Shown: positions 1 through 64,000 of the stretch, piece after piece
How the letters are laid out: each line of letters starts with the position of its first letter
Position numbering within the stretch: position 1 is the stretch's first letter
Source: a virus
Length of the DNA stretch: 64,000 nucleotides
Direction: 5' to 3' (one strand)
IMG/VR virus record: IMGVR_UViG_3300025435_001056
Coordinates: 62,001-126,000 of that record
Program-made: the position numbers and the translations under genes
Notes under the pieces: model-generated
What the model was told of the DNA's origin: nothing
What the model saw: the letters and a program-made list of their open reading frames with translations, nothing else
Database searches by the model: none

Positions 1-191
1 GCACCTATGGTGATATGGTAGAACAAGGTGTTATTGATCCTACTAAAGTTACTAAAACTGCCTTGATTAATGCCGCAAGTATTGCTGGATTGATTCTGAC
101 TACCGACTGTTCAATTGCACAAATTCCGCAAAAAGAACAGCCTGCTAGCCCGAGCATGGGTGGTATGGGTGGTATGGGCGGCATGATGTAA
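1..191 (+). CDS. groEL: Chaperonin GroEL, C-terminal fragment (5' end outside window)
   Basis: Reading frame 3 ends in the typical GroEL C-terminus: a [20 protein letters not shown]-type stretch, then a Gly-Met tail of GGM repeats ending in MM. Only 62 residues are in the window; the gene enters from the left. GroEL is the ATP-driven double-ring folding chaperone, and the GGM tail projects into the ring cavity. A phage copy usually serves folding of virion proteins. It is followed by Hsp20 and ClpS on the same strand, so it heads a proteostasis block. The family call is certain; intactness of the rest of the gene cannot be judged. Confidence 0.95.
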
Positions 192-213
192 TTGATAGAT
201 TAAACAAATCTAT

Positions 214-254
214 TATAAATAATAGTGTGGATGCCGATGGTCGGGTCCACACTA
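214..254 (+). promoter_or_regulatory. T4-type late promoter with 5' stem-loop, upstream of hsp20
   Basis: TATAAATA at 214-221 matches the T4 late -10 consensus exactly. The predicted +1 is near 227. A 9-bp perfect inverted repeat (223-231 with 246-254) with an inner CCGA/TCGG stem follows, so the transcript would begin with a stem-loop. The Hsp20 ATG lies 66 nt downstream behind AAAGGAGA. Confidence 0.65.
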
Positions 255-286
255 TGTCACTTCGTTTATTTTAAAGGAGAAAAACT

Positions 287-727
287 ATGACAAGACTTAC
301 AACTATGGATCTCAATCCATTCTATCGCAATTCTGTTGGCATAGATCGATTATTTGATCGTTTGATGCACCAAGTAGACACTGCCAGCTCAACTAACTAT
401 CCGCCTTATAACATCTTAAAAACTGGAGACAACAGTTATAAGATTGAAATTGCTGTGGCTGGATTTACACAAGGTGAAGTTACCGTCAGTGTAAACGAAG
501 GCAACTTAGTGGTCACTGGAGAAAAAGCCGACACTGCATTACCTCAAAGTGTTACCTACGAACATCAAGGTATTAGTGCCCGTCGTTTCCTGCGCTCATT
601 TACCTTGGCCGACTATGTGGAAGTAACCGATGCTGTCAGCCGAGATGGTATTTTAACTATCACTCTTGAGCGCCAGCTTCCTGAAGCAATGAAGCCTAAA
701 ACCATTGCGATCTCATATGAATCGTAA
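287..727 (+). CDS. Small heat-shock protein, Hsp20/alpha-crystallin family (IbpA-like)
   Basis: This 146-residue protein has the bacterial IbpA layout: a short N-terminal arm with NPFYRNSVGIDRLFDRL, a central alpha-crystallin domain (about residues 38-130) with IAVAGF near its start, and a C-terminal tail. Small heat-shock proteins are ATP-independent holdases that keep unfolding proteins soluble for GroEL or DnaK. Its place directly after groEL fits. A strong AAAGGAGA ribosome site fixes the start. It probably acts during virion assembly, since the promoter is of late type. T4-like cyanophages carry comparable hsp20 genes. Confidence 0.93.
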   Translation: MTRLTTMDLNPFYRNSVGIDRLFDRLMHQVDTASSTNYPPYNILKTGDNSYKIEIAVAGFTQGEVTVSVNEGNLVVTGEKADTALPQSVTYEHQGISARRFLRSFTLADYVEVTDAVSRDGILTITLERQLPEAMKPKTIAISYES

Positions 728-737
728 TACAATAGTG

Positions 738-769
738 TAAATACAGTGGAGGGCATACAGCTCTCCACT
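738..769 (+). promoter_or_regulatory. Late-type promoter (GTAAATA) and stem-loop before clpS
   Basis: TAAATA at 738-743 is followed by a 7-bp perfect inverted repeat (745-751 with 763-769, loop 11). The arrangement resembles the groEL-hsp20 gap. The hairpin could instead be a processing or termination structure after hsp20; it has no T-run. Confidence 0.45.
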
Positions 770-783
770 ATAATAAAGGATAA

Positions 784-1095
784 ATGATGCCGAACGCCGG
801 AACAGTTGCACAAGTAAAAATCAATCACGAGCTCAAAGAGCCTCCTATGTTCAAGATCATCTATTTAAATGACAACCAAACTACCATGGAATTTGTAATT
901 GAAACCTTGTTGAGCTTTTTTGATTACACCGCAGACACCGCTTTAAAAATTACTCAAGACATACACGAAGCCGGTTCGGCTGTGGTAGCGGTACTACCTT
1001 ATGAAGTTGCTGAGCAAAAAGGTATCGAAGTTACAGTACATGCTAGATCAAATAATTATCCGTTACAGATCAAATTAGAACCTGAGACAGTCTAA
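784..1095 (+). CDS. clpS: ATP-dependent Clp protease adaptor ClpS
   Basis: At 103 residues it matches ClpS over its length: EPPMFKIIYLNDNQTTMEFV aligns with the conserved PPxYKVILxNDDxTPMEFV core, followed by the helix with the HEAG motif and a C-terminal region rich in HARSNNYPLQ. ClpS binds N-degron substrates and delivers them to ClpA with ClpP. No ClpA or ClpX is in this window, but two ClpP-family genes are (10547 and 13646). Two consecutive ATGs (784 and 787) are possible starts; 787 has better spacing from AAAGGA. The stop overlaps that of the convergent phosphoesterase by a few bases. Confidence 0.9.
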   Translation: MMPNAGTVAQVKINHELKEPPMFKIIYLNDNQTTMEFVIETLLSFFDYTADTALKITQDIHEAGSAVVAVLPYEVAEQKGIEVTVHARSNNYPLQIKLEPETV

Positions 1096-1883
1096 AACTT
1101 AATCTCTATTCGTTTAGGGTAGTAGGCAGATTGACAATATTCGGTGTCGCCGCGACCACGACAGTTGTTAACATATCGAACGCCAGCGAAATTTCTGTCA
1201 ACTGATCGATGATAGTGTCCAAAACACCAGACTTTGATTTTACATTCGGTATCTTCTTTTAAAGCCTGTTCGAGGTGACGATTACCCATGCAGTTAAATC
1301 TCCAGGTTCCAATTAAATCTATGTCATGGTCAATGATCCATGGTGCTGGTACTGTGTGACTGATTACCACAATAGCTCGAACTTCGGCATGTGTCTGTAA
1401 TTGGTATACACTATTGATCATGTAAGCAGCATCATGGTAGGCCACACCGTTTATCCCCATAGCTTCATTATGTGTGATACCGTAACGATTTCGATACCAC
1501 TCGATTGATTGCTCCAGATCTAATGAGGAATCAAAATCATAGCACCACCAACCATTGGTGGCCAAAAAAGCCACGCCGTTTACAATAACTACATGGTCCT
1601 GCAGGTAAATCACATTAGGAATATTAGAAATTTCTTGAGTTAACTCTTGATAACTAGCACCTAGATCGGTAAGAAAACAACGGTGTTCGTCATTACCATC
1701 AATGTAAAATACGCCACCAGGATAGCACGTACCTAAATGTGTTAAGGTATCGATCAATTGAGACCGATCCTGAGCTATATCACCGGCTATCACACAATAT
1801 GGGCTGGTAGCCTGGTCGGTCCAGTCAAAGGTGTCCCAGGTATCGACGTGTAGATCGGAAATTAAATCAAAGGCAAAAGTCAT
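1092..1883 (-). CDS. Metallophosphoesterase (calcineurin-like)
   Basis: The 263-residue protein carries the metallophosphoesterase motif series in order: SDLHVD (residues 9-14), AGDIAQD, a GNDEH variant of GNH(E/D), VISHTVP and a C-terminal GHYH. These residues bind two metals in phosphatases and nucleases of this fold. The substrate is unknown; phage members include 2',3'-cyclic phosphodiesterases and phosphatases. There is no Shine-Dalgarno, and TAAATA ends only 6 nt before the ATG, so the message is predicted to be leaderless. A second, different member of the family lies at 40840. Confidence 0.85.
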   Translation of the reverse strand: MTFAFDLISDLHVDTWDTFDWTDQATSPYCVIAGDIAQDRSQLIDTLTHLGTCYPGGVFYIDGNDEHRCFLTDLGASYQELTQEISNIPNVIYLQDHVVIVNGVAFLATNGWWCYDFDSSLDLEQSIEWYRNRYGITHNEAMGINGVAYHDAAYMINSVYQLQTHAEVRAIVVISHTVPAPWIIDHDIDLIGTWRFNCMGNRHLEQALKEDTECKIKVWCFGHYHRSVDRNFAGVRYVNNCRGRGDTEYCQSAYYPKRIEIKF

Positions 1884-1889
1884 GATAAC

Positions 1890-1895
1890 TATTTA
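1890..1895 (-). promoter_or_regulatory. Late-type promoter TAAATA, leaderless geometry, for the 1883 gene
   Basis: On the minus strand TAAATA is followed by 6 nt and the ATG at 1883. In T4 late promoters +1 falls about 6 nt after this hexamer, so transcription would start at the start codon. No Shine-Dalgarno is present. Confidence 0.5.
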
Positions 1896-1909
1896 CAGGA
1901 GGCAACACA

Positions 1910-2260
1910 ATGCATATTATTTTTGGTAAACTACCCGAGCTGGAAGAAAAATATACTGTATTAGAATTAGATACTATTAGAATTGGACCAGAAGGGCCCA
2001 AACGTACAGCCTATTGCGTGATTGAAAATATTCCCTTAGAAGAAATGCCCGCAGTCAACACTCTTAGAGATTTACATGCTGGACTAATGCTGGCATACCA
2101 AAATCAAGATTGGGCACAATGCGAAACAATAATTGGGCAACTCAAAGGCAAATGGGGCGGGGAAATGGATAGCTTTTACATAGAACTAGCCAGTCGTATT
2201 GGGGTATTAAAAACTCAAATACTTGGTGCTGATTGGACTGGGGTTATTGAAAAATCTTAA
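1910..2260 (+). CDS. Hypothetical protein, 116 aa
   Basis: I do not recognise a domain. The protein is acidic, has no signal or membrane segment, and reads as a small soluble alpha/beta protein (IFGKLPELEEKY start, DWAQCETII helix in the middle). AGGAGG stands 8 nt before the ATG, so the start is secure. It is divergent from the phosphoesterase and convergent with the 3583 gene, with a bidirectional terminator over its 3' end. I have an impression that similar proteins occur in T4-like aquatic phages but cannot confirm it. Confidence 0.75.
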   Translation: MHIIFGKLPELEEKYTVLELDTIRIGPEGPKRTAYCVIENIPLEEMPAVNTLRDLHAGLMLAYQNQDWAQCETIIGQLKGKWGGEMDSFYIELASRIGVLKTQILGADWTGVIEKS

Positions 2261-2278
2261 AAATTATTAAAGATTTTT
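2250..2278. terminator. Bidirectional rho-independent terminator
   Basis: A 9-bp perfect stem (2250-2258 with 2270-2278) with an 11-nt loop is flanked by A and T runs on both sides. It sits exactly between two convergent genes and overlaps the 3' end of the left one. Confidence 0.75.
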
Positions 2279-3583
2279 AATTGTTTTTAAAACCCAGTCG
2301 ACTTCAGATTTTGTAACCAATCCTACAGATTCTGGATTTGCAATAGACTCTAAATCTGCCTGTTCGATACAATCTCTAACTTCTTTAAAAGTCAATAAAT
2401 ACTCCAAACGATTAACGAACTTATCAGCATGTGATTGAGATTTTGATTGACTAATACCTATTATTAAATTGTCAGTCAGCTCTTTTGTGATTGAATCAAA
2501 AAATTCCTGGCTAAAAAACCATTGCCGATTGTAATCCGCAATTTCCTGTGCCTGTGACATTTTGATTTTTCGTTCATCTAGACTCCAATTAGCAATGTGT
2601 GACATAAGATCTGTAACGGCATGTAATCGTTTTTGAGGATCTTCTATAGAATCGTAATTTTCATCCCAAATATTGCCAAAAGTTTTAAATCCGTAACTGT
2701 GTAAATATTTAAGACTACCGTGTGTTCCAGCTAGTATAAACGGTTGCCCACAAGCAATAGGTCTTAGACTTTTTTCAGTTAAATGTAGTCGATCGTCATC
2801 AAACAAGGTTTCTAGTACTACCTCTATATCAGTGGATTCGTAATCTTTTATATCAAAATCGGCACTGTAGTTACTTGACGCTGTGCTAGTATTAAAATAA
2901 TTTTCTAGTATGGATTGAGGTGTCCAGATTGGATTATCAAATTTATGTTGGGCGTAATGAGTATTTGTTTCGGCATCAATTGGATTGACCCAAGTCTGAC
3001 ATAAATCTTGCAAATTTAATTTTAACAATAATTCAGAAAAATATAAACGATATTCGCGAGTACCAGTCCACGCCCGATTATAAATTAAAAATATTTTTTT
3101 AACCTGTTTGAGTTGTTGAATATGTTGAGCAAAACGAAACCAATCCAGTGCTATTATTGCGTGACTCCAGTAGTAAACCAATACACATTGGTCATTTTGA
3201 TATTTAACTAGATTTTTTGATCTTTTTTCGCTATGTACTATACAACTTTCGTATATACCATAATTTCTTTGAAGATTATTTGTATAGGGATTTCCTATTA
3301 AAGAATCTGTCAATTTTGCTAGACGATAATTTTTCATTTTGTCAAAGCGATTTTTTGATTCTTTTTCACCCTGATACAGATTGTAATTTAAAGGTTCCTG
3401 ATCGTGGCAATAAATTCCCACTCTCAGTACTGCATTAGACCAATTTATTGGGCCGTTTATTGGTCCTAAATTTTCTATTTTTTTTGAACCATGTGGCCAA
3501 AAACGATAAATTACTATATCCTTATCAATTTTTTTGGCAATACTTTCAATATAATGATATAACCGATCTAATGGAATAGTCAT
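2267..3583 (-). CDS. Putative glycosyltransferase-like protein, 438 aa
   Basis: The central and C-terminal part contains a stretch typical of exostosin/fucosyltransferase-like GT-B enzymes: LTEKSLRPIACGQPFILAG (about residues 270-290), then GFKTFGNIWDENYD and a bound-nucleotide-sugar type helix. The N-terminal 200 residues are divergent. If a transferase, it would move a sugar onto a phage or host glycan; the acceptor is unknown. It is AT-richer than its neighbours and has no Shine-Dalgarno: TAAATA lies 7 nt before the ATG, so it is probably read from a leaderless late message. The family assignment is by motif only. Confidence 0.6.
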   Translation of the reverse strand: MTIPLDRLYHYIESIAKKIDKDIVIYRFWPHGSKKIENLGPINGPINWSNAVLRVGIYCHDQEPLNYNLYQGEKESKNRFDKMKNYRLAKLTDSLIGNPYTNNLQRNYGIYESCIVHSEKRSKNLVKYQNDQCVLVYYWSHAIIALDWFRFAQHIQQLKQVKKIFLIYNRAWTGTREYRLYFSELLLKLNLQDLCQTWVNPIDAETNTHYAQHKFDNPIWTPQSILENYFNTSTASSNYSADFDIKDYESTDIEVVLETLFDDDRLHLTEKSLRPIACGQPFILAGTHGSLKYLHSYGFKTFGNIWDENYDSIEDPQKRLHAVTDLMSHIANWSLDERKIKMSQAQEIADYNRQWFFSQEFFDSITKELTDNLIIGISQSKSQSHADKFVNRLEYLLTFKEVRDCIEQADLESIANPESVGLVTKSEVDWVLKTIKNL

Positions 3584-3590
3584 AGGAAAC

Positions 3591-3596
3591 TATTTA
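3591..3596 (-). promoter_or_regulatory. Late-type promoter (CTAAATAG), near-leaderless, for the 3583 gene
   Basis: Minus-strand TAAATA is separated from the ATG at 3583 by 7 nt. No Shine-Dalgarno is visible. Confidence 0.5.
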
Positions 3597-3622
3597 GTTT
3601 ACAGATCAATTTGCAATAAAAT

Positions 3623-4141
3623 ATGACAAAAAATACTATAATTAAATACAATCTAGCAGTATTTTGGGACAACGAGTATAAACATCTCAACTACATAAAC
3701 GAACCCTTTAATGATATAATTAGCACAGAACGGTGGATACAACAAGGATATTCGGGCAACTTTACCGGCGATATGTGTGACATGCGCAGTCAACAACCTA
3801 GATGGAATAATCAATTTATTAAACATTTTGAATTGCTGGGATGGAAAAATGTCGGCACTAGTTACTACAGAATGGGTACTGGAACAATATTACCAACTCA
3901 TGGAGATTTATATCTAAAATATATAGATTTATTTAATCTTAAAGGTCGGGAACATGCAATCCGTAGAGCTATTGTGTTTCTTGAAGACTGGAAATCGGGT
4001 CATTATTTTGAAGTCAACGAGGTTCCTATAGTTGATTGGTCTGCCGGTACAGTAGTAGAATGGACTTATAATACACTACACATGGCAGCCAATATTGGTT
4101 TAGAGCCCAGATATACCTTACAAATAACAGGACATGTATGA
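3623..4141 (+). CDS. 2-oxoglutarate/Fe(II)-dependent dioxygenase-like protein
   Basis: The 172-residue protein shows the facial triad spacing of 2OG oxygenases: THGD gives His93 and Asp95, a distal His is in LHMAAN (His153), and Arg163 in EPRYTLQITG would bind 2-oxoglutarate. Such enzymes hydroxylate proteins, nucleic-acid bases or small molecules. Its stop overlaps the ATG of the amidinotransferase gene, so the two are translationally coupled and probably act in one pathway. The fold is inferred from the HxD-H-R pattern; no substrate can be named. Confidence 0.65.
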   Translation: MTKNTIIKYNLAVFWDNEYKHLNYINEPFNDIISTERWIQQGYSGNFTGDMCDMRSQQPRWNNQFIKHFELLGWKNVGTSYYRMGTGTILPTHGDLYLKYIDLFNLKGREHAIRRAIVFLEDWKSGHYFEVNEVPIVDWSAGTVVEWTYNTLHMAANIGLEPRYTLQITGHV

Positions 4142-5064
4142 TTAACAGTTGTAACGAGTGGGATCCTTTAGAAGTTGTTATTGTAGGAGATGCTACCTCA
4201 GCTAATTGGCCCACGACCGATCCGGTGTTTGCTAAAGAAGCACATAACAGCTTATGGAAAGAGACTCCGGCGCCCTGTGGTCCGGTTCCGCAACCAATTG
4301 TTGATCAGTCAAATTGGGAATTAGATATTTTATCTGAAACTTTGATTCGGTATGGTGCTACAGTTTATAGACCCAAACCAATGGACTTTTCTAAACGACA
4401 GGGCATGTACAATTACTGTCCGAGAGATCGGTTGTTGGTCGCTGGAGATGTTGTGGTAGATGTTAACATGATGTATCCGTGTCGAGACCAAGAGATAGAA
4501 AATTATGGCCGTATTTTAGATCAAGCTAAAACTGTTTTAACCATGCCCAAAGATCAGGGAATGACCTTGGATGCAGCCAATATTTGCAGACTAGGCAGTA
4601 CCTGGTTGTTTTTAGAATCAGCCTCGGGCAACAGAGCCGCATATGAATGGTTGTGTGCGCAGTTTCCCAAGATTACAATTGAGTTGGTAAATTTTTATGC
4701 AGGTGTGCATATTGATTCAACCATAACTCCTTTGCGTGAAGGACTGGTCATGCTGAATGCTAGTCGAGTTACGGAATCAAATTGTCCCCAGGCATTTAAA
4801 GATTGGGAAAAAATTTGGGTCACAGAGGATCAGATTGTGCCACAGGATTTTTATCAATATCCTTATGCATCAAAATGGATTGCCATGAACATGCTGGTAT
4901 TAGATCCAGAAACAGTAATTATCGATGCTGCACAAACTGAACTGATCAACATATTAAACTGTCATGGCATTGATTCAATCCCGCTTACTTTAAGTCACAG
5001 CCGGACCTTGGGTGGAGGATTTCATTGTGTAACATTAGATACTCGGAGACGGCATGAATATTAA
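4138..5064 (+). CDS. Amidinotransferase-family protein (glycine/inosamine amidinotransferase-like)
   Basis: This 308-residue protein matches the arginine:glycine amidinotransferase group: NEWDPLEVVIVG at the N-terminus, LDAAN (Asp145), GVHIDST (His191) and the C-terminal LGGGFHCVTLDTRRR with catalytic Cys297. This is the Cys-His-Asp triad of enzymes that move an amidino group from arginine to an amine through a Cys-amidino intermediate. Known products include guanidinoacetate and guanidino-inositols. It sits between a dioxygenase-like gene and an unknown gene with overlapping ends. The role in a phage is open: a modified polyamine, base or glycan. Confidence 0.85.
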   Translation: MINSCNEWDPLEVVIVGDATSANWPTTDPVFAKEAHNSLWKETPAPCGPVPQPIVDQSNWELDILSETLIRYGATVYRPKPMDFSKRQGMYNYCPRDRLLVAGDVVVDVNMMYPCRDQEIENYGRILDQAKTVLTMPKDQGMTLDAANICRLGSTWLFLESASGNRAAYEWLCAQFPKITIELVNFYAGVHIDSTITPLREGLVMLNASRVTESNCPQAFKDWEKIWVTEDQIVPQDFYQYPYASKWIAMNMLVLDPETVIIDAAQTELINILNCHGIDSIPLTLSHSRTLGGGFHCVTLDTRRRHEY

Positions 5065-5611
5065 TTGGGTATTGTCGGATTCCGTGTCTATTGGCCCTGA
5101 AATAGCAGTCGAACAGCTTAAACGCCTCGGAAGTTTTTGGGGCAGTTGGCGAACCTGGAGGAGTTGTGGAACTGACAATGTGGTCTGTAACGATCTAACA
5201 CGTGCAAGCGAACTAGTAAAACGAAATTTTCAATCAGAATGCAACCTTTATCTACCGACCAACAATTATCAAACTCTAGGTCGACCAGTCGGTGTACGCC
5301 TGTATGAAGGTGAATTTGTGCATGATGTTGACCACCAAGAAGAAATAGTGGCCATGCATCTAGTTGCTGGTTTCAGCGACATAGTGCTATTGTTCGGATT
5401 TGATTTATCAGAGCCCGCAATTAACACAGACAAGATATCAGAAATCCGTGCCAGAAATTGGCGTGGACTGGTGCGGCAGGCCATTGTAGACAACAGCCAT
5501 GTACAATGGGTATTGGTAAATCATGACAAACCGGTTATGAAGGCCATGAGCGATTTAGAAAATCTTACAGTCGATACCATGTCGGCGGTGTTGGCTCTAA
5601 ACGAAGAATAA
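5054..5611 (+). CDS. Hypothetical protein, third gene of the amidinotransferase operon
   Basis: No family is recognised in these 185 residues. A hydrophobic strand followed by LLFGFDLSEP and a late HVQWVLVNH strand give an alternating alpha/beta look, which could be a small Rossmann-like domain, but this is weak. It starts 11 nt inside the amidinotransferase gene, so it is coupled to it. No signal peptide or membrane segment is seen. Confidence 0.7.
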   Translation: MNINWVLSDSVSIGPEIAVEQLKRLGSFWGSWRTWRSCGTDNVVCNDLTRASELVKRNFQSECNLYLPTNNYQTLGRPVGVRLYEGEFVHDVDHQEEIVAMHLVAGFSDIVLLFGFDLSEPAINTDKISEIRARNWRGLVRQAIVDNSHVQWVLVNHDKPVMKAMSDLENLTVDTMSAVLALNEE

Positions 5612-5629
5612 TTTTAATAAAGGAAATCA

Positions 5630-6727
5630 ATGACATATTTTTTTACCAGTGAAAGTGTAAGTGAAGGACACCCGGATAAAGTAGCAGATGCTATCAGTGA
5701 TGCTGTTTTGGATTTGGTTATGCAAGAAAAAAATACAGCACTGCGGTGTGCATGTGAAACATTGGTTACAACCAATCGCGTGGTAGTAGCCGGCGAGTAC
5801 AAGGGTGTATTAGATCAAGAAGAAGTTGATGGTGTTATCCGTAAAGTTATTAAAGACATCGGGTACGAACAATCAGGTTTTGATTGGCGTACAGTGGAAA
5901 TTACTAATCTGCTACATGGACAAAGTGCAGATATTGCCTTGGGTACAGACTCTTTTGGTGCCGGCGACCAAGGACTCATGTTTGGATATGCTTGTAACGA
6001 AACTAACGATTACATGCCCAGTGCTATCTACTGGAGTCATAGAATTGTAGAAGGACTTACACAAGTAAGAAAACAAGGCATACTTAATTATCTTGGCCCG
6101 GATGCCAAGAGTCAAGTCACATTCGAATACAGCGACGATGATAAACCAGTTCGTATTGCCAAAGTGGTTTGTAGCACCCAACATGCGGCTGATGTTGACA
6201 TCGAAACTGTAAGGAAAGATGTGGGAAATATTATTCGTAACATATTGCCAACAGAATATATTGACAATGCAACAGAATTTTATATTAACCCTACTGGCAG
6301 ATTTGTAATTGGGGGGCCAGATGGGGACACCGGCTTGACAGGTCGCAAGATCATTGTAGACACCTATGGTGGTTATAGTCCACATGGTGGCGGTGCGTTC
6401 TCTGGCAAGGACCCTACCAAAGTAGATCGTAGTGCTGCTTACTTAACACGCTATTTGGCCAAAAATATTGTAGCAAGTGGGCAAGCTACCTGGGCCACGG
6501 TACAGATCAGCTATGCCATTGGCGTTGCCGAACCAATGAGTTTTTATGTAGAGAGTAACGGCGATAGTTGTGGTTTGACCAAATGGATACAGTCCAATGT
6601 TGATCTGACTCCAAAAGGCATTATTGAGCGTTTTGATTTATTCCGCCCGATCTATACAAACACAACCAATTATGGACATTTTGGTAAAGCTAATTTGCCG
6701 TGGGAAAAGATTAATTTGTTTGATTGA
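5630..6727 (+). CDS. metK: S-adenosylmethionine synthetase
   Basis: The 365 residues carry all MAT hallmarks: FTSESVSEGHPDKVADAISD at the N-terminus, GAGDQGLMFGYA (the ATP/methionine site) near 105, GGPDGDTGLTGRKIIVDTYG near 225 and GGGAFSGKDPTKVDRSAAY near 250. It makes SAM from ATP and methionine. At about 20 residues shorter than the usual 384, it is slightly trimmed but apparently intact. AAAGGAAA gives the start. In the phage it may supply SAM for a methyltransferase, or for the radical-SAM enzyme encoded at 56347. Confidence 0.96.
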   Translation: MTYFFTSESVSEGHPDKVADAISDAVLDLVMQEKNTALRCACETLVTTNRVVVAGEYKGVLDQEEVDGVIRKVIKDIGYEQSGFDWRTVEITNLLHGQSADIALGTDSFGAGDQGLMFGYACNETNDYMPSAIYWSHRIVEGLTQVRKQGILNYLGPDAKSQVTFEYSDDDKPVRIAKVVCSTQHAADVDIETVRKDVGNIIRNILPTEYIDNATEFYINPTGRFVIGGPDGDTGLTGRKIIVDTYGGYSPHGGGAFSGKDPTKVDRSAAYLTRYLAKNIVASGQATWATVQISYAIGVAEPMSFYVESNGDSCGLTKWIQSNVDLTPKGIIERFDLFRPIYTNTTNYGHFGKANLPWEKINLFD

Positions 6728-6752
6728 CACAAAAAGCCTTTAGTTGTATAAT
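6724..6752 (+). promoter_or_regulatory. Consensus sigma70 promoter for uvsE, leaderless geometry
   Basis: TTGACA (6724-6729), a 17-nt spacer and TATAAT (6747-6752) form a perfect sigma70 consensus. The uvsE ATG begins 7 nt after the last T, which is where +1 is expected, and no Shine-Dalgarno is present. Confidence 0.8.
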
Positions 6753-6758
6753 AGCTGT

Positions 6759-7790
6759 ATGACTACACTAAAGCGTATTGGTTTCTGTTGCAAGTGGCTC
6801 AATGATCCGTCTGAATGTGGCGGCATGAAGGTCAATGCAATGGATCGTGATCTCAACGGCCGTAGCACTACCATGCGTTGGTTGCGAGAACATCCTGATC
6901 AAGCTGAACAGCGTCAGTGGGATATCATGAATCACAATACGGCGGCCGCTGTGCGCTTGATTGAACGTGTGGCCACCTTGCCGCCTGAACGGCGTATGGT
7001 GCGACTAGGTAGTGAAATGCTACAAGGCTATACCGAGAAGGACTGGAAAGCCTGGTGGCAACAAGCAGATGTGCAGAATCACCTGGAGCAAATCTTTGCA
7101 CCCATCGGTGAAACAGCTCGTAGGCTTGATGTGCGTCTCAGTTTTCACCCTGGACAGTTTTGTGTCCTAGCGTCAGAGAATCCTGGTATTGTAGAACGAA
7201 GCTTAGAGGAGTTTGAATATCATGCGGATATGGCCAGGTGGATGGGTTATGGTAAATCATTTCAAGACTTCAAGATCAATGTTCATATTTCAGGCAAGCG
7301 TGGTCCCGAAGGTATTAGAGAAGCCTACAAGAAGCTGTCGCCTGAAGCTCGTAACTGCATCACTATCGAAAACGAAGAAAACTCATGGGGGTTGAATGAT
7401 TGTCTTACCATTTCTGATCTTGTACCTATTGTGCTCGACGTTCATCATTATTGGATCCGCGAAGGAGCCTATCTCCAGCCAGACGACGAGCGTGTTAAAC
7501 GAGTTGTTGATAGCTGGCGTGGTGTTCGCCCTGCTATGCATTATAGTATCAGCCGGGAAGACATACTTGTGGGACATGATGCACATCAAGCCCCCGACTA
7601 TGCGGCGCTTTTGGTAGAAGGCCACAAGAAGCAAAAGTTACGAGCACACTCAGACTTCTACTGGAATCAACCGGTCACTGACTGGGCACTCAGCTTCTGG
7701 AACCAGTTTGACATACAGTGCGAATCAAAATCTAAGAACCTGGCCAGTGAACAGGTTTACAATCGTGCAGTAGAACTAGGTTTGGTATAA
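6759..7790 (+). CDS. uvsE: UV damage endonuclease UvsE/UVDE
   Basis: The protein (343 residues from this ATG) has the UVDE TIM-barrel signatures: IGFCCKW near the start, RLSFHPGQF, ITIENEE, PIVLDVHHY and AHSDFYWN, which supply metal-binding His, Glu and Asp residues. UVDE nicks 5' of cyclobutane dimers and 6-4 photoproducts to start excision repair. I chose the internal ATG at 6759 because conserved sequence starts there and a perfect promoter sits directly in front. The gene looks early and leaderless. Its stop overlaps the next ATG (TAATG). Confidence 0.94.
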   Translation: MTTLKRIGFCCKWLNDPSECGGMKVNAMDRDLNGRSTTMRWLREHPDQAEQRQWDIMNHNTAAAVRLIERVATLPPERRMVRLGSEMLQGYTEKDWKAWWQQADVQNHLEQIFAPIGETARRLDVRLSFHPGQFCVLASENPGIVERSLEEFEYHADMARWMGYGKSFQDFKINVHISGKRGPEGIREAYKKLSPEARNCITIENEENSWGLNDCLTISDLVPIVLDVHHYWIREGAYLQPDDERVKRVVDSWRGVRPAMHYSISREDILVGHDAHQAPDYAALLVEGHKKQKLRAHSDFYWNQPVTDWALSFWNQFDIQCESKSKNLASEQVYNRAVELGLV

Positions 7791-8089
7791 TGGATTTTAT
7801 TTTTGTAGGTGCAACCAATGCTTGGCAATACATTAGAAACGATTGGCAAAGCAACCGTGTACGTTTTTGTGCCGAAGTGTTTGCCTGGGCCTGTAGTGTT
7901 ACAAGTGCCGTGATATTTGCGGTCACGGTGCCCAATATTCCGGTGGCGCCACTTTATACCATTTTCATCTCGGGCTGTTGTGCCAGTTGCTGGGCTTGTT
8001 GGACTCGACGCAGTTTTGGCTTGATGGCCAATTCTGCGTTTTTGGTCACAATTGATGGAATCGGTTTGATCCGATTCTTATTGCATTAG
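7790..8089 (+). CDS. Small membrane protein, 99 aa
   Basis: FIFVGATNAWQYIRNDW at the N-terminus is followed by two or three hydrophobic segments (about 25-48, 52-72 and 80-97), with several Cys and Trp residues in the middle. It is probably an inner-membrane protein of unknown role. I recall similar short membrane proteins in aquatic T4-like phages. It is coupled to uvsE by a TAATG overlap and ends 4 bases inside the convergent basic-protein gene. Confidence 0.75.
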   Translation: MDFIFVGATNAWQYIRNDWQSNRVRFCAEVFAWACSVTSAVIFAVTVPNIPVAPLYTIFISGCCASCWACWTRRSFGLMANSAFLVTIDGIGLIRFLLH

Positions 8090-8307
8090 GCCTTGGGAGC
8101 CTTGGGAGTTCTAGGCTTGCGTGTCGCTTTTGGCTTGTCTGCAACTACTGATTTTGCCTTGGTAGCAGGCTTTTTAGTTGGTTTAGGCGCTGGAAATGGC
8201 AGAGCTGGTTCGCTAACTGCTGTTTCCACAGGTGTTTCTACCTTGTAAGGTGCCGTAGCCAGTGGCTCTTGTCCAATTCCTAATAATCTTTTAATATGCT
8301 TTAGCAT
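8086..8307 (-). CDS. Basic Lys/Pro/Ala-rich protein with histone H1-like tail
   Basis: An N-terminal amphipathic segment (MLKHIKRLLGIG) is followed by an acidic/Pro linker and a C-terminal 35 residues made almost only of Lys, Pro, Ala, Thr and Arg (KPTKKPATKAKS, KATRKPRTPKAPKA). That composition is typical of H1-like tails and suggests nucleic-acid binding, perhaps with the phage DNA. AAGGAGAT lies before the ATG, and a late-type TAAATA stands 20 nt further up. The function is inferred from composition only. Confidence 0.65.
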   Translation of the reverse strand: MLKHIKRLLGIGQEPLATAPYKVETPVETAVSEPALPFPAPKPTKKPATKAKSVVADKPKATRKPRTPKAPKA

Positions 8308-8326
8308 GGTATATCTCCTTGTATAT

Positions 8327-8332
8327 TATTTA
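8327..8332 (-). promoter_or_regulatory. Late-type promoter (GTAAATAA) for the basic-protein gene
   Basis: Minus-strand TAAATA lies 19 nt upstream of the ATG at 8307, with AAGGAGAT between. It faces the early promoter at 8338-8366, giving a divergent late/early pair. Confidence 0.5.
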
Positions 8333-8337
8333 CCGAA

Positions 8338-8366
8338 TTGACACAGGTGTCATTAAACTTTAATAT
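8338..8366 (+). promoter_or_regulatory. Sigma70-like promoter for the 8438-9339 cluster
   Basis: TTGACA (8338-8343), 17 nt, TAATAT (8361-8366). A GACAC/GTGTC palindrome (8340-8351) overlaps the -35, and a 6-bp hairpin (8368-8383) follows the -10. Confidence 0.55.
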
Positions 8367-8385
8367 TATTGCGGCGTCGCAATGA

Positions 8386-8417
8386 TAAATATCTCAGTAG
8401 AAACCATGAGATTCTAC
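8386..8417 (+). promoter_or_regulatory. Late-type promoter (GATAAATA) with 5'-terminal stem-loop
   Basis: TAAATA at 8386-8391 predicts +1 at 8397, exactly the first base of a GTAGAA/TTCTAC stem (8397-8402 with 8412-8417). The gene at 8438 follows behind AAAGGAGA. Confidence 0.5.
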
Positions 8418-8437
8418 ACAATCAAAGGAGACACAAA

Positions 8438-8602
8438 ATGTCAACAGTATTCAAACGTATCAAAGAGTTTTTTAGTCTAACGGGTAGCGTAAGCCGCGAC
8501 CTAGAATCTTACATTGCCAGTAAGAATCCACAATCAATCAATGATGTAGAGCGTCTAACTAAACTCTACATGACCGGTGGTGTATGCAGGAGAATTGTAT
8601 AA
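8438..8602 (+). CDS. Small protein, DUF3563-like, 54 aa
   Basis: A basic N-terminal helix (VFKRIKEFF) precedes RDLESYIASKNPQSINDVER, which resembles small DUF3563-type proteins with a YLxxAxxxxDLExRxRxL pattern. AAAGGAGA seven bases upstream sets the start; the longer frame from 8369 lacks a ribosome site. Tandem early and late promoters precede it. It begins a run of four tightly overlapping genes. Function unknown. Confidence 0.65.
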   Translation: MSTVFKRIKEFFSLTGSVSRDLESYIASKNPQSINDVERLTKLYMTGGVCRRIV

Positions 8603-8691
8603 TGTTATTGTTAATTTCAAAAGTTGCAGAATTTTTAAGTAAGTATGCGGCCAAAACCAGCCGTCACGAATCATACCTAGGAGGCCTATAA
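8602..8691 (+). CDS. Tiny hypothetical protein, 29 aa
   Basis: The ATG shares a base with the upstream stop (TAATG), and its own stop overlaps the next ATG in the same way. The peptide starts with a hydrophobic amphipathic helix (LLLISKVAEFLSKY) and ends in TSRHESYLGGL. The double TAATG coupling is the main argument that it is translated. Confidence 0.55.
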   Translation: MLLLISKVAEFLSKYAAKTSRHESYLGGL

Positions 8692-8783
8692 TGCGCGAAT
8701 TTATCAAAGAAATTATCGAGGCTTGGCAAGAAGCACGACAGGCTTATGTAAAAGCACACATGGTAGATGGCCACTGGCTCTAA
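8691..8783 (+). CDS. Tiny hypothetical protein, 30 aa
   Basis: It is coupled by TAATG overlap, and AGGAGG (8680-8684 region) stands just before the ATG at good spacing. The peptide is one helix (REFIKEIIEAWQEARQAYV). The function is not known. It is followed one base later by the GNAT gene. Confidence 0.6.
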   Translation: MREFIKEIIEAWQEARQAYVKAHMVDGHWL

Positions 8784-8784
8784 C

Positions 8785-9339
8785 ATGATTACTACTCAAT
8801 TCCTCCCAGTTCAGGACTATTACAAGTTCCAAGGCTGGCTGGAACAGCAGGATGAAGAGACCCGCCAGTTATACTTTGGTATAGCTGGCAGTCAGCATCT
8901 AATTCAGTCCTTGGTAGAACGCATAGTAGAAACGCCTTGTGGGCACCACTTCCTGGTGGCCAAATCTGGCGAAAATTGGGTAGGCACCATACACATTGCC
9001 GCACATGCTGACTCTGTTGAGTTTGGCGTGATTGTGGGTGCTAAACATCGTGGACAGGGCATAGCTGGTCGCATGATGGACGAGGCCTTGATCTGGGCTC
9101 GAAACCGCGGTTACAAAAAACTGTACATGCATTGCCTGGGGTGGAACAAGCCCATACAGCACCTGTGTCAAAAACACGGGTTACAAACCACCAACATGCT
9201 GGGCGATACTGAAGCTGAACTGGCTTTACCACCGGCTACCTGGTACACAGTCAACCATGAATATATGACTAAGATAAAGTCTTTTTATCAAGCCTGGTGG
9301 AAAAATACTAGTATGTTATACCAAGAAATCTACAGCTAA
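8785..9339 (+). CDS. GNAT-family N-acetyltransferase
   Basis: The 184-residue protein has the GNAT acetyl-CoA motif: FGVIVGAKHRGQGIAGRMM (strand 4 and the P-loop-like R-G-Q-G-I-A-G), followed by LIWARNRGYKKLYMHCL and NKPIQHLCQKHGL (motif B). GNATs acetylate amines on proteins, antibiotics or small molecules. The C-terminal 40 residues are aromatic and not part of the core. I place the start at MITTQFLP, one base after the previous stop. The substrate is unknown. Confidence 0.85.
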   Translation: MITTQFLPVQDYYKFQGWLEQQDEETRQLYFGIAGSQHLIQSLVERIVETPCGHHFLVAKSGENWVGTIHIAAHADSVEFGVIVGAKHRGQGIAGRMMDEALIWARNRGYKKLYMHCLGWNKPIQHLCQKHGLQTTNMLGDTEAELALPPATWYTVNHEYMTKIKSFYQAWWKNTSMLYQEIYS

Positions 9340-9347
9340 GTAACTGT

Positions 9348-10058
9348 ATGAACATAATCGTCGCCACCATGGTGATGACACACATCACCATAATGTGCGT
9401 CACCCTATACTTGCATCGCAGTCAAGCACATAGAGGGGTTACTTTTAACCCCGTCATAGCACACGCCATGCGTTTTTGGCTTTGGCTTACAACTGGCATG
9501 GTTACCCAAGAATGGGTAGCCACGCATCGTAAACATCACAGATACACCGAAGAATCCGGAGACCCACATAGTCCACATGTGTCGGGTTTTTGGACGGTAA
9601 TGATCAAAGGTGCCCTGCTATATAAACGGGCTGCCAAAGACCGTGCTATGATCCAGGCCTACGGCACCGGAACGCCCATGGACTGGATTGAGCGTAATTT
9701 ATATTCCAAATACACAGTCTTGGGCATACATTTCATGCTGATCATAGACCTGTACCTGTTCCAGCTATGGGGTCTGGTGGTCTGGGGCATACAGATGTTG
9801 TGGATTCCGTTTTGGGCAGCGGGAGTTGTTAATGGTTTGGGTCATTGGTGGGGATATCGCAATACCGATACCGCCGATCAAAGCCGTAACATATCACCCG
9901 TTGGCATCATAATTGGCGGTGAAGAACTGCACAACAATCATCATGCCGAGCCTGGCAATCCAAGACTCAGCAGAAAATGGTGGGAATTTGATATTGGGTG
10001 GATGTATATTACCATCTTGCGCTGGTTGGGGTTGGCCACCATACGAGCAGAAATTTAG
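9348..10058 (+). CDS. Acyl-CoA/fatty acid desaturase
   Basis: The 236-residue integral membrane protein carries the three His boxes of the DesC/OLE1 family: HRSQAH (23-28), HRKHH (60-64) and HNNHH (195-199). These bind the di-iron centre that inserts a double bond in acyl chains. Hydrophobic segments fall near 1-22, 40-52, 125-160 and 218-232. It would alter host membrane fluidity during infection. There is no Shine-Dalgarno; TAAGTA (one mismatch to the late hexamer) lies 5 nt before the ATG. Desaturases have been reported in marine phages. Confidence 0.92.
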   Translation: MNIIVATMVMTHITIMCVTLYLHRSQAHRGVTFNPVIAHAMRFWLWLTTGMVTQEWVATHRKHHRYTEESGDPHSPHVSGFWTVMIKGALLYKRAAKDRAMIQAYGTGTPMDWIERNLYSKYTVLGIHFMLIIDLYLFQLWGLVVWGIQMLWIPFWAAGVVNGLGHWWGYRNTDTADQSRNISPVGIIIGGEELHNNHHAEPGNPRLSRKWWEFDIGWMYITILRWLGLATIRAEI

Positions 10059-10076
10059 CCAAAATCCGTAGGAAAA

Positions 10077-10090
10077 TGTGCGGTCGCACA
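10077..10090. other. 14-bp palindrome
   Basis: TGTGCG-GT-CGCACA forms a 6+6 bp palindrome with a 2-nt centre, between the desaturase stop and the late promoter at 10100. The loop is too tight for an RNA hairpin, so a protein-binding site is possible. Confidence 0.35.
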
Positions 10091-10099
10091 ATATAATAC

Positions 10100-10125
10100 T
10101 AAATAATATTGTTGCAGTACAGCAA
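10100..10125 (+). promoter_or_regulatory. Late-type promoter (ACTAAATA) with 5' stem-loop
   Basis: TAAATA at 10100-10105 predicts +1 at 10111, where a TTGC/GCAA mini-hairpin (10112-10125) begins. The ATG at 10146 follows behind AAGGAGA. Confidence 0.5.
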
Positions 10126-10145
10126 TTTAACCCAAGGAGAAAACC

Positions 10146-10385
10146 ATGTTTCAATTTAAATCTGTAGTAGACCAAGTAGCACAAGTTTCCAAAATGCCTT
10201 TGACCTTTGTTGAAGACAAGACCTTACGCGGCAGCTTAGAAGCTGTAGTTGACGCTCAAACCAAATTTGTAAAAAGTTTTTACGATACCAATTTGGATTT
10301 GGCCAAACAAGCTGTTGAAAAAGCCAAAGAATACGATTATTCCAAGCCATTTGCTGAATTAGCGTCTGAATTTTTGGTCAAATAA
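10146..10385 (+). CDS. Phasin-like protein, 79 aa
   Basis: The sequence is one amphipathic helical protein with VVDAQTKFVKSFYDTNLDLA and an Ala/Lys-rich C-terminus, resembling phasins that coat polyhydroxyalkanoate granules, but shorter than the usual 120-190 residues. The ribosome site AAGGAGA is strong and the promoter is late type. If it is a phasin, it would interact with host storage granules, which fits a PHA-forming betaproteobacterial host. It could also be a generic coiled helix protein. Confidence 0.55.
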   Translation: MFQFKSVVDQVAQVSKMPLTFVEDKTLRGSLEAVVDAQTKFVKSFYDTNLDLAKQAVEKAKEYDYSKPFAELASEFLVK

Positions 10386-10438
10386 TAGTAACATATCCTG
10401 TATGCCTCTCTAAAGAAGCACACTTTATAGGATCTTCG

Positions 10439-10460
10439 AGCCCGGGCAACCGGGCTTTTT
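10439..10460 (+). terminator. Rho-independent terminator
   Basis: AGCCCGG (10439-10445), loop GCAA, CCGGGCT (10450-10456), then a T-run. It ends the phasin-like transcript. Confidence 0.85.
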
Positions 10461-10482
10461 CTTGCTCAAAACTATGTAGCCA

Positions 10483-10518
10483 TAAATAGTTGTAGAAAAT
10501 TATAGTTCTTGCTATAAT
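10483..10518 (+). promoter_or_regulatory. Tandem late-type and sigma70-like promoters for the ClpP-like gene
   Basis: CATAAATA (TAAATA 10483-10488) is immediately followed by TTGTAG (10490-10495), a 17-nt spacer and TATAAT (10513-10518). The gene starts at 10547. Confidence 0.5.
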
Positions 10519-10546
10519 ATATGTAGTTAATAACACTGTTGAGATT

Positions 10547-11125
10547 ATGGCCCTACTTCCCGAAACAGATACCTCTGAAAAAGATCACTCCAAGCTCTTG
10601 CAAGATGCTGGCATGTATGTTTTCATGGACGAAGTTACGGATGAAACCATCAAGCCTATTATTGAATGGATCCTGGTTGAGAACCATGTGACCAAGAAAA
10701 AGAAAAAAGAATTGTTGTTAATGATTTGCAGTGAAGGTGGAAGTGTAGAAGATGCCTTTGCCTTGATCGATGTGATGAAGAGCAGTGCCATTCCAATCAA
10801 GACTGTGGGATTGGGTTGTATCGCTTCGTCGGGTCTTATGATATTCTTATCTGGCACAAAAGGTCGACGCTACTTGACCCCCAACACATCAATCATGAGT
10901 CATCAGTACAGTCACTATGCTGATGGCAAGCATCACGAATTGTTTGCCATGCAAAAAGAACACAACTTGATTCAAAAACGCATGTTGCTACACTATCGTG
11001 AATCAACCGGCCTGGACGAGGCCACTATCATGACCAAGTTGTTGCCAGCATCAGACCAGTATCTGTCGGCAGAAGAGGCTCTTGAGCTACACATCTGCGA
11101 TGCCATTTCAGATTTGAAACGATAA
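10547..11125 (+). CDS. ClpP-like serine protease (divergent)
   Basis: The 192 residues have the ClpP fold signatures in order: CSEGGSVEDAFALIDVM, GLGCIASSGLMIFLSG with catalytic Ser94, TSIMSHQYS with His119, and PASDQYLSAEEALEL with Asp170. It diverges clearly from the second ClpP at 13646 and could be a non-identical ring partner (as ClpP1/ClpP2 elsewhere) or a capsid-maturation-type S14 peptidase. KKKKK at 50-54 is unusual. It converges with the 531-residue gene with adjacent stop codons. Confidence 0.85.
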   Translation: MALLPETDTSEKDHSKLLQDAGMYVFMDEVTDETIKPIIEWILVENHVTKKKKKELLLMICSEGGSVEDAFALIDVMKSSAIPIKTVGLGCIASSGLMIFLSGTKGRRYLTPNTSIMSHQYSHYADGKHHELFAMQKEHNLIQKRMLLHYRESTGLDEATIMTKLLPASDQYLSAEEALELHICDAISDLKR

Positions 11126-12721
11126 TTAACCGCGACGCCGACGGCCCAGGCTCTTGTCAGTGCCTAGCCGTTCGGGTTCTGATCCGGCCTTGACACCGCT
11201 GCGTTGACCCGACACCTGATCTAACTGGGTGGCAGATAGCTCGGCTTCGGGTTCATCTGCCTGATTGTCCACTGGATCTAGATCCGAATCTGTAGCACCA
11301 TTCTTTAAGATCTTGAATGTAAAGTTGCCCTTCCCTTGGGTACTCATGTAGGCCTTGCTTGCATCTAACAAGACACCAGTAACAGTGGCACTGGGATACA
11401 CAGCACGGAAGCCGGTAATGCTAATCGTATCTGCAGATTCTGTAGCTTCGGTATACATTTGAACCAGTGCTGAGTGATTTAAAATTTCAGAAGCCGCTTG
11501 TCCAAAGTTTGTATTTTCATTGACATAGTCAGCAACCTTATATGCTACAACGCTGAGCATGTGTTCAAACGGAACAATTTTAGCCCAGTCCTTTGGTGTG
11601 CGACTTTGATATAATGTGTTTAAGTTTTTATTCTTAAAGTTAATTTTATCTTGTGGACCTTTGTTAGTCAAGCTCATTATATCGCGGGCTTCTTCTGTGG
11701 TAATAATCTTATACTTTACACCTAACTCTAATGCGGCACCAGCGTGACCACCGTTACTGATTGTTTTTAAAATTTCAATAACATCTTTATGTTTTTCTAA
11801 CAGCTTCTTGCCCTTAGGAGCCACAGATAATTCTTGAATACTCTTTAACAAATTAACTACACTTGCATTAGCACCGCTCTTGCCTTTACTTGACAATTTA
11901 ATCTGCTTACCGCCAGGGCTGACCAACAAGCTATCGTATAAGCCGCCAGTGACATTATTGTTAAAACTGATAGTAGCATCACCGTAGCCCGAATCAGGAC
12001 CAAAGAAAATAGTAGCCGCTTCTTGAGCATTGCCTTTAATAGGTTTACCCATTACTAAGGCCACTGGTTGTAGCATTTCGCAGAAATAGTCACGGAACGC
12101 AGTAAAGTTAATCGAGCCTTTAGGAAAAGTAACAGGGAACTTGGCGGCCTGCATAAACGTAGCAGCCGCAACTACTTCGTCACTGCCTTCACCAAACTTG
12201 GCCACAATTTGTTCCATGATTGTTTCGGGGGTATTATTTTGGAATTGAGTTAGGACTTCACTGGGCTTGTAACCTGTATTTTCTTTTGCGCCCACTTTAC
12301 TTGCAAATTTGAATCCGCCTGGAATATATTCGTGGGCAAAATTGTTCTTTACTCGATTGGGACTAATGTTTTTAAACCAGCGACCCAAATAGTAGTTTTG
12401 GTTGGTAGCTTGATCGGTAAATCGAGCAATACCAAAGCCGGCATAACCACCGCCTTCGTCGGCTAGCTGTCTACGTGCAGGGGGCTGATTGGTCCAGGCT
12501 ATTTGTTCTGGTGCAATACCAAGGCCCGTACACACTTTTGCAACTGCCGCGTTGGCATCTGTTAAATCCTTGTAAGAACCTGAATCTGGATAAAAATCCA
12601 AACTTTGAAACGCAATAACATCGCCTTCGGGATTTTTAAATAGATCACCTGGCTTGCGATTGGCAAGCCCAACACCTTCGGTTATAACAACAGAGTCAAG
12701 TAAGTTTAGAATATCACGCAT
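11126..12721 (-). CDS. Probable virion-associated protein, 531 aa, with capsid-targeting-like N-terminus
   Basis: The family is not firmly recognised. The N-terminus (MRDILNLLDSVVITEG) resembles that of the superoxide dismutase at 59478 and ends in I-T-E|G, matching the (I/L)-X-E site of T4-type prohead protease. A central stretch, DSLLVSPGGKQIKLSSKGKS (about 265-285), has the D...hKhSSKG look of some PD-(D/E)XK nucleases. The C-terminal 70 residues are acidic and then Arg-rich (GRRRRG). A packaged nuclease or head protein is a reasonable guess. There is no Shine-Dalgarno; TAAGTA lies 6 nt before the ATG. Confidence 0.6.
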   Translation of the reverse strand: MRDILNLLDSVVITEGVGLANRKPGDLFKNPEGDVIAFQSLDFYPDSGSYKDLTDANAAVAKVCTGLGIAPEQIAWTNQPPARRQLADEGGGYAGFGIARFTDQATNQNYYLGRWFKNISPNRVKNNFAHEYIPGGFKFASKVGAKENTGYKPSEVLTQFQNNTPETIMEQIVAKFGEGSDEVVAAATFMQAAKFPVTFPKGSINFTAFRDYFCEMLQPVALVMGKPIKGNAQEAATIFFGPDSGYGDATISFNNNVTGGLYDSLLVSPGGKQIKLSSKGKSGANASVVNLLKSIQELSVAPKGKKLLEKHKDVIEILKTISNGGHAGAALELGVKYKIITTEEARDIMSLTNKGPQDKINFKNKNLNTLYQSRTPKDWAKIVPFEHMLSVVAYKVADYVNENTNFGQAASEILNHSALVQMYTEATESADTISITGFRAVYPSATVTGVLLDASKAYMSTQGKGNFTFKILKNGATDSDLDPVDNQADEPEAELSATQLDQVSGQRSGVKAGSEPERLGTDKSLGRRRRG

Positions 12722-12726
12722 ATTGT

Positions 12727-13596
12727 TTACTTATCATTACTAGAAGATAAAACTATTGCTTTCCAGCCCTTGTATGTTTTGTTATTTTTTGCAGTGGTTA
12801 TTAAATTAGCATACTGTAAATTGTGTTCTCTGCAAAATATTTTTAATTCACGACTGTAAATTTCAGTCTGATTTCCTATTGGATCAATGATGTTATACAA
12901 TACTCTTTGTGCTAGATAAAATTTTTCCTTAGCTTCGGCTGATCTAGTTTTATTTTTTTGTTGAGCTAGCTTCATATTTGCCCGAGCTTTTTCTGTTTGT
13001 TTTTTGCCTTTGCGTTGTGCAATATGTTTTTCAACTCGTGCTTTGTTATCTTTCCAAGTTTTGCCGGTCATCTTTGCTGATATCTTGGCTGCTACTTCGG
13101 GACGCTTGGCCGGATTTTTATCCCCTTTCATTCTTTCGCTAGCATATTGGAAATATTCTGGGCCGCGCTTCTTAGTCCAATCTTTTGATAAGTTTGCACG
13201 ATGTTCTGGGGTTTTAGAAACACCGGTCATTGTTTTGCTTTGTTTTTGTCTTGATTCTATAGTCCTTTTGATGCCAGCATTTGAATTAGCAATCTTACGA
13301 ACATTAAATCCGCGACCTTCATCGGCGAACGGGCGGATTTTATTCAGCCATGATTGTTCTTTTTCTAGCAATAATTCTGGATCGCACTGTTCCAGTATTA
13401 TCCAATCAAAATTGTCAGGGCCATATTTTGCCAGGGCTCGAGCTATAACTTGTTTAGGGCCAGAAGAAACAGAGGCCTTACGATGATTATACCACCGTTC
13501 TTTTATACTCAATGCGCTACCAATATAGGATCGCCCATCCTCTTTTAATATAATTTGGTAGATACCAGAATCTATAGACCTTTGTGTAGTTTTCAT
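12727..13596 (-). CDS. GIY-YIG homing endonuclease with NUMOD3-like repeats
   Basis: GIYQI (11-15) and YIG (24-26) plus a downstream KERWYNHR helix identify the GIY-YIG nuclease domain (1-95). A Lys/Arg-rich middle with repeated short helices of NUMOD3 type ([34 protein letters not shown]) and a C-terminal helix-turn-helix-like region ([18 protein letters not shown]) would bind DNA. It is a mobile gene lodged between the 531-residue gene and clpP. It has no Shine-Dalgarno, and TAAATA lies 6 nt before the ATG. Confidence 0.9.
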
Positions 13597-13603
13597 ATAT
13601 ACT
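13575..13603 (+). promoter_or_regulatory. Possible sigma70-like promoter for clpP
   Basis: TAGACC (13575-13580), 17 nt, TATACT (13598-13603) on the plus strand. It overlaps the start of the GIY-YIG gene on the other strand. Confidence 0.35.
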
Positions 13604-13608
13604 ATTTA
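13603..13608 (-). promoter_or_regulatory. Late-type promoter (AATAAATAG), leaderless geometry, for the GIY-YIG gene
   Basis: Minus-strand TAAATA followed by 6 nt and the ATG at 13596; no Shine-Dalgarno. Confidence 0.5.
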
Positions 13609-13645
13609 TTACGCAGACAACACACTCTTTCAGAAGGCAAATAGC

Positions 13646-14236
13646 ATGAATTTAGTTCCGATGGTAATTGAAAAAACCGCCAATGGCGAACGGGCAATGG
13701 ATATCCAGTCCAGACTGCTTAGAGACAGGATCATTATGTTAATGGATGATGTTAACGAACACTCGGCCAGTTTGATTGTAGCGCAGATGTTGTTTTTAGA
13801 GTCAGAAGACCCTGATCGCGATATCTTGTTTTATATCAACAGCCCAGGCGGCGTAGTCACAGCCGGAATGGCTATCTATGATACCATGAACTTTATCAAG
13901 CCCGATGTTTCAACAGTGGTCATGGGTCAGGCCTGCTCTATGGGATCGTTATTGGCTCAGGCTGGAGCTGCAGGCAAGCGTTTGATTTTGCCCAACGCAC
14001 GACACATGATTCATCAACCGTCAGGCGGTGCAAGAGGTCAAGCAACAGATATTCAGATTCAAGCACAAGAGATCTTAAAGATGAAAAAGTACCTGACTGA
14101 GATCTATGTCAAACACAACACAGCTGGCAAGATCTTCGACGAGCTTACAGCTGATATGGAACGCGATTTTTTTATGAGTGCGGAAGAATCTGTGGCCTAT
14201 GGCTTAGCTGATCGGGTTATTGCCAAGCGAGTGTAG
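13646..14236 (+). CDS. clpP: ATP-dependent Clp protease proteolytic subunit
   Basis: The 196 residues align along canonical Clp[35 protein letters not shown] with nucleophile Ser98, [10 protein letters not shown] with His123, and [11 protein letters not shown] with Asp174. ClpP forms two stacked heptameric rings and degrades proteins fed by ClpA or ClpX. Host ClpX/ClpA, with phage ClpS as adaptor, are plausible partners. AGAAGG precedes the ATG. It is much closer to bacterial ClpP than the 10547 gene is. Confidence 0.95.
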
Positions 14237-14242
14237 TACTGC

Positions 14243-14248
14243 TAAATA
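14243..14248 (+). promoter_or_regulatory. Late-type promoter (GCTAAATA), leaderless geometry
   Basis: TAAATA-N5-ATG places +1 on the A of the start codon at 14254; no Shine-Dalgarno. Confidence 0.55.
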
Positions 14249-14253
14249 TTGTC

Positions 14254-14823
14254 ATGTCAACTATTGAAGTAATTTCCCCTGTGTCCATGCGCATCAACCA
14301 GGATTGGTCCAAGATTATATCGATTGCTGAAGATTTGATTAGCAAAAGTCGAACCAGATATTCAGAAATTGTACCCTATGGTAATGCAACATTTTATCAT
14401 ATAGGGCTGTTGGGTAGTGTAAGTCACCATCATATCAGTGAAAATTGGCACAATGTTTCGGGTATTTGGATAAACAAATATATTCCTTGGATCAAACAAA
14501 TGGAAAAAGACATGGTCGAATTAGAACCTACTTACCAGATGAGTATCATGAATGGCAACGGTGCCGAGCACGTTGATTTTCCTAATCTTCCAACGGCACT
14601 TAACTATCCTATTGAAACCACAGATGCTATATCATACGTGCTAGTTGATGGTATGGAACACACTTACCCAAGTATTGCCGATCAGCCGTGGTTACTCAAC
14701 ACCCAATATCCGCATGGTGTTCGAAATACACAATATCGACTGGTGTTTAACATGCATTTTGGACGGCCTTATGACGTGGTCAAATCATGGTTTAATGCTC
14801 ATCCCGCCTTGGTTTACGGCTAA
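14254..14823 (+). CDS. 2OG-Fe(II) oxygenase-like protein (aspartyl/asparaginyl hydroxylase type)
   Basis: The 189-residue protein shows EHVDFPN (His106, Asp108), then WLLNTQYPHGVRN (His154) and YRLVFNMHFG (Arg162). This matches the HxD...H...R arrangement of the aspartyl beta-hydroxylase branch, including the D/N-x-x-H-x-V-x-N signature. It would use Fe(II) and 2-oxoglutarate to hydroxylate a protein side chain or small molecule. It is unlike the 2OG candidates at 3623 and 17474. It is likely translated from a leaderless late message. Confidence 0.7.
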   Translation: MSTIEVISPVSMRINQDWSKIISIAEDLISKSRTRYSEIVPYGNATFYHIGLLGSVSHHHISENWHNVSGIWINKYIPWIKQMEKDMVELEPTYQMSIMNGNGAEHVDFPNLPTALNYPIETTDAISYVLVDGMEHTYPSIADQPWLLNTQYPHGVRNTQYRLVFNMHFGRPYDVVKSWFNAHPALVYG

Positions 14824-14839
14824 GTTAGTACATACTAAC
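14824..14839. other. Palindrome upstream of an early promoter
   Basis: GTTAGTA-CA-TACTAAC is a 7+7 bp palindrome 18 nt upstream of the -35 at 14858. It could be a regulator site or a weak 3' hairpin of the previous gene; there is no T-run. Confidence 0.35.
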
Positions 14840-14857
14840 CTACACAACTGAAATCGG

Positions 14858-14886
14858 TTGACCCAAAATGCCCAATTTGCTATAAT
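14858..14886 (+). promoter_or_regulatory. Early-type promoter (TTGACC family)
   Basis: TTGACC, 17 nt containing AAAATGCCCAATTTG, then TATAAT. The spacer is nearly the same as at 53331 and 53668, so this is a phage-specific promoter family and not a chance match. Confidence 0.8.
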
Positions 14887-14915
14887 ACTTGTATAGTAAC
14901 TAAAAAGGAGTAGCA

Positions 14916-15314
14916 ATGAAAGACCCAATCATTTACGCAGGTTATAGCCGGTTGGCAGATGGAACCATAAAGTTTCGTACTGCTACCAACGAAGCACGAG
15001 TTAATCAGCTAGTCTCATTTGGTGAAGAAGTTTACGTGATTCTGATCAGTCCGGTTTACTCAAAGTCAGCAGCGGCCAAAGAACTGCTTCGCTTGGATCA
15101 TGCCAACGGTGCCAAAGAGTTGGAACAGTTTTACAGCCGTCAGGTTCGTGATGAGAACCCGTTCCGCGTGGTCAAACTAAAAGTGCCGTCAGTGGCTATG
15201 CAGGAGTTGACCGGCGCCAAAATTGAAGAAGAGCCCATGACTTGCAAAGAAGCCGCTCGCCTACGTGCTGAGTGGAATCGTAAACACGCTCATTTATCTT
15301 ATGATGGAGAATAA
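14916..15314 (+). CDS. Hypothetical protein, 132 aa, early
   Basis: No domain is recognised. The N-terminal half reads as beta-rich (IIYAGYSRLADGTIKF, EVYVILISPVYS) and the C-terminus is helical and basic (CKEAARLRAEWNRKH). AAGGAG is well placed behind an early promoter, so it is probably expressed soon after infection. Its neighbour at 15316 starts one base after its stop. Confidence 0.75.
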   Translation: MKDPIIYAGYSRLADGTIKFRTATNEARVNQLVSFGEEVYVILISPVYSKSAAAKELLRLDHANGAKELEQFYSRQVRDENPFRVVKLKVPSVAMQELTGAKIEEEPMTCKEAARLRAEWNRKHAHLSYDGE

Positions 15315-15315
15315 C

Positions 15316-15501
15316 ATGTCCAAGTATCGTAAAACCGATTATCAATCCATCGTTCGCAACATGCCTATCCAAGAAATTGAAGGCCTGTTCGAAACTTTCC
15401 AAAACAGTACTACTCGTACCGCTTTAGAAACCGAAATCATGAACATTCTCGAAGCCGAAATTGAGCGCAGAATCGCCAACTGGGAAGTTGCGTATGTCTA
15501 A
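15316..15501 (+). CDS. Hypothetical protein, 61 aa
   Basis: This is a short, mainly helical protein (VRNMPIQEIEGLFETFQNS, LEAEIERRIANWEV) without recognisable motifs. The ATG at 15316 follows GGAG at good spacing; the longer frame from 15265 would overlap the previous gene without a ribosome site. It shares the early promoter at 14858. Confidence 0.7.
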   Translation: MSKYRKTDYQSIVRNMPIQEIEGLFETFQNSTTRTALETEIMNILEAEIERRIANWEVAYV

Positions 15502-15511
15502 CAAACCGACT

Positions 15512-15517
15512 TAAATA
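15512..15517 (+). promoter_or_regulatory. Late-type promoter (CTTAAATA), leaderless geometry
   Basis: TAAATA-N5-ATG; +1 is predicted on the A of the start codon at 15523. Confidence 0.5.
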
Positions 15518-15522
15518 ACCGT

Positions 15523-16599
15523 ATGAAAATACGGTTGATTGGTCAAAGAAACGACTCTGGTATAGGTAACCACTATGCCAGTTTTTGTGATGCCTTGCGG
15601 CAGGTACGGGTGATCGGTAGCATGGTAGAAGAGGTCGATGCTGAAGATCAAACTTCTTTAATGCAGGCTGTGGCTCAAAGTGAGTCAGGCGACATAAACA
15701 TTTCGTTTGTGGCCATGAACATACACGAACATTTTCGCGGACACAACATACAGTGGATTGTGTTTGAAAGCACTAAAACACCCAGCCATATCTTGCCAGT
15801 ATTGCAGGGCGCCGACCAGGTCTGGGTTCCCAGTCACTGGGGCCGTGATATCCTAATCAACAACGGTGTCAACAGTGACCGTATTTGGATTGTGCCCGAA
15901 GGCATAGATGGCAAACAGTTCCATCCCTACGGTCGTGAACTGTACAATCAAAATCGCCCATTTCGTTTTCTCAGCGTGGGCAAATATGAACTTCGCAAGA
16001 GTTTTGACGAAACCCTGCAGGCCTTTGCGCAGGTATATGGCAACACACCTGGAGTTGAATTGGTCATCAAAAGCAATTATTTTGTTGACCAAGACATAAA
16101 AAGTCAGACCTTGCAACGCAAAATTGATGATCTGGGCTTGACCAATGTTACAGTAATATGGGGCACTGTAGAACATGACCGAGTGGCTGATCTTTACCGT
16201 AGCTGTGATGTATTTGTATTTCCGACCAAGGGAGAGGGCTGGGGATTCCCCTTGATTGAAGCTGCTGCCAGTGGCATGCCCATCATCACGGTTCCTTATA
16301 GTGGACACACTGAATTCCTAAACACCATTCCGGATTCGGTGCTGAATGTGGACTATGTACTGACACCCATCACCTGTCCTGAATATCAGGTCTATTATCC
16401 TGATGCCAACAACCAATTTGGTCTCTGGGCCAGACCCGATGTCTACAGCATAGCCGAAGCTATGCGCCAGGCCCGTACCAACCATGCAGTATTGGCCGAA
16501 CGAGCCTTGAAAAACAGCGCACAAATACGCAATCAGTTCAGTTGGACTCAAAGTGTGGACCAAGCTCTAGTGGCCATGGAAGCTCTGGTCAGCTTTTAA
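15523..16599 (+). CDS. GT4-family glycosyltransferase
   Basis: The 358-residue GT-B enzyme has an N-terminal acceptor domain (MKIRLIGQRNDSGIGNH) and a C-terminal nucleotide-sugar domain with FRFLSVGKYELRKSF, DVFVFPTKGEGWGFPLIEAA (the E-x7-E motif) and GMPIITVPYSGHTEFL. It is a retaining transferase, sugar unknown. It resembles transferases that precede the minus-strand fibre operon in function but is on the other strand, with its own late-type leaderless start and its own terminator. Confidence 0.88.
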   Translation: MKIRLIGQRNDSGIGNHYASFCDALRQVRVIGSMVEEVDAEDQTSLMQAVAQSESGDINISFVAMNIHEHFRGHNIQWIVFESTKTPSHILPVLQGADQVWVPSHWGRDILINNGVNSDRIWIVPEGIDGKQFHPYGRELYNQNRPFRFLSVGKYELRKSFDETLQAFAQVYGNTPGVELVIKSNYFVDQDIKSQTLQRKIDDLGLTNVTVIWGTVEHDRVADLYRSCDVFVFPTKGEGWGFPLIEAAASGMPIITVPYSGHTEFLNTIPDSVLNVDYVLTPITCPEYQVYYPDANNQFGLWARPDVYSIAEAMRQARTNHAVLAERALKNSAQIRNQFSWTQSVDQALVAMEALVSF

Positions 16600-16622
16600 T
16601 GTGGCATAAAAACAACGGTTTA

Positions 16623-16646
16623 AACCCCCGTAACTGGGGGTTTTTT
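16623..16646 (+). terminator. Rho-independent terminator
   Basis: AACCCCC (16623-16629) pairs with GGGGGTT (16636-16642) across a short loop and is followed by a T-run. It ends the glycosyltransferase transcript and precedes an early promoter. Confidence 0.85.
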
Positions 16647-16663
16647 CTGGCCTGTCCAAACGG

Positions 16664-16692
16664 TTGACCCAAAATGGCAGACCGCTTATAAT
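16664..16692 (+). promoter_or_regulatory. Early-type promoter (TTGACC family)
   Basis: TTGACC, a 17-nt spacer starting CAAAATG, TATAAT. It drives the 16723-18478 cluster. Confidence 0.8.
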
Positions 16693-16722
16693 CTATGTAT
16701 AGTGATAATAAAGGAGCAAAAA

Positions 16723-16983
16723 ATGAATTTTACAGTTATCAAAGGCGACGTAATTCGTGCATATGACTTCAAGCCAATGGCAGGCCGTGAAGACTGTTTT
16801 ATTGAAGGCGAAGTGGTTGATGCCCACAATACTGAGCAAGGTTACCAAGCATACAAGATTGTGGTTACTAAAGATTCATGGTCCGATGCCACTGACAAGG
16901 GTCGTGTTGGTATTGAAATGTTTGTTCCCTGGAGGGTATCGTTTAACGAGTTCCGAGGCCGTATCATGAATCTGAGCAGATAA
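16723..16983 (+). CDS. Hypothetical protein, 86 aa, early
   Basis: A small beta-rich protein (DFKPMAGREDCFIEGEVVD, YKIVVTKDSW, GIEMFVPWRVS). I have a recollection of the type in T4-like aquatic phages but can name no function. AAGGAG precedes the ATG at 16723. It is the first gene behind an early promoter. Confidence 0.75.
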   Translation: MNFTVIKGDVIRAYDFKPMAGREDCFIEGEVVDAHNTEQGYQAYKIVVTKDSWSDATDKGRVGIEMFVPWRVSFNEFRGRIMNLSR

Positions 16984-16992
16984 GGAGTGGGA

Positions 16993-17202
16993 ATGAAAAG
17001 TATGTATAGCTACCTAGGCTATGAATATTGTCCTTGGGACGATGTCGAGGAAGACAATATCAAGATATTCCACGAGTGTTACAAAGATGGTGTTCGTGTC
17101 AAGATGCCTGAAGCATTTTACTGTCACAGTCCTTATGATCTTGTGCCGTTTGAAAAATTTGTCAAGTATGTTCAATCCATAGAAGTGTTTATTCAGGGAT
17201 GA
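16993..17202 (+). CDS. Hypothetical protein, 69 aa
   Basis: A short acidic, aromatic-rich protein (YSYLGYEYCPWDDVEEDNI) with three Cys residues. AAGGAG stands 10 nt before the ATG at 16993; the GTG at 16987 is too close to it. Its stop overlaps the next ATG. No function can be assigned. Confidence 0.7.
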   Translation: MKSMYSYLGYEYCPWDDVEEDNIKIFHECYKDGVRVKMPEAFYCHSPYDLVPFEKFVKYVQSIEVFIQG

Positions 17203-17477
17203 AAGCACCAATTGAACATTTTGACTTTTTAGGCCAGCCTATCCGGGTTGGTGATTATGTTTCGTTTACCTGGGCACATTGTCGTGGGATTCGTGTTGGG
17301 GTTGTAACCAAATTGACCAAGCAACGAATAAAAATGACTTGGTCTAATTCTTATGCTCATGATGGGGTTAAGACTTATTATACAGGTAACCATATTGCTC
17401 GTCCTGCTGATTGTTTGGTATTGGGCGATACGCTACAGCAACACCTAACCATGGCCGCACTACAGAAAAAGATATGA
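17199..17477 (+). CDS. Hypothetical protein, 92 aa
   Basis: The N-terminal 60 residues have an SH3/KOW-like beta pattern (FLGQPIRVGDYVSFTW, IRVGVVTKLTKQRIKMTW), which often binds RNA or protein. It overlaps both neighbours by ATGA junctions, so translation is coupled. The similarity is by pattern only. Confidence 0.7.
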   Translation: MKAPIEHFDFLGQPIRVGDYVSFTWAHCRGIRVGVVTKLTKQRIKMTWSNSYAHDGVKTYYTGNHIARPADCLVLGDTLQQHLTMAALQKKI

Positions 17478-18109
17478 TAGAAAATAAAGCACCCTGGTAT
17501 TATCAATACCTTGATTTGCCCAAGGTTCCAGACCAATTTGTGCAAGAGGCCCTGGCGCTTGCACACAATAGTGAAAAAAATAAATTAGAAAACAGCAACG
17601 ATTTAGACGTGTTGCCGGTCTACAATAGAACCATTTATATAGATGGAAAGCCAGCCAAAAGCCGAATGACACCACGTTGGGATTTAAGTCAAGAGTTTGT
17701 AAACTGGGTGCGTGATAATATCTGTGAAGAATTTATAGATGTTGCGGTTAGCATCAGTAAGGGTGATCCTGATGCAGTCAACACAGGAGTGCATACCGAT
17801 AATGTGCGTCATTACACCTTGATATATCTATTAGAAACCAGCAATGACGATCAAATTACAGCATGGTGGCAAGAACCAGGTTTTCCTATACAGCGATCCG
17901 AAAGAGGTTATTATAAAGAAAGTTGGGATTCGCTTGTTCCCTTGGAAAAAGTAGTATTTCCCAAATTTACTTGGTTGGTTTTCAATGCAGGTATTTTACA
18001 CAGTATTCACAACATTTACGGACATCGTATTGCAATACATGTAAGTTTGCCTTATGATCCATTTACCAAAGACAACTACTTTAAAACTAAACAAAGAATT
18101 GATGAATGA
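17474..18109 (+). CDS. 2OG-Fe(II) oxygenase-like protein
   Basis: In 211 residues, GVHTDNVRHYTLIYLLE gives the HxD pair (His107, Asp109) and LHSIHNIYGHRIAIHVSL gives the distal His (176 or 179) and Arg185. A double-stranded beta-helix oxygenase of the prolyl-4-hydroxylase-like type is the best fit. The start is at MIENKAPWYY, coupled to the previous gene by ATGA. It is the third distinct 2OG-oxygenase candidate in the window; this one is under an early promoter. Confidence 0.7.
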   Translation: MIENKAPWYYQYLDLPKVPDQFVQEALALAHNSEKNKLENSNDLDVLPVYNRTIYIDGKPAKSRMTPRWDLSQEFVNWVRDNICEEFIDVAVSISKGDPDAVNTGVHTDNVRHYTLIYLLETSNDDQITAWWQEPGFPIQRSERGYYKESWDSLVPLEKVVFPKFTWLVFNAGILHSIHNIYGHRIAIHVSLPYDPFTKDNYFKTKQRIDE

Positions 18110-18112
18110 TTT

Positions 18113-18478
18113 ATGAAAGCATTTCAAGAAATTACCAAATGGGCAACAGAGTTTGACATGCCCAACCATGTTTACTTTCTAAGTGACAGCAAAGATAAAA
18201 TGTATGGCTATGTTAAAAGTAGCACTGGTGAGATTCAAGAAATGACGACTCCATATAAGTTCAAAGCTGGTGGTCGCAAGTTCAAAGAAGTCAATAACAT
18301 CTGGGGATTCTTCCCCAAGGAGGAATTGATCCTAGTTGGTGAAACTTTTAAAGTGCCTGGTAGTAAAGGTGCTGTTTATACTGTGACTAATGATCGCGGA
18401 TCATGGACTTGCACTTGCCCGGCCTCAAAATGGCAAAAGGGCGAGTGCAAGCATATTAAAAATCTACAGACTTCTTAA
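18113..18478 (+). CDS. SWIM zinc-finger protein
   Basis: The C-terminal 25 residues hold the SWIM signature C-x-C-x(n)-C-x-H (Cys100, Cys102, Cys112, His114 in WTCTCPASKWQKGECKH). The first 80 residues are of unknown fold, with Lys-rich strands. SWIM domains bind zinc and mediate DNA or protein contacts. Last gene of the early cluster starting at 16723. Confidence 0.85.
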   Translation: MKAFQEITKWATEFDMPNHVYFLSDSKDKMYGYVKSSTGEIQEMTTPYKFKAGGRKFKEVNNIWGFFPKEELILVGETFKVPGSKGAVYTVTNDRGSWTCTCPASKWQKGECKHIKNLQTS

Positions 18479-18522
18479 ATTTATATCCAGCTCGTTGATC
18501 CAACAAATATCAGGAAATACAA

Positions 18523-18822
18523 TTAGGTAGTTGGGAAAACTGTGGCTTTGAACAGATAGATATAGCCAGGCTCAAAAGAACCAGTGTCAACAGAAACAGT
18601 ACCGGCCGCATTGTCAATGGCAGTGACCACAGAATTGAATGCGCCTGGGCCCCATACATACCAACCGACCTGCACATCATTCCAGCCTGGTGTAGTAGTG
18701 CTGTTGGCAGCTGCATCTGAAAATAAACCGTCGCCGCTTTCAGTGGCATAGTTGTTGAAACTTTGCGTAGAACCAGCCTGTTCACTTTCAACTGTGGTAC
18801 TACCGTCAATAATAAAGCTCAT
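18523..18822 (-). CDS. Hypothetical structural-type protein, 99 aa
   Basis: The composition is Thr/Ser/Gly/Asn-rich and beta-like (VQVGWYVWGPGAFNSVVTAI, GTVSVDTGSFEPGYIYLFKA), as in small tail or decoration proteins. AAGGAGC precedes the ATG, and a late-type promoter lies at the very end of the pyruvyl transferase gene. It is the last gene of the minus-strand late region. A second open frame runs over the same bases but lacks a ribosome site. Confidence 0.7.
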   Translation of the reverse strand: MSFIIDGSTTVESEQAGSTQSFNNYATESGDGLFSDAAANSTTTPGWNDVQVGWYVWGPGAFNSVVTAIDNAAGTVSVDTGSFEPGYIYLFKATVFPTT

Positions 18823-18847
18823 GGTGTTGCTCCTTTTTGTTGATATA

Positions 18848-19555
18848 TTATTTATTGCTGAAAGACTGGAATATGCGGATCACAGGGTCTAAATCCATGG
18901 TTACGGTCTGGAACACCAAGTTATCCATGGTGCTCTGTTTAATCTCTAAGCCCATGGCCGCATAATGATCTTCAAATTTTACATCATCACCGGCCAAACG
19001 GTCGCCAAACCGTACCCAGGCCGCTGGTATGCCGTAGGCATTGGCACAGATCAGGCCGTGTAGACTACTGCTGATCACTGAGCGACACTTGGTTATTTCC
19101 TGTGCCACTTTCAAAGGATTCTCATTTAGTAGATCCACTACAAAATAGTCCGGATACTGAGCCCGAACTTCTTTGTAATCAATGTAGTGTGGCACTATGC
19201 CCACATCATATTCCTTGGCACTTTCTTCAATCAACAAGGGCAGGAGCATGCCAGGGTCACCGTAGATTTCAGGACATGAACCGCCCATGGCCAGGATGCG
19301 TTCTCTAGTTTTAGGACCACGCACAAAACGCCAGTCAGCCTCAGGGTTGGGTCGATCGGTTCGGCTCATGATGCCGGCACCCAGCACTGTAACACCGGGT
19401 CGAGCATGATCGGCTATACTGCCAATACAGATCATGTTCCAGTCTTCATACACCTGTTGATAAGCAATACCAAAATGGTCTAAGATCTTGGGAGTTAACA
19501 CATCTCCAAAGTTGCCTGGATGCGGCGCATAGGGCCAATATACTCGGCGGGTCAT
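18848..19555 (-). CDS. Polysaccharide pyruvyl transferase family protein
   Basis: The 235 residues show the family motifs in order: HPGNFGDVLTP, VLGAGIM, FVRGPKTRE, IYGDPGMLLPLL, VGIVPHYIDY and SVISSSLHGLICANAYGIP. These enzymes transfer pyruvate from PEP to a sugar, giving acidic ketals on polysaccharides such as succinoglycan. The gene overlaps the upstream glycosyltransferase by ATGA and ends a five-gene modification module inside the fibre operon. Length is slightly short of ExoV-type proteins. Confidence 0.85.
   Translation of the reverse strand: MTRRVYWPYAPHPGNFGDVLTPKILDHFGIAYQQVYEDWNMICIGSIADHARPGVTVLGAGIMSRTDRPNPEADWRFVRGPKTRERILAMGGSCPEIYGDPGMLLPLLIEESAKEYDVGIVPHYIDYKEVRAQYPDYFVVDLLNENPLKVAQEITKCRSVISSSLHGLICANAYGIPAAWVRFGDRLAGDDVKFEDHYAAMGLEIKQSTMDNLVFQTVTMDLDPVIRIFQSFSNK
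18849..18854 (-). promoter_or_regulatory. Late-type promoter (AATAAATAA)
   Basis: Minus-strand TAAATA overlaps the stop codon of the pyruvyl transferase gene and lies about 27 nt upstream of the ATG at 18822, with AAGGAGC between. Confidence 0.55.
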
Positions 19556-20454
19556 TCTATCACCTCTAACCAGGCGTCAATTACTTTACTCCAATCGTAG
19601 TTGTCTCTGGCATACTGCTGTATGCTTTCACACTTGAGTCTATACTGGACCGGATTGTCTCGGTAGTAGGACAAGTGTTCTTGGGTCTTGGCCACAAAGG
19701 CCTCGGGTTCAACAGGAACCGTGATGCCACCGCCCTGATCACCGTTGTGTTCAAAATAGCCCACCGGTGTGCCGATCACTAGTCGTCCGGCCGCAGCCGC
19801 TTCCATAGCCGGGAGTCCGCCGGCTTCTTCACTGGAGCTGACCACCAGGCCGTCTATGTGTTTGTAGTAGGCCGGCATGCATAAATGATTGTAGAAGCCG
19901 TGTGTTTGTAAGGTCAGGCCGGCCACACCCGACACAGCAGTTTCTACCAGGTGTCCACGCTTGATGTCTTCACCGGCAAAGTTGGCACCGGTAGGTGCGC
20001 CAGCATAGCCCACAGTTCTCAAGGCCGGAGCGATGTCGGCACTGAACATGTCAGTGTGTATGCCCAAGGGAGTGATCTTAGGTTGTCTGACTATGCCTAT
20101 TTCGGCGGATTTGCGGGCCAACACATCACTGATGACCGCATAGTTTCTGACTTCACTTAGGAACTCGGTGCCACCTTCGGCCTGGGCCTTCAGTAGATCC
20201 CATTGGGCATGTGCTATGACCACAATCTTCTTGCGATCGAATCCCCACTTGGCCAAGTATAGTTCTACCGCCTCAGGGTTGGTCACTATGATGTCATAGG
20301 TGCGATCTATTAAGGCCAGTTCTTCCATAGAATAGTGTTGCATCCAGTCTAAGAGATTGGCATAGATGCCGTGCTGATAAAGTTCTTTGCAAAGGGCATG
20401 ATGGATAGAACCAAAGGCCCAACGGTTCTGTGTGTAGAACAAGACTCGCTTCAT
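19552..20454 (-). CDS. GT4-family glycosyltransferase
   Basis: A GT-B enzyme of 300 residues. The N-terminus has [20 protein letters not shown]; the C-terminal half has [20 protein letters not shown], then [22 protein letters not shown] (the E-x7-E region) and the [15 protein letters not shown] end typical of GT4. Both junctions are ATGA overlaps, so it is translated with its neighbours as a unit. The sugar donor is not predictable. Confidence 0.88.
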
Positions 20455-21575
20455 GGCATACGAGGGTAGGTTCGGGACAACCAGTTGAGGTTTTCTCTTT
20501 CAGGATGACGCTGATACCAGCCCTCACCGCCATGCACATCTAATACGGCTTGGAAATATTCTTCATACATGGGTGCTACTCGTTCTAGGCTAAAGTTTTC
20601 ACCCCAGGTCCTGCAGGCTTGCGGATCGATATTTGAAATATTTTCGGTGGCCCACACAAACTGATCAAAGGTTCTGCAACGATAGCCGGTTACACCTTGT
20701 ATGTTGTTTTCAGGGAAACTTCCCCAATCGGTGGTGATGGTGGGTGTGCCGGATAGTAGCATTTCAATCTGCACCCCACCAAATGGTTCCACATACTGTG
20801 ATGCTACAAAAGCACCCTTGGCGCCCGACATCAGCTTCTTACGCTTGGTCACATCGGCATAGCCCACAAACTCCACATGGTCGGGGAAGGTTCGGTTCTC
20901 GGGATTTTGTCCGGCAATGATCAAGCGTTCGCCGGCGGCTTCGGTGGCCTGTATGGCAATGTCGATACCCTTGCCCACATACACACGACCCAGGAACAGG
21001 AAGTAGTCTTCTTTCTTGACCTGGAACTCAAAGTCATCCAGATCAAAATAGTTGGGTATGACCGCATCATACCAGTCTTGTTTGCAGGTGCCTACGGCTT
21101 CGAGTCCGCAGTAGGCATGATAGATTGCATAGCTCTCAAAGATCTTCCAACGGGCCCAGTGGCCGCCAGCATAGCCAATGCCGGGCTCTACTGTGATTAA
21201 GTCTGGATGTGCGTCACAAATGGGTCTGACACCTGATCCCCAGAACGGCAGGATAAAGTCGTTTTTCTGTTTGCGTAGACCAATTTCACGGATAGCGTTG
21301 GCGTAGAAAGTTTGATAGGCATGATCGGCCACATCATACTTGAAAAAGTTGTTGCGCCAGTCATAGTCACCGTAGGCCTTCTTCCAGTCCGCGTTAGTGA
21401 TCACTGTCACATGTTCATCACACACCAGGTCTGAATCTTCGTGTCCGTAGTGTATGATGGTGTGTCCGCGGTCTCGCATCATGCGGCCGAATTTGACAAC
21501 TTTTTGGGTGTAAGCACAGGCATTGAATTCCTTGCTTGTTACTGTGTGGGGGAGTCCTAGGATATGAAAGCGCAT
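20451..21575 (-). CDS. GT4-family glycosyltransferase
   Basis: About 374 residues, with a retaining GT-B C-terminal domain: [47 protein letters not shown] (E-x7-E) and [15 protein letters not shown] start it at the ATG of MRFHILG (21575), one codon inside the longest frame. There is no Shine-Dalgarno; TAAGTA lies 4 nt upstream, a weak leaderless candidate. Likely acceptors are virion proteins, given the operon. Confidence 0.9.
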
Positions 21576-21587
21576 CAACTACTTATT

Positions 21588-22259
21588 TTAGCGCAGATCG
21601 AACAGGATAATTTCTAATTCAGTAGGGCGGGTGATTTCTAAAAATGTTTCGGATTCTATAGCTAGTCCATCACCTTCTGTGACTGCGGTTCCATTTATGT
21701 CTGCAGATCCCAACACCACATAGGCATAGTAGTGTCTGGCCGGATCCAAGTAATAGCCAAAGTAATCGGTAAAGATACCGGCTAAGAGGCGGGCATCTTG
21801 ACGGATGGGTAAGCGTTCAGTGATATTGCAAAAACGGTTTAGTTTATCCTCTCTGCTAAACTGATGCCACGCATAACCAGGTTCTGTATCAGTTACACTA
21901 GGACGGATCCATAACTGTAGGTAACGATTTGGAACATTGCTGGTATTGCCTTCGGTGTGACTGATGCCCGAACCACAGGTCATTCTTTGCACAGCACCGG
22001 CAGGAACTTCTACATTGTTACCAAGACTATCCACATGATGGCTAGATCCAGAAACCACATAGCCAAAGATTTCCATGTTTTTATGTTCGTGCCAGGGCAC
22101 TTGCCAAGCATATTGCACACGGTCATCATTGATGGTTTGCAAATCGCTGTAGTTTGTATAGCGAGGATCGTGATAGCCAGGAAAGCTGAAGGTTCTGCGA
22201 CTGTCTATAAAGTCGGCTCTAGGATTACCGCGTGTGTCGGCAGGCCTTAGGCAGATCAC
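21588..22259 (-). CDS. Pirin-family protein (quercetinase-like cupin)
   Basis: The 223-residue bicupin has the pirin N-terminal motif FSFPGYHDPRY, then PWHEHKNMEIFGYVVSG and SGISHTEGNTS, giving the His-His-His-Glu metal site of the first cupin. Pirins bind Fe and act as redox-sensitive regulators or dioxygenases (YhhW-type quercetinases). It starts at GTG directly after the upstream stop. A pirin inside a phage fibre/glycosyl operon is unusual. Its role there is unknown. Confidence 0.87.
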   Translation of the reverse strand: MICLRPADTRGNPRADFIDSRRTFSFPGYHDPRYTNYSDLQTINDDRVQYAWQVPWHEHKNMEIFGYVVSGSSHHVDSLGNNVEVPAGAVQRMTCGSGISHTEGNTSNVPNRYLQLWIRPSVTDTEPGYAWHQFSREDKLNRFCNITERLPIRQDARLLAGIFTDYFGYYLDPARHYYAYVVLGSADINGTAVTEGDGLAIESETFLEITRPTELEIILFDLR

Positions 22260-22841
22260 TTAGCACCATTGGGTAGGATCGCCGATAGTTGGGCTGATCA
22301 GTCTAAAGGTAGCTGGGAAGTTCCAGGTGCCAGGCAAGGTATAGATTGGCCCATACTGGTAAGTGTTGGAGCCCGGAGTCTGCCACGCCGTGGTGTAGGT
22401 ATTGACCACGCCCATGTTAAAATATACATAATCGGCATTTTCATACCACATGCCAACCAAGGCCACACCACCGGTCAAGGTGCTACCCGAGCCCCAGGTC
22501 ACATTGAACATATAGACCGTGTTGTTGGTAGTGTCCAGACCGTGCGTGTCAAAATAAGCCTTGATTTCGGCCAGTTTGGCTGGATTACCACCTTGTGCTG
22601 CGCCCAGTAACGGAGTGTAAAATTCTCTACCAGGTCCGTATGTGGGTTCTCCGGCGGTGGCAAATCCCAAGTTGCTGTTGGGGGTAACGCCGCCACCATT
22701 GTTCCAGGCAGTAAAATCCGAGGACGACAGCACAAATCCTCTGGTGCCGGCTGTGATGTTGGCCGGACCATTGGACTTGAGTGTGACGCCGCGGGTAGGG
22801 TCTTGTTGTGCTAGACTGATTCCTTGATTGTTTACGCTCAT
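22260..22841 (-). CDS. Tail-fibre-associated hypothetical protein, 193 aa
   Basis: A Gly/Asn/Thr-rich beta protein (SVNNQGISLAQQDP start, GVALVGMWYENADYVYFNMG core, Trp/Cys end). There are no transmembrane or catalytic motifs. Its position behind the fibre genes and composition suggest a fibre tip or accessory protein; this is inference only. Confidence 0.7.
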   Translation of the reverse strand: MSVNNQGISLAQQDPTRGVTLKSNGPANITAGTRGFVLSSSDFTAWNNGGGVTPNSNLGFATAGEPTYGPGREFYTPLLGAAQGGNPAKLAEIKAYFDTHGLDTTNNTVYMFNVTWGSGSTLTGGVALVGMWYENADYVYFNMGVVNTYTTAWQTPGSNTYQYGPIYTLPGTWNFPATFRLISPTIGDPTQWC

Positions 22842-22850
22842 TGTTTATCC

Positions 22851-23660
22851 TTATACTCCAAAGAATCCGCCAAACTCCACCGCACGATAGCGATAGTAGG
22901 CCGTGGATGCTGTGGCATCTGTTGTGGCATATACCTGTAGTAATCCACTGCCGTTGACATTGGCAGTGTAGGTTGCATGTGGTATAGATCCACTTGTAGT
23001 AGATACTGTGCCCACGGCCACATTGGCAGTGCCGCCTTGATTTTTAGTAACATAAATCGCGGCCAGTTCTGTGTCGCTGTCACTGGTAGTGCCGTATTGG
23101 TAGTTGATTCGTAACTCCAAGGCTATAATGGTAGGGTCACTCACAGTATAGACCAAGGTCGGCGTGTTGACGCCAATGGTAGGATCTACACTCTTGCCCG
23201 GAATAATGTCGGCCACACCGGCGTTGCCATTGCGGATAATGGTTCTGCTGATATAGATATTGCCAGTGTCGCTGGGTGATCCCAGGCTGAAATCCACAGC
23301 AGTATTAGCTGTGGTAATACCCGGAATAGGCAAGTCATTGGGTTGATCACTAACAGTTAATCTACCCACAAATACATTCTTGTCCGCGGTGATTTCACCG
23401 CCTGTGGCATATAGATTGTCAAACACCGCATGTATGGTGCCATCCACTGTCAGGGACTGTGTAAAATCGCCACCCACGCCCACAGTCACATTGCTGGTAG
23501 TGCTCAAGGTGCTGACATTGCTGATGTTGTAGCCGTTGCCATCCAGGTTAGCAGTGAGTGTGCCGCCAAATGTGCCGGTTGGACCGGTGGCACCTTGTGC
23601 GCCAACTATGGCCAGTTGCCACGATGATGTTCCTGAGTCCCAATATTTTAATACTGACAT
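22851..23660 (-). CDS. Tail-fibre protein with short collagen-like segment, 269 aa
   Basis: A trimming-type start (MSVLKYWDSGTSSWQLA) is followed by a very short Gly-X-Y run (GAQGATGPTG), then fibre beta repeats (NLDGNGYNISNVSTLSTT) shared with the larger fibres. The C-terminal 150 residues form a distinct beta domain (LELRINYQYGTTSDSDTELA) probably at the tip. AGGAAAA precedes the ATG. Late structural gene. Confidence 0.8.
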   Translation of the reverse strand: MSVLKYWDSGTSSWQLAIVGAQGATGPTGTFGGTLTANLDGNGYNISNVSTLSTTSNVTVGVGGDFTQSLTVDGTIHAVFDNLYATGGEITADKNVFVGRLTVSDQPNDLPIPGITTANTAVDFSLGSPSDTGNIYISRTIIRNGNAGVADIIPGKSVDPTIGVNTPTLVYTVSDPTIIALELRINYQYGTTSDSDTELAAIYVTKNQGGTANVAVGTVSTTSGSIPHATYTANVNGSGLLQVYATTDATASTAYYRYRAVEFGGFFGV

Positions 23661-23676
23661 TTTGTTTTCCTATTCA

Positions 23677-26667
23677 TTAACTGTTTGATATGTAGGTTAT
23701 GGTTCCACCTATGCTGAGATTGGCACCCAGATCCGCAGCCGTAGCCCGTTTCAACTGCAAACTACTGCCTGTTACATAGTAGGCATACAGGGCAATGGTT
23801 GAGCTGTTGCTTGCAATAGTGCCGGTATAAACTTCAAGTTGCCCGGCACCAGCATAGTCCACACTCTGTAACGATCCTTGATAGCCGGGTTGATTGGCTG
23901 ATGTAAATGGCAGTCCAGTGATGGTGGCATTGCCCACGCCTGTATTGACACTGGTAACAATATCAAAGTTCAACACAACCAAGTTACCGGTCTTGATATA
24001 GTTACCAATCTGTGTGACATAGGTCTGGCTTCCTTGTGTGTTTGCAAACTGTAAGGTTGGTGTCCACGAACCTTGACTTTGTGTGGTAGCCGCGGTATAT
24101 TGTGTGGTAGCATCGCTAAATGTAATAGAGTTAGCTGTGACAGAATTGATGTTGCTGATACTGTAGCCTTGGCCATCTATGTTGGCAGTCAATATACCAT
24201 TAAATGCGCCGGTTGCTCCTGTGGCACCGGGTTCACCTGGATTACCTTGGACGCCAGTAGCACCAGTTGCGCCATTAGTTCCGGGTGTTCCTGTGGCTCC
24301 AGTAGCACCTGTAGTTCCTTGACCACCTGGCAAGCCCGAAGGTCCTGTGGCACCTGTGGCACCTGGGTTACCAGCCACGCCAGTGGCACCTGTAGTGCCC
24401 ATTACGCCTGTAGCACCTTGTGGGCCAGTAGCACCAAATCCACCTGCGGTCCAGCTCAATACGCCTGTGCCATCTGTGGTCAAGACCTCCCCGTTGCTAC
24501 CTGTATCAACCGGCAGGGTCAATGTGTAGCCAGCTGTGCCCGCGTTAGGCTGTAGCACAACATTGTTAGATCCTAGGCCAGTGCCAATGCTTGATACATT
24601 GGCTATGGAGAAGCTTTCACCATCCATGTTCTGTGTCAAAGTGCCGGCAAATACTCCAGTGGCACCTGTTGCGCCTTGAACACCTGTAGCGCCTTGAACA
24701 CCTGTTGCGCCAATAAAGCCCTGTATGCCAGTGGCTCCATTAAAGCCCTGTATACCAGTAGCACCAACAAATCCTTGAACTCCAGTGGCTCCATTAAAGC
24801 CCTGTATGCCGGTAGCACCCTGAATACCCTGTATGCCAGTGGCACCAACAAATCCTTGTATGCCTGTAGCTCCATTAAAGCCCTGTATACCAGTGGCGCC
24901 CTGAATACCTTGAACTCCAGTTGCTCCAGTAGTTCCTTGAATTCCGGTCGCTCCAACAAAACCTTGTATGCCAGTAGCTCCCTGAATACCTTGTATGCCA
25001 GTGGCACCAACAAATCCTTGAACTCCAGTAGCACCCTGGAAGCCCATTACACCAGTAGCACCATCGAGTCCTGGCAAGCCATCATTACCAGCATTGCCCA
25101 TAACACCAGTGGCTCCCTGGAAGCCCATGATGCCTGTAGCACCTGTTGTGCCCATTACACCTGTTGCACCTGTGGCACCAATTCCGGTAGCACCAGTGGC
25201 GCCTACTGCGCCCACTGCGCCATCCAAGTTCACTGTCCAGGTTGTGGATGGTGTGGCTGTGGCATGTGACGCATCAGTTATTATAGCACTCAAAGCGCCA
25301 GTGCCTGAATCGTAACTGCTGATCGTGCCTACTGTGTAATCGGTGTAGTCATATAGATATGCAATCACGATGCTCTGTGCTGGTGTATAAGCAAGTCCAG
25401 TTTCAACAGTCAAAGTAATGGTGGCTCCATTTACATAATCGCTCAAACTCAAAAGTGAGCTTGAAGTGGTTGAATACTTGTCACCATTGGTTCCAGCTAC
25501 ACCTGTTGCACCAGTGGTTCCTTGGACTCCGGTAGCTCCCTGAACTCCGGTGGCTCCAACGAAGCCCTGTATGCCAGTGGCACCTGTAAAGCCTTGTATG
25601 CCGGTTGCGCCAACCAAGCCTTGAACACCAGTTGCCCCTTGGAATCCTTGAACTCCAGTTGCCCCAATAAAGCCCTGTATACCAGTTGCGCCAACCAAGC
25701 CCTGTATACCAGTTGCGCCTATAAAGCCTTGGATACCGGTTGCTCCTTGGATACCGGTTGCTCCTGTAGTTCCGTTTATGCCTGTAGCACCTGTTGTGCC
25801 CTGAATACCCGTTGCACCAGAGAATCCCATTACTCCAGTGGCACCAGTTGTGCCTGAGATACCAGTGGCACCAGTTGTTCCATGTATGCCAGTAGCACCC
25901 TGGAAGCCCATTACTCCTGTTGCTCCAGTAGCACCAGCACCGGTAGCACCTGTGGCTCCTACTACACCTGTTGCTCCTGTAGCGCCAACACCTTCGATGC
26001 CAGAAATACTAGTATCAAGCCATAATATATTGTGGTCAGCAGGTGCTGTTGATTGAGCAACAATACCCTGATCTCCAGTGGCACCCGTGGCTCCTGTAGT
26101 GCCTATGCCAGTCGCGCCAATCGATCCCATAACACCAGTAGCACCAGGGAATCCCATTACACCGGTAGCACCTGGGAAGCCCATAACACCTGTTGCACCT
26201 GTAGTGCCAGCGATACCTGTCGCGCCAGGGAATCCCATGACGCCAGTAGCACCAGTAGTTCCTGCTACGCCAGTGGCGCCTGTTGAACCTATGCCAGTTG
26301 CACCAACAAATCCTTGAACACCAGTTGCTCCATTAAATCCTTGAATGCCTGTAGCACCTGAGTTTCCTTGTATGCCGGTAGCACCTGTTGTGCCCATTAC
26401 ACCGGTAGCACCTGGCAAGCCCATCACTCCAGTGGCACCCGTTGTTCCTTGTGGTCCTGTGGCACCTGAGAATCCCATCACTCCCGTGGCACCTGAGTTT
26501 CCTTGTATGCCGGTAGCACCTGTGGCCCCTACTGATCCCCCAATACCGGTGATGTTTGAACCGTCACCATAAAGATAACTTCCTGCGGTACCTATTACAT
26601 TGCCTACAATGTTACCGGTAGTGCTAAACCCGCCGTCCGAGTTGAATGGTGTTATGTTTGCTGACAT
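23677..26667 (-). CDS. Giant collagen-like tail fibre, 996 aa
   Basis: An N-terminal segment with [13 protein letters not shown] leads into long Gly-X-Y tracts dominated by [15 protein letters not shown] and GATGIQGF (roughly residues 45-215, 230-390 and 470-680). They are broken by short globular inserts (for example [20 protein letters not shown]). The C-terminus ([16 protein letters not shown] to TYISNS) is a tail-fibre tip domain known from many phages. Gly-X-Y repeats form triple helices, so this should be a long trimeric fibre that binds the host. Pro is rare and Thr abundant. Confidence 0.85.
24195..26545 (-). repeat. Collagen-like Gly-X-Y repeat tracts in the 996-aa fibre
   Basis: Degenerate 9- and 18-nt units encoding Gly-Ala-Thr-Gly-X-Y recur over most of this interval. 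Codon use varies between copies, so the amino-acid repeat is kept while the DNA has drifted. Confidence 0.9.
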
Positions 26668-26677
26668 TTATTTGTCC

Positions 26678-29600
26678 TTAGTCGTATGTCTGGTTAAATT
26701 CTACAACATCAAATGTAAAGTAGTATGATCCATTGCTGGCTGTTCCGTTACCAGTAGCAGTGGCATTGATGAACATGGTGCCGTAGATGGGATCATAGGC
26801 AGGAACAATCACCACATCATCTTCGGTTGGATCTGTTTTGAGTCGATTGGTTATGCTGTAAGTTATGTCGCCAGAATCATTTCTGGCGGCAAAAATATCG
26901 GCCATCTGCATGTTTTGTGGTGTGCCGGCTCCGTGTTGGATACGCATGGTCATCCGAAATGCCCAGACCTTTGCGTTGTATGCGGTGTAGACCACCTGTG
27001 GAGAGCCAAAATCAGCACTCTGTATGAGGGTAGAAATTGTAACTTGATTGGTGCTGCCCGAGTTAGGTGATATGATTCTGCGTGTGCCGTATAGGCCCAG
27101 CTGCTCACCTTCGTAAGGGTTACCTGGATCGTAACTATTTTCTGTGCCAATCTTGACTGCGGGCAATATTACCTGACCGGATTCGTTGAACACGGTGGCT
27201 TTTGAGTTGACAGTTAGAGTTATATTTCCCCAGTCACCGTCGCCTTGCCCGGCATTGATTAGCACACTACCACCTACGGTCGCACAGCCAGTTGCGGTGC
27301 CACCATTCAATACCAAGGCTCCACCGGCCGAAGGAAGTCCACCTATACCGTTGGTTGTGCTGCCGCCACTCAAGACCAATGCACCAGCTATACGGTCAGT
27401 ATTGGCAGTTGCCCCAGTGATATACATTGTATTACCAAAATTGTTGCTGGTGATATTACCACCAACATTTAAGGTGCCGGTATTATCAAACTGCCAATAA
27501 CCTTGTGATCCAGTGCCATCACCATAGGTTGTGATATCAATATTACCATCTGGATAGGCTGTGAGACAACCAGCATAGTTTCCGTTGGCATAGAAACTGG
27601 TAAAGCTGGTTGGATTACCATTGCCACCATCCAGGCCTGTCCAGCCCTTGCCAGCAAAGCCTAGGCGGCCGCCACTTGGTAGGTATATCTCGCCATCTGC
27701 ACCAAAAGTCCAAAATCTGGTTGTGGTATTGGCAGTGTCATAAGTTTCAATGACAACATTGCTCAGGGTATTGACTGTGCTGATTGTGGTATCACTAAAG
27801 GTAATATTGCCAGTGTTGGCTGTGCCACTGCCCAGACTGACCTGAATGCCGTTGGCATAGTTTACAGCAAAAGTGTTGCCCGGTAATGTTAGGTTACCGG
27901 TTGGGTCAAAGGCCCAGGTCTTAGGGCTGGTGCTGTTGCCGGTAAGGACCAAGATGTTGCCATCGGCATATGAGTTGAAATCTATGGTGGCTATGTTGCC
28001 GGGACTGAAGGCATTGGTTACCCAGCCTACAGTGGCTGAAGCATTGGCACCTGCACCATATATTGCTAATACATTTCCATTATTGATCAACACTGATCCT
28101 GGTGCAATACCTATATCTCCAAGGTAGAGATTACCGTTGGTTTGGAATGAGTTGGCTGTGATATTGCCAGTGGTGCTGACGGAGTTGCTACCAAATGCAC
28201 CCAGCAAGGAAACCACATTTGAATCACCGTAGTTGCCGGTAACTCCATTCAAAATACTAACACCATTGGCATAGTTGATATTGCTGGTATTCAATGGTAG
28301 GGTTAGGTTGCCGGTGGTATCAAATGTCCATGTGTTGGCTGTACCGGCTTTGTTGCTTTGGATGCGCACATTGGTGGCGGCCATGAAGTCGGAGTTAGTA
28401 TCAGTGACAGCGATTCTATCCTGACCAGCTCGTTTCACATAGAAGTTGGCCGCGGAATTGATCGTCATGTTGGTTCCGCCATCTACTTTGATGTAACCGT
28501 TGTTGGTTGTACCGCCATCACTGCTGAATACGATCTGATCAAAAGCATCGGTATTCAGTAAGGTGATTGCGTTGGAGAATACATTGCCCACAACACTCAT
28601 GACAGCTGGGCCACCAGTAGAGGCCACAATAAACTGTCCATTGTAGGGTGATAAAGTTACAACACCAGCTTCAGATTCAAAAATCGTGCTGCCACCGCCA
28701 TCCCAGACAATAGCACCACTGGTAGCACCGGTGTTTTGACCGATATGCACATTACCGGCACCGTCAAAGGCCAAGTAGTTGATATAACCGTCGTTATCTA
28801 CACCGTTGACAAATCCTACCACATTGCCTACGCCTGACAGACCGCCTAAGCTCACATTGCTGGCCACCAACTGAGCACCTGTTAAGTTGAAGTTAATGTT
28901 ACCGGTGGTATCAAAAGTCCAAGAATAATCTGTGCCTGCATTGGTATTGATTGTGACATTGCCGTTGGCCATAGGAATGGACACATTGCTGAGACCATTA
29001 TAAATTGTGTTGGCTGTGCCGCCGCCTGCTGGTCCATAAGTTAATTCGTTGGTCGTGCTGTTGAAGTAAACAGCATTGGCAGTGTTGCTGGTATCATTGC
29101 GAACAGGATTAACATAGAATCCTGAGTTAGTTGGGTTTTGTGCCATAACAGCACCAGAGCCGTTTAATACAATGCTGTTTGCTGGTTGATTTGTGTAGCC
29201 AGCATAATATCCAATGGCTATAGCATTATCGCCTTGAGTTTCACCGCCAGCATAGTTACCAATGGCTATGGCATTGTTGCCTTGCTGGTCATAGGCTGCT
29301 GAGTAGCCAATGGCCACAGCAAAATCATGTTGGTTAGTTTGACCGGCGTAAGGACCAACAGCTACTGAATATTGTCCTTGTCCTTCGCTACCAGCACTAT
29401 CACCGACAGCAACACTGCTAGCACCTTGATTATTACCAGTCAAATAGCCAATGGAAATATTGTTTGGACCATACAAATTGTTGATATTGCCAATATTGGC
29501 CCAGGCTACTGAAATTCCTGTGAGGTTTGAACCGTCGCCGTGTAAGTAAGCACCAACAATGTTGCCAGTGGTTTCTATGTTAGCACTTCCTGTTAATGCA

Positions 29601-31489
29601 ACATTGCCGGTATTGATCACCCATGGTCCAGGACCACTACTGTTTACATCGAATTCGATATTGCCACCGCTGCTACTGATGTAAAGAGTTGGAGTGGCAT
29701 CAAAACCAATATAACCTAGATTGTTACCATTTTGAACAAAATACAAATCAGCATATGGGTCAACATACACACTGGCTGAAAAACCAGTTATGCTGTTAGA
29801 CAAAGTAGAGGTATTGCCCCAGCTTAGTATGCCTGTGCCATCTGTAGTTAATACCTGTGTGTTGCTACCAGTATCAACTGGAAGTGTAAGTGTGTAGCCT
29901 GCTGTGCTAGCATTGGGTTGTAGCACTACATTGTTGGTGCCAAGGCCTGTGCCAATACTGCTGACATTGGCGATTGAGAAACCTTCACCATCCATGTTTT
30001 GAGTAAGTTGGCCACTGAATACTCCAGTGGCGCCTGTAGCACCTATTCCAGTGGCTCCAGTTATGCCTGTAGCACCTGTAGTTCCTGCTACGCCTGTGGC
30101 ACCTGTAGTGCCTTGAATACCTGTAGCACCAGTTGTGCCCATGATACCTGTCGCGCCCTGGAAGCCCATGACGCCAGTAGCTCCCTGGAAGCCCATAATA
30201 CCAGTTGCACCAATCACACCTTGTATGCCAGTGGCTCCCGCAAATCCTTGTATACCAGTTGCACCTTGGAAGCCCATGATACCAGTGGCACCAGTAGTTC
30301 CTTGAACACCAGTTGCACCAGCAAAGCCCATGATACCTGTAGCACCAATCAAGCCCTGTATGCCGGTGGCTCCCTGAATGCCCTGAACTCCAGTTGCACC
30401 TGAAAAGCCCTGTATGCCAGTAGCTCCCGTAAATCCTTGAATACCTGTAGCACCGGTTGAACCTATGCCAGTAGCACCAGTAGTTCCTTGAACACCAGTA
30501 GCACCTGTTGAACCAGTTGGCCCTTTGATTGTGCCCACATCAGTCCAGGTTCCGCCAGCATATACCCATAGGTCGCCGGTAGTTTGATCTATAACGCCAT
30601 CACCATTGACTGCACCTGGGAAAGCGGCGTTTAATGTTGCCTGCGGATCACCGCCCACAGTGGGCACCGATCCAATAATTGTTACACTGGTTCCTGTAGC
30701 ACCTACAGGGCCAGTGGCTCCACGCACACCTGTAGCACCAGTAGGTCCTGTAGCACCCGAAGCACCAATGCCTGTGGCTCCAATAAGGCCGGTAGCACCT
30801 GTAGCACCTGTGGTGCCTTGTGGTCCTGTAGCACCTGTTGTGCCAACTCCAGTGCTGCCTGTTGCACCACGAATGCCTGTGGCACCAATAAAGCCCTGTA
30901 TACCAGTGGCACCCGAAGCACCTCTAACGCCTGTGGCACCAATAAAGCCCATGATGCCCGTAGCACCCGGTGTTCCTTGTGGGCCAGTTGCTCCAGTAGT
31001 TCCTTGAACACCTGTTGCACCCGAAAATCCCTGAATACCAGTGGCTCCCTGGAAGCCCATAACGCCAGTGGCACCTGTAGTGCCAACTCCGGTAGCACCT
31101 GTGGTTCCACGAATGCCTGTTGCTCCTGGTGTGCCTTGTGGGCCAGTGGCTCCAGTAGCACCAACTCCAGTTGCTCCTGTAGTTCCCGGTGATCCAGTAG
31201 CGCCAGTGGCACCTGTTGTTCCCTGTGATCCTGTAGCTCCCGTGGCACCTGTGGTTCCACGAATGCCTGTTGCGCCTGTAGCACCTGTATATGAGGGTCC
31301 AGAAGCACCTGCTGCACCTGTAGCGCCTGTAGCGCCGGCTGAACCTGTGGCACCTGTGGCACCTGTGGCACCATTGACACCACCTGTGGCCACCCATTTG
31401 GTGCCGTCATAAGTGTAGGCCACACCATTCGAGGCAGTATACATGTCGCCTGGGTTGGCTGGGTAGGGAAAAACGATGTTTGTAGTCAT
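26678..31489 (-). CDS. Giant collagen-like tail fibre with YadA-like head repeats, 1603 aa
   Basis: The start ([21 protein letters not shown]) is a carbohydrate/fibre attachment type seen in phage fibres. Gly-X-Y tracts cover about residues 38-270 and 330-490, separated by a module reading [20 protein letters not shown]. The middle has [10 protein letters not shown]-type fibre repeats and, at about 29140-29470, YadA/trimeric-adhesin head repeats (SVAVG, AVAIG and AIAIG units). The C-terminal 100 residues are a separate beta domain. A long trimeric host-binding fibre is the clear role; a late-type promoter stands just upstream. Confidence 0.87.
30010..31385 (-). repeat. Collagen-like Gly-X-Y repeat tracts in the 1603-aa fibre
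   Basis: Two blocks of GAT-rich Gly-X-Y repeats (about 30010-30515 and 30690-31385) flank the [10 protein letters not shown] module at about 30530-30690, which also occurs in the 1631-residue fibre (36720-36890). Confidence 0.88.
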
Positions 31490-31510
31490 GGGACCAATCC
31501 TGTTATCTTG

Positions 31511-31516
31511 TATTTA
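31511..31516 (-). promoter_or_regulatory. Late-type promoter (ACTAAATAC) for the 1603-aa fibre
   Basis: Minus-strand TAAATA ends 21 nt before the ATG at 31489, with AGGATTGG between. Confidence 0.55.
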
Positions 31517-31528
31517 GTTTGATTCGTA

Positions 31529-32914
31529 TTACACACCGTATCTACTCCTTACAGCGGTATAATTTTGTTGTATTTCTGCTGTGGTCAAGGCACGATTATA
31601 GATCAAGGCCTGGCCAATTTTGGCATTCAAGTATTCTGAATTGTTGGTAACGCCAATGCCTAGGGCACTGGTAGTAACATTGTGACTGCCGCCCGGAGTG
31701 TCAGACGAGATCTGTGTGCCGTTTACCCAAAGGCTACGAGTAGTGCCGTCAAATTTGGCCACCACATTGAACCATTGTGTTACTGGGCTGAGACTACTGC
31801 TACCCACTAAATCATTGCCCCACCAATAGTTGTATAAACTATTATTTCCATTGTTTCTGAGTGCGTTTACCAAGTTGGTGTTGCCCCAGGCACTACCAAT
31901 ACCAATGATACCGCCATTACCCCAACTGCCGCCCATTTGAATCCAGGCACTCAAAGTATATGAGCTATTACCAGTGGGAATTCCAGTGGTAGTGGCTTTA
32001 TTAAAGTAGCCGTTACTGGTTAGAGTAAAGTAGCCGCCGCCCGAAGCGGTATATGTGATATTACTGGAATTCTGCATGACCACATTGTTGTTTTGACCAC
32101 TGAGATCATACCAAGTGGTGCCAGATCCTGGGTAACTTGCGGTGCTGTTGGCGTCAAGATACAACTGTAATCCACTGCTAACCGTGCCAAAATACTGGTT
32201 GTAAACAGCGTTGTAGTTTTGCTGTATTTCACTGGAGTTCAAGGCTCTCCCATAAATGGCCACAACGCCAATGTCACCATACCAATAGTTATCAGACAGT
32301 GCCACAGCTTCCCCACCGTTGGTGGCCCACTGACTCAGTGTCTGTCCTGGAGTAGTTCCCACAGCTTGTCCATTCAGGTAATAAGTCACCAGTCCAGCTC
32401 CAGTTTCAGTTACAGCTACCACGAACCATTGATTGGCTGTAATTGAAATATTGTTAGATAATCCTCCACCGCCAACTGCACTGAAATGTATTTGATAATT
32501 GTTTGATGTGTCGTGGTGTATATAGGTATTGAAGTTCCTGTTACCGCTGACCGAGCCAAATAAACAACGATACTGATCAACACCTGCGGTCCAGGCACTG
32601 GCGTTCATCCTGGCCACAATAAATGTGGTCTTGCCTGTATAGGTTTGATTGTATTTGGCAGTAGGGGTGCTGGCATACTGTGAGCTAGTGCCATTGAAAG
32701 AGAAGTAACTGGCTGTGCCAACATTGGTAAATGCAGGACTTCCGACCAGGGTGGCATTGTTGGTGTTGGTTGACAGATCAGTCCAGGTAGTGCCTGATCC
32801 GGCGTAACTGGCTGTATTGCCAGCGTTTAGGTATAACAGAGCACCGGCGGAATTAAACGATGAGTCATACACATTAAAGCCTTGTATGTTTATACCTTGA
32901 ATTATTGTTGTCAT
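31529..32914 (-). CDS. Tail protein with two LamG/concanavalin-like lectin domains, 461 aa
   Basis: Two paralogous LamG-type domains follow in tandem: residues about 24-240 (LLYLNAGNTASYAGSGTTW ... IYGRALNSSEIQQNY) and about 245-460 (LQLYLDANSTASYPGSGTTW ... IYNRALTTAEIQQNY). The N-terminal IIQGINIQGFNVYD resembles that of the next gene, so both share an anchor. LamG folds usually bind sugars; here they would recognise host surface glycans. ATGA overlap with the upstream gene. Confidence 0.88.
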   Translation of the reverse strand: MTTIIQGINIQGFNVYDSSFNSAGALLYLNAGNTASYAGSGTTWTDLSTNTNNATLVGSPAFTNVGTASYFSFNGTSSQYASTPTAKYNQTYTGKTTFIVARMNASAWTAGVDQYRCLFGSVSGNRNFNTYIHHDTSNNYQIHFSAVGGGGLSNNISITANQWFVVAVTETGAGLVTYYLNGQAVGTTPGQTLSQWATNGGEAVALSDNYWYGDIGVVAIYGRALNSSEIQQNYNAVYNQYFGTVSSGLQLYLDANSTASYPGSGTTWYDLSGQNNNVVMQNSSNITYTASGGGYFTLTSNGYFNKATTTGIPTGNSSYTLSAWIQMGGSWGNGGIIGIGSAWGNTNLVNALRNNGNNSLYNYWWGNDLVGSSSLSPVTQWFNVVAKFDGTTRSLWVNGTQISSDTPGGSHNVTTSALGIGVTNNSEYLNAKIGQALIYNRALTTAEIQQNYTAVRSRYGV

Positions 32915-33615
32915 ACGCCAAATCTACCTTTCAACCCATAGTAGTTTTGTTGTATCTGTTCTACTGTGAGTTTGGTGTTATACAGTTCTAAATTGGCCAC
33001 ATAGCCCCAGGGCTGATCATTGGCCGTTTGTATATTACCCCAGGCATAGTGATACTGCCCAGCCACTGATTTGGCCACACTGGATCCAACCTGTTGGCCG
33101 TTGATATAGAATGTCTGACCTGAGGCATCGCCTACTGTGGCAAATTGGGCCCAGACATCACCATAGGCCGCCATGTTGTAGCCCGAACTGTTGAATCCAG
33201 TGTTAGCAGGAAGATTATCCCACATGCCCAACAGATTAGTCCCTGAATTAACAATGATGGCGTGACCGCCTGTTCCATAACATCTTAGCAGGGTTCTAAA
33301 AGGTGTTGTAGTGGATCTTACCCGCACCCAGCTGATGTAGGTAAAGTTTGTGGGTATCTGTATTGTAGTTGAGTTGGCTAGGATAACCTGCCCAGTGGCA
33401 CTACAGTTAAAACATTTTACGCCACTCAGCGTAGTATAAAGATTACTATTGCTCAAGGTATGTGTGTAACCATTTCCTGACAGGTCGTTTACAGTAGTTC
33501 CTGTGCCTGAATAGCTGGCAGCATTGTTGGCATCGAGATACAGAACCAGCCCAGTGGGCATGACGCCACCATCCACAACTCTTATTCCACGGAGTGCGAC
33601 ACCTTGTACGATCAT
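32911..33615 (-). CDS. Tail protein with one LamG/concanavalin-like domain, 234 aa
   Basis: One LamG-type domain ([20 protein letters not shown] ... [19 protein letters not shown]) follows the anchor [18 protein letters not shown] start it at the ATG that overlaps the upstream stop (ATGA), because the anchor matches the start of the 32914 gene; the longer frame from 33642 would extend into the upstream gene. It likely arose by duplication with its neighbour. Confidence 0.87.
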
Positions 33616-36600
33616 AGATACTCTAGGGCAACATGACAACACAACTGGCTGGAAGTACTACCGCCAGTTGAAGCACCTACAGCAATCCAGGTTCCTGCTG
33701 GAGTCCAACTAGTAATATCAATAGCATTGTCACATACTCCGGTGTCGCCAGTATACACATAGGCATATCGCTGTGCGCCTACTTTTCTAACCATGATACG
33801 GCTGGTTTGCCAGACGCCTTGATACACTACACCTGCTCTAAAGCTGACAGCGTTGCCGGTGGTAGCACCATTGCTATACCACTGTGTTCTAAGGTTAGTA
33901 TAAGTCAAGTATCTCAAGCCAACGGCACCGTTGGTTACACCTAATGGTTGCGAGGCACCGCCGTTGGTGTTGCCACCAAATGTGGCCCAGACACCATCTG
34001 CTGGATTAGATCCGCTATTGCTGGTAAACCAGGACCATTCCATGACAAAATCTTTGGTAAAATCAAAAGTAGTGGTATTCCAGGCCACCGAACCACTCTT
34101 GGCGGTGGTGTTGGCGGTGAGTTGAACACCGTCACTGAAGTTTGAGTAAGTAGCATCACCTAAGATCGATCCTGTAATTGACCCACCTGTGGCAGGTGTG
34201 CCGTGAATCATTGCAGTCCAGTCAAACTTGCGTTGATTAGCAAATATGGCCGGAGTGCTTGAAGACAATACAATATTACCAGCAGTGGTAATGATTGATT
34301 GGGCGTTGCTTAAAACAATATCACCACCGGCCGGTATGGTCAAATTACCGGTATTGTCAAAGGTCCAGGTATAACTGCCGGCTACAATGCCCACATTGGC
34401 CTGCGATCCTACAATATTGCCAGCGGCACTGTAAGTCACATTGGTCAGGCCAGCACCATTGCCAATGAAGTTACCGGCTGATATGTTACCTGTGGTAGAG
34501 ATGCTGTTACTGCCAATATTGGCCAAGTTGGCATTGCCATAACTGGCTGGTAATCCAGTAAGTTGGCTACCATTACCTATGAAGTAGTTGCCGGTGATAT
34601 TACCAGCGGCACTGATCACAGACTGTGTGTTGGCCAACAAGATGTCGCCTCCTGGCGGAACTGTTAGGTTGCCAGTGTTGTCAAAGGTCCAGGTATATGC
34701 GCCTGCTACCAGTTGAACATTGGCGCTGGTTCCGGTCACATTGCCGGTGATGTTTATGTTGCCAGTTATGTTGCCGGCTGTGATATTGCCTGTGGTGCTG
34801 ATCGTGTTGCTACCGTAGGCGGCCAAGAATGTTGCCACATTGCTATTGCCATAGGTAGCTGGTAATCCAGTGAGTTGGCTACCGTTACCAAACAAGTAGT
34901 TGCCGGTAATGTTGCCAGTAGTGCTAATCGTGGCCACATTTGAGATTGAGTAGCCTTGCCCATTGAGATTGGCAGTTAGGTTACCACTGAAACTTCCTGA
35001 GGCACCCGAGGCACCTGTGGCTCCTATGACACCTTGTAATTCTGTAGCACTAATAACTGGAGCAGTGCTTTCGCCCCAAGTAATAGTGGCACTTGCTCTT
35101 GGCATTTTCCAAGAATATGTGTATGTGCCAGCCGGTGGGTTATCTATGAAAACTTGGCATACGCTTTGATTTTCGTTGGCTGCGCTGGATTCAAAGAATT
35201 GTGGATTGCCCAGGGCCACAGCACCACGATACCATTGAACAGTTCCAAAAAATGCCGCAGAATTATTGACAGCATCACCCGAACCTACCAGTTCAACTGG
35301 ACCGCCGGTGGTTGTGATGGTCAGGCTCAATATTGTGCCATTGGCATTGACCACCGGAGGACTGGAAACATTGCCCAAGACCTGAACATAGTTCAATGAA
35401 CTCAATGCTCCGGCTCCGGTTGCACCGACTGGTCCTTGTAGGCCAGTTGCTCCGGTTGCGCCATTTGCGCCCGCTGTGCCAGTTGCACCTGTGGCACCCG
35501 AAGCACCAGCTGAACCCGAAGCACCTGTAGCACCATTGGCTCCTGCTGTGCCTGTTGCTCCACGAGCTCCGGTGGCACCTGTAGGACCAGTTGCTCCTGT
35601 GGCACCTGGTGTGTTGGGTGCGGCATCTACCCATTGGCTGCCTGATCCATCGGTATACCACAGGTATAATCTGCCAGAAACTTCATCCCACCAGAGTGTA
35701 GATGCTGTGGGACTGGTTGGTGCTGTGTTGCTTTGTATGATACTGCCCGAACCGCCACCTCCATTGCCAGTGCCCGAAGGTGCGGCCTGCACCCATTGGC
35801 TGCCGGACATGTCGGTATACCAAACAAAGAATGTGCCTGATACAGTGTCCCACCACAAGGTACTGCTGGTTGGTGATCCTGGCGCTGTATTACTCTGTAT
35901 GACTCCGCCGCCGGTGCCGCTGATGTTGGTCAGTTGACTGCCGTCGCCGATAAAATAGTTGGCTGTGATGTTGCCTATGTTGCTGATGCTGAAACCATTG
36001 CCATTGATGTTGGCAGTGAGATTTCCGTTAAACGCACCAGTAGCACCTGTGACGCCTGTGGCACCAGCTACACCTGTAGCACCTGTAGTGCCAGCTACAC
36101 CCGTGGCTCCAGTCTGTCCATCAACACCAGTGGCACCTTTAACGCCTGTGGCACCAGCTACACCTGTAGCACCTGTAGTGCCAGCTACACCCGTGGCTCC
36201 AGTGGTGCCTTTTACACCTGTGGCACCTGATGCACCTATGCCGGTAGCACCTGTAGGGCCTTGAACGCCTGTAGCACCTGGTGTTCCCTGTGGTCCTGTA
36301 GCACCAGTTGATCCACGAACACCTGTGGCACCCACAGTTCCTGCAACACCTGTAGCACCTGCGGGTCCTTGTGATCCAGTGGCACCGGTTGATCCACGAA
36401 CACCTGTGGCTCCTGGAGATCCAGTGACACCTGTAGCACCTGTGGTTCCACGAACACCCGTAGCTCCAGTAGAACCTATGCCAGTGGCACCTGTGGTTCC
36501 TTGTGGTCCTGTGGATCCCTGAACACCAGTAGCACCAGTTGTGCCAACACCAGTGGCTCCTGTGGTTCCACGCACACCTGTAGCCCCTGTTGCTCCACGG

Positions 36601-38507
36601 ATGCCCGTAGCTCCTGTGGGTCCTTGGATACCAGTAGCACCTGTGGTTCCTTGTGGTCCTGTGGCACCCGCTACTCCAGTTGAGCCTTGAACACCTGTGG
36701 CTCCTGTTGGGCCTTGTATTTGCCCCACATCATTCCATAGGGCACCGTCATAGACCCAAAGATGGCCAGTGGTTTGATCCAGCACACCGTCGCCGGCTAC
36801 TGCACCTGGGAATGCCGCATTTAATGTGGCCTGAGGATCACCACCCACTGTGGGTACTGATCCAATGATAACAACACTGGTTCCAGCTGGTCCAGTTGCT
36901 CCTGTAGCACCTGGCACTGTGCTATCAGCACCGGTTGCACCTGTAGTTCCTTGTGGTCCTGTTGCACCTGCAACACCAGTTGAACCTGTGGCTCCCATGA
37001 CCCCTGTAGCACCTGTAGGGCCTGTGGTGCCTTGAACACCAGTGGCACCAGTAAATCCTTGAACGCCTGTGGCTCCTTGCACACCAGTAGAACCAGCTAC
37101 ACCTGTAGCGCCAATTCCAGTAGCACCTGTGACACCAGTAGCACCACGAACACCGGTTGCTCCAGTGTCTCCTTTTAATCCTGATGCTCCTGATGCTCCA
37201 GTAGCACCACGAACACCTGTGGCTCCTACCACACCTGTGGCACCAGTTGCCCCTTCTAGGCCTGACGCACCTGTGGCGCCAGTTGATCCACGCACACCAG
37301 TGGCACCTGTTGTACCAGTGGCACCTGTGGCACCTTCTATTCCTGTAGCACCTGTAGCGCCAGTTGTTCCTGCGTTTCCTGTGGCACCTCTTACGCCTGT
37401 AGCACCAGTGGCTCCATATATACCAGTTGCACCTGTGGTTCCTGTTGCTCCTTTAACTCCGGTAGCGCCTTGCACGCCAGTAGCACCAACGGCACCACTT
37501 GCGCCTGTGGCACCGGTTGATCCCAATGATCCTGTGGCACCTCTTAAACCCGTTGCACCTTGTAGTCCCGACGCACCCGTAGCACCTGTAGCACCTTGTA
37601 ATCCAGAAGCTCCTGTAGCACCTGTGGCACCAAATCCGGTAATTGGCGTGCCATTGGCATAGTTTACTGCAAATGTATTGCCCGGAAGTGTCAGATTGCC
37701 GGCGGTATCAAAGATCCAGGCAGCACTGGCGCCGCTGTGGATTTGTACATTGCCATTGGCAACGGGAATAGCCACATTGCTAGTGCCGTTAAAAATGGTG
37801 TTGCTGGTGGTATTGATACCGGTCAGTTGACTACCATTGCCCAACAGATATGCACCCGAAATATTGCCGTTGGCAGTGATGTGTCCACCAACTTGGATGT
37901 TGCCCGGAATGGTCAGGTTGTCAACAGTGATGTTGCCGCCGTTATAGTCTACATAATCGGCATAAACGGTATTCCATCTCAGGGCAGGAGAACCCAGATT
38001 TCTTATGTGTGCCTGATCGGGCAAGACATGAGCATTGGCTATGACATTGCCAATTCCGTTGGGATTCAACACCAAGTTGCCGTTGGTATTGGTGGTTTGA
38101 ATGGTGTTGTTGGCAATGACTACATTGCTCAAGACCGGACCTGCGGCAAAGATCTGGTCAAAGTTCACATTTACGGCAGTGAAGGCTTGATTCAGTGATT
38201 CACCGGGTGGCACAGTGGGTATGATCTGTTGACCGCCTTGATTGATGGTGGCCAACATGGTGCCCGAACCGTTGGAGACCGCATAGGTGCTGCCGCCAGG
38301 CAAGGTGGTTAAGGTGATGTTGCTGGTAGGGTATCCAACTGTGATGTTACCGATATAGTAGGTGGTATTGGCAGTGATGTTGCCAAATGTTGTGCCGCTG
38401 AAAACGATCGGCAATCCTGGGAACATGTTGGCGGTGGATGCGACAGCAACGGCGTTTCCAATTGAAAATGTGGCTGTAGCCGTGGTTGTAAAAATATTCG
38501 AACTCAT
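33612..38507 (-). CDS. Giant collagen-like tail fibre with lectin-like C-terminus, 1631 aa
   Basis: The N-terminal 290 residues are a phage fibre shaft/anchor ([48 protein letters not shown]). Gly-X-Y tracts fill about 290-490 and 555-770, around the [16 protein letters not shown] module. Two tandem copies of a TLWWDxVSGxxxxWYTD segment and a small Ig-like domain follow, then repeats of [15 protein letters not shown]. The last 170 residues ([25 protein letters not shown]) look like a legume-lectin-type fold. First gene of the late fibre operon, behind AGGATA. Confidence 0.86.
36015..37640 (-). repeat. Collagen-like Gly-X-Y repeat tracts in the 1631-aa fibre
   Basis: GAT-rich Gly-X-Y repeats in two blocks (about 36015-36710 and 36880-37640); a shorter block lies at 35420-35610. 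Confidence 0.88.
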
Positions 38508-38533
38508 TAGGTATCCTGGTTAGCCTTTTTAGT

Positions 38534-38539
38534 TATTTA
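38534..38539 (-). promoter_or_regulatory. Late-type promoter (CATAAATAA) heading the fibre operon
   Basis: Minus-strand TAAATA lies 26 nt upstream of the ATG at 38507. It is the only clear promoter before about 7 kb of co-directional fibre genes. Confidence 0.6.
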
Positions 38540-38564
38540 TGGCTAAATGCTTATCCAAACCTTG

Positions 38565-38593
38565 TTGCGTATTGTGCAATCACATGCTATACT
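38565..38593 (+). promoter_or_regulatory. Sigma70-like promoter for the HTH gene
   Basis: TTGCGT, 17 nt, TATACT. A GTTAAAC-AGC-GTTTAAC stem-loop (38608-38624) follows in the leader and could serve as an operator or RNA element. Confidence 0.55.
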
Positions 38594-38639
38594 AGCATCA
38601 TGCTGTTGTTAAACAGCGTTTAACATAGAAAGGTATCAC

Positions 38640-38903
38640 ATGAAACATTTTAATCCAGAAACAAAAACTTTTAAAGTATTTTCCGCATTGCAATCTGGCA
38701 AGGCTTTGACAGCTAGCCAGGCAAGCAAATTAGGAGTTAAGAACTTATCAGCTGAAATCACCCGTATCCGCCAACATGGATTTGCTGTCTATACGAATTC
38801 TCGTAAAGCTGGCAACGGTGTGCAGGTCACAGAATATGTGCTTGGAAAACCTTCAAGAAAGATCGTAGCCGCCGGTTACCGTGCCCTTGCGTTGGGTCTT
38901 TAA
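38640..38903 (+). CDS. Winged-helix/HTH DNA-binding protein, 87 aa
   Basis: The protein has an N-terminal helical DNA-binding core: FNPETKTFKVFSALQSGKAL, then ASQASKLGVKNLSAEITRIR (helix-turn-helix with the recognition helix at about 37-47) and a wing with an aromatic tip. Proteins of this type are frequent in aquatic T4-like phages. It probably regulates transcription; the leader stem-loop in front of it may be its own target. AAAGG precedes the ATG. Confidence 0.8.
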   Translation: MKHFNPETKTFKVFSALQSGKALTASQASKLGVKNLSAEITRIRQHGFAVYTNSRKAGNGVQVTEYVLGKPSRKIVAAGYRALALGL

Positions 38904-39562
38904 TCTAACGCAGTAACACTCCGTTCGGTAGTGTTACTATGGCCCTCGTGCAATGCGAGGGCTTTTTTACGGGCCCAATATTCCTTCATTGTTTGACTTG
39001 TTTTTGTTTTGTGCTCTTCAGTCATCTTCCGACCCTTTAATGCGGCACTTAATTTGGCTCTAATTTCTGGAGTATTTTTATGCCCATGACGGCCTTTTCG
39101 TGTAGCACTCATCTTGGCTCGAGTTTCATCCGTTACTATTCGAGTGCGATTTGCTTCACTAATCTTAGCTCTGGTTTCTTTGCTTAATACACGCCCTTGA
39201 TTTGATTTGCTTATTTTGGCTCGAGTTTCTGCGGAATTTATCTTACCTTTACTAATTTTACTAAGTTTAGATCGAGTTTCTGCGGTATGAGTATATCCAG
39301 TAACACCTTCGCCGCCATCGGTCATATTGCGTAAAATACCAGTTTGTAAATCTTTTCGCCCATACCAACGGATCATTCTGCGTTCAATAGCAAATGCACC
39401 CAATTCAGTTAAATTGGTTTCAAGCATAACAATCCGTTTTTTATCTTTAGGAACTGGAATATTTCGATGCCAGTCCCAAGCACGATTACCGTGCCCTTTT
39501 CCAATATAGTAAGGTGTGCCATCTTGTCTAAGGTAGGCGTAAACATAATAAGTATTGTTCAA
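38900..39562 (-). CDS. GIY-YIG homing endonuclease with NUMOD3-like repeats
   Basis: From a TTG start behind AGGAGG, the protein (220 residues) begins NNTYYVYAYLRQDGTPYYIG, the GIY-YIG core variant, with RAWDWHR and ERRMIRWYGR helices. At least six short repeats of the type SxETRAKIS(K/E)xxxGR follow (NUMOD3 DNA-binding modules). The long frame to 39652 lacks a ribosome site. Its C-terminus is encoded by the terminator of the opposite gene, as if the gene had landed next to it. Confidence 0.87.
   Translation of the reverse strand: MNNTYYVYAYLRQDGTPYYIGKGHGNRAWDWHRNIPVPKDKKRIVMLETNLTELGAFAIERRMIRWYGRKDLQTGILRNMTDGGEGVTGYTHTAETRSKLSKISKGKINSAETRAKISKSNQGRVLSKETRAKISEANRTRIVTDETRAKMSATRKGRHGHKNTPEIRAKLSAALKGRKMTEEHKTKTSQTMKEYWARKKALALHEGHSNTTERSVTALD
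38912..38968 (+). terminator. Double-hairpin terminator overlapping the GIY-YIG gene end
   Basis: A 9-bp stem (38912-38920 with 38930-38938) is followed by a 7-bp GC-rich stem (38942-38948 with 38956-38962) and six T. On the other strand the same bases code for the last 20 or so residues of the GIY-YIG protein. Confidence 0.8.
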
Positions 39563-39620
39563 GCTGATGCTCCTCCTGAGCGTTAGAGTAGTTGGGGTTC
39601 CAGCCCGCGAACTACACCTA

Positions 39621-39626
39621 TATTTA
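39621..39626 (-). promoter_or_regulatory. Late-type promoter (GTAAATA) with 5' stem-loop, for the GIY-YIG gene
   Basis: Minus-strand TAAATA predicts +1 at 39615, the first base of a GTAGTT...AACTAC stem with an inner GGG/CCC. It abuts the -35 of the plus-strand promoter at 39631, giving a back-to-back late/early pair. Confidence 0.55.
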
Positions 39627-39630
39627 CCAG

Positions 39631-39659
39631 TTGACCAGTAAATCCATTTCAAGTATAAT
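39631..39659 (+). promoter_or_regulatory. Early-type promoter (TTGACC family)
   Basis: TTGACC, 17 nt, TATAAT; drives the 39688-44953 block of small genes. Confidence 0.75.
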
Positions 39660-39687
39660 AGTAGTATATTAAAAATTTAGAGGTTGT

Positions 39688-39942
39688 ATGGATATTACTT
39701 CGTCAATTTATATTGTTCAGACTTATGCGAAAGATCAGGGTTTACGAATTTCGGAAGCCTTGGCAGAATTAGATCATTTGGCCTCGGAGGATTGGATCAA
39801 TACCAGCCCCGGAGCCCCCAAAGGATATCAACGCAAAACTACTTTGGCTCAGGATGAAGCAGTTACTACTTTCTGTAAAAATAGAGCCAAGTGGAGAAGT
39901 CAAGCTGTTCTTGCTGGGTTGGATCTTAGCGATTGGACCTAA
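39688..39942 (+). CDS. Hypothetical protein, 84 aa, early
   Basis: An alpha-helical soluble protein (IYIVQTYAKDQGLRISEALA, LDHLASEDW, TTFCKNRAKWRSQAVLAG). No motif is recognised. TTTAGAGG lies before the ATG. It is the first gene after an early promoter. Confidence 0.7.
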   Translation: MDITSSIYIVQTYAKDQGLRISEALAELDHLASEDWINTSPGAPKGYQRKTTLAQDEAVTTFCKNRAKWRSQAVLAGLDLSDWT

Positions 39943-39981
39943 CAAAATTGTTTATTAATCTAAAATAAGTAAGGAGTCAAC

Positions 39982-40500
39982 ATGCCCAACTGGTGTTCAA
40001 ATCGTGCCACAATCACCGGACCTGAACCGGTAATTGACGAAATCAAACAAAAATTAACTCAGGACAATCCAGAACTCTTGTCTTGGATGGTTCCACAACC
40101 AAACTTTGAAGGTGATCAAGACTGGTATAGTTGGAATATCAACAACTGGGGCACCAAATGGGACATCTGTGATGTCTACATCGACAATGCGGCGGAACAG
40201 GACAGCGTCAGTTTCAGTTTCAGCACAGCCTGGGCTCCACCCATACAGGCCTTTGAAACCTGGGCATTTGAGGATGGGCGTGTCGAGTTTGAACTCAGCT
40301 ACTGGGAACCCGGTGCTGGTTTTGTAGGAACCACTAGCTATGATGGTGAATACATGAATACCGACGAATGGGACTGCGGCCGTGATCCAGATCGCTATAA
40401 AGAAGTGGCCTCCGCAGAATGGGGCTACGAAGAATGGGAAGAACCCGAACCGCTTACTGAATGGTATACCCAAGGTGTCACAGACAAGGGTCTAGCATGA
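39982..40500 (+). CDS. YubB/Api92-like ferredoxin-fold protein
   Basis: MPNWCSNRATITGP at the start and the central WYSWNINNWGTKWDICDVYID, TAWAPPIQAFETWA and FVGTTSYDGEY match the YubB/DUF1281 (Api92-like) family found on plasmids and phages. The function of the family is unknown. The C-terminus, EWYTQGVTDKGLA, is shared in form with the 42345 protein. AAGGAG precedes the ATG. Confidence 0.85.
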   Translation: MPNWCSNRATITGPEPVIDEIKQKLTQDNPELLSWMVPQPNFEGDQDWYSWNINNWGTKWDICDVYIDNAAEQDSVSFSFSTAWAPPIQAFETWAFEDGRVEFELSYWEPGAGFVGTTSYDGEYMNTDEWDCGRDPDRYKEVASAEWGYEEWEEPEPLTEWYTQGVTDKGLA

Positions 40501-40862
40501 TTGAACTTGACGTAGGAGCAGTGGTCATTGGCATGGTTCTTGGTGTAGTGCTGATTGGTGCGGCAGCCTGGTATGAAGTGCATCGTTTTGAACGCCAGCT
40601 GACACGCATGATCAAGACTGCCATGAAAGACACCATGTTTGGTCTGGAAGTTGAACAGGATCACGGTGTATTTTTCTGCTACAGCGCCGAAAACAAACAG
40701 TTTGTGTGTCAAGGTGCCGACCTGGAGCAGGTGAGATCTGCGTTTAGACAACGCTACCCAGATCGTGTGGCTTATATCGTAGGTGGTGATCCTGCCGCAG
40801 TAGAACAACTACAGGCACAAATTGCTCAACAGGAATCCCATGAAACTAGCCCTAGCATCTGA
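40497..40862 (+). CDS. Membrane-anchored hypothetical protein, 121 aa
   Basis: An N-terminal transmembrane helix (about residues 8-26, VGAVVIGMVLGVVLIGAAAW) is followed by a soluble cytoplasmic-type domain (KDTMFGLEVEQDHGVFFCYS, DLEQVRSAFRQRYPDR). It is coupled to the previous gene by ATGA. The domain reminds me of other small phage proteins with an alpha/beta tail; no function is known. Confidence 0.75.
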   Translation: MIELDVGAVVIGMVLGVVLIGAAAWYEVHRFERQLTRMIKTAMKDTMFGLEVEQDHGVFFCYSAENKQFVCQGADLEQVRSAFRQRYPDRVAYIVGGDPAAVEQLQAQIAQQESHETSPSI

Positions 40863-41760
40863 CATACATTTAGAATTTGGTCCTATCACCCTGACCAATG
40901 ACGAGTCAGCTGATGTGTTGATTCTAGCTGGCGATATCTGTGTGGCTCGACACTTTGCAGATGGCAAGCCCACTTACCAGCAAACCTTGGCCAAGGAATA
41001 TCGTGCGTTCTTTGACCAAGTCACTCGGGAGTTTCCGCAGGTGATCTACATCATGGGCAATCATGAACACTACTCGGGCGATGTGGCTAAAACATACGCA
41101 ATTCTACAGGAGCATTTGGACTACCCTAACCTGCATATTCTTGAAAAAGAAACCTGGAAGTATCAAGATGTAACATTTATCGGCGGAACCTTGTGGACCG
41201 ACATGAACCAGCTGGATCCACTCACTCTAAACTACACACAGGGCGCAATGAACGACTTCCGTGAAGTCGTCAACAGCAATAGAATGGTAGTGCGCAATGT
41301 TCCCATCTATGAGCGCAATCCCTTATGGACTGCGGATGGGCAGAACGGTGGACAGTATAGCAAGGATGCGACAGGGGCAATGATCAATATCGGCTACAAG
41401 AGCAAAGAAGAACCGGCTAGGTGGACTCCTGAAGACAGTGCTCTTGATCATGCTAAAATGTTGTCATACATTGATCATGTGACTCGCGATCCCGGTAGCT
41501 ACATTGTGGTCGGCCATCATTGTCCTAGTGAACAGAGTGTAGCGGCACAATACAAGGGCGACCTGTTGAATGGTGCATTCCGTAGTAAACTAGATGATTT
41601 TATTGAGGCTCGTCCACAGATCCGGTATTGGTTACATGGGCATACGCATCACAACTTCAACTACTGGATTGGTGAAACTCGTGTGGTATGCAACCCACGC
41701 GGCTATGTGGGCCACGAGTCCAGTGCAGATTTTTTTAAATTGCAGTATTTGGAGGTATGA
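40840..41760 (+). CDS. Metallophosphoesterase (calcineurin-like), 306 aa
   Basis: The motif series is clear: ALASDIHLEFG (Asp8, His10), ILAGDICVA, IMGNHEHY, VVGHHCPS and WLHGHTHHNFNY. These ligate the two metals. About 200 residues separate the GNHE and GHH motifs, more than in the 1883 protein. It starts 23 nt inside the previous gene behind AACAGGAA. Substrate unknown; phosphodiesterase or phosphatase. Confidence 0.9.
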   Translation: MKLALASDIHLEFGPITLTNDESADVLILAGDICVARHFADGKPTYQQTLAKEYRAFFDQVTREFPQVIYIMGNHEHYSGDVAKTYAILQEHLDYPNLHILEKETWKYQDVTFIGGTLWTDMNQLDPLTLNYTQGAMNDFREVVNSNRMVVRNVPIYERNPLWTADGQNGGQYSKDATGAMINIGYKSKEEPARWTPEDSALDHAKMLSYIDHVTRDPGSYIVVGHHCPSEQSVAAQYKGDLLNGAFRSKLDDFIEARPQIRYWLHGHTHHNFNYWIGETRVVCNPRGYVGHESSADFFKLQYLEV

Positions 41761-41939
41761 TGAACTGGATTCGCTACTCAGGCATCACGGTTAGCCTAAA
41801 CTTAAATCCACTTCACTGGTACTGGCGTCCTATCGCCCGTGCTGAACACAACTCAGAATGGGGATCACCATGGCGTCAGTGTCGAGCAGGTTGGTTGTTT
41901 ATAAGTGTTCTGTTATACTTGGATGATGGGAGTTGGTAA
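41757..41939 (+). CDS. Small hypothetical protein, 60 aa, possible membrane segment
   Basis: Trp/Arg-rich N-terminal half (NPLHWYWRPIARAEHN) and a C-terminal hydrophobic helix (GWLFISVLLYLDDGSW). ATGA overlap upstream and TAATG overlap downstream support translation. No function is known. Confidence 0.65.
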   Translation: MMNWIRYSGITVSLNLNPLHWYWRPIARAEHNSEWGSPWRQCRAGWLFISVLLYLDDGSW

Positions 41940-42130
41940 TGATTGTAGGTATGCAACATGCAGGTGAAGAACATAGGTGTAATGTATGCTCATGTGAGTT
42001 TACTGACGACGAAGGTGGTGTGGTAGGCTATTTTGGTATCTTGCCTGTGGCCTTTTGCCCAACCTGTTACAGCAGCATGGTCGACATGGTGCAACAAGAT
42101 CTTGACTCCGGAGAAGAACTGTGCGAATAG
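41939..42130 (+). CDS. Zinc-ribbon protein, 63 aa
   Basis: Two CxxC pairs (Cys14/Cys17 in CNVCSC and Cys40/Cys43 in FCPTCY) with a 22-residue spacer make a zinc-ribbon. The rest is acidic. The start at the TAATG overlap is preferred over the TTG two codons earlier. A nucleic-acid or protein-binding role is likely but unspecified. Confidence 0.75.
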   Translation: MIVGMQHAGEEHRCNVCSCEFTDDEGGVVGYFGILPVAFCPTCYSSMVDMVQQDLDSGEELCE

Positions 42131-42345
42131 AATCGGCCGACGGCCAGGAAGGTTATCTAATCTGGTGTGGCGGAGATCGCTATGTGTTTAGAATCTACAG
42201 CAATGCGCCGCATGACTTTGTTGACTACGACCTGCGACATACCGACATGAAAGTTCGGATTGTAGACTCAGATGCGTTCTTTTATAGCGACGACAAGGGC
42301 GACTGCATTGACCATAGTCCTGCAACATTAGGAATCAAATCATAA
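42121..42345 (+). CDS. Hypothetical protein, 74 aa (GTG start)
   Basis: A beta-rich acidic protein (GYLIWCGGDRYVFRIYSN, YDLRHTDMKVRIVDSDAFFY). It starts with GTG inside the end of the zinc-ribbon gene and its stop overlaps the next ATG, so it is translationally linked on both sides. I recall proteins like this in T4-like phages; function unknown. Confidence 0.72.
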   Translation: MRIESADGQEGYLIWCGGDRYVFRIYSNAPHDFVDYDLRHTDMKVRIVDSDAFFYSDDKGDCIDHSPATLGIKS

Positions 42346-42728
42346 TGGGCATGTTTGATCAACTGTGGTTTGAGGGAGAGGAGTATCAAACAAAAGATAC
42401 TCCAAGTCAGCTGTTGGATAATTACAAGATAGAACAGGAACCGGTTTCAGGTAACTGGTATCTGTGGCATGAAGAATACGACACCGACTGGGTCGAACAG
42501 CCCGGTCGATGGAGTAGCGGATACCTGAAACAGTCAAACCAGCGTTGGGTCCACTGTGCGGACTTTACCGGCACCATTCGCTTTTATCGTAGAGATAGTG
42601 AAATCGAACAGTGGATTGAATACGAAGCGGAATTTGTTGATGGTGTCAAGATTACAATCAAACCTGTGTATGATGAACCGTTCACACGCTGGTATGAGGC
42701 CGGCGTAAAAGACAAAGGACTAGAATGA
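42345..42728 (+). CDS. Hypothetical protein, 127 aa, with WYEAGVKDKGLE C-terminus
   Basis: GMFDQLWFEGEEYQTKDTPS at the start and a beta-rich body with many Trp and Glu. The last 12 residues, WYEAGVKDKGLE, match the form of the YubB-like protein's end, suggesting a common C-terminal tag or shared partner. TAATG start and ATGA end couple it to its neighbours. Confidence 0.75.
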   Translation: MGMFDQLWFEGEEYQTKDTPSQLLDNYKIEQEPVSGNWYLWHEEYDTDWVEQPGRWSSGYLKQSNQRWVHCADFTGTIRFYRRDSEIEQWIEYEAEFVDGVKITIKPVYDEPFTRWYEAGVKDKGLE

Positions 42729-42922
42729 ACGAACGGATTAGACAACTTGCTAAACAGGCTGGACTATTAGGTCCTAGTAGCCGAGTAGGAAATTCACACG
42801 AAGCCACAGAAAAGTTCGCCGAGATGATTGTTAGAGAATCTGCCCATGTTGCTTTAATGAGTAACGGAAACAATCTACATGTCTGCGAGTTGATTAAACA
42901 ACATTTTGGAGTTGAAGAATGA
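42725..42922 (+). CDS. Hypothetical phage protein, 65 aa
   Basis: NERIRQLAKQAG at the start and FAEMIVRESAHVALM...IKQHFGVEE at the end match a short helical protein type common in tailed phages. Function unknown. It is coupled by ATGA overlaps at both ends. Confidence 0.82.
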   Translation: MNERIRQLAKQAGLLGPSSRVGNSHEATEKFAEMIVRESAHVALMSNGNNLHVCELIKQHFGVEE

Positions 42923-43560
42923 AAATTTGGACCTCGAAATACAGAAATCACTGGATCTCACCGTATGTGATCCTCAAGACCATTTGTTTTTGGGAGAAAG
43001 ACGAAGATCGCATCTACAATCTCACGGATGACCCCAGCAATCCATACGACCGTTGGGTCAAAATTCTAGATCCCATTTGTAAAGGAATACAATGGTTCCT
43101 GGATCGAATTCACCCACGCTGGACTTATGTTCGCGTTGATCCATGGGATACCTGGAGTTTTGATCATACCTTGGCAGACATTATCTTACCAGGACTAAAG
43201 CAGTTACAAGCTACCAAACACGGTGCACCACACACCGATGATGAGGATGTGCCAGAATACTTGCGTAGCCACATGGCACAACCCAAGGAAAATGAGTGGG
43301 ATACTGATAGTCTTTGGTTTATGCGTTGGGACTGGATTCTTTCGGAAATGATCTGGGCCTTTGAGCAAAAGGTCACAGATGATGCTGACAGCCAGTTCTT
43401 TGATCATTCGGAATGTGGTGATGAAAAATTGCCATGGAATCGGGATGGTCAGTATGTGAGCAAGATCAAGTATGATCGAGAAGGACATGCGGCATGGCAG
43501 GCTCGCAAGGACAACGGTTTCCGCCTGTTTGGAAAGTATTTCGAGGCGCTTTGGACCTAA
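42919..43560 (+). CDS. Hypothetical protein, 213 aa
   Basis: The central region RVDPWDTWSFDHTLADIILP, KQLQATKHGAP and the MRWDWILSEMIWAFEQK helix match a protein type seen in T4-like phages, rich in Trp and acidic residues. No catalytic motif is visible. ATGA start, TAATG stop. Confidence 0.8.
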   Translation: MKIWTSKYRNHWISPYVILKTICFWEKDEDRIYNLTDDPSNPYDRWVKILDPICKGIQWFLDRIHPRWTYVRVDPWDTWSFDHTLADIILPGLKQLQATKHGAPHTDDEDVPEYLRSHMAQPKENEWDTDSLWFMRWDWILSEMIWAFEQKVTDDADSQFFDHSECGDEKLPWNRDGQYVSKIKYDREGHAAWQARKDNGFRLFGKYFEALWT

Positions 43561-44057
43561 TGGCCAAAAAGAAAAAGCCCAATTCAGCCGATGGTCGCGA
43601 CAGCTACGACTCAGAGTCCACGGGTGAGTTGATCCAGTTCTTCAACAAGAATGTCACACCTTATCCAACCGAAGTAGGTGGCCCTAGTTTTGATCTCATA
43701 CCGGTTGAGAAGCAAAAGGACATCATGGTCAACGTGGCCCGCATGCACGGCCACCAAGAGTATAATCGTATCATGGAACTGGTAGCAGTGCTACAGCGCC
43801 AGGCCGATGATGTGCGCCGTCGTTTAGATATAACCGATCTGGTGCATGCGGCCCGTTACCAGTTTCAAATCTATCATGGTCAGTGCTATTGGCTGGCCTT
43901 GGATCATAGAAAAGGTGGTAGCATTTTGGTCCAAACCGGACCGACCGAATGGGCCACCGGAATACCTGAAGGTTATGAGTATATCTGTAGAGTAAAATGG
44001 TTGGGTGATTACACCTGGATTGAGGTTGATCTAAATGGCGAAAGTGTGTTAAAATAA
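43560..44057 (+). CDS. DUF2452 family protein, 165 aa
   Basis: A basic start (AKKKKPN) precedes VTPYPTEVGGPSFDLIPVEK and the helical YNRIMELVAVLQRQADDVRR, then a beta-rich end with YICRVKWLGDYTWIEVDLNG. This matches DUF2452, whose role is not known; members occur in bacteria and phages. TAATG coupling to the previous gene. Confidence 0.85.
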   Translation: MAKKKKPNSADGRDSYDSESTGELIQFFNKNVTPYPTEVGGPSFDLIPVEKQKDIMVNVARMHGHQEYNRIMELVAVLQRQADDVRRRLDITDLVHAARYQFQIYHGQCYWLALDHRKGGSILVQTGPTEWATGIPEGYEYICRVKWLGDYTWIEVDLNGESVLK

Positions 44058-44060
44058 TAT

Positions 44061-44309
44061 ATGACAAGAAAAACCGCAATGGAACAAATTGTAGCTTTTG
44101 CAGATCGAACAGATCGAGTTCATGAACCCGTTACCCGAGAGGCATTTGAGCAATGGAAACAGGACTTTACCTTTGAAGCCCTGCAAGGACAACGATATGG
44201 ACAGAGTTTCTGTAACACCTTTGGTATCACAGACAACTTACTGTATTATACTCAGTGGCCCGCAGATCAGGTCAACGACTACATTGTGAGATATTATCTT
44301 GCAGGATAG
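44061..44309 (+). CDS. Hypothetical protein, 82 aa
   Basis: A helical protein ending in FCNTFGITDNLLYYTQWP and VNDYIVRYYLAG, of a type I associate with T4-like phages. No Shine-Dalgarno is visible; TAAAAT lies 5 nt before the ATG with a TTGATC 18 nt further up, which may be another near-leaderless start. Confidence 0.72.
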   Translation: MTRKTAMEQIVAFADRTDRVHEPVTREAFEQWKQDFTFEALQGQRYGQSFCNTFGITDNLLYYTQWPADQVNDYIVRYYLAG

Positions 44310-44706
44310 AACACTCTACCTGGCCTATGGGGCCAACATGCACCCGGCGGCCATGTCATGGCGATGCCCTAAGGCTCTGGGCGTAGGGTCATTTGTTCTG
44401 CGTGATTGGGAACTACAGTTTTACAACCATGCTACCATTGAGCCCAAGCGCGGCGCGGCCACACACGGAGTCTTGTGGGCCATCACCGAGGAATGCGAAG
44501 CTCATCTGGATGCGTTTGAAGGATTCCCCAGTTACTATACCAAACGCACCTGGATACAGGATGGCCAACAGTTTTTCTTTTACGAAATGACCGATCCCAA
44601 GTCAGGCCGTCCCAGCCCAGGCTATGTGGCCGACATCAAGGAAAGCTATGAATTCTGGCAGATGCCTGTACAGGCCTTATTTTCCGCACTCAATGAACCT
44701 GCGTAG
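44299..44706 (+). CDS. Gamma-glutamylcyclotransferase-like protein
   Basis: The 135 residues begin with RTLYLAYGANM (the YGSNL glycine loop) and contain LDAFEGFPSYYTKRT with the catalytic Glu74, as in the GGCT/AIG2 fold. Such enzymes release 5-oxoproline from gamma-glutamyl amines or glutathione. The start is a TTG overlapping the previous gene. In the phage it may act on glutathione or on a gamma-glutamyl modified product. The RimK-type ligase at 50540 also handles glutamate. Confidence 0.83.
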   Translation: MQDRTLYLAYGANMHPAAMSWRCPKALGVGSFVLRDWELQFYNHATIEPKRGAATHGVLWAITEECEAHLDAFEGFPSYYTKRTWIQDGQQFFFYEMTDPKSGRPSPGYVADIKESYEFWQMPVQALFSALNEPA

Positions 44707-44953
44707 AGAAACCGGACCCCTGTTAAAAAGTCCCATGGACTATATGCGGGATCGCGACAGCTTTCCTTATGCTCAGGAAATAGTCAAACCGTTTGGCCAG
44801 ATAGAATCGATTCTGGACTGGTGCAAGGAAGAACTGGTAGCCGAATGGCGCTGGCAGTTGATCAGTGCCAGTACCGATACCCGCCCGGGTCGCTACTGTT
44901 TTTTCTTTGATTCCGAAAGAGATTGTCTAGCATTTACCATGAAATGGGCCTGA
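44693..44953 (+). CDS. Hypothetical protein, 86 aa
   Basis: It ends in GRYCFFFDSERDCLAFTMKW, a C-terminal pattern (FDSxxDxxAFxxKW) common to small T4-like phage proteins. The ATG at 44693 lies inside the previous gene; the longer frame is not supported. No function is known. Confidence 0.75.
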   Translation: MNLRRETGPLLKSPMDYMRDRDSFPYAQEIVKPFGQIESILDWCKEELVAEWRWQLISASTDTRPGRYCFFFDSERDCLAFTMKWA

Positions 44954-44982
44954 TTGACCAGTAATGATTTTTTTGTTACAAT
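44954..44982 (+). promoter_or_regulatory. Early-type promoter (TTGACC family), near-leaderless
   Basis: TTGACC, 17 nt, TACAAT; the ATG at 44992 begins 10 nt after the hexamer's last base, leaving at most a few leader bases. Confidence 0.65.
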
Positions 44983-44991
44983 ACATATACT

Positions 44992-45342
44992 ATGAAAAAT
45001 TACAGATACCTAGGTGAAACAGCAGAAGTTTTGGGCAATAGATTAGATGCGGCTCGTGAGGCTAGAGATCGAGCTCGATCAGTCTGGGCCCGTAACTATT
45101 GGAATCAGGCCGTGGAACGACTCTTGTTCCAGTGGCATCAATTGCCCATCCTACATGATGCAGACGCCCGCATGACCATCATTCCTCGTTGGAACATAGA
45201 CTACAATTTTTATGAAGGTGACTATGGCAACGAAGGCTATGGCATCACTGACCGCGTGTTTGAAAAATTATTTAAACACGGCAACGACCTGACCGCAAGT
45301 TGGGAACGCAACAGAGAACGCAGATTGGCACGGGCACAATAA
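44992..45342 (+). CDS. Hypothetical protein, 116 aa
   Basis: A helical, Arg-rich N-terminal half (RLDAAREARDRARSVWARNY), a middle with FYEGDYGNEGYGITDRVFEK, and a basic end. There is no Shine-Dalgarno; the start lies almost at the predicted +1. Its stop overlaps the next ATG. Function unknown. Confidence 0.72.
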   Translation: MKNYRYLGETAEVLGNRLDAAREARDRARSVWARNYWNQAVERLLFQWHQLPILHDADARMTIIPRWNIDYNFYEGDYGNEGYGITDRVFEKLFKHGNDLTASWERNRERRLARAQ

Positions 45343-45518
45343 TGACATATACTAAACAAGCAAGATTTACTTCAGCTGACGGAAAAATTTTCCTAGTAGA
45401 TGAAGTTGTACAAGGACCAGCCGGTCTTACAGTGTACTATCACAACGAGGCCACCGAGGAACAATACAGTTGCCTGTTGGAAGCATTCGCAGAACGATTC
45501 CGAGAGCTGGTGCAATGA
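45342..45518 (+). CDS. Hypothetical protein, 58 aa
   Basis: Beta-rich N-terminal part (ARFTSADGKIFLVDEVVQGP) and a helical end (LLEAFAERFRELVQ). The start at the TAATG overlap and the ATGA end make it the middle member of a coupled trio. Confidence 0.65.
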   Translation: MTYTKQARFTSADGKIFLVDEVVQGPAGLTVYYHNEATEEQYSCLLEAFAERFRELVQ

Positions 45519-45706
45519 CCGACGATCGCCTCATGGTGGTACAGGCTGTGTTTGATGGTAAATTGAGTCAAGACTATCTTACACAGGACGAAATTGACGA
45601 GTTTGCTATCTTGGTTGCAGACGTGGCCATGGAACAGCTCATGAGCGAAGCTGAGTCTCGTGGATGCAGTGTTTTTGAAGGTATAGATGGAGATCCTGTA
45701 CACTAG
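45515..45706 (+). CDS. Hypothetical protein, 63 aa
   Basis: An acidic helical protein (MVVQAVFDGKLSQDYLTQDE, VADVAMEQLMSEAE). ATGA coupling upstream. No motif is recognised. Confidence 0.65.
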   Translation: MTDDRLMVVQAVFDGKLSQDYLTQDEIDEFAILVADVAMEQLMSEAESRGCSVFEGIDGDPVH

Positions 45707-45707
45707 G

Positions 45708-45736
45708 TTGACACAGTAATAGTTTTGTTGTAAAAT
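45708..45736 (+). promoter_or_regulatory. Sigma70-like promoter of the ParB-like/ABC-GNAT operon
   Basis: TTGACA, 17 nt, TAAAAT, about 60 nt upstream of the ATG at 45799. It begins two bases after the previous stop. Confidence 0.7.
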
Positions 45737-45798
45737 AGTAGTTAATTGGCAATAGATGAATAAAAACTTGCGCCAAATACAATTTGAAAGAAAATAAA

Positions 45799-47025
45799 AT
45801 GCAATCAGTAAGTAATCTTGTCGTAGATAGCACAACAGCGCCACAGTGCGTTCCTCCACAGACCTATGCTCAAAAGGTCAATTCCAAATACAGTAATTCA
45901 GACTCATTCTTTGTAGATCTCAAGAAAAGAATTGACGATACCATAAACGGATTACCACATTTCAAACAGATAGGGTTGCGTGGTAGCCTAAAAAATGCCA
46001 TGGATATTTGGCAAAAAAACTTTTCTCATATTAAACAGTTTTCAGATTTGCAATTGGTCAATTGTCACTATCGACCTCTCAGCGATATATTGATCGATAC
46101 AACCATGCAGAGAAAATTAGATTTATCCTGGGTCATGTATTTGTTGAAAAAGTTTTGTGAAGTGCAGGCAGTACCAATTCAAGTCTATCAAGTAATCAAA
46201 GGTGAAGCTGAACTAAATTACTGTCCTGTAGGCGAAGAGTTATATGCTAGCTGGGATGGTCAACACACCGCTGTGCTATTTTATTTCATTGCTGTTTGGA
46301 TACTGGGTGAAGATCCTACCAAAGTTATGATTCCAGTAAACATTTATCCAGTTAGTAAAAAAAGCGTAATCCGTCAGGTGTTTGTTGGCAATAACAGTAG
46401 CGATGGCAAAAAACTTTTGGAGGAAATCGACCTATTCCAGCAAAAAGTCTATGGTGTCCGCATTGACGAAAACAACAATCCAGACTGGGTGTCTGCCGAG
46501 CTCAAGCAACAGTATCTTGAACAGGCAGATTTATTTGTTACAGCAGAAAAATTTGGAGATACCCAAGAACCCGGAGCTATCAGTCGTATGCAAGAAATAA
46601 ATGGCTATTCTAGCGACATCATTCGTAAGTTTGCCATATACACCACAACCATTCCAGTAGCTCGACCAATTGCCAGTCAGGAAATAGAGATCATGTGTCG
46701 TTTCTTTGATGTTGCCAAGTCCAGTGCAGTAGATTACACTGACGAGGAAATAGTTGATCTAGGACAACATTTGCATGGATTGTTTGACGCTAATTTTCAC
46801 GAAAGTAGTCCGCTTTGGGACAAAGTACGCACAGCCTACAATAACTGGTGGGATGATTTTTATGACGGAATTCCAGAGGACCGTAAACCTACTCGCAGTC
46901 GTGTTAGCAAGAATTGGACCACAGGAGGACCTTTTTTATGGCATCAATTGAAAAAAACTTGGGATGGCCGTTTGCCAAGAATGATCAACAGTCCATTTCA
47001 ACCATTTGCTAAGGATCTGTATTAA
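45799..47025 (+). CDS. ParB/DGQHR-like protein, 408 aa
   Basis: The region HYRPLSDILIDTTMQRKLDL (about 90-110) to LYASWDGQHTAVLFYF (149-164, DGQHT at 153-157) has the ParB-N/DGQHR pattern, in which an aspartate-glycine-x-His core sits in a nucleotide-binding or nuclease-like fold. The C-terminal 200 residues are helical and unrecognised. The start at 45799 lacks a strong ribosome site. It heads a three-gene operon with an unknown 187-residue protein and an ABC-ATPase/GNAT fusion. A DNA-modifying or DNA-sensing role is inferred from that context. Confidence 0.7.
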   Translation: MQSVSNLVVDSTTAPQCVPPQTYAQKVNSKYSNSDSFFVDLKKRIDDTINGLPHFKQIGLRGSLKNAMDIWQKNFSHIKQFSDLQLVNCHYRPLSDILIDTTMQRKLDLSWVMYLLKKFCEVQAVPIQVYQVIKGEAELNYCPVGEELYASWDGQHTAVLFYFIAVWILGEDPTKVMIPVNIYPVSKKSVIRQVFVGNNSSDGKKLLEEIDLFQQKVYGVRIDENNNPDWVSAELKQQYLEQADLFVTAEKFGDTQEPGAISRMQEINGYSSDIIRKFAIYTTTIPVARPIASQEIEIMCRFFDVAKSSAVDYTDEEIVDLGQHLHGLFDANFHESSPLWDKVRTAYNNWWDDFYDGIPEDRKPTRSRVSKNWTTGGPFLWHQLKKTWDGRLPRMINSPFQPFAKDLY

Positions 47026-47026
47026 C

Positions 47027-47590
47027 ATGAAAAATACTCAATCCTTGGTGGAAGGATTTGTCAAACCCAGTAGAGGACGCGGTGTCAAACGCGACGATTT
47101 GGCTTATGAACAGGCCCTAGAAACCACAACTATAGAATTAGAGCGACTATTAGATATCTATCGCACCACTGTATTTGTGGAGGACATGCGAGCCCGATTG
47201 TATCGCGATAGCATTGATCACTGGATTCGTCGTTATCACGGTTATGCAATTGAAGGAAAAATTAAAAGTCATTATCGCGAAATTGGAGTAGACGAAAAAG
47301 ATTCGGTATTTGAACACGTGCTACCGGCTAGTAGTGTGGTAGACATGCTGATACAGGATCGATTGACCATTAATCAAGCTCTGAATACCCCGACCTGTCT
47401 GATCAAAAAATCTAGTGACCTAGTGTTAAAGGACAATGGTCTGACCAAACAGAGCCCAGATAATTGGCGTTTTTTTCGACGTTATTCAGTTTTAAATTCT
47501 AGTTTTGTAACGTATGACGGGAAAGCAATTACCAATATCAATGACTGGACATTGGATAATCACTGGAATTTATTTGGAATAACACTATGA
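47027..47590 (+). CDS. Unknown protein, middle gene of the ParB-like/ABC-GNAT operon
   Basis: No family is certain in these 187 residues. The layout RLYRDSIDHWIRRYHGYAIE ... DSVFEHVLPASSVVDMLI ... KQSPDNWRFFRRY with Glu96-His97-x-x-Pro100 resembles HNH-type nucleases, in which EHxxP is part of the metal site, but the Cys/Asn partners are not obvious. Its end overlaps the next ATG. It starts one base after the ParB-like gene. Confidence 0.6.
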   Translation: MKNTQSLVEGFVKPSRGRGVKRDDLAYEQALETTTIELERLLDIYRTTVFVEDMRARLYRDSIDHWIRRYHGYAIEGKIKSHYREIGVDEKDSVFEHVLPASSVVDMLIQDRLTINQALNTPTCLIKKSSDLVLKDNGLTKQSPDNWRFFRRYSVLNSSFVTYDGKAITNINDWTLDNHWNLFGITL

Positions 47591-48645
47591 GCTATCTGGA
47601 CGAAATACGAAAAAAGTACGACATACGGGACCATGTAGAGTCCCCAGTAACCATACCCAATTTGCCCAAGGAAGGAATCGTACTGATTGTGGGTACTTCG
47701 GGGTCGGGCAAAAGTACTATACTACGCAACCTAGGTATTGCTAAGTCTCCGGTGGTAAACAATGACCGCACAACCATTGAAAACTTTTCCTCTCCCGAGC
47801 GTGGTGAAGAACTCTTGTTGGCCTCTGGGCTTAGATCAATACCTGCTTGGTTCAGACCTCCTGGCACCTTGAGCAATGGTGAATATCACCGCTTTGAAAT
47901 GGCTCTGTGCCTGGACCAAGGCATTGGTGTGGTCGATGAGTTTACCAGCGTGGTTGATCGAGACACTGCCAAGAGCCTGGCCTACAGCATGCGCAAGTAT
48001 TATGATCAGCGTGGCACTGACCAGCCCTTGTACATAGCATCATGCCACAGAGACATTATTGACTGGTTAGATCCTGATTACATCTACGACACTGACATGC
48101 AGGAATTAACTGCAAGGGGGTCGCTTCATCTTCGATTGGGGCGAAGACCCGAACTCACACTCACCATCAAAAGCACAAGTGTCGACCATTGGCGACATTT
48201 CCGCCGTCATCACTATTTAGATACTGCTATCTCACGAAGTGCTCACTACTATGTCCTACTGCTGGGTGACAAGCCCATCGGCTTTCATGCCGCCATACAC
48301 TCAACCAACAGAGATATTCACTCCTACTGGCGTGGGCATAGAACTGTGATCCTGCCCGAGTTTCAGGGTATGGGCATAGGTACTGCCTTCTCAGATGCCA
48401 TTGCTGAGATCTATGTGAGTCACGGATTTAGATACTTTAGCAAGACAGCACATCCAAGTTTTGGTGAACATCGTCAAAAGAGTCCGCTCTGGCGAGCCAC
48501 CAGTACCAACTTGAAAAGTCGCTTAGGCAGTTACCTGCTGAAAGATGGCACTGCTAGAAAGATGCCCGGCTATGGTGGCACCACTACTGCCAGAGATGCT
48601 GGTCGACTTTGCTACAGCCACGAATACATTGGCAAAAAATCCTAG
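47587..48645 (+). CDS. ABC-type ATPase fused to a GNAT (Mom-like) acyltransferase domain, 352 aa
   Basis: The N-terminal half (1-175) is a soluble ABC ATPase: Walker A GTSGSGKST (36-44), signature LSNGE (95-99), Walker B IGVVDE (113-118) and the H-loop His154. The C-terminal half (195-345) is a GNAT domain with HWRHFRRHHYLD, RTVILPEFQGMGIGTAFSD and KTAHPSFGEHRQKSPLWR. The closest look-alike I recall is the Mom-type and 'ABC-GNAT' families of mobile elements. Mom adds an acyl-derived group to adenine in phage Mu DNA. No transmembrane part exists, so it is not a transporter. Confidence 0.88.
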   Translation: MSYLDEIRKKYDIRDHVESPVTIPNLPKEGIVLIVGTSGSGKSTILRNLGIAKSPVVNNDRTTIENFSSPERGEELLLASGLRSIPAWFRPPGTLSNGEYHRFEMALCLDQGIGVVDEFTSVVDRDTAKSLAYSMRKYYDQRGTDQPLYIASCHRDIIDWLDPDYIYDTDMQELTARGSLHLRLGRRPELTLTIKSTSVDHWRHFRRHHYLDTAISRSAHYYVLLLGDKPIGFHAAIHSTNRDIHSYWRGHRTVILPEFQGMGIGTAFSDAIAEIYVSHGFRYFSKTAHPSFGEHRQKSPLWRATSTNLKSRLGSYLLKDGTARKMPGYGGTTTARDAGRLCYSHEYIGKKS

Positions 48646-48697
48646 ACCTCTATAAAAAAATATTCTTTGCAGTATAGATAAAATCTATTAAAATTGT

Positions 48698-48749
48698 TTG
48701 ACAATAGAGATATATAATTATACAATAAACTATCAGTACAAACACTGAT
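48698..48749 (+). promoter_or_regulatory. Sigma70-like promoter with 5'-terminal hairpin for the ahpC operon
   Basis: TTGACA, 17 nt, TACAAT (48721-48726). The predicted +1 near 48733 coincides with an ATCAGT/ACTGAT hairpin (48732-48749). AAAGGAAA precedes the ATG. Confidence 0.65.
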
Positions 48750-48779
48750 CCACCAATTTTACTTTGAAAGGAAACAAGC

Positions 48780-49322
48780 ATGAAAACAGTAGGACACAAA
48801 TTAGAAAAGTTTACAGTAACCGGCGTTCGTCCAGGACAGCCAGAGGATGCATTTTTTGACATCACCGACGAGTCATTCGCCGGCAAGTGGAAGGTAATTG
48901 TTTACTATCCAAAAGATTTTACATTCGTATGCCCAACTGAAATTGTTGCATATGACAAATTGAATCAGGACTTTGAGGATCGCGATGCAGTCCTGTTGAC
49001 AGGTTCAACCGACAACGAGTTCTGTAAGGTCAGCTGGCAAAAGAGCCACCCAGACTTGATTAATATCAAGCACACACAGTTTGCTGACACACAGCGTGGC
49101 GAGTTATCATTGATTGAGCAGTTGGGAGTATTCTATGCTCCTGCCGGTGCCGCACTTCGTGCCACATTTATTGTTGATCCAGACAACACAATCCAACACG
49201 TTACAGTCAACAACTTGGATGTGGGTCGTAGCCCAGAAGAAACACTTCGTGTGTTGGATGCGTTACAAACAGGCGAATTGTGTGCTTGTAACCGCACCGT
49301 AGGCGGAGCCACTTTATCGTGA
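48780..49322 (+). CDS. ahpC: Peroxiredoxin AhpC-type
   Basis: The 180 residues are a typical 2-Cys peroxiredoxin: KDFTFVCPTEIVAY with peroxidatic Cys51, TDNEFCKVSWQ, RATFIVDPDNTIQH, and resolving Cys in ELCACN near 168. It reduces H2O2 and organic peroxides. The AhpF partner is absent, but AhpD is encoded two genes downstream, as in actinobacterial AhpC/AhpD. The middle gene is a DUF2061 membrane protein. Own promoter and strong ribosome site. Confidence 0.95.
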   Translation: MKTVGHKLEKFTVTGVRPGQPEDAFFDITDESFAGKWKVIVYYPKDFTFVCPTEIVAYDKLNQDFEDRDAVLLTGSTDNEFCKVSWQKSHPDLINIKHTQFADTQRGELSLIEQLGVFYAPAGAALRATFIVDPDNTIQHVTVNNLDVGRSPEETLRVLDALQTGELCACNRTVGGATLS

Positions 49323-49522
49323 GCGATGATGCTGTACGCAGTCTGGCCAAGGCCGTCAGTTGGCGGGTCACCGGAACCATTGATACTTTCATTATCAGTT
49401 GGATCATAACCGGTGAACCCTTGATTGCCAGTGGGATTGCGTTTACAGAAATCATGACCAAAATAGCATTGTTTTGGGCCCATGAACGGGTCTGGAACCG
49501 AATACAATGGGGAAAGAAATGA
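49319..49522 (+). CDS. DUF2061 family membrane protein, 67 aa
   Basis: The sequence SLAKAVSWRVTGTIDTFIIS and TEIMTKIALFWAHERVWNRI matches DUF2061, small predicted inner-membrane proteins with two helices. It starts with GTG overlapping the ahpC stop (GTGA), and its stop overlaps the AhpD start. DUF2061 genes are often found near cysteine/sulfur or adenylylsulfate kinase genes in bacteria; the role in a peroxide operon is not known. Confidence 0.85.
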   Translation: MSDDAVRSLAKAVSWRVTGTIDTFIISWIITGEPLIASGIAFTEIMTKIALFWAHERVWNRIQWGKK

Positions 49523-50037
49523 GTTGGATAGATACTATCAAGGAAGCATTACCAGATTATGCCAAAGACATAAAATTAAATCTGGATTCAGTTATTAAAA
49601 GAAGTACCTTAACAGATGAAGTTGCTAATGCGTGTGCGTTAGCCGCGGCGTTTGCTACAGGTAATGGTAAATTAATTACATTTGTTAGCAGTAATTTTAC
49701 AGACGAACAAACTGTTGTTCGTGATGCCGCACTTACAGCGGCAAGTTTAATGGCAATGACAAATAGTTGGTACCCCTATGTTGAAATGGCCGACGATCCT
49801 GCGTTAAAAGGCTTACCTGCTCAACTCAGGATGAACGCTATTGCTAGCCACGGTGGTACAACTAAGGCTAATTTTGAAGCATTTAGTTTGGCCGCAAGCA
49901 TTGTGGGCAAGTGTCATTTCTGTGTCAAGGCACACTACGAAGGTCTCAAAAAGATGGGTTACACAGTAGAACAGTTGCGTGACATTGGTCGTATTGCCGC
50001 GGTAATCAACTCGGTGGCCAAGGTGTTGAATTCGTAA
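49519..50037 (+). CDS. ahpD: Alkylhydroperoxidase AhpD-family protein
   Basis: The helical 172-residue protein has the AhpD core at KCHFCVKAHYEGLKKMG: Cys132-x-x-Cys135 and His139, the proton relay and disulfide pair that reduce AhpC with electrons from lipoamide enzymes. The start at MSWIDTIKEA (49519) is preferred over the upstream in-frame GTG/ATG because the preceding codons belong to the DUF2061 gene. AhpC and AhpD together would give a complete two-component peroxidase if host dihydrolipoamide is available. Confidence 0.93.
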   Translation: MSWIDTIKEALPDYAKDIKLNLDSVIKRSTLTDEVANACALAAAFATGNGKLITFVSSNFTDEQTVVRDAALTAASLMAMTNSWYPYVEMADDPALKGLPAQLRMNAIASHGGTTKANFEAFSLAASIVGKCHFCVKAHYEGLKKMGYTVEQLRDIGRIAAVINSVAKVLNS

Positions 50038-50059
50038 CACAAATGTAACAATTGGGTCG

Positions 50060-50065
50060 TAAATA
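50060..50065 (+). promoter_or_regulatory. Late-type promoter (GTAAATA), leaderless geometry
   Basis: TAAATA-N4-ATG at 50070; no Shine-Dalgarno. Confidence 0.5.
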
Positions 50066-50069
50066 CCTT

Positions 50070-50285
50070 ATGGTACTAGAAAAAGATCACGACCGAGTAG
50101 CTCGGTGGAATCACGACAACAATTGTTGGTTCATTCAAGATCGTATTATCTATCGTTGGTGCGATCTACGAGGTCGCAGTGTCACCGATTGGTATGATAA
50201 TCTTTCGGTGGCGTTAGAATACGCTATAAATCGGGCACAAGATAAGGTGAACGCTGGATCCGTAACCAGCACTAAAGAGCCGTAA
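50070..50285 (+). CDS. Hypothetical protein, 71 aa
   Basis: A small basic/aromatic protein (RVARWNHDNNCWFIQDRIIY, DWYDNLSVALEYAINRAQD). I take the ATG at 50070 rather than the TTG at 50052 because a TAAATA stands 4 nt upstream and matches the leaderless pattern of other genes. The stop codon lies inside the terminator stem. Function unknown. Confidence 0.65.
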   Translation: MVLEKDHDRVARWNHDNNCWFIQDRIIYRWCDLRGRSVTDWYDNLSVALEYAINRAQDKVNAGSVTSTKEP

Positions 50286-50297
50286 GGCTCTTTTTTT
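50274..50297 (+). terminator. Rho-independent terminator
   Basis: AAAGAGCC (50274-50281), loop GTAA, GGCTCTTT (50286-50293), T-run. It overlaps the last codons of the preceding gene. Confidence 0.88.
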
Positions 50298-50315
50298 ATT
50301 ATCATAATTTTTGAC

Positions 50316-50344
50316 TTGCTTTTTGATATATAATATGTTACAAT
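50316..50344 (+). promoter_or_regulatory. Possible sigma70-like promoter
   Basis: TTGCTT, 17 nt, TACAAT; an overlapping TTGACT (50311) and a TATAAT (50329) have poor mutual spacing, so exact elements are uncertain. Confidence 0.4.
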
Positions 50345-50364
50345 AATATTACAAAGGAGACGCC

Positions 50365-50496
50365 ATGAAGGTTAAAAAATTAATTGCAAAGCTATATCGT
50401 GCTGAGATCGAGCACAACATGGCCCAGGCCAAGAAGTTTTGGTTAAAGCTATTGAAAAAGAGCCTTAAGGGCAAGCACACCGAAGCAGTCAAGTAA
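50365..50496 (+). CDS. Small basic protein, 43 aa
   Basis: MKVKKLIAKLYRAEIEHNMA continues as a Lys-rich helix ending in KSLKGKHTEAVK. I recall this type from aquatic T4-like phages. AAAGGAGA precedes the ATG. A nucleic-acid or ribosome-binding role is possible given the charge but unproved. Confidence 0.75.
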   Translation: MKVKKLIAKLYRAEIEHNMAQAKKFWLKLLKKSLKGKHTEAVK

Positions 50497-50528
50497 TACA
50501 GTATTTTGATACCTAAAACCAAGGTCGG

Positions 50529-50534
50529 TAAATA
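50529..50534 (+). promoter_or_regulatory. Late-type promoter (GGTAAATA), leaderless geometry, for the RimK-like gene
   Basis: TAAATA-N5-ATG places +1 on the A of the start codon at 50540. The only AAGG is 17 nt upstream of the ATG, too far to act as a Shine-Dalgarno. Confidence 0.55.
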
Positions 50535-50539
50535 TTGGT

Positions 50540-51424
50540 ATGAGTGTAATCATACTGACAAAACTGGATCGTAACGAATACGAATCGACTCGTTTAGTTG
50601 AAAGTTTTGCGGCCAAGGGCATTGAAGCTCGTATGTGCCATCCCGACGACTTTGATATCATTGTGGATCTCGACATACATAAGGGCATCAAGTACAAGGG
50701 CGAAGATCTAGAACTGCCCAAACTGGTCCTGGTGCGGTTGGGTGCCGGCATACTGCCATTCCAACTGGCAGTGGTGCGTCATTTTGAACAGGCTGGGATT
50801 CCTTGTATCAACGGTAGTTTGCCTATAGAAACGGTCAAGGACAAGTTGCGTAGTAGCCAAATCTTAAGTCGATCAGGTATTCCTATTCCCAACACCATGA
50901 TGGTGCGATTACCCATAGACGATGGACTAGTGGAAACAAACATTGGCTTTCCCTGTGTGGTCAAGGTTGTAACCGGTTCGTACGGTGAAGGTGTTTATCT
51001 TTGCGAACGAAAACGCGACTACAAGAAGTTGATGGAGTTTGTGGACAACCTGGGCAACAAAAAAACCATGATAGTGCAGGAATACCTGGGTGAACGACCT
51101 GGTGAAGACCTGCGAGTCTTGGTCATAGGCGGCAAGGTCATAGGTGCCATGCGCCGTACCGCACCCGAAGGTGATTTCCGTGCCAACATCACCAACGGCG
51201 GCACTGGCGAAAACTTTGAAGTCACAGAAGAAATCGACTACATTGCCAGAAAAACAGCTCGATCTCTAAATTTAGACATTGCTGGTGTTGATTTGTTGTT
51301 TGACAAGCGTGGATTCCGTGTGTGTGAAGCCAACTCAAATCCTGGTTTTATTGGCTTTGAAAGATTCTGTGGCGTAGATGTAGCAGATTTAATCACGGAA
51401 TATATCAAGTTCCGCACACAGTAA
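50540..51424 (+). CDS. RimK-type alpha-L-glutamate ligase (ATP-grasp)
   Basis: The 294-residue ATP-grasp protein has IPIPNTMMVRLPI, PCVVKVVTGSYGEGVYLCE, MIVQEYLGERPGEDLRVLVI, GKVIGAMRRTAPEGDFRANI and FRVCEANSNPGFIGFE with the metal-binding Glu and Asn. RimK adds glutamates to ribosomal protein S6; relatives make coenzyme F420-gamma-glutamate or mysosporine-like tails. A phage copy could modify the host ribosome or a virion protein. It is preceded by a leaderless late-type start and followed by a perfect-palindrome terminator. Confidence 0.92.
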   Translation: MSVIILTKLDRNEYESTRLVESFAAKGIEARMCHPDDFDIIVDLDIHKGIKYKGEDLELPKLVLVRLGAGILPFQLAVVRHFEQAGIPCINGSLPIETVKDKLRSSQILSRSGIPIPNTMMVRLPIDDGLVETNIGFPCVVKVVTGSYGEGVYLCERKRDYKKLMEFVDNLGNKKTMIVQEYLGERPGEDLRVLVIGGKVIGAMRRTAPEGDFRANITNGGTGENFEVTEEIDYIARKTARSLNLDIAGVDLLFDKRGFRVCEANSNPGFIGFERFCGVDVADLITEYIKFRTQ

Positions 51425-51445
51425 ATCTATAAACAACATCAATTG

Positions 51446-51467
51446 ACCCCGTTTAAACGGGGTTTTT
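51446..51467 (+). terminator. Rho-independent terminator with a perfect 18-bp palindrome
   Basis: ACCCCGTTTAAACGGGGT (51446-51463) is a perfect palindrome followed by a T-run. The same ACCCCG/CGGGGT ends occur in the terminator at 53291. Confidence 0.88.
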
Positions 51468-51484
51468 GTCTATTAACTAAACGG

Positions 51485-51513
51485 TTGACCCAAAATGATC
51501 AATTTTGTATAAT
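51485..51513 (+). promoter_or_regulatory. Early-type promoter (TTGACC family)
   Basis: TTGACC, 17-nt spacer with CAAAATG and CAATTTT, TATAAT. It drives the secreted-type protein at 51539. Confidence 0.8.
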
Positions 51514-51538
51514 ACAATATACAATCATCGGAGTCATA

Positions 51539-53263
51539 ATGAGCAATACGGCCATAAAAAATATCTTGATTGATTTAAGGACCGATCCAACCAACACAGC
51601 AGATGTAAATGGCATTGCCATAAACTCACCTGCACAGATTAATCCCTTACTCGATCATCTCAAAACAGCGGGCTACAACACAGTAACCTTCAATGTGGAT
51701 GTGGGTATCGACATGAACACCGGCAAGATCGATCTGAATCCAAGTCCTGGGTTGAACACTTTGCCATCGGCACATCTTTGGCAAGACGTGGCCTACGCTC
51801 ATAGCATTGGACTATCTGTCAATATTTTGACAGTGCCCACAGTGATCTATAATGCCAACGGAACTCCAAATTTTTCAGATACACCGATTTCATCAGCTAC
51901 ACCCTTGGCCGCAGGTGTTAGCATCGATACTGTATTTAAAAATATAGCCAGCTACGAAACTACCTTAGCTACTCTGGCTCAACAAAATCATGCGGAAACT
52001 TTTTATATAGGTAGCAACAATTTTGGATATGATTCTGCAACCTACGCACCCGAGTGGCAACAAGTAATCAATGCAGTTCGATCTGTTTATTCTGGAACCA
52101 TCGCCTATCAGGCCTGTTATGATAATGCAGTATTTGGCATGGTTAATCAAATTGACTATTTGCCAAATCCTGTGGTTTCAACCACACCAATTTATAATTT
52201 GGCCCAGATTGTAGAAGGGTATTATCACACACCGGTATGGACCAACGGGCCCACGTATTTTCAAGAAATTGCCGCAATGGTGCGAGAGTATGGCGCAACG
52301 CCAATTGTATTGGATGCTTTTCAGGCACAGGCTTCGAATACCGGTATAGGAAATCTGACCTATGCATTTTCCACATTGATGGACAACGGATCCAATGCAT
52401 TGACCAGTCTTCCACAACCAAATCATGTTGAACAGGCCCTGGCATATCAAGCATTTTTGTATGTGGCTCAACACTTAATGGCTTCCCAAGTGTCCGGAGT
52501 TGGCATAGACGGCTACATGCCCTGGGCACAGGCTGCATGGTTACAAAATCCTGGAACTAACACCAATGGACAACTTTGGAACTTAATGAATCAACTTGGC
52601 AATAATCTTTGGGGAGATTCCACAGTCGAAGCCGTCATTGCCCAATCTTTTGCAAACAATCCATTGCCCAATTATTTTTTTAGTACTCCAGCGAACGATA
52701 CTGTCACAGGTAATCCCGGAGTAGTTAACACCGAAGTCTTCTATGCCAGTTCAACTGCAAGCACAGTTACCAAGACTTCTACAAGTCTCACAGTCACTAC
52801 ACCAATGGACGGTACAGATACACTTGCCAACATCCAGCGACTTGAATTTAGTGACACCGTGATTGCGTTCGATTCGGCCCCGGGACAGATAGCCGGAGAA
52901 GCCTATCGTTTATACACCGCTGCCCTGGGTCGCACTCCTGATACCGGAGGACTGGGGTTTTGGATCAATGCCTTAGATAAAGGTGAATCATTACATGACG
53001 TGGCTGGCGGTTTTGTAAACAGTCCAGAGTTCCATAACAAATTCTACGGTGATGGCTCCAATGGTGTTTTTGTTACAGCATTGTACAATAATGTGTTGCA
53101 TCGTGCTCCGGATGTGGATGGTTACAATTTTTGGGTTAACAGTCTAAATCACGGTGCTGATCGCGCAGATATATTGGTTGGATTTTCTGAGTCTCCAGAG
53201 AACGTAGCACAAACTGTTGGCCTTGTGGGGCAAGGCATACACTATGATCAATATTTGGGTTGA
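51539..53263 (+). CDS. Glycosidase-like TIM-barrel protein with DUF4214 repeats, 574 aa
   Basis: The N-terminal 370 residues (NILIDLRTDPTNTADVNGIA ... AETFYIGSNNFGYDS ... GATPIVLDAFQAQA) have a GH113-type beta/alpha-barrel pattern. A short linker with MDGTDTLANIQRLEFSDTVI leads to two DUF4214 units (AYRLYTAALGRTPDTGGLGF and LYNNVLHRAPDVDGYNF). This layout is that of bacterial RTX/S-layer-associated secreted proteins. No signal peptide is visible, as in type I secreted proteins. In a phage it may have been taken from the host; the early promoter argues against a virion role. Confidence 0.8.
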   Translation: MSNTAIKNILIDLRTDPTNTADVNGIAINSPAQINPLLDHLKTAGYNTVTFNVDVGIDMNTGKIDLNPSPGLNTLPSAHLWQDVAYAHSIGLSVNILTVPTVIYNANGTPNFSDTPISSATPLAAGVSIDTVFKNIASYETTLATLAQQNHAETFYIGSNNFGYDSATYAPEWQQVINAVRSVYSGTIAYQACYDNAVFGMVNQIDYLPNPVVSTTPIYNLAQIVEGYYHTPVWTNGPTYFQEIAAMVREYGATPIVLDAFQAQASNTGIGNLTYAFSTLMDNGSNALTSLPQPNHVEQALAYQAFLYVAQHLMASQVSGVGIDGYMPWAQAAWLQNPGTNTNGQLWNLMNQLGNNLWGDSTVEAVIAQSFANNPLPNYFFSTPANDTVTGNPGVVNTEVFYASSTASTVTKTSTSLTVTTPMDGTDTLANIQRLEFSDTVIAFDSAPGQIAGEAYRLYTAALGRTPDTGGLGFWINALDKGESLHDVAGGFVNSPEFHNKFYGDGSNGVFVTALYNNVLHRAPDVDGYNFWVNSLNHGADRADILVGFSESPENVAQTVGLVGQGIHYDQYLG

Positions 53264-53290
53264 TCTGTTGCCAAAAAACAACATCTTTTG

Positions 53291-53313
53291 ACCCCGTAAA
53301 AAGCGGGGTTTTT
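53291..53313 (+). terminator. Rho-independent terminator
   Basis: ACCCCG (53291-53296) with CGGGGT (53304-53309) and a T-run; a sister of the 51446 terminator. Confidence 0.85.
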
Positions 53314-53330
53314 ACGATTTTACCAAAAGG

Positions 53331-53359
53331 TTGACCAAAAATGCCCAATTTGTTATACT
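53331..53359 (+). promoter_or_regulatory. Early-type promoter (TTGACC family)
   Basis: TTGACC, 17 nt with AAAAATGCCCAATTTG, TATACT. Nearly the same spacer as 14858. Confidence 0.8.
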
Positions 53360-53389
53360 ATTATTATAGTGAACATAAAGGAGCAGAAC

Positions 53390-53662
53390 ATGTCAAAACT
53401 TACAGCATACACAGTAGAAATTTATAAAGCAGATCGTCGTGTTACCGCGGGTCGTAGATTGGTTGAGAAGCGTGACTTTGATCCGGTTACCCGTGACTAT
53501 ATCGACACAGTGGTTGAAAAGCTTCAAACCAAAGGTATCACAGTTGAACTACACGAAACCTTTGTGACCAAAAAAAACCTAATGGGCGGTCGAGAGTTTA
53601 CCGAGCGTTACGACACTCCGTATTTTTGCTCGCCTGCAAGTGAATCTTACTGGAGCATGTAA
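53390..53662 (+). CDS. Hypothetical protein, 90 aa, early
   Basis: A beta-rich protein (KLTAYTVEIYKADRRVTAG, KGITVELHETFVTK) with a basic middle and an aromatic end. Start at 53390 behind AAAGGAG. I have seen similar proteins in T4-like phages. Function unknown. Confidence 0.78.
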   Translation: MSKLTAYTVEIYKADRRVTAGRRLVEKRDFDPVTRDYIDTVVEKLQTKGITVELHETFVTKKNLMGGREFTERYDTPYFCSPASESYWSM

Positions 53663-53667
53663 TTCGA

Positions 53668-53696
53668 TTGACCAAAAATACCCAATTTGTTATAAT
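53668..53696 (+). promoter_or_regulatory. Early-type promoter (TTGACC family)
   Basis: TTGACC, 17 nt with AAAAATACCCAATTTG, TATAAT; six bases after the previous stop. Confidence 0.8.
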
Positions 53697-53726
53697 ATTA
53701 CATATAGTTAGAAATTAGGAGCAGAT

Positions 53727-53882
53727 ATGACCCGTAAACATTTCGTAGCAATGGCCCAAGAAATTGCCCAAATGCCAGATCGTGAATCAGCTCGTATTGC
53801 AGCCGAGGCCTTTGCGGCAGTGGCCAGAACTGTAAATTCTCGTTTTGATACCGAACGTTTCTTGACCGCGTGTGGAGTTTAA
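53727..53882 (+). CDS. Small phage protein, 51 aa
   Basis: MTRKHFVAMAQEIAQM ... FAAVARTVNSRFDTERFLTA followed by CGV. The pattern H-F-x-x-x-A, then RFDxxRFLxACG, is a short protein type widespread on phages and plasmids. A strong AGGAGC precedes it. Function unknown. Confidence 0.85.
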   Translation: MTRKHFVAMAQEIAQMPDRESARIAAEAFAAVARTVNSRFDTERFLTACGV

Positions 53883-53883
53883 T

Positions 53884-54225
53884 ATGAACTATACTGTAGA
53901 CCAAATTAAAACAATCGTAGCCGAAGCTCGCCACGAAGCATACCTAGCCGCAGACAAGTTCTTTAAGGACAAGCTAGGTGGTCAAGACAAATATTCCTGT
54001 GGCTTTGCCTGGGTAGACATCTTTGGTATCAAAGGCAATACTCGGGTAGGTCGTGCCATGAAAGAAGCCGGCCTTCGCAAGAGCTATACCGGTAGTTACC
54101 AAATTTGGAATCCAGCCAGTTATGCATGTCAGAATATCGACACTCTTGAAGCAGGTGCTGAGGCAGCTGCAAAGGTATTTGAACGATATGGTTTCAAGGC
54201 CTACGCCGGATCGAGGTTAGACTAA
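53884..54225 (+). CDS. Hypothetical phage protein, 113 aa
   Basis: The middle CGFAWVDIFGIKGNTRVGRAM and the end SYQIWNPASYACQNIDTLEA match a small phage protein family. A helical N-terminus (IKTIVAEARHEAYLAADKFF) precedes it. The start is at 53884, one base after the previous stop; TAATG overlaps the next gene. Function unknown. Confidence 0.82.
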   Translation: MNYTVDQIKTIVAEARHEAYLAADKFFKDKLGGQDKYSCGFAWVDIFGIKGNTRVGRAMKEAGLRKSYTGSYQIWNPASYACQNIDTLEAGAEAAAKVFERYGFKAYAGSRLD

Positions 54226-54389
54226 TGACCTTAGATCAAGCCTGTGCTAGAATTGTTGCCTACAGTGTGGTCAACGGTATTGAAAGTCTAACAGCGGTAG
54301 AGCGTATGGTCAAATACTATCGACTCTTATCCACCGAAGATCAACAAGCCGTTACAGTATTCATGGACAAAACAAAGGAGACAGCATGA
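54225..54389 (+). CDS. Small hypothetical protein, 54 aa
   Basis: An all-helical protein (LDQACARIVAYSVVNGIESL, AVERMVKYYRLLSTEDQQ). TAATG overlap upstream and ATGA overlap downstream. No motif is known. Confidence 0.7.
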   Translation: MTLDQACARIVAYSVVNGIESLTAVERMVKYYRLLSTEDQQAVTVFMDKTKETA

Positions 54390-54514
54390 AAGCATTCGTA
54401 TTAGGAACCGTTTTTGGTATTTTGATCTGTACCGTTGGTCTATCCGGAATTGCCAAGATGCTAGACAACGGAGTAGCCAAGGTCCAGGAAGTATCCAAAG
54501 AAGCCGCCAAATAA
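54386..54514 (+). CDS. Small membrane protein, 42 aa
   Basis: MKAFVLGTVFGILICTVGLS is a single membrane helix, followed by IAKMLDNGVAKVQEVSKEAA. This short protein type is very common in aquatic T4-like phages. AAAGGAGA stands before the ATG inside the previous gene. Function unknown. Confidence 0.85.
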   Translation: MKAFVLGTVFGILICTVGLSGIAKMLDNGVAKVQEVSKEAAK

Positions 54515-54548
54515 GGCTCTTTTGGATAACCAAATATAGCAATTATGG

Positions 54549-54577
54549 TTGACTTCAAACCCGAATTCAAGTATAAT
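54549..54577 (+). promoter_or_regulatory. Early-type promoter (TTGACT variant)
   Basis: TTGACT, 17 nt, TATAAT. A leader of about 60 nt precedes the ATG at 54644. Confidence 0.7.
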
Positions 54578-54643
54578 AGTTATTGTAGTGAGAAGTAAAG
54601 GCAGTTTAAATCAACTTAATAGGCAACTTAGAAAGGCAACACA

Positions 54644-54967
54644 ATGTCACAAGAAAAATTATTTACAGTAGCAGGTACAGCAACTAACGCCGATGGCACA
54701 GTTAAGGCACGTTTTGCAAACGACTTGGTAGCTCGGATCAAGATCCTAAACAAAGCAGGTTGCACCAATATCAACCTTATGGAATTGCCACAAGCAATGA
54801 CCAAGCTCCAGGCTCTTCAGTACCTGACAGAGCAGGGTGTCACAGGTGATGCGGGTTACGCAGTAGCCAACAAACTTGCAGAAAAGACCAAGATCGCTAA
54901 AAAAGCCGAAATTAAGGTTGCAGGTAAGGCTATTAAGTCTGTTAAAGTAGAAAAAGTAACAGCCTAA
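54644..54967 (+). CDS. Hypothetical protein, 107 aa
   Basis: A helical core (FANDLVARIKILNKAGCTNI, MTKLQALQYLTEQGV) and a Lys/Ala/Val-rich basic tail (KIAKKAEIKVAGKAIKSVKV) that could bind nucleic acid. Strong AGAAAGG ribosome site. Nothing more can be said. Confidence 0.72.
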   Translation: MSQEKLFTVAGTATNADGTVKARFANDLVARIKILNKAGCTNINLMELPQAMTKLQALQYLTEQGVTGDAGYAVANKLAEKTKIAKKAEIKVAGKAIKSVKVEKVTA

Positions 54968-55012
54968 TAGGTAGTGGGGCAGGTGCAAACTATAAGTCCC
55001 CTAACTTATATC

Positions 55013-55306
55013 ATGACAAAGATACTGACCGTATCTTTTCTCTTTTTATTATCCGGTTGCGCAGCGGCTCCGTTGGTATTAACCGGACTCGGAGTCACTG
55101 GTGTAGCAGTAAACGAAACCACAGGCAAAACCCTTACAGATCATACAGTAAGTTCAATCAGCGGGCAAGATTGCAGGATTGGTAGAGCATTTAAAGAACA
55201 ATCGGTTTGCCAAGATTTGAATCAAGCTCAAACTCAAATACAAATAATCAATACTGGCACCAAACCATCAACTGTAGAAGAAATTCAAGCTCGTTATCGC
55301 TGGTAA
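55013..55306 (+). CDS. Small lipoprotein, 97 aa
   Basis: MTKILTVSFLFLLSGCAAAP is a lipoprotein signal with lipobox LSGC (Cys16). The mature part has ETTGKTLTDHTVSSISGQDC and resembles small proteobacterial lipoproteins. It would sit in the periplasmic leaflet. In a phage it may be a spanin-like lysis part or a superinfection-exclusion lipoprotein. The weak ribosome site leaves the start open, but the lipobox position supports 55013. Confidence 0.75.
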   Translation: MTKILTVSFLFLLSGCAAAPLVLTGLGVTGVAVNETTGKTLTDHTVSSISGQDCRIGRAFKEQSVCQDLNQAQTQIQIINTGTKPSTVEEIQARYRW

Positions 55307-55334
55307 CTTGGCCATTTTGGCTAAGTATTTTGAT

Positions 55335-55565
55335 ATGTTTGACGAACTTGATCTTACCATTAGAACTGCAATTCATAATCTCATGCTGGTCTTATACGAT
55401 CAAGGCATCACCGAAATCCATACCGGCGGCCTCATGCGCCTGTTGGGTGTGTCCAATGATGTAGCCCAGGAGTATGATGATGAACGGGTGATCTTGGATG
55501 ATAATTTTGTCAGATATGTGGAAGAAATCAACACACCAAGACCGCCTGATCAGCTCCTGCATTAA
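55335..55565 (+). CDS. Hypothetical phage protein, 76 aa
   Basis: MFDELDLTIRTAIHNLMLVL, HTGGLMRLLGVSNDVAQEY and a LDDNFVRYVEE helix with the PRPPDQLLH end form a helical protein type that I associate with T4-like phages. A TTG at 55308 in frame is an alternative start. TAAGTA lies 7 nt before the ATG. TAATG overlap with the next gene. Confidence 0.75.
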   Translation: MFDELDLTIRTAIHNLMLVLYDQGITEIHTGGLMRLLGVSNDVAQEYDDERVILDDNFVRYVEEINTPRPPDQLLH

Positions 55566-55807
55566 TGACAGTACCTATTTTCAAAAACGGAGATGCCCTT
55601 TATACAGTAATTCTGCGAGAGTCTGATGCTCGAAATCGATTGGTTAAATGGTCCACTTCCAGTCGTAGTATCCAAGCTCGTGTTGACGAAAACAAGATGC
55701 ATATCTATGATCACAATACCCTAAGCCTGTTTATAGTGACCTGGACACACGGATGGGATAATGTAACAGTTTGGGATCCTTGGCTCAAACGGCATATTAC
55801 AATTTGA
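55565..55807 (+). CDS. Hypothetical protein, 80 aa
   Basis: A beta-rich small protein (GDALYTVILRESDARNRL, RSIQARVDENKMHIYDHN, VTWTHGWDNVTVWDPW). TAATG coupling to the previous gene. Function unknown. Confidence 0.68.
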   Translation: MTVPIFKNGDALYTVILRESDARNRLVKWSTSSRSIQARVDENKMHIYDHNTLSLFIVTWTHGWDNVTVWDPWLKRHITI

Positions 55808-55831
55808 CAAATGCAATTTACACTGTATAAT
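55804..55831 (+). promoter_or_regulatory. Sigma70 promoter with leaderless geometry
   Basis: TTGACA, 16 nt, TATAAT; the ATG at 55838 begins 7 nt after the last T, where +1 is expected. Confidence 0.7.
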
Positions 55832-55837
55832 AACAGT

Positions 55838-56350
55838 ATGGATCCTAAAGATTATACCACATTTGAAAAAATATTAGACAGTTCGATCGCAACTGATTGT
55901 ATCACTATTCCTAATGGATACGGAGCCGAAACGGTTACAGTAAACAATGCCATTGACACAATCACTTTGTCTGAGTTTGACTTCAATTTACAAAACACCA
56001 TGTCTACTTATAGTAATGTTACTGTCACTAGCCCATACATTGTAAGTGGTGGCACTGGTCTTTATACTACAGGTACAACTGCTTCTCCGTGGGCTACTAC
56101 ACCCAGTTCAAAGATCCAACTGAACGGCGAAGACGCCGATATCGAAGTTAATGGATTAAGTCTAATGGATGCGATACAAAAGATTGAAGAACGCTTAAAC
56201 ATACTACATCCAAATACTGAATTAGAAGCGGAATGGGCAGAACTACGCGAATTGGGCGAGCAATACCGCAAACTTGAGCAACACATCAAGGACAAACAGG
56301 CTACATGGGACCGTTTGAAGGCCATGCCACCACCGGTGACTGATCAATGA
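55838..56350 (+). CDS. Hypothetical phage protein with C-terminal coiled coil, 170 aa
   Basis: The second half is recognisable: SSKIQLNGEDADIEVNGLSL, AIQKIEERLNILHPNTELEA, and a coiled coil EWAELRELGEQYRKLEQHIK ending in AMPPPVTDQ. It matches a protein type common in T4-like aquatic phages. I prefer the ATG at 55838 (MDPKDYTT) to the one at 55811 because a consensus promoter stands 6 nt upstream and the earlier codons would overlap the -35. Function unknown. Confidence 0.8.
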   Translation: MDPKDYTTFEKILDSSIATDCITIPNGYGAETVTVNNAIDTITLSEFDFNLQNTMSTYSNVTVTSPYIVSGGTGLYTTGTTASPWATTPSSKIQLNGEDADIEVNGLSLMDAIQKIEERLNILHPNTELEAEWAELRELGEQYRKLEQHIKDKQATWDRLKAMPPPVTDQ

Positions 56351-57738
56351 CAACCTGGTCTGATTTTTACGATCAAATTAGAGATTCTTCCTGGCCCGAC
56401 TGCACAACTGAAGATCAGTTTGCCTTGTTGCCTGAACACATACAACAAGAATGCCAAGAAAAATTTGGCTATGTGCCTGGTGCATTTTCCAAGATCTCCA
56501 AATTAAAAAATCAAGTTTTCCCAATAAAAACAGCCACGGCCTGCCAGCTGAAATGGAATTGGAGTACCGTATTTCTTACTACAGAGGAAACCGCCAGTTG
56601 CCATAGGACCAATCATCACAAGTTTGATACCGATCTATTTGATTTTCATAATACTCCATCAAAATTAGATGATCGAAATCGCATGTTGGCTGGCAAATGG
56701 CCTCAGGAAGGATGTACATATTGTCACAACATTGAACAAGCAGGGGGGCAGAGTGATCGTATGACCAACCTGAACTTTTCGGGTATACATGCTCCGCCTG
56801 AATTAGACAATAATCCTCAAGCCATACAAGTTACCCCTAGAATTTTAGAAGTGTATTTTGATAATACCTGTAATTTGAAATGTCTCTACTGTGGTCCACA
56901 TTTTAGCAGCCTATGGGATGCCGAAAATCGACAGTTTGGACAACCGGCCTTTATCAAAAGCAAAAATATAGACAAAAACAAACAACAAATTTTTGCCTGG
57001 TTACGAGTCAACGGACAGTATTTGACCAATTTCAATATACTGGGCGGGGAACCCTTGTACCAGAGCGAATTGGAAGAGTGTTTAGATCTGTTTGAACAGT
57101 ATCCTGCCTCAGAACTCAAGTTGCAAATTTTTACTAATCTTAATACCAAACTTGATCATTTAAAAAAAATAGTTTCCAGAGTCAAACAGTTAGTCAATCA
57201 AAATAGTATTAGAGAATTTGAAGTTACAGCCAGCTTAGACTGCTGGGGTGCGGCACAGGAGTACGTTCGTTATCCTTTGAATTTGGAATCTTGGCAGAAA
57301 AATTTTGAATATCTACTGTCAGAATCCTGGATCAATTTGATTATAGGCAGTACCGTGACACCGTTAACTATAAAAACTCTGCCAGATTTATTGGAAAGGA
57401 TCAATCAATGGAATCAAGTTCGACCAGTTCATCATTATCAAAACAGTGTTAATGGACCCAGTTACATGTTTATTGATATGTTTGGTGATATTTTTCAGTC
57501 AGATTTTGCTTGTGCATTGGAACTCAAACCCGATGCTACCCCAGAACAACAGGCCAGCAAAAATTATCTATTGGGCATTGCCAAGCAATCGGTTGCCGGC
57601 GCTCCAAACTTGCCTGAAATAAAAAAACTGTTTGATTTTTTGAATGAAATAGATCGTCGTCGAAAGACCAGCTGGCCCAAAGTATTTCCTTGGTTAGTTT
57701 TGGAATTTAGCAAACATGGATTTAATATACCTACTTAA
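56347..57738 (+). CDS. Radical SAM protein with twitch-type C-terminus, 463 aa
   Basis: The cluster motif C-x-x-x-C-x-x-C is at CNLKCLYC, followed by ILGGEPLYQSELEE (GGEP) and ASLDCWGAAQEYVRYP. The C-terminal part lacks a full SPASM set but has FACALELKPDATP, as in twitch-domain enzymes. An N-terminal 150 residues with CTYCHNIE holds two more Cys. These enzymes modify peptides or small molecules through a SAM radical. SAM could come from the phage metK. The ATG overlaps the previous stop. Confidence 0.9.
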   Translation: MTTWSDFYDQIRDSSWPDCTTEDQFALLPEHIQQECQEKFGYVPGAFSKISKLKNQVFPIKTATACQLKWNWSTVFLTTEETASCHRTNHHKFDTDLFDFHNTPSKLDDRNRMLAGKWPQEGCTYCHNIEQAGGQSDRMTNLNFSGIHAPPELDNNPQAIQVTPRILEVYFDNTCNLKCLYCGPHFSSLWDAENRQFGQPAFIKSKNIDKNKQQIFAWLRVNGQYLTNFNILGGEPLYQSELEECLDLFEQYPASELKLQIFTNLNTKLDHLKKIVSRVKQLVNQNSIREFEVTASLDCWGAAQEYVRYPLNLESWQKNFEYLLSESWINLIIGSTVTPLTIKTLPDLLERINQWNQVRPVHHYQNSVNGPSYMFIDMFGDIFQSDFACALELKPDATPEQQASKNYLLGIAKQSVAGAPNLPEIKKLFDFLNEIDRRRKTSWPKVFPWLVLEFSKHGFNIPT

Positions 57739-58094
57739 TGGCAAAAAGTATCAAAAATTGTAGATTTTAAACCAGACAAGTTATATAATACTAAGTATTT
57801 TAGAGAGTAGAAAAAACAACCAGGCTAACATTGCGTTTAGCGGAGGATTACAAATCAAGATCTACTCCACAACGGACGGGTCAGTGCCGCAAAGCTGACC
57901 GGTATTAAAGAGGACTTCGGAAATCCTCTTCATTGACAAATGGTATGGGCAAACTGGAAACAAAGGTTTGCTTAGAGAGTATGGCACTGAGGCCCGAGGT
58001 CTTGATCTGTCTAAATATCTACCCACCGCCATTGTCTGTGCGCCCATTCCGGGCATCCGCTGAAACGGTCCAGTTGAACCGAAGGAGGACGACA
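57739..58094 (+). other. Structured intergenic region, candidate leader or non-coding RNA
   Basis: This 356-nt gap has a weak TTGTAG / TTATAT-TATAAT promoter (57758-57789). Stems follow: 57843-57868 (GGAG/CTCC ends); 57876-57884 with 57895-57903 (9 bp, one mismatch); 57908-57914 with 57924-57930 (7 bp plus an inner TT/AA); and GCCC/GGGC at 58042-58054. Short reading frames with protein-like sequence (such as RGLDLSKYLPTAIV) are broken by stops in every frame, so a decayed gene is also possible. A late-type CTAAATA lies at 58011-58017. No tRNA or known riboswitch was recognised. Confidence 0.45.
58012..58017 (+). promoter_or_regulatory. Late-type promoter (CTAAATA) for the SleB-type lysin
   Basis: TAAATA 77 nt upstream of the lysin ATG; late control would suit a lysis gene. 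Confidence 0.45.
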
Positions 58095-58781
58095 ATGAAG
58101 CGTATCTTATTATCGTTATTACTAGTAGTCAGCAGTTTGGCAACAGCAGCAGAAGTACGGCAGGATCAGGTAGTGTTGGCAGACAACACGACTTTCAGCG
58201 GTCAGATGGCGGAGCATGCCGCTAGTTTCGTTCGAAGCACTGCCAATACCTTAACAGCACCATTCTTGTCACAGCAGGATGTTGAGTGCTTGGCCCGTAA
58301 CATATTTTACGAAGCCGGATCGGAACCCTTAGAGGGCAAGGTGGCCGTGGGCATGGTCACAATCAATAGAACCCAGGACGATCGATACCCACAAGATATC
58401 TGCGGAGTAGTAAAACAACGCACAGTGATCACAGTACCACAACAGGTCACTCAAGTCAAGACAGTCAAAGAAGGTTGGCTACTACCACCCCGGCAGGTGG
58501 TGGAAACTCGAACTCAACGGGTAACTCGTGCCATATATCAGTTTAGTTGGGTAGGACAACGCAATCTGCGCATACGCGAAGATGATCCGCGCTGGATCGA
58601 AAGCCGCGCTGTGGCCGAAGAACTGGCCCGCGGCGGCTACGAAACATGGCAAGAAAAGTATAGCGAAGCCATGAATTTCCATGCGGTGTATGTGAATCCG
58701 GGCTGGCGTTTAAAGCGCATTGGCCGGGTAGGAAATCACATATTTTATAAAGGAAACGCACCTGTTCAACAGGGTGGTTGA
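58095..58781 (+). CDS. Cell-wall hydrolase, SleB/CwlJ family, with signal peptide
   Basis: A Sec-type signal peptide (MKRILLSLLLVVSSLATAA, 1-19) precedes the Hydrolase_2 domain from about residue 62: VECLARNIFYEAGSEPLEGK with the catalytic Glu73, AVGMVTINRTQDDRYPQDIC and YQFSWVG. A 40-residue basic insertion lies in the middle. SleB enzymes cleave the glycan strand of peptidoglycan (lytic transglycosylase). With an export signal it could be the phage endolysin. The start is supported by GAAGGAGG; the longer frame from 57933 has none. Confidence 0.92.
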   Translation: MKRILLSLLLVVSSLATAAEVRQDQVVLADNTTFSGQMAEHAASFVRSTANTLTAPFLSQQDVECLARNIFYEAGSEPLEGKVAVGMVTINRTQDDRYPQDICGVVKQRTVITVPQQVTQVKTVKEGWLLPPRQVVETRTQRVTRAIYQFSWVGQRNLRIREDDPRWIESRAVAEELARGGYETWQEKYSEAMNFHAVYVNPGWRLKRIGRVGNHIFYKGNAPVQQGG

Positions 58782-58806
58782 CCAAAAACTCGCAAGGTGT
58801 TATAAT
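58778..58806 (+). promoter_or_regulatory. Early-type promoter with overlapping palindromic operator
   Basis: TTGACC, 17 nt, TATAAT. An inverted repeat (58788-58803 with 58817-58831, one bulge) covers the spacer, the -10 and the first transcribed bases. A DNA-binding protein or read-through hairpin is possible. Confidence 0.75.
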
Positions 58807-58812
58807 TGTAGT

Positions 58813-58839
58813 ATGAATAACACTTGCGAGTCGAAATAA
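58813..58839 (+). CDS. Leader peptide, 8 codons (MNNTCESK)
   Basis: The ATG lies 6 nt after TATAAT, at the predicted +1, so the message would be leaderless. The stop TAA shares its last base with the ATG of the next gene (TAATG), so ribosomes finishing here would restart on it. The main gene has no Shine-Dalgarno. Translation of so short a frame is inferred from this geometry. Confidence 0.5.
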   Translation: MNNTCESK

Positions 58840-59234
58840 TGGCATTCCATCTTGAAGGACCGTGGTTAAGCACAACTGGCAAAAAGCGAGGCCCCCGTAA
58901 ATGGGCCAGTTCCGAAGCCAAACAATTAGCTCAAAAACGGCAGGCTGAATGGGATCGTAAACTGATTCAGTTTGAAAAGATGGCGCCTAAATTTAGTACA
59001 GGACCTTATAATGCTCCAAGAAAAACAATACACGACTTTATACCAAAAACTCCACCAGGGCGCGAAACAGTTGCTATCCCTAGTCAGGATACTGGTTGGG
59101 TTGCCTGCGTAAAAGCACAAGATACCGAATATACCGGTACCAAAGTAAAAGGTATTGGCACCATGCACAAATCCAATGCTGTGCCTATTTTCTCCGATGA
59201 CGAAGCAAAAGATATAAGTAAAATGCGTCGCTGA
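58839..59234 (+). CDS. Hypothetical protein, 131 aa
   Basis: The start AFHLEGPWLSTTGKKRGPRKW, the basic helix AKQLAQKRQAEWDRKL and the end TGTKVKGIGTMHKSNAVPIF, followed by SDDEAKDISKMRR, resemble a small phage protein family of unknown function. The longer frame from 58824 is out of place: the ATG at 58839 follows the leader peptide directly. Likely early. Confidence 0.78.
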   Translation: MAFHLEGPWLSTTGKKRGPRKWASSEAKQLAQKRQAEWDRKLIQFEKMAPKFSTGPYNAPRKTIHDFIPKTPPGRETVAIPSQDTGWVACVKAQDTEYTGTKVKGIGTMHKSNAVPIFSDDEAKDISKMRR

Positions 59235-59250
59235 AAAAGGAGATAGTGTC

Positions 59251-59469
59251 ATAGCAAAAGAAGAAGTAATCAAAATGGACGGGTTAATAGCCGAAGTGCT
59301 ACCCAATACCCAGTTCCGTGTGGAAATTGAAGGATTTGAACGAGCTATCTTGGCTACTTTAAGTGGACGCATGCGGCAAAACAATATCAAAGTGCTAGCC
59401 GGTGATACGGTAGAAATGGAATTTAGCCCTTACGACCTAACTCGCGGTCGTATTACCCGACGCCGATAA
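59251..59469 (+). CDS. infA: Translation initiation factor IF-1 with probable AUA start codon
   Basis: From ATA at 59251 the protein is 72 residues, the standard IF-1 length, and begins AKEEVIKMDGLIAEVLPNTQ after the initiator, as in bacterial IF-1 (MAKE...). The OB fold motifs FRVEIEG, HISGKMRKN-type (ATLSGRMRQNNIKVLAGD) and SPYDLTRGRITRR are all present. AAGGAG ends 8 nt before ATA. The first ATG (59275) would cut off 8 conserved residues and has no ribosome site. A sequencing or assembly error (ATG to ATA) is the alternative. IF-1 binds the ribosomal A site during initiation. Confidence 0.9.
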   Translation: MAKEEVIKMDGLIAEVLPNTQFRVEIEGFERAILATLSGRMRQNNIKVLAGDTVEMEFSPYDLTRGRITRRR

Positions 59470-59472
59470 ATA
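59467..59472 (+). promoter_or_regulatory. Late-type promoter (GATAAATA), leaderless geometry, for SOD
   Basis: TAAATA-N5-ATG puts +1 on the A of the SOD start at 59478. The hexamer overlaps the IF-1 stop codon. No Shine-Dalgarno. Confidence 0.55.
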
Positions 59473-59477
59473 TCTGT

Positions 59478-60020
59478 ATGCGTGAAATAATTGACCTAGT
59501 AGAAGCTTCTACCCGACCAGCCAAGCTGGAAACCACAACCTTGCCCTACACTCACAAGGCCTTGGAACCGGTTATGAGTGCAGATACCATTGAGTATCAT
59601 TACGAACATTTGGCCAAGGGCTATGCAAAGAAATACAATGCAGGCGAAGGCGACCCTGACTTTAATCGTGCTGGAAGTTTCCTGCACAACAAGTTCTTCC
59701 CACAGTTGCGTGAACCTCGCGGTGCCAATAGACCCAAGGGTGCAGTATTGGAACTGATTGAAACCAAGTTCAAAACCTACGAAGACTTTAAAGCAGCAGT
59801 TAAAGAAGTGGCCATGAAGATCCAAGGAAGTGGTTGGATATATCTATCAACCGGTGGCGAAATCAAAACCATTCGCAATCATGCTGTTCGTACCGATATC
59901 TGTGTCTTGATTGACTGGTGGGAGCACTCGTGGAGTTTGGATTATCAATGGGACAAAGAGAAGTATTTGGATAACATCTGGAAGATTATCAACTGGGATG
60001 TTTGCAACGAACGGTTGTAG
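59478..60020 (+). CDS. Fe/Mn superoxide dismutase with capsid-targeting-like N-terminus
   Basis: The 180 residues align to FeSOD/MnSOD: LPYTHKALEPVMSADTIEYH, with metal ligands His41, His70 (FLHNKFF), Asp146 and His150 (DWWEHSW), plus GSGWIYL and a C-terminal DNIWKIINWD. It converts superoxide to O2 and H2O2. The first 19 residues (REIIDLVEASTRP...) are extra compared with bacterial SOD and match the start of the 531-residue protein; L-V-E|A fits the T4 prohead-protease site. It may be packaged in the capsid. H2O2 made here could be handled by the phage AhpC/AhpD. Confidence 0.93.
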   Translation: MREIIDLVEASTRPAKLETTTLPYTHKALEPVMSADTIEYHYEHLAKGYAKKYNAGEGDPDFNRAGSFLHNKFFPQLREPRGANRPKGAVLELIETKFKTYEDFKAAVKEVAMKIQGSGWIYLSTGGEIKTIRNHAVRTDICVLIDWWEHSWSLDYQWDKEKYLDNIWKIINWDVCNERL

Positions 60021-60023
60021 TCA

Positions 60024-60043
60024 TAAATACTCGTGGGAACACG
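60024..60043 (+). promoter_or_regulatory. Late-type promoter (CATAAATA) with GNRA-loop hairpin before the HNH gene
   Basis: TAAATA 60024-60029. CGTG-GGAA-CACG (60032-60043) is a small hairpin with a GNRA tetraloop, 5 nt before the ATG at 60049. Confidence 0.45.
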
Positions 60044-60048
60044 CAACC

Positions 60049-60516
60049 ATGAGAACAACCAAAAAACACAGACGCATTTACGAAGATTATTATAATGTAA
60101 GATTGCCAAGCATTATTGAAATACATCATATTGATGGCAATCACGATAACAATGATATCACAAACTTAATGGCAGTTACTATCGAAGAGCACTTTGAAAT
60201 TCATAGACAACAGGGCGATTACGCTGCGGCATTTAGAATATCACAAAGAATGGAAGTTAGCAAAGAGGAAAAAAGTAGATTGGCATCCTTAGCCGCAACC
60301 AAAGCCAATGCAGAAGGAAAATGCGGGTTTAAATTGGGTCATGCTTCGATCGCTGGAAAGGTAGGCGGCAAAAAAGGTGGCGCCTATGCTAAGGAAAACC
60401 GTACAGGAATATTTGCATTAACACCCGAACAGAATAAACAACGACATTTCAATTCTGTAGTAACCAAAATGATTAAAGCCGGCAAAGCAAGTGCTTGGCC
60501 AAGAGAGGAAATATGA
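60049..60516 (+). CDS. HNH homing endonuclease
   Basis: [20 protein letters not shown] (about 24-43) carries the HNH core: His26, His27, Asn35 and Asn39, with His52 after EEHFE. The C-terminal half is Lys/Gly-rich ([17 protein letters not shown]), as in other phage HNH enzymes. The gene sits between SOD and ErpA and its stop overlaps the ErpA ATG, as if inserted into a co-transcribed unit. The frame is open upstream into the SOD gene; I use the first ATG. Confidence 0.85.
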
Positions 60517-60839
60517 TTACAATTACAGATTCAGCAGTATCAAAACTCCAAGATATTCTGATAGAGGAAGCCAACCCTAATCTTAAACTTCGTGTGTTTG
60601 TACAAGGTGGTGGATGCAGTGGTATGCAATATGGTTTTACTCTGGACGAAGAGCAGGCCGAAGATGACTGGGATCTGGATGTCAATGGTGTCCATGTGCT
60701 AGTTGACAGCATGAGTGGTGGGTATTTGCAAGGAGCCACCATAGACTATCGAGAAGATCAATACGGCAGCAGTTTCAGCATCAACAATCCCAACGCTCAA
60801 ACCACCTGCGGTTGCGGTAGTAGCTTTAGCCCTTACTAA
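60513..60839 (+). CDS. ErpA/IscA-type iron-sulfur carrier protein
   Basis: The 108-residue protein has the A-type carrier fold, with Cys35 in [11 protein letters not shown] and Cys99/Cys101 in [10 protein letters not shown]. These three bind a [2Fe-2S] or [4Fe-4S] cluster for delivery to apo-enzymes. ATGA overlap with the HNH gene. HesB-like carriers are known in aquatic T4-like phages. It may serve the radical-SAM enzyme or host proteins under oxidative stress. Confidence 0.94.
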
Positions 60840-60866
60840 CCAGAATACTCTAGCTTAACCCTATGC

Positions 60867-60872
60867 TAAATA
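60867..60872 (+). promoter_or_regulatory. Late-type promoter (GCTAAATA) flanked by an inverted repeat
   Basis: TAAATA 22 nt before the fibre ATG. CCCTAT (60860-60865) and ATAGGG flank it symmetrically. The ribosome site is weak (GGGG). Confidence 0.5.
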
Positions 60873-60893
60873 CAGTATAGGGGTCCTGAATCT

Positions 60894-62933
60894 ATGAGTC
60901 AAGTATACATCAATGTAGGAGCAACACCAAACGACGGTGATGGCGATCCCATCCGCACGGCGTTTATTAAAACTAACACCAATTTTAGCACACTTTTTAG
61001 CATACCGCAAGCCAGTCCTCCTCCAACATTGGTAGGCAGCCCCGGTGATTTTGCTGGCATGTATGCCTATAGCGGTTCTTATTTTTACTATTGTTTTGCT
61101 AACTATACCGGCAATACAACAATTTGGGCACAAATTACACAAGCTGGTAATGTTTCAGTTTCGGCCATTAACAATGGAACCAGCAATATATCAATTGCAG
61201 GAGTCAATGCCAATGCCACAGTCAATATTAATGGCACCAGCGATGTGGCAGTTTTTAGCAATGCCGGCATTTTTCTCAGTGGTGTAGTCAGTGCCACTGG
61301 TAATATACGCGGCGGCAACATTAATACAGCCGGAGTAGTCAGTGCCATTGGAAATATTTCTGGAAATTATATACTGGGAAATGGAAGTCAACTGACTGGA
61401 TTACCGGCCACTTATTCAAATGCCAATGTGGCTAATTATTTGCCAGTATATTCGGGCAACATATCAAGCAACAATTTATCAGCTACGGGCAATATTGTTG
61501 GCAATAATATTTTTTCCAGCAGTATCATCAGTGCCACAGGCAATATTGTTACTGCTGGATATTTTGTTGGAAACTTTGCCGGCAATATCACTGGAAATTT
61601 GGTGGTACCTGGTTCAAACACTGAAGTGTTGTTCAATACCAATGGAAACTCTGATGCGGTAGCTGGCATGACCTACAACAAAGGAACCAATACTTTTGCA
61701 GTATTGGGAACTGTTAGCTCACAAGGTAATATCATTGGCGGTAACATTGTCACTGTGGGACTAATCACTACCGCAGGAAATGTGTATGCTGCTAACATCA
61801 CAGGTGGTAATCTATTAACCGGTGGACTGATTAGTGCGGCTGGATCACTCAATACCAACACTAGTGTCATTGCTCAAGGTAACATACGTGGTGGAAATTT
61901 GATCAGCAACGGATTGATCACATCCACCGGTAATGTTACCGGTGGCAACTTGTTGACAGGCGGTCTGGTTTCAGCCACAGGCAACATAAGTGGTAACTAT
62001 ATTCGTGCTGGGCAAGATATCAATGCTGGCGGCAATGTCACGGCCGTCAATGTCAATGCCAATATAGCCAGTATCATTGGCAATGTCTACGGCGGCAATA
62101 TTTCAACTGTTGGTCTAATAAGTGCTGTAGGAAATGTCTCTGGCAATTATTTTATTGGCAATGGAAGACAGCTTACTGGATTGCCAACTTCATACAGCAA
62201 TACTGATGTGGCCTCCTTTTTATCTGCGTACGGTTCCAACACTGTCAGCACTACCGGCACTGTAACCGCAGGTAATATCACAGGTGGCAATGTGTTAACT
62301 GGTGGAGTTGTCTCTGCCATCGGCAATGTCATTGGCAACTACATACTTGGTAACGGAAGTCAACTAACCGGATTGCCAGCCAATTACGGAAATTCAAATG
62401 TGACCACTTTGTTGGCGGCATTTGGAAGTAATACTATATCGACCACAGGAAACATTACAGTTGGCAATATTCTTAATGCCAACGCAAATGCCCAAGGCAA
62501 TATTGGATCGCCTGGTGTATATTTCAACACAGTTTTTGCGCAGGCTACTTCGGCACAGTATGCTGACTTGGCTGAATGTTATCTAGCTGATGCCGACTAT
62601 ACCCCTGGAACTGTAGTTAGTTTTGGGGGTACTGCAGAAGTTACCACTAGTGATATAGATGCAGATCCTAAGATTGCTGGTGTAGTAAGTACTCATCCGG
62701 CTCACCTAATGAATTCTAAGTTATCTGGAGATCATGTGGTAGCTGTGGCTTTGGTAGGTCGTGTGCCATGTCACGTAATAGGACCTGTTACTGCAGGAGC
62801 CATGATGGTGTCGGCCGGTAATGGTCGTGCTAGAGCTGAAGTTGACCCAGCAATGGGCACAGTAATTGGCAAGGCTGTACGGGCATTTGATGGTGCAACA
62901 GGTACTATTGAAATAGTTGTTGGAAGAATTTAA
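60894..62933 (+). CDS. Tail-fibre/adhesin protein with C-terminal chaperone-like domain, 679 aa
   Basis: An N-terminal anchor (QVYINVGATPNDGDGDPIRT) is followed by about 20 degenerate shaft repeats of the type GNIxGGNIxTxGxxSAxGN and three [10 protein letters not shown](A/T) units, modules also found in the minus-strand fibres. The C-terminal 130 residues (YADLAECYLADADYTPGTVV ... GHVVAVALVGRV-type, AMMVSAGNGRARAE) resemble the peptidase-G2/intramolecular chaperone end of long T4-like fibres. It is probably trimeric and binds the host surface. Confidence 0.85.
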   Translation: MSQVYINVGATPNDGDGDPIRTAFIKTNTNFSTLFSIPQASPPPTLVGSPGDFAGMYAYSGSYFYYCFANYTGNTTIWAQITQAGNVSVSAINNGTSNISIAGVNANATVNINGTSDVAVFSNAGIFLSGVVSATGNIRGGNINTAGVVSAIGNISGNYILGNGSQLTGLPATYSNANVANYLPVYSGNISSNNLSATGNIVGNNIFSSSIISATGNIVTAGYFVGNFAGNITGNLVVPGSNTEVLFNTNGNSDAVAGMTYNKGTNTFAVLGTVSSQGNIIGGNIVTVGLITTAGNVYAANITGGNLLTGGLISAAGSLNTNTSVIAQGNIRGGNLISNGLITSTGNVTGGNLLTGGLVSATGNISGNYIRAGQDINAGGNVTAVNVNANIASIIGNVYGGNISTVGLISAVGNVSGNYFIGNGRQLTGLPTSYSNTDVASFLSAYGSNTVSTTGTVTAGNITGGNVLTGGVVSAIGNVIGNYILGNGSQLTGLPANYGNSNVTTLLAAFGSNTISTTGNITVGNILNANANAQGNIGSPGVYFNTVFAQATSAQYADLAECYLADADYTPGTVVSFGGTAEVTTSDIDADPKIAGVVSTHPAHLMNSKLSGDHVVAVALVGRVPCHVIGPVTAGAMMVSAGNGRARAEVDPAMGTVIGKAVRAFDGATGTIEIVVGRI

Positions 62934-62936
62934 ACA

Positions 62937-64000
62937 ATGTCTCGACCAGTTTGGATCACTCCTCCTGGCAGTTTAGGAACCATACCCGAGGGTGTTTTTT
63001 ATTCGGTTCCTTTGGCTGCCGCAGCTGACACCACGGTATACTATCAACTGATTGCTGGAAATTTGCCTGCAGGTATGTTCATTGACGAAACCGGTGTATT
63101 GTCTGGTAATCCTATGGCCAAGAGCACGGCTGCTGGTGTTCCGTTGCCGGTGGTTGCTGATACTACCAGCCGATTTGCTGTTAGAGCTTATACCAACACT
63201 CGACAATTAGCTGACCGTACTTTTACCATTACGGTTACAGGACAAAACACAGTAAACTGGGTTACACCGCCCGGCAATATTGGTAACTATTATGATGGCA
63301 ATCAAATCACCGCGTTGGCTGTTGATTATCAAGACACTGACATTTATGCCAAGCCCGTGGTAACTCTGATCAGTGGTGCTTTACCACCTGGACTTGCTAT
63401 ATCCTCTACAGGCGTGATTTCAGGCTATATAGAACCGGCCATACCGCCAGGGGCTACTCCAGGTTTTAGCTATGCCGGAACACAGGGCTATGATGTGTAT
63501 GCTTTTGATTTTACTACAAGCAGTGTCACTACCAATTATGAATTTACTTTAAAAGTTACCAACGGCCAGTCCACAGATACCCGTACTTTCAGTATCTTGG
63601 TGTATGCTCTGGAGACCATGACTGCAGACACTACAAAGATAACTGCCGACAACACATTTATCACAGCTGATGTATCACCACCAATTCCGCCTATTATTAC
63701 CACACCTATTGGCACAATTGGCTCTACACGCAGCGACAATTTCTTTGCATTTCAGTTTACAGGCATAGATTTCAACTACAATCAGTTTCAATTTGTAGCC
63801 AATACAACATTGCCACCGGGCTTGACTCTGGATCCAAATTCAGGATGGCTGTATGGTTATATACCAGCTGGCGGCATTGTCTCGACGGTGTACCCTTTTA
63901 GTCTGTATGCACAAGAAGTCAACAATAGATCAGTAGTTAGCCCTGTTTACAACTACAGCTTGACTATTACCAGCCCAGTTGGGTCAGATGTAACTTGGCT
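62937..64000 (+). CDS. Ig-like (He_PIG) structural protein, partial (3' end outside window)
   Basis: The frame is open from ATG 62937 to the window end (354 codons), 3 nt after the fibre stop. It starts SRPVWITPPGSLGTIPEG and carries repeated putative-Ig units: AGNLPAGMFIDETGVLSG, SGALPPGLAISSTGVISG and NTTLPPGLTLDPNSGWLYG, each about 90 to 100 residues apart. He_PIG domains occur in large adhesins and phage virion proteins. It is likely a long baseplate or fibre protein; total length is unknown. Confidence 0.85.
   Translation, partial: MSRPVWITPPGSLGTIPEGVFYSVPLAAAADTTVYYQLIAGNLPAGMFIDETGVLSGNPMAKSTAAGVPLPVVADTTSRFAVRAYTNTRQLADRTFTITVTGQNTVNWVTPPGNIGNYYDGNQITALAVDYQDTDIYAKPVVTLISGALPPGLAISSTGVISGYIEPAIPPGATPGFSYAGTQGYDVYAFDFTTSSVTTNYEFTLKVTNGQSTDTRTFSILVYALETMTADTTKITADNTFITADVSPPIPPIITTPIGTIGSTRSDNFFAFQFTGIDFNYNQFQFVANTTLPPGLTLDPNSGWLYGYIPAGGIVSTVYPFSLYAQEVNNRSVVSPVYNYSLTITSPVGSDVTW

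Follow-up and report, generated by a model that had tools for sequence, protein, structure and literature searches.

Mom of phage Mu carries out a modification of DNA adenine and has a GNAT fold. A structure of Mom is available as PDB 8bv8. Proteins in which a GNAT domain is coupled with an ABC ATPase have been predicted to be enzymes that modify DNA bases with acyl groups (Iyer et al., 2013, given as ref. 136 in the relevant passage of PMC7824862). This function has stood as a prediction since 2013, and no biochemical record of DNA modification by an ABC-GNAT protein was found in the literature searched. Other DNA-modifying enzymes of phages, those of the CmoX type, are also accompanied by ParB domains (PMC12783734). 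In restriction, the GmrSD type IV systems (DUF262/DUF1524 or HNH) combine a ParB-superfamily domain with an HNH-type nuclease.

Here we describe a locus from an uncultivated virus in which a ParB/DGQHR-type gene, an orphan gene and an ABC-GNAT gene (genes A, B and C) lie together. The stretch of DNA analysed, hereafter the window, comprises 64,000 nt and corresponds to positions 62,001-126,000 of the 176.6-kb record IMGVR_UViG_3300025435_001056.

Organisation of the locus

Genes A, B and C are all encoded on the + strand and make up a compact operon-like block at window positions 45708-48645. The features of the block and its downstream border are:

45708..45736, + strand: sigma-70-like promoter TTGACA-17-TAAAAT, 11/12 consensus positions, heading the operon
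45799..47025, + strand: gene A, 408 aa, ParB/DGQHR-superfamily protein (by hhalign and motif conservation) with motifs IDTTMQR and WDGQHT
47027..47590, + strand: gene B, 187 aa, orphan family (FEHV.PA, RRYH, LN.PT, H179)
47587..48645, + strand: gene C, 352 aa, soluble ABC ATPase-GNAT acyltransferase fusion, PHROG 11143
48698..48726, + strand: promoter-like site TTGACA-17-TACAAT, heading an AhpC-like gene; the operon is bounded here on its downstream side

The TAA of gene A ends at 47025 and the ATG of B lies at 47027, while B and C share a 4-nt ATGA overlap in which the ATG of C begins at 47587 and the TGA of B occupies 47588-47590. The longest open reading frame for gene A begins at a TTG (45784), which was dropped because the alignments of homologues begin at ATG 45799, making this the likely start. 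Within the window, 11 sites of promoter grade as good as that at 45708 lie on the + strand and 0 on the - strand. Since the AhpC-like gene has a promoter-like site of its own (48698), the trio is bounded at both ends. An earlier note on this DNA had proposed a three-gene operon with one promoter and abutting or overlapping genes; the coordinates, the promoter match and the ATGA overlap confirm this arrangement, and on these sequence grounds we take the block to be a genuine operon.

The AhpC-like peroxiredoxin gene (48780-49322) lies close to a carboxymuconolactone-decarboxylase (AhpD-like) gene (49507-50037), the two representing a phage-borne peroxide-defence pair, and a peroxiredoxin is also found downstream of C in loci L016 and L025. 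Elsewhere the window encodes a RimK-like ATP-grasp ligase (50540-51424; PF08443, 3e-48), a fatty acid desaturase (9348-10058; PF00487, 3.8e-16) and, judged from the translations alone, two ClpP-like proteases (10547-11125, 13646-14236). GIY-YIG, NUMOD3 and HNH genes (12727-13596, 38900-39652, 59911-60516) are probably homing endonucleases, and several very long proteins with collagen-like G-A-T-G repeats (22851-31489, 33612-38507) are probably virion fibres.

Gene A and the ParB/DGQHR superfamily

Comparison of a profile of A (73 sequences) with the DGQHR-type family using hhalign gave a probability of 99.7% (E 5e-26). Members of the joint A/DGQHR alignment match phrog_1033 (ParB-like) at 7.6e-6, and one of 21 members matches DndB (PF14072) at 4e-4; A itself gave no match to PF14072. 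The DGQHR profile match, together with the ParB-like and DndB matches of the alignment members, assigns A to the ParB/DGQHR superfamily as judged by profile comparison. Across the 73 homologues W152, Q155 and T157 are conserved in 100% and D153 and H156 in 96%, and Q104-R105, N-terminal to the DGQHT motif, is invariant. A therefore has the QR and DGQH(R/T) motifs in common with the superfamily (ParB_N; DndB), and the previous description of it as a ParB/DGQHT-type protein is borne out. It differs from its DGQHR relatives in having T for the R of DGQHR and a long C-terminal part, and it has no direct Pfam match.

Assignment of A to DUF262 was tried and rejected (hhalign probability 0.1, in a comparison against two DUF262 sequences only). 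Single-sequence AlphaFold models of A and B had a pLDDT of 35 and were not usable. No relatives of A or B were found in cultured phages; single-sequence scans gave none, and scans with alignments gave viral relatives, with 168 confirmed stretches for A and 220 for B in uncultivated viruses.

Gene B and its exchange with HNH nucleases

For 64 distinct A genes the following gene could be read: it is B in 34 cases, an HNH gene in 26 and neither in four. The HNH partner of A is a textbook HNH nuclease, and these counts indicate that B occupies the HNH slot. B, for which 75 homologues were collected, has no meaningful Pfam, PHROG or PDB relative, and the A-B module, with an orphan B in the place of the HNH nuclease, is new.

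Several identities for B were considered and rejected. B matches no HNH profile and shows no homology with the HNH protein that partners A, so that the equivalence between them is positional only, and the 'HNH-like' label given to B in the earlier note finds no support in any profile. A comparison with DUF1524 gave a probability of 0.7, inside the range of shuffled sequences, and matches to 'ribosomal protein S6' (0.008) and to DUF3418 (4.6e-5, in 2/12 members) were taken as chance.

Viral A-HNH pairs resemble GmrSD systems. For the A-B pair, DUF262 was not detected in A, in the comparison with two DUF262 sequences, nor DUF1524 in B, and the pair was not assigned to this group. Pairs of a ParB/DGQHR gene and a zinc-type HNH gene from uncultivated viruses (loci L301-L335) resemble a two-gene restriction module without cultured relatives.

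Gene C encodes an ABC ATPase-GNAT fusion

The ABC domain of C contains Walker A (G36..K42), the signature LSNGE (95-99), Walker B (D117) with the catalytic E118, the D-loop (D124/R125) and H154, and the GNAT domain contains H209-Y210 and the CoA motif R252..Q260-G-x-G-x-G265. Across 151 homologues each of these residues is invariant or almost so, in agreement with the full ABC motifs and GNAT domain of a soluble protein that had been noticed before. Pfam recovered Acetyltransf_1 at 1.3e-5 and ABC_tran at 2.6e-4, the second of these under the ABC_tran cut-off.

Over its full length C matches PHROG 11143 (7e-81), the family with predicted ABC-GNAT DNA-acylation function, with which it shares domain architecture as well as full-length homology and to which it belongs. 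The published example phage pT24 also matches C by tblastn, with 35% identity over the full length. The family is present in at least 81 records of isolated phages, in at least 598 confirmed stretches of viral contigs and in 467 stretches of bacterial and archaeal genomes. The core enzyme class is common and has already been published as a prediction, rather than being newly described, and for this reason the view that the operon is the strongest candidate here for an undescribed system is not supported.

The distance from Walker A to the signature is 54 residues in C, against some 104 for the closest match in the PDB, which indicates that the helical subdomain through which transporters couple to a permease is largely absent from C. 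No membrane part was found in C and no permease gene in the operon. We therefore rejected an ABC transporter ATPase identity for C, which lacks both a full helical subdomain and a permease partner in the operon. Matches of C in PADLOC (mad3, mad8, PtuA, AriA) mostly span the P-loop alone, and so no defence-system assignment was made.

Neighbours of gene C

The earlier note had suggested surveying gene neighbourhoods for pairs of ParB-like and ABC-GNAT genes, and such pairs proved frequent. In 40/65 bacterial-genome loci the gene immediately upstream of C encodes a small ParB protein (in one more it is within two genes), against 0/451 distant ORFs. For isolated phages the corresponding values are 6/13 loci and 0/82. 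Two of 66 viral C genes have a small-ParB neighbour, and many viral C genes are placed among replication genes. The small ParB proteins adjoining C or Mom consist of the ParB domain and a short tail, and nothing else. Whereas the usual partner of an ABC-GNAT gene is such a small ParB gene, in the window C follows the large ParB/DGQHR protein A and the orphan B. The small ParB-C pair is commonly found just ahead of terminase-sized ORFs, and in Leptospira LE4, Pmp13 and Sisko a terminase is annotated a short way downstream.

Directly after C, a formyltransferase (PF00551) gene is present in five carriers, the Komp, Porphyromonas and Sisko phages and two further loci (labels L004, L007, L013, L165 and L168), and an aspartate decarboxylase (PF02261) gene in two, Jace and one further locus (L011 and L166). 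These carriers are unrelated phages and prophages. Such neighbours suggest variation of the group that C would transfer, and it is possible that their products make or modify the acyl group.

Exchange of Mom and ABC-GNAT genes

The Arthrobacter phages EastWest (L010) and Martha (L352) share a syntenic locus, with flanking proteins that are 65, 55, 80 and 45% identical. In EastWest this locus contains ParB followed by ABC-GNAT, and in Martha ParB is followed by a small gene and then by Mom; in phage Appa, ParB is directly followed by Mom. Aeromonas phage PX29 carries both a member of the ABC-GNAT family and Mom. We consider this exchange in Arthrobacter phages to be the best indirect evidence that ABC-GNAT proteins may do a Mom-like job.

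Mom is like C in being a GNAT-class phage enzyme with an H(H)Y motif early in the domain, in having a ParB partner in some phages and in the exchangeable position in Arthrobacter phages. Unlike C, it lacks an ABC domain and the canonical Q-x-x-G-x-G CoA motif, the absence of which was seen across the Mom sequences. Comparison of the GNAT domain of C with Mom by hhalign gave a probability of 7% (E 0.005), a weak similarity. The score of 25.1 lies above all 60 shuffles (maximum 22.1), which is far from proof. Elsewhere in the 176.6-kb record the Mom profile gave no match.

How A-B and C are combined

It can be seen from the surveyed contigs that the full A-B-C trio is present in about seven distinct ones, the window included. 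A-B pairs are without C in 29/34 cases, C is mostly without A-B, and B often abuts C. In terms of gene order, A-B is a stable module to which C is a frequent add-on. A+B (or A+HNH) and C are separable, and it is not the trio that is conserved.

Among the 14 relatives closest to C, with 71-81% identity, the cassettes found upstream are swapped. They include A+B, DGQHR+HNH+B, HNH alone, another ParB-like gene with a GIY-YIG-like gene and B, and methylase cassettes in which N6-methylase-type genes are accompanied either by a helicase or by a possible nuclease. C is preceded by B in nine loci, by HNH in L017 and by methylase genes in L018 and L028, and in L016 and L020 B is placed further upstream. 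TTGACx promoter-like sites stand at the head of most of these cassettes. The sites of the cassettes differ, with AhpC, rubrerythrin-like or other genes downstream, and the gene after B is also variable (C, HNH, a possible nuclease or unrelated genes). Swapped cassettes at varied sites would be expected of a mobile modification-plus-nuclease locus, a shared insertion hotspot being a live alternative.

Small proteins of PD-(D/E)XK appearance adjoin B or C in four loci (L022:5237-6001, L024:4759-5433, L028:4084-4803, L029:4968-5444). They have motifs such as YDIKCR, VEFKTS and IELKVS and no meaningful Pfam match, and are possible new nucleases.

Discussion

Our best reading, to which we give a probability of about 0.55, is that C is a phage DNA-acylation enzyme combined with an exchangeable A-B recognition/nuclease cassette, the two together providing modification plus restriction. 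The GNAT domain of C would bind an acyl-CoA-type donor and transfer its acyl group to a base in the DNA. The short ABC domain, free of transporter parts, would be a clamp or switch, driven by ATP, for engaging or releasing DNA. The modification would shield the phage genome against nucleases. A, as a ParB/DGQHR-type protein binding DNA or nucleotides, would be the recognition half of its pair, and B the effector half, probably a nuclease or nuclease adaptor given that relatives carry an HNH nuclease in its place. C would thus mark self DNA and A-B would attack unmarked DNA of the host or of rival phages; the pairing of A-B relatives with HNH nucleases hints at such a phage-borne self/non-self DNA system. 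For the functional coupling of A-B and C we argue from their co-location in about seven contigs only. Also counting against this reading are the weak profile similarity between the GNAT domain and Mom, the lack of any nuclease profile match for B, the predominance of A-B pairs without C and the many viral C genes that lie among replication genes with no small ParB beside them. The domains, the operon, the superfamily of A, the exchange of B with HNH, the ParB partnership of C and the exchange of ABC-GNAT with Mom can be read from the sequences; DNA as the substrate, acylation, protection, nuclease activity of B and cooperation of A-B with C are inferred.

The DNA-modification reading put forward in the earlier note holds in respect of the class of C, a family for which DNA acylation is predicted in the passage of PMC7824862 concerned, and the context of ParB, Mom, methyltransferase and nuclease genes agrees with it; the modification itself keeps the standing of a prediction. 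The widespread ABC-GNAT fusion C probably tags phage DNA. We would go further only tentatively, and think it unlikely, that the locus is a restriction-modification system with new chemistry, in which an ATP-driven GNAT acylates the phage's bases while A and a new nuclease family, B, destroy unacylated host or rival DNA, B being exchangeable with HNH or methylase-type partners.

C might modify DNA while A-B has no connection with it: A-B would be a mobile module or one used in competition between phages, perhaps attacking rival phages in a GmrSD-like, modification-dependent way, and would have landed upstream and come to share a promoter without sharing a task. The many A-B pairs without C, the rarity of A-B beside C and the variable gene after B, as in an insertion hotspot, are consistent with this. 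We nevertheless regard it as somewhat unlikely, since B or another nuclease or methylase cassette is upstream of C in 14/14 of the closest relatives, at several genomic sites, with tight gene overlap and mostly with a promoter at the head. A and B might instead belong to the modification side, A providing C with specificity or DNA binding and B being an accessory loader and not a nuclease. The bare ParB-plus-tail form of the small proteins adjoining C and Mom, and the ParB domains alongside CmoX-type modifying enzymes (PMC12783734), speak for this possibility, but A, with its 408 aa, is unlike a small ParB and has HNH nucleases as partners in viruses with no C nearby, and we find it doubtful.

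That C is not a DNA enzyme at all seems very unlikely to us. Its GNAT domain would then acetylate a host or viral protein or a small molecule, and the ABC domain would serve to switch this activity. GNAT targets are mostly proteins or small molecules, which counts in favour of this, as does the merely generic GNAT assignment that Pfam returns for C. The phage GNAT Rac, moreover, acts on host RNA polymerase (as cited in PMC7824862, in the part concerned). Against it stand the strong ParB partnership, the terminase-sized ORFs that follow, the replacement by Mom and the methylase and nuclease neighbours, as well as the independent earlier prediction of DNA acylation (same passage of PMC7824862).

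The ABC-GNAT class is carried by many cultured phages and prophages, and in the literature searched its role in DNA modification is still a prediction. The ParB partnership, the exchange with Mom and the formyltransferase and aspartate decarboxylase neighbours provide concrete phages and donor hypotheses for mass spectrometry, with EastWest and Martha as a natural comparison pair for such an analysis of their DNA. The A-B/A-HNH family, which was not seen among isolated phages, would represent a new nuclease or sensor module in uncultivated viruses.

Follow-up and report, generated by a model that had tools for sequence, protein, structure and literature searches.

A phage gene for translation initiation factor IF-1 (infA) is confirmed, by comparison with its relatives, to start at an AUA codon. 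Such a start is not isolated, and on sequence evidence AUH codons (AUU, AUC or AUA) have entered the first position of phage infA genes from several independent origins. The reading that we favor, and hold to be reasonably probable, is that ATA 59251 starts a functional phage IF-1 through Shine-Dalgarno (SD)-led initiation, and that discrimination against this codon by IF3 and IF1 would keep the factor at a low dose. The gene lies in what we call the window, the whole 64,000-nucleotide stretch of DNA that was analyzed, taken from bases 62001-126000 of a virus record that is 176,632 bases long.

The infA locus and its product

The product of the gene (IAKEEVIKMDGLIAEVLPNTQFRVEIEGFERAILATLSGRMRQNNIKVLAGDTVEMEFSPYDLTRGRITRRR) matches Pfam PF01176 at 3.6e-18, scores 92.9 bits over residues 3-71 against the NCBIfam equivalog TIGR00008, above the cutoff of 61.15, and is matched by 12 distinct IF-1 sequences of the PDB, the best at 2.4e-20 over residues 2-71. 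By these matches it is a genuine bacterial-type IF-1 with a predicted function on the 30S subunit. The initial annotation of a phage IF-1 gene is upheld by all three comparisons, and its anatomy of the start region, consisting of AAGGAG, an 8-nt gap and ATA at 59251 opening a frame of 72 residues, was reproduced in every coordinate and length (Table 1).

Between positions 57933 and 60839 the genes are arranged in the order SleB-like cell-wall hydrolase, phrog_27048 ORF, infA, superoxide dismutase (SOD) and IscA-like Fe-S protein. The gene order around infA recurs in phage contigs; of 161 loci, 125 have SOD downstream and 105 have IscA. An HNH endonuclease ORF (59911-60516) that overlaps the SOD gene at its 3' end is missing or fragmented in some relatives and is possibly a homing insertion. 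No tRNA genes were found within the 64-kb window.

Table 1. Features at the infA locus, in window coordinates
Feature	Position	Strand	Basis and remarks
Upstream ORF, phrog_27048, no assigned function	58839..59234	+	stop TGA 59232-59234, 16 nt before ATA
TATAAGTA, late-promoter-like element inside the upstream gene	59213..59220	+	sequence; leader would be about 25 nt long and contain the SD
Shine-Dalgarno AAGGAG	59237..59242	+	gap 59243-59250, 8 nt to ATA; duplex -8.7 kcal/mol
GTG-TCA-TAG, two codons out of frame, stop overlapping ATA	59246..59254	+	sequence; possibly irrelevant
ATA start codon	59251..59253	+	aligned codon 1 in relatives is TTG, ATG, GTG, ATT or ATC
infA, phage IF-1, 72 codons, ATA 59251-59253 to TAA 59467-59469	59251..59469	+	ORF, Pfam, NCBIfam, PDB homology
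Next in-frame ATG (codon 9), rejected as start	59275..59277	+	SD pairing -1.8 kcal/mol; selection on codons 2-8
Fe/Mn superoxide dismutase, next gene, ATG start	59478..60020	+	homology, SD energy; TAAATA just upstream, no SD, leaderless-like

AUA as the start codon of infA

The infA frame extends 5' of ATA 59251 for 11 sense codons (V K C V A E K G D S V) to an in-frame stop, and none of the 11 is an NTG codon. Pairing with the anti-SD is far stronger for this ATA than for the ATG at 59275. Codons 2-8 align residue by residue with those of 80 relatives. The window gene differs from that of L014 by a dN of 0.16 and a dS of 0.97, and from its nearest relatives by a dN of 0.14-0.18 and a dS of about 1 or more. 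For codons 2-8 only, the ATT-start genes L008 and L219 give a dN of 0.06 and a dS of 0.97, and this combination of low dN and high dS indicates that the residues 5' of the internal ATG are translated and selected even in AUH genes.

It is very unlikely that the ATA codon is a sequencing or assembly error for a true ATG. It was seen in one record alone, and no near-identical copy of this region was found in the phage collection; the nearest infA homolog, with about 82% protein identity, has a TTG start, so ATA itself rests on one assembled record. However, AUH is present at the same codon in contigs from other samples, always with a strong SD, and the infA frame and the selection on it are otherwise intact. 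That the product instead begins at ATG 59275 and has 64 residues is barely credible despite the standard start codon at that site, because there is no usable SD, codon 1 is NTG in most relatives, selection conserves codons 2-8 in AUH genes as well, and codon 9 of the ATT-start gene L082 is CTT, so no internal start is possible there. The view that this ATG lacks a ribosome site and would remove conserved residues, as first put forward from the sequence, thus agrees with both the pairing energy and the selected codons. An ORF caller restricted to ATG, GTG and TTG yields only the 64-residue ORF from codon 9.

Start codons across phage infA

Viral contigs were scanned five times with IF-1 queries, which gave 161 distinct infA genes. 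Codon 1 is ATG in 88 of these, TTG in 59 (in two of these, read one codon further on), GTG in 6, ATT in 4, CTG in 2 (both with TTG next), ATC in 1 and ATA in 1. A pattern scan for AUH behind GGAG produced six matches: four known AUH infA genes, one sequence that is not infA, and the gene of a distant phage IF-1 (L259) that provides a second ATA start. The equivalent scan for NTG behind GGAG produced 20 genes, all of them infA (ATG 6, GTG 5, TTG 9). AUH therefore represents 6 of the 26 phage infA genes with a well-placed GGAG, the window gene included, and GGAG is found 5-8 nt upstream in all phage AUH infA genes. In TTG-start genes (L025, L046, L007 and others) the SD is often 11-13 nt from the start, beyond the usual optimum. 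Sinorhizobium phage Phosso carries an infA with a TTG start. A two-way table of SD strength and start codon was not significant (p 0.2), because the TAAG of a promoter-like element in ATG genes was scored as a four-base SD.

A protein tree of infA was built without codon 1. On this tree the eight AUH rows (seven phage and one bacterial) require seven changes, mostly beside TTG neighbors, and there are 30 changes between ATG and non-ATG starts. The exact number of AUH origins is uncertain because the alignment has only 71 columns and many forks are unresolved; for example, the ATT gene of L056 and the ATC gene of L080 differ by 21 synonymous codon changes and may represent one origin or two. 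The window gene and five other AUH genes belong to a 56-row clade (SH-aLRT 99) together with 37 TTG and 13 ATG rows. Thus, the comparison of starts in related phages that was proposed with the initial annotation reveals that AUH recurs among the relatives, although the nearest relatives of the window gene use TTG. This repeated appearance of AUH in related viral infA genes suggests that the phages carrying it probably hold IF-1 production down.

Neighboring families and bacterial infA

Non-ATG starts are present in 73 of 161 infA genes versus 1 of 110 genes of the family directly upstream (p about 2e-19, uncorrected for relatedness). ATG occupies the modal start in 109 of 111 homologs of that upstream family, and other families of the same locus with a clear N terminus have nearly all ATG starts. 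An in-frame ATG precedes the conserved block in 140 of 142 SOD and 107 of 107 IscA genes; this form of control fails for infA itself, where the conserved block starts after the internal ATG. In the cell-wall hydrolase family, 14 of 70 genes are without ATG before the block, so some neighbors do use non-ATG starts. No AUH starts were seen in the neighboring families that were checked. Two candidates were rejected: apparent ATA or ATT starts of IscA homologs are a column artifact with the real ATG directly after, and a family with the motif MPHLYLDMDG and ATT at the modal column has its true start further upstream.

A search of 84,980 bacterial and archaeal genomes with the AUH pattern gave 33 matches, one of them a real infA (L290). 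It is a second, divergent infA copy in an Omnitrophota MAG (L290/L321), with an ATT start behind AAGGAG; the adjoining ORF looks, by eye, like a cold-shock protein. The effective bacterial denominator is thousands of genes and not 84,980, because the pattern matches few of the sampled genomes: in its NTG form it hits 26 of the 120 Pseudomonadota sampled and, in the phylum of G003, 1 of 61; in its any-NTN form it hits 5 of 78 in the Omnitrophota sample, and the known ATT infA is among these five. One test took bacterial AUH as 1 in about 18,000; this figure is an upper end and does not represent a rate.

The infA genes of Pseudomonadota with an SKEDVIEMEG-type sequence (L325-L348), which are probably Alphaproteobacteria, start with TTG or GTG behind GGAG in every case read, and the roughly 80 infA matches from 200 Pseudomonadota genomes include no AUH. 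Since TTG and GTG are normal in this type of bacterial infA, only AUH is unusual in the phages. A non-AUG start of infA is not phage-specific; the phages are peculiar in having moved to AUH repeatedly.

Leaderless-like genes and promoter-like elements

The sequence TAAATA is found 5-7 nt before ATG 24 times in the whole record (the window and L379-L385), against an expectation of 4.7 from other distances (p 2e-10). The element and an SD hardly ever occur at the same ORF (1 overlap versus about 11 expected, p 2e-6). Transcription from T4-type late promoters starts about 5 nt after the element; if TAAATA acts as such a promoter, the messages would be leaderless, and the counts suggest about 24 leaderless late genes in the phage record. 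A class of leaderless messages had been predicted in this DNA at the outset, and it gains support from the enrichment of TAAATA and its near-exclusion of SD sequences. The phage encodes a UvsY-like protein, which supports its T4 kinship; no T4 late sigma factor was found among 30 sampled proteins.

Among infA homologs, TAAGTA or TAAATA is located 4-9 nt upstream in 44 of 84 with ATG versus 0 of 70 with non-ATG starts (p 2e-15, uncorrected). On supported branches of the tree the association of ATG with the element is represented by three independent pairs and is never contrary, a number too small for significance. With a late-promoter-like TAA(A/G)TA so often 4-9 nt upstream, the ATG infA genes look leaderless. 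The confinement of the element to ATG genes agrees with the published requirement of leaderless messages for AUG (PMC4611024, PMC9031893), which other NTG codons cannot replace on leaderless mRNA (PMC4611024). The window infA, with an SD and ATA, differs from the leaderless form, in which AUG is at the 5' end and no SD is present. A promoter at TATAAGTA upstream of it is a guess, because TAAGTA as such, unlike TAAATA, is not enriched before ATG in this record.

Possible action of the AUA start

The codons AUU, AUC and AUA are those that IF3 discriminates against at the start position, UUG and GUG are not subject to this discrimination, and IF1 together with IF3 antagonizes non-canonical 30S complexes and locking with non-canonical ligands (PMC4611024). 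In S. aureus the infC gene begins with AUA, extended SDs precede AUH starts, and reporters with AUH starts reach about 10% of the AUG level in poor medium (PMC13009471). The start at 59251 shares with infC-type genes both a codon of the AUU/AUC/AUA set and a strong SD offsetting the poor codon. No IF3 gene was found in the phage record, so any discrimination would go via host IF3.

We propose that initiation at AUA 59251 would be led by the SD, and that host IF3 aided by IF1 would reject most attempts. The strong SD at optimal spacing would partly offset the poor codon, and the net result, judged from sequence and published codon behavior, would be a low, IF3/IF1-sensitive dose of phage IF-1. 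As IF-1 accumulates, its own AUA could be rejected more strongly, and the factor would feed back negatively as IF3 does on infC. Such feedback is plausible by analogy, and a loop of this kind is reasonable because of the antagonism by IF1 and IF3 of non-canonical 30S complexes (PMC4611024). In related phages infA expression would be set instead by UUG with an SD, or by AUG placed in a leaderless-like context, in which no other codon would work well. The start codons do not point to a general need for IF3/IF1 feedback on phage infA, because TTG, the commonest non-ATG infA start in these phages, is not IF3-discriminated. The initial annotation had interpreted the AUA codon as a site of feedback; its placement among the IF3-discriminated starts (PMC4611024) and the recurrence of AUH in relatives strengthen that interpretation, and the feedback itself is something we infer. 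For its further proposal that phage IF-1 could tune initiation on leaderless messages, one hint is that infA genes with ATG tend to have a leaderless-like context and those with other starts do not. The infA sequence is fitted equally well by feedback, by a constant weak start or by translational coupling.

It is possible, if on balance improbable, that the weak codon fixes a low IF-1 dose without feedback, as AUU does for E. coli pcnB. UUG, GUG, AUH and SD spacing would then be interchangeable ways to weaken initiation. The frequent switching of start codons on the tree is in keeping with this, as is the long SD spacing of many TTG genes, which is another weakening, and the escape of UUG from IF3 discrimination (PMC4611024); yet it is precisely IF3-sensitive codons that recur in the gene for the partner of IF3, and the AUH starts do not extend to the checked neighboring families.

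We regard translational coupling as rather unlikely, though a serious alternative. Ribosomes ending the upstream ORF would re-initiate at AUA via the SD, start-codon quality would matter less, and IF-1 would be tied to translation of its neighbor. Coupling could drive initiation at AUA because the upstream stop is just 16 nt before ATA, and, where an upstream gene could be found, a stop is 9-16 nt from the AUH start (five of six cases). However, ATG-start homologs have similar upstream gaps, with 10 and 6 nt the commonest, and a transcript from the predicted late promoter would make infA independent of the upstream gene. The specific neighbor is also not conserved: in L056, L080 and L219 some ORF ends close to infA, but the homolog of the upstream ORF has its end about 950 nt off.

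Beyond the SD-led, IF3/IF1-discriminated start that we prefer, it is conceivable, though doubtful, that self-limitation of IF-1 holds the fidelity set point of the 30S subunit during a switch from SD-led to leaderless late translation, and that this was reinvented several times.

Relation to known systems and significance

The infC genes of E. coli (AUU, with IF3 autoregulation) and S. aureus (AUA) resemble the phage gene in encoding an initiation factor from an AUH codon behind a strong SD, with a plausible self-limiting loop. Unlike in those systems, the factor is IF-1, it is phage-encoded in a record where no IF3 gene was found, the feedback is conjectural, and the phage relatives more often start with UUG or AUG. 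The IF1 of huge phages is likewise the product of a phage infA and is thought to redirect host translation; the main text of that study makes no mention of start codons (PMC7162821), and AUH and UUG starts are documented here family-wide. The SKEDVIEMEG-type infA of Pseudomonadota also has a non-AUG start behind GGAG, but this is NTG only. In E. coli pcnB, as cited in PMC13009471, the AUU start is alike in that a poor codon limits expression, but no translation-factor feedback is implied there. A search covering part of the literature found no paper on AUH starts in infA. Phage IF1 genes (PMC7162821) and start-codon control of infC are already known.

With the AUH-start genes, start-codon control of initiation factors would reach beyond IF3 to IF1, and beyond bacteria to phages. 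These genes also form part of a natural set of orthologs with AUG, UUG, GUG, AUU, AUC and AUA starts in comparable contexts, which makes two questions directly testable: whether the level of IF1 acts on IF3-discriminated start codons in vivo, and whether phages adjust the dose of their own translation factors by choosing a leaderless AUG or an SD-led non-AUG start. Gene finding limited to ATG, GTG and TTG shortens AUH-start genes. If the self-limiting reading is true, a phage gene would here run a feedback loop of an initiation factor on the ribosomes of its host.
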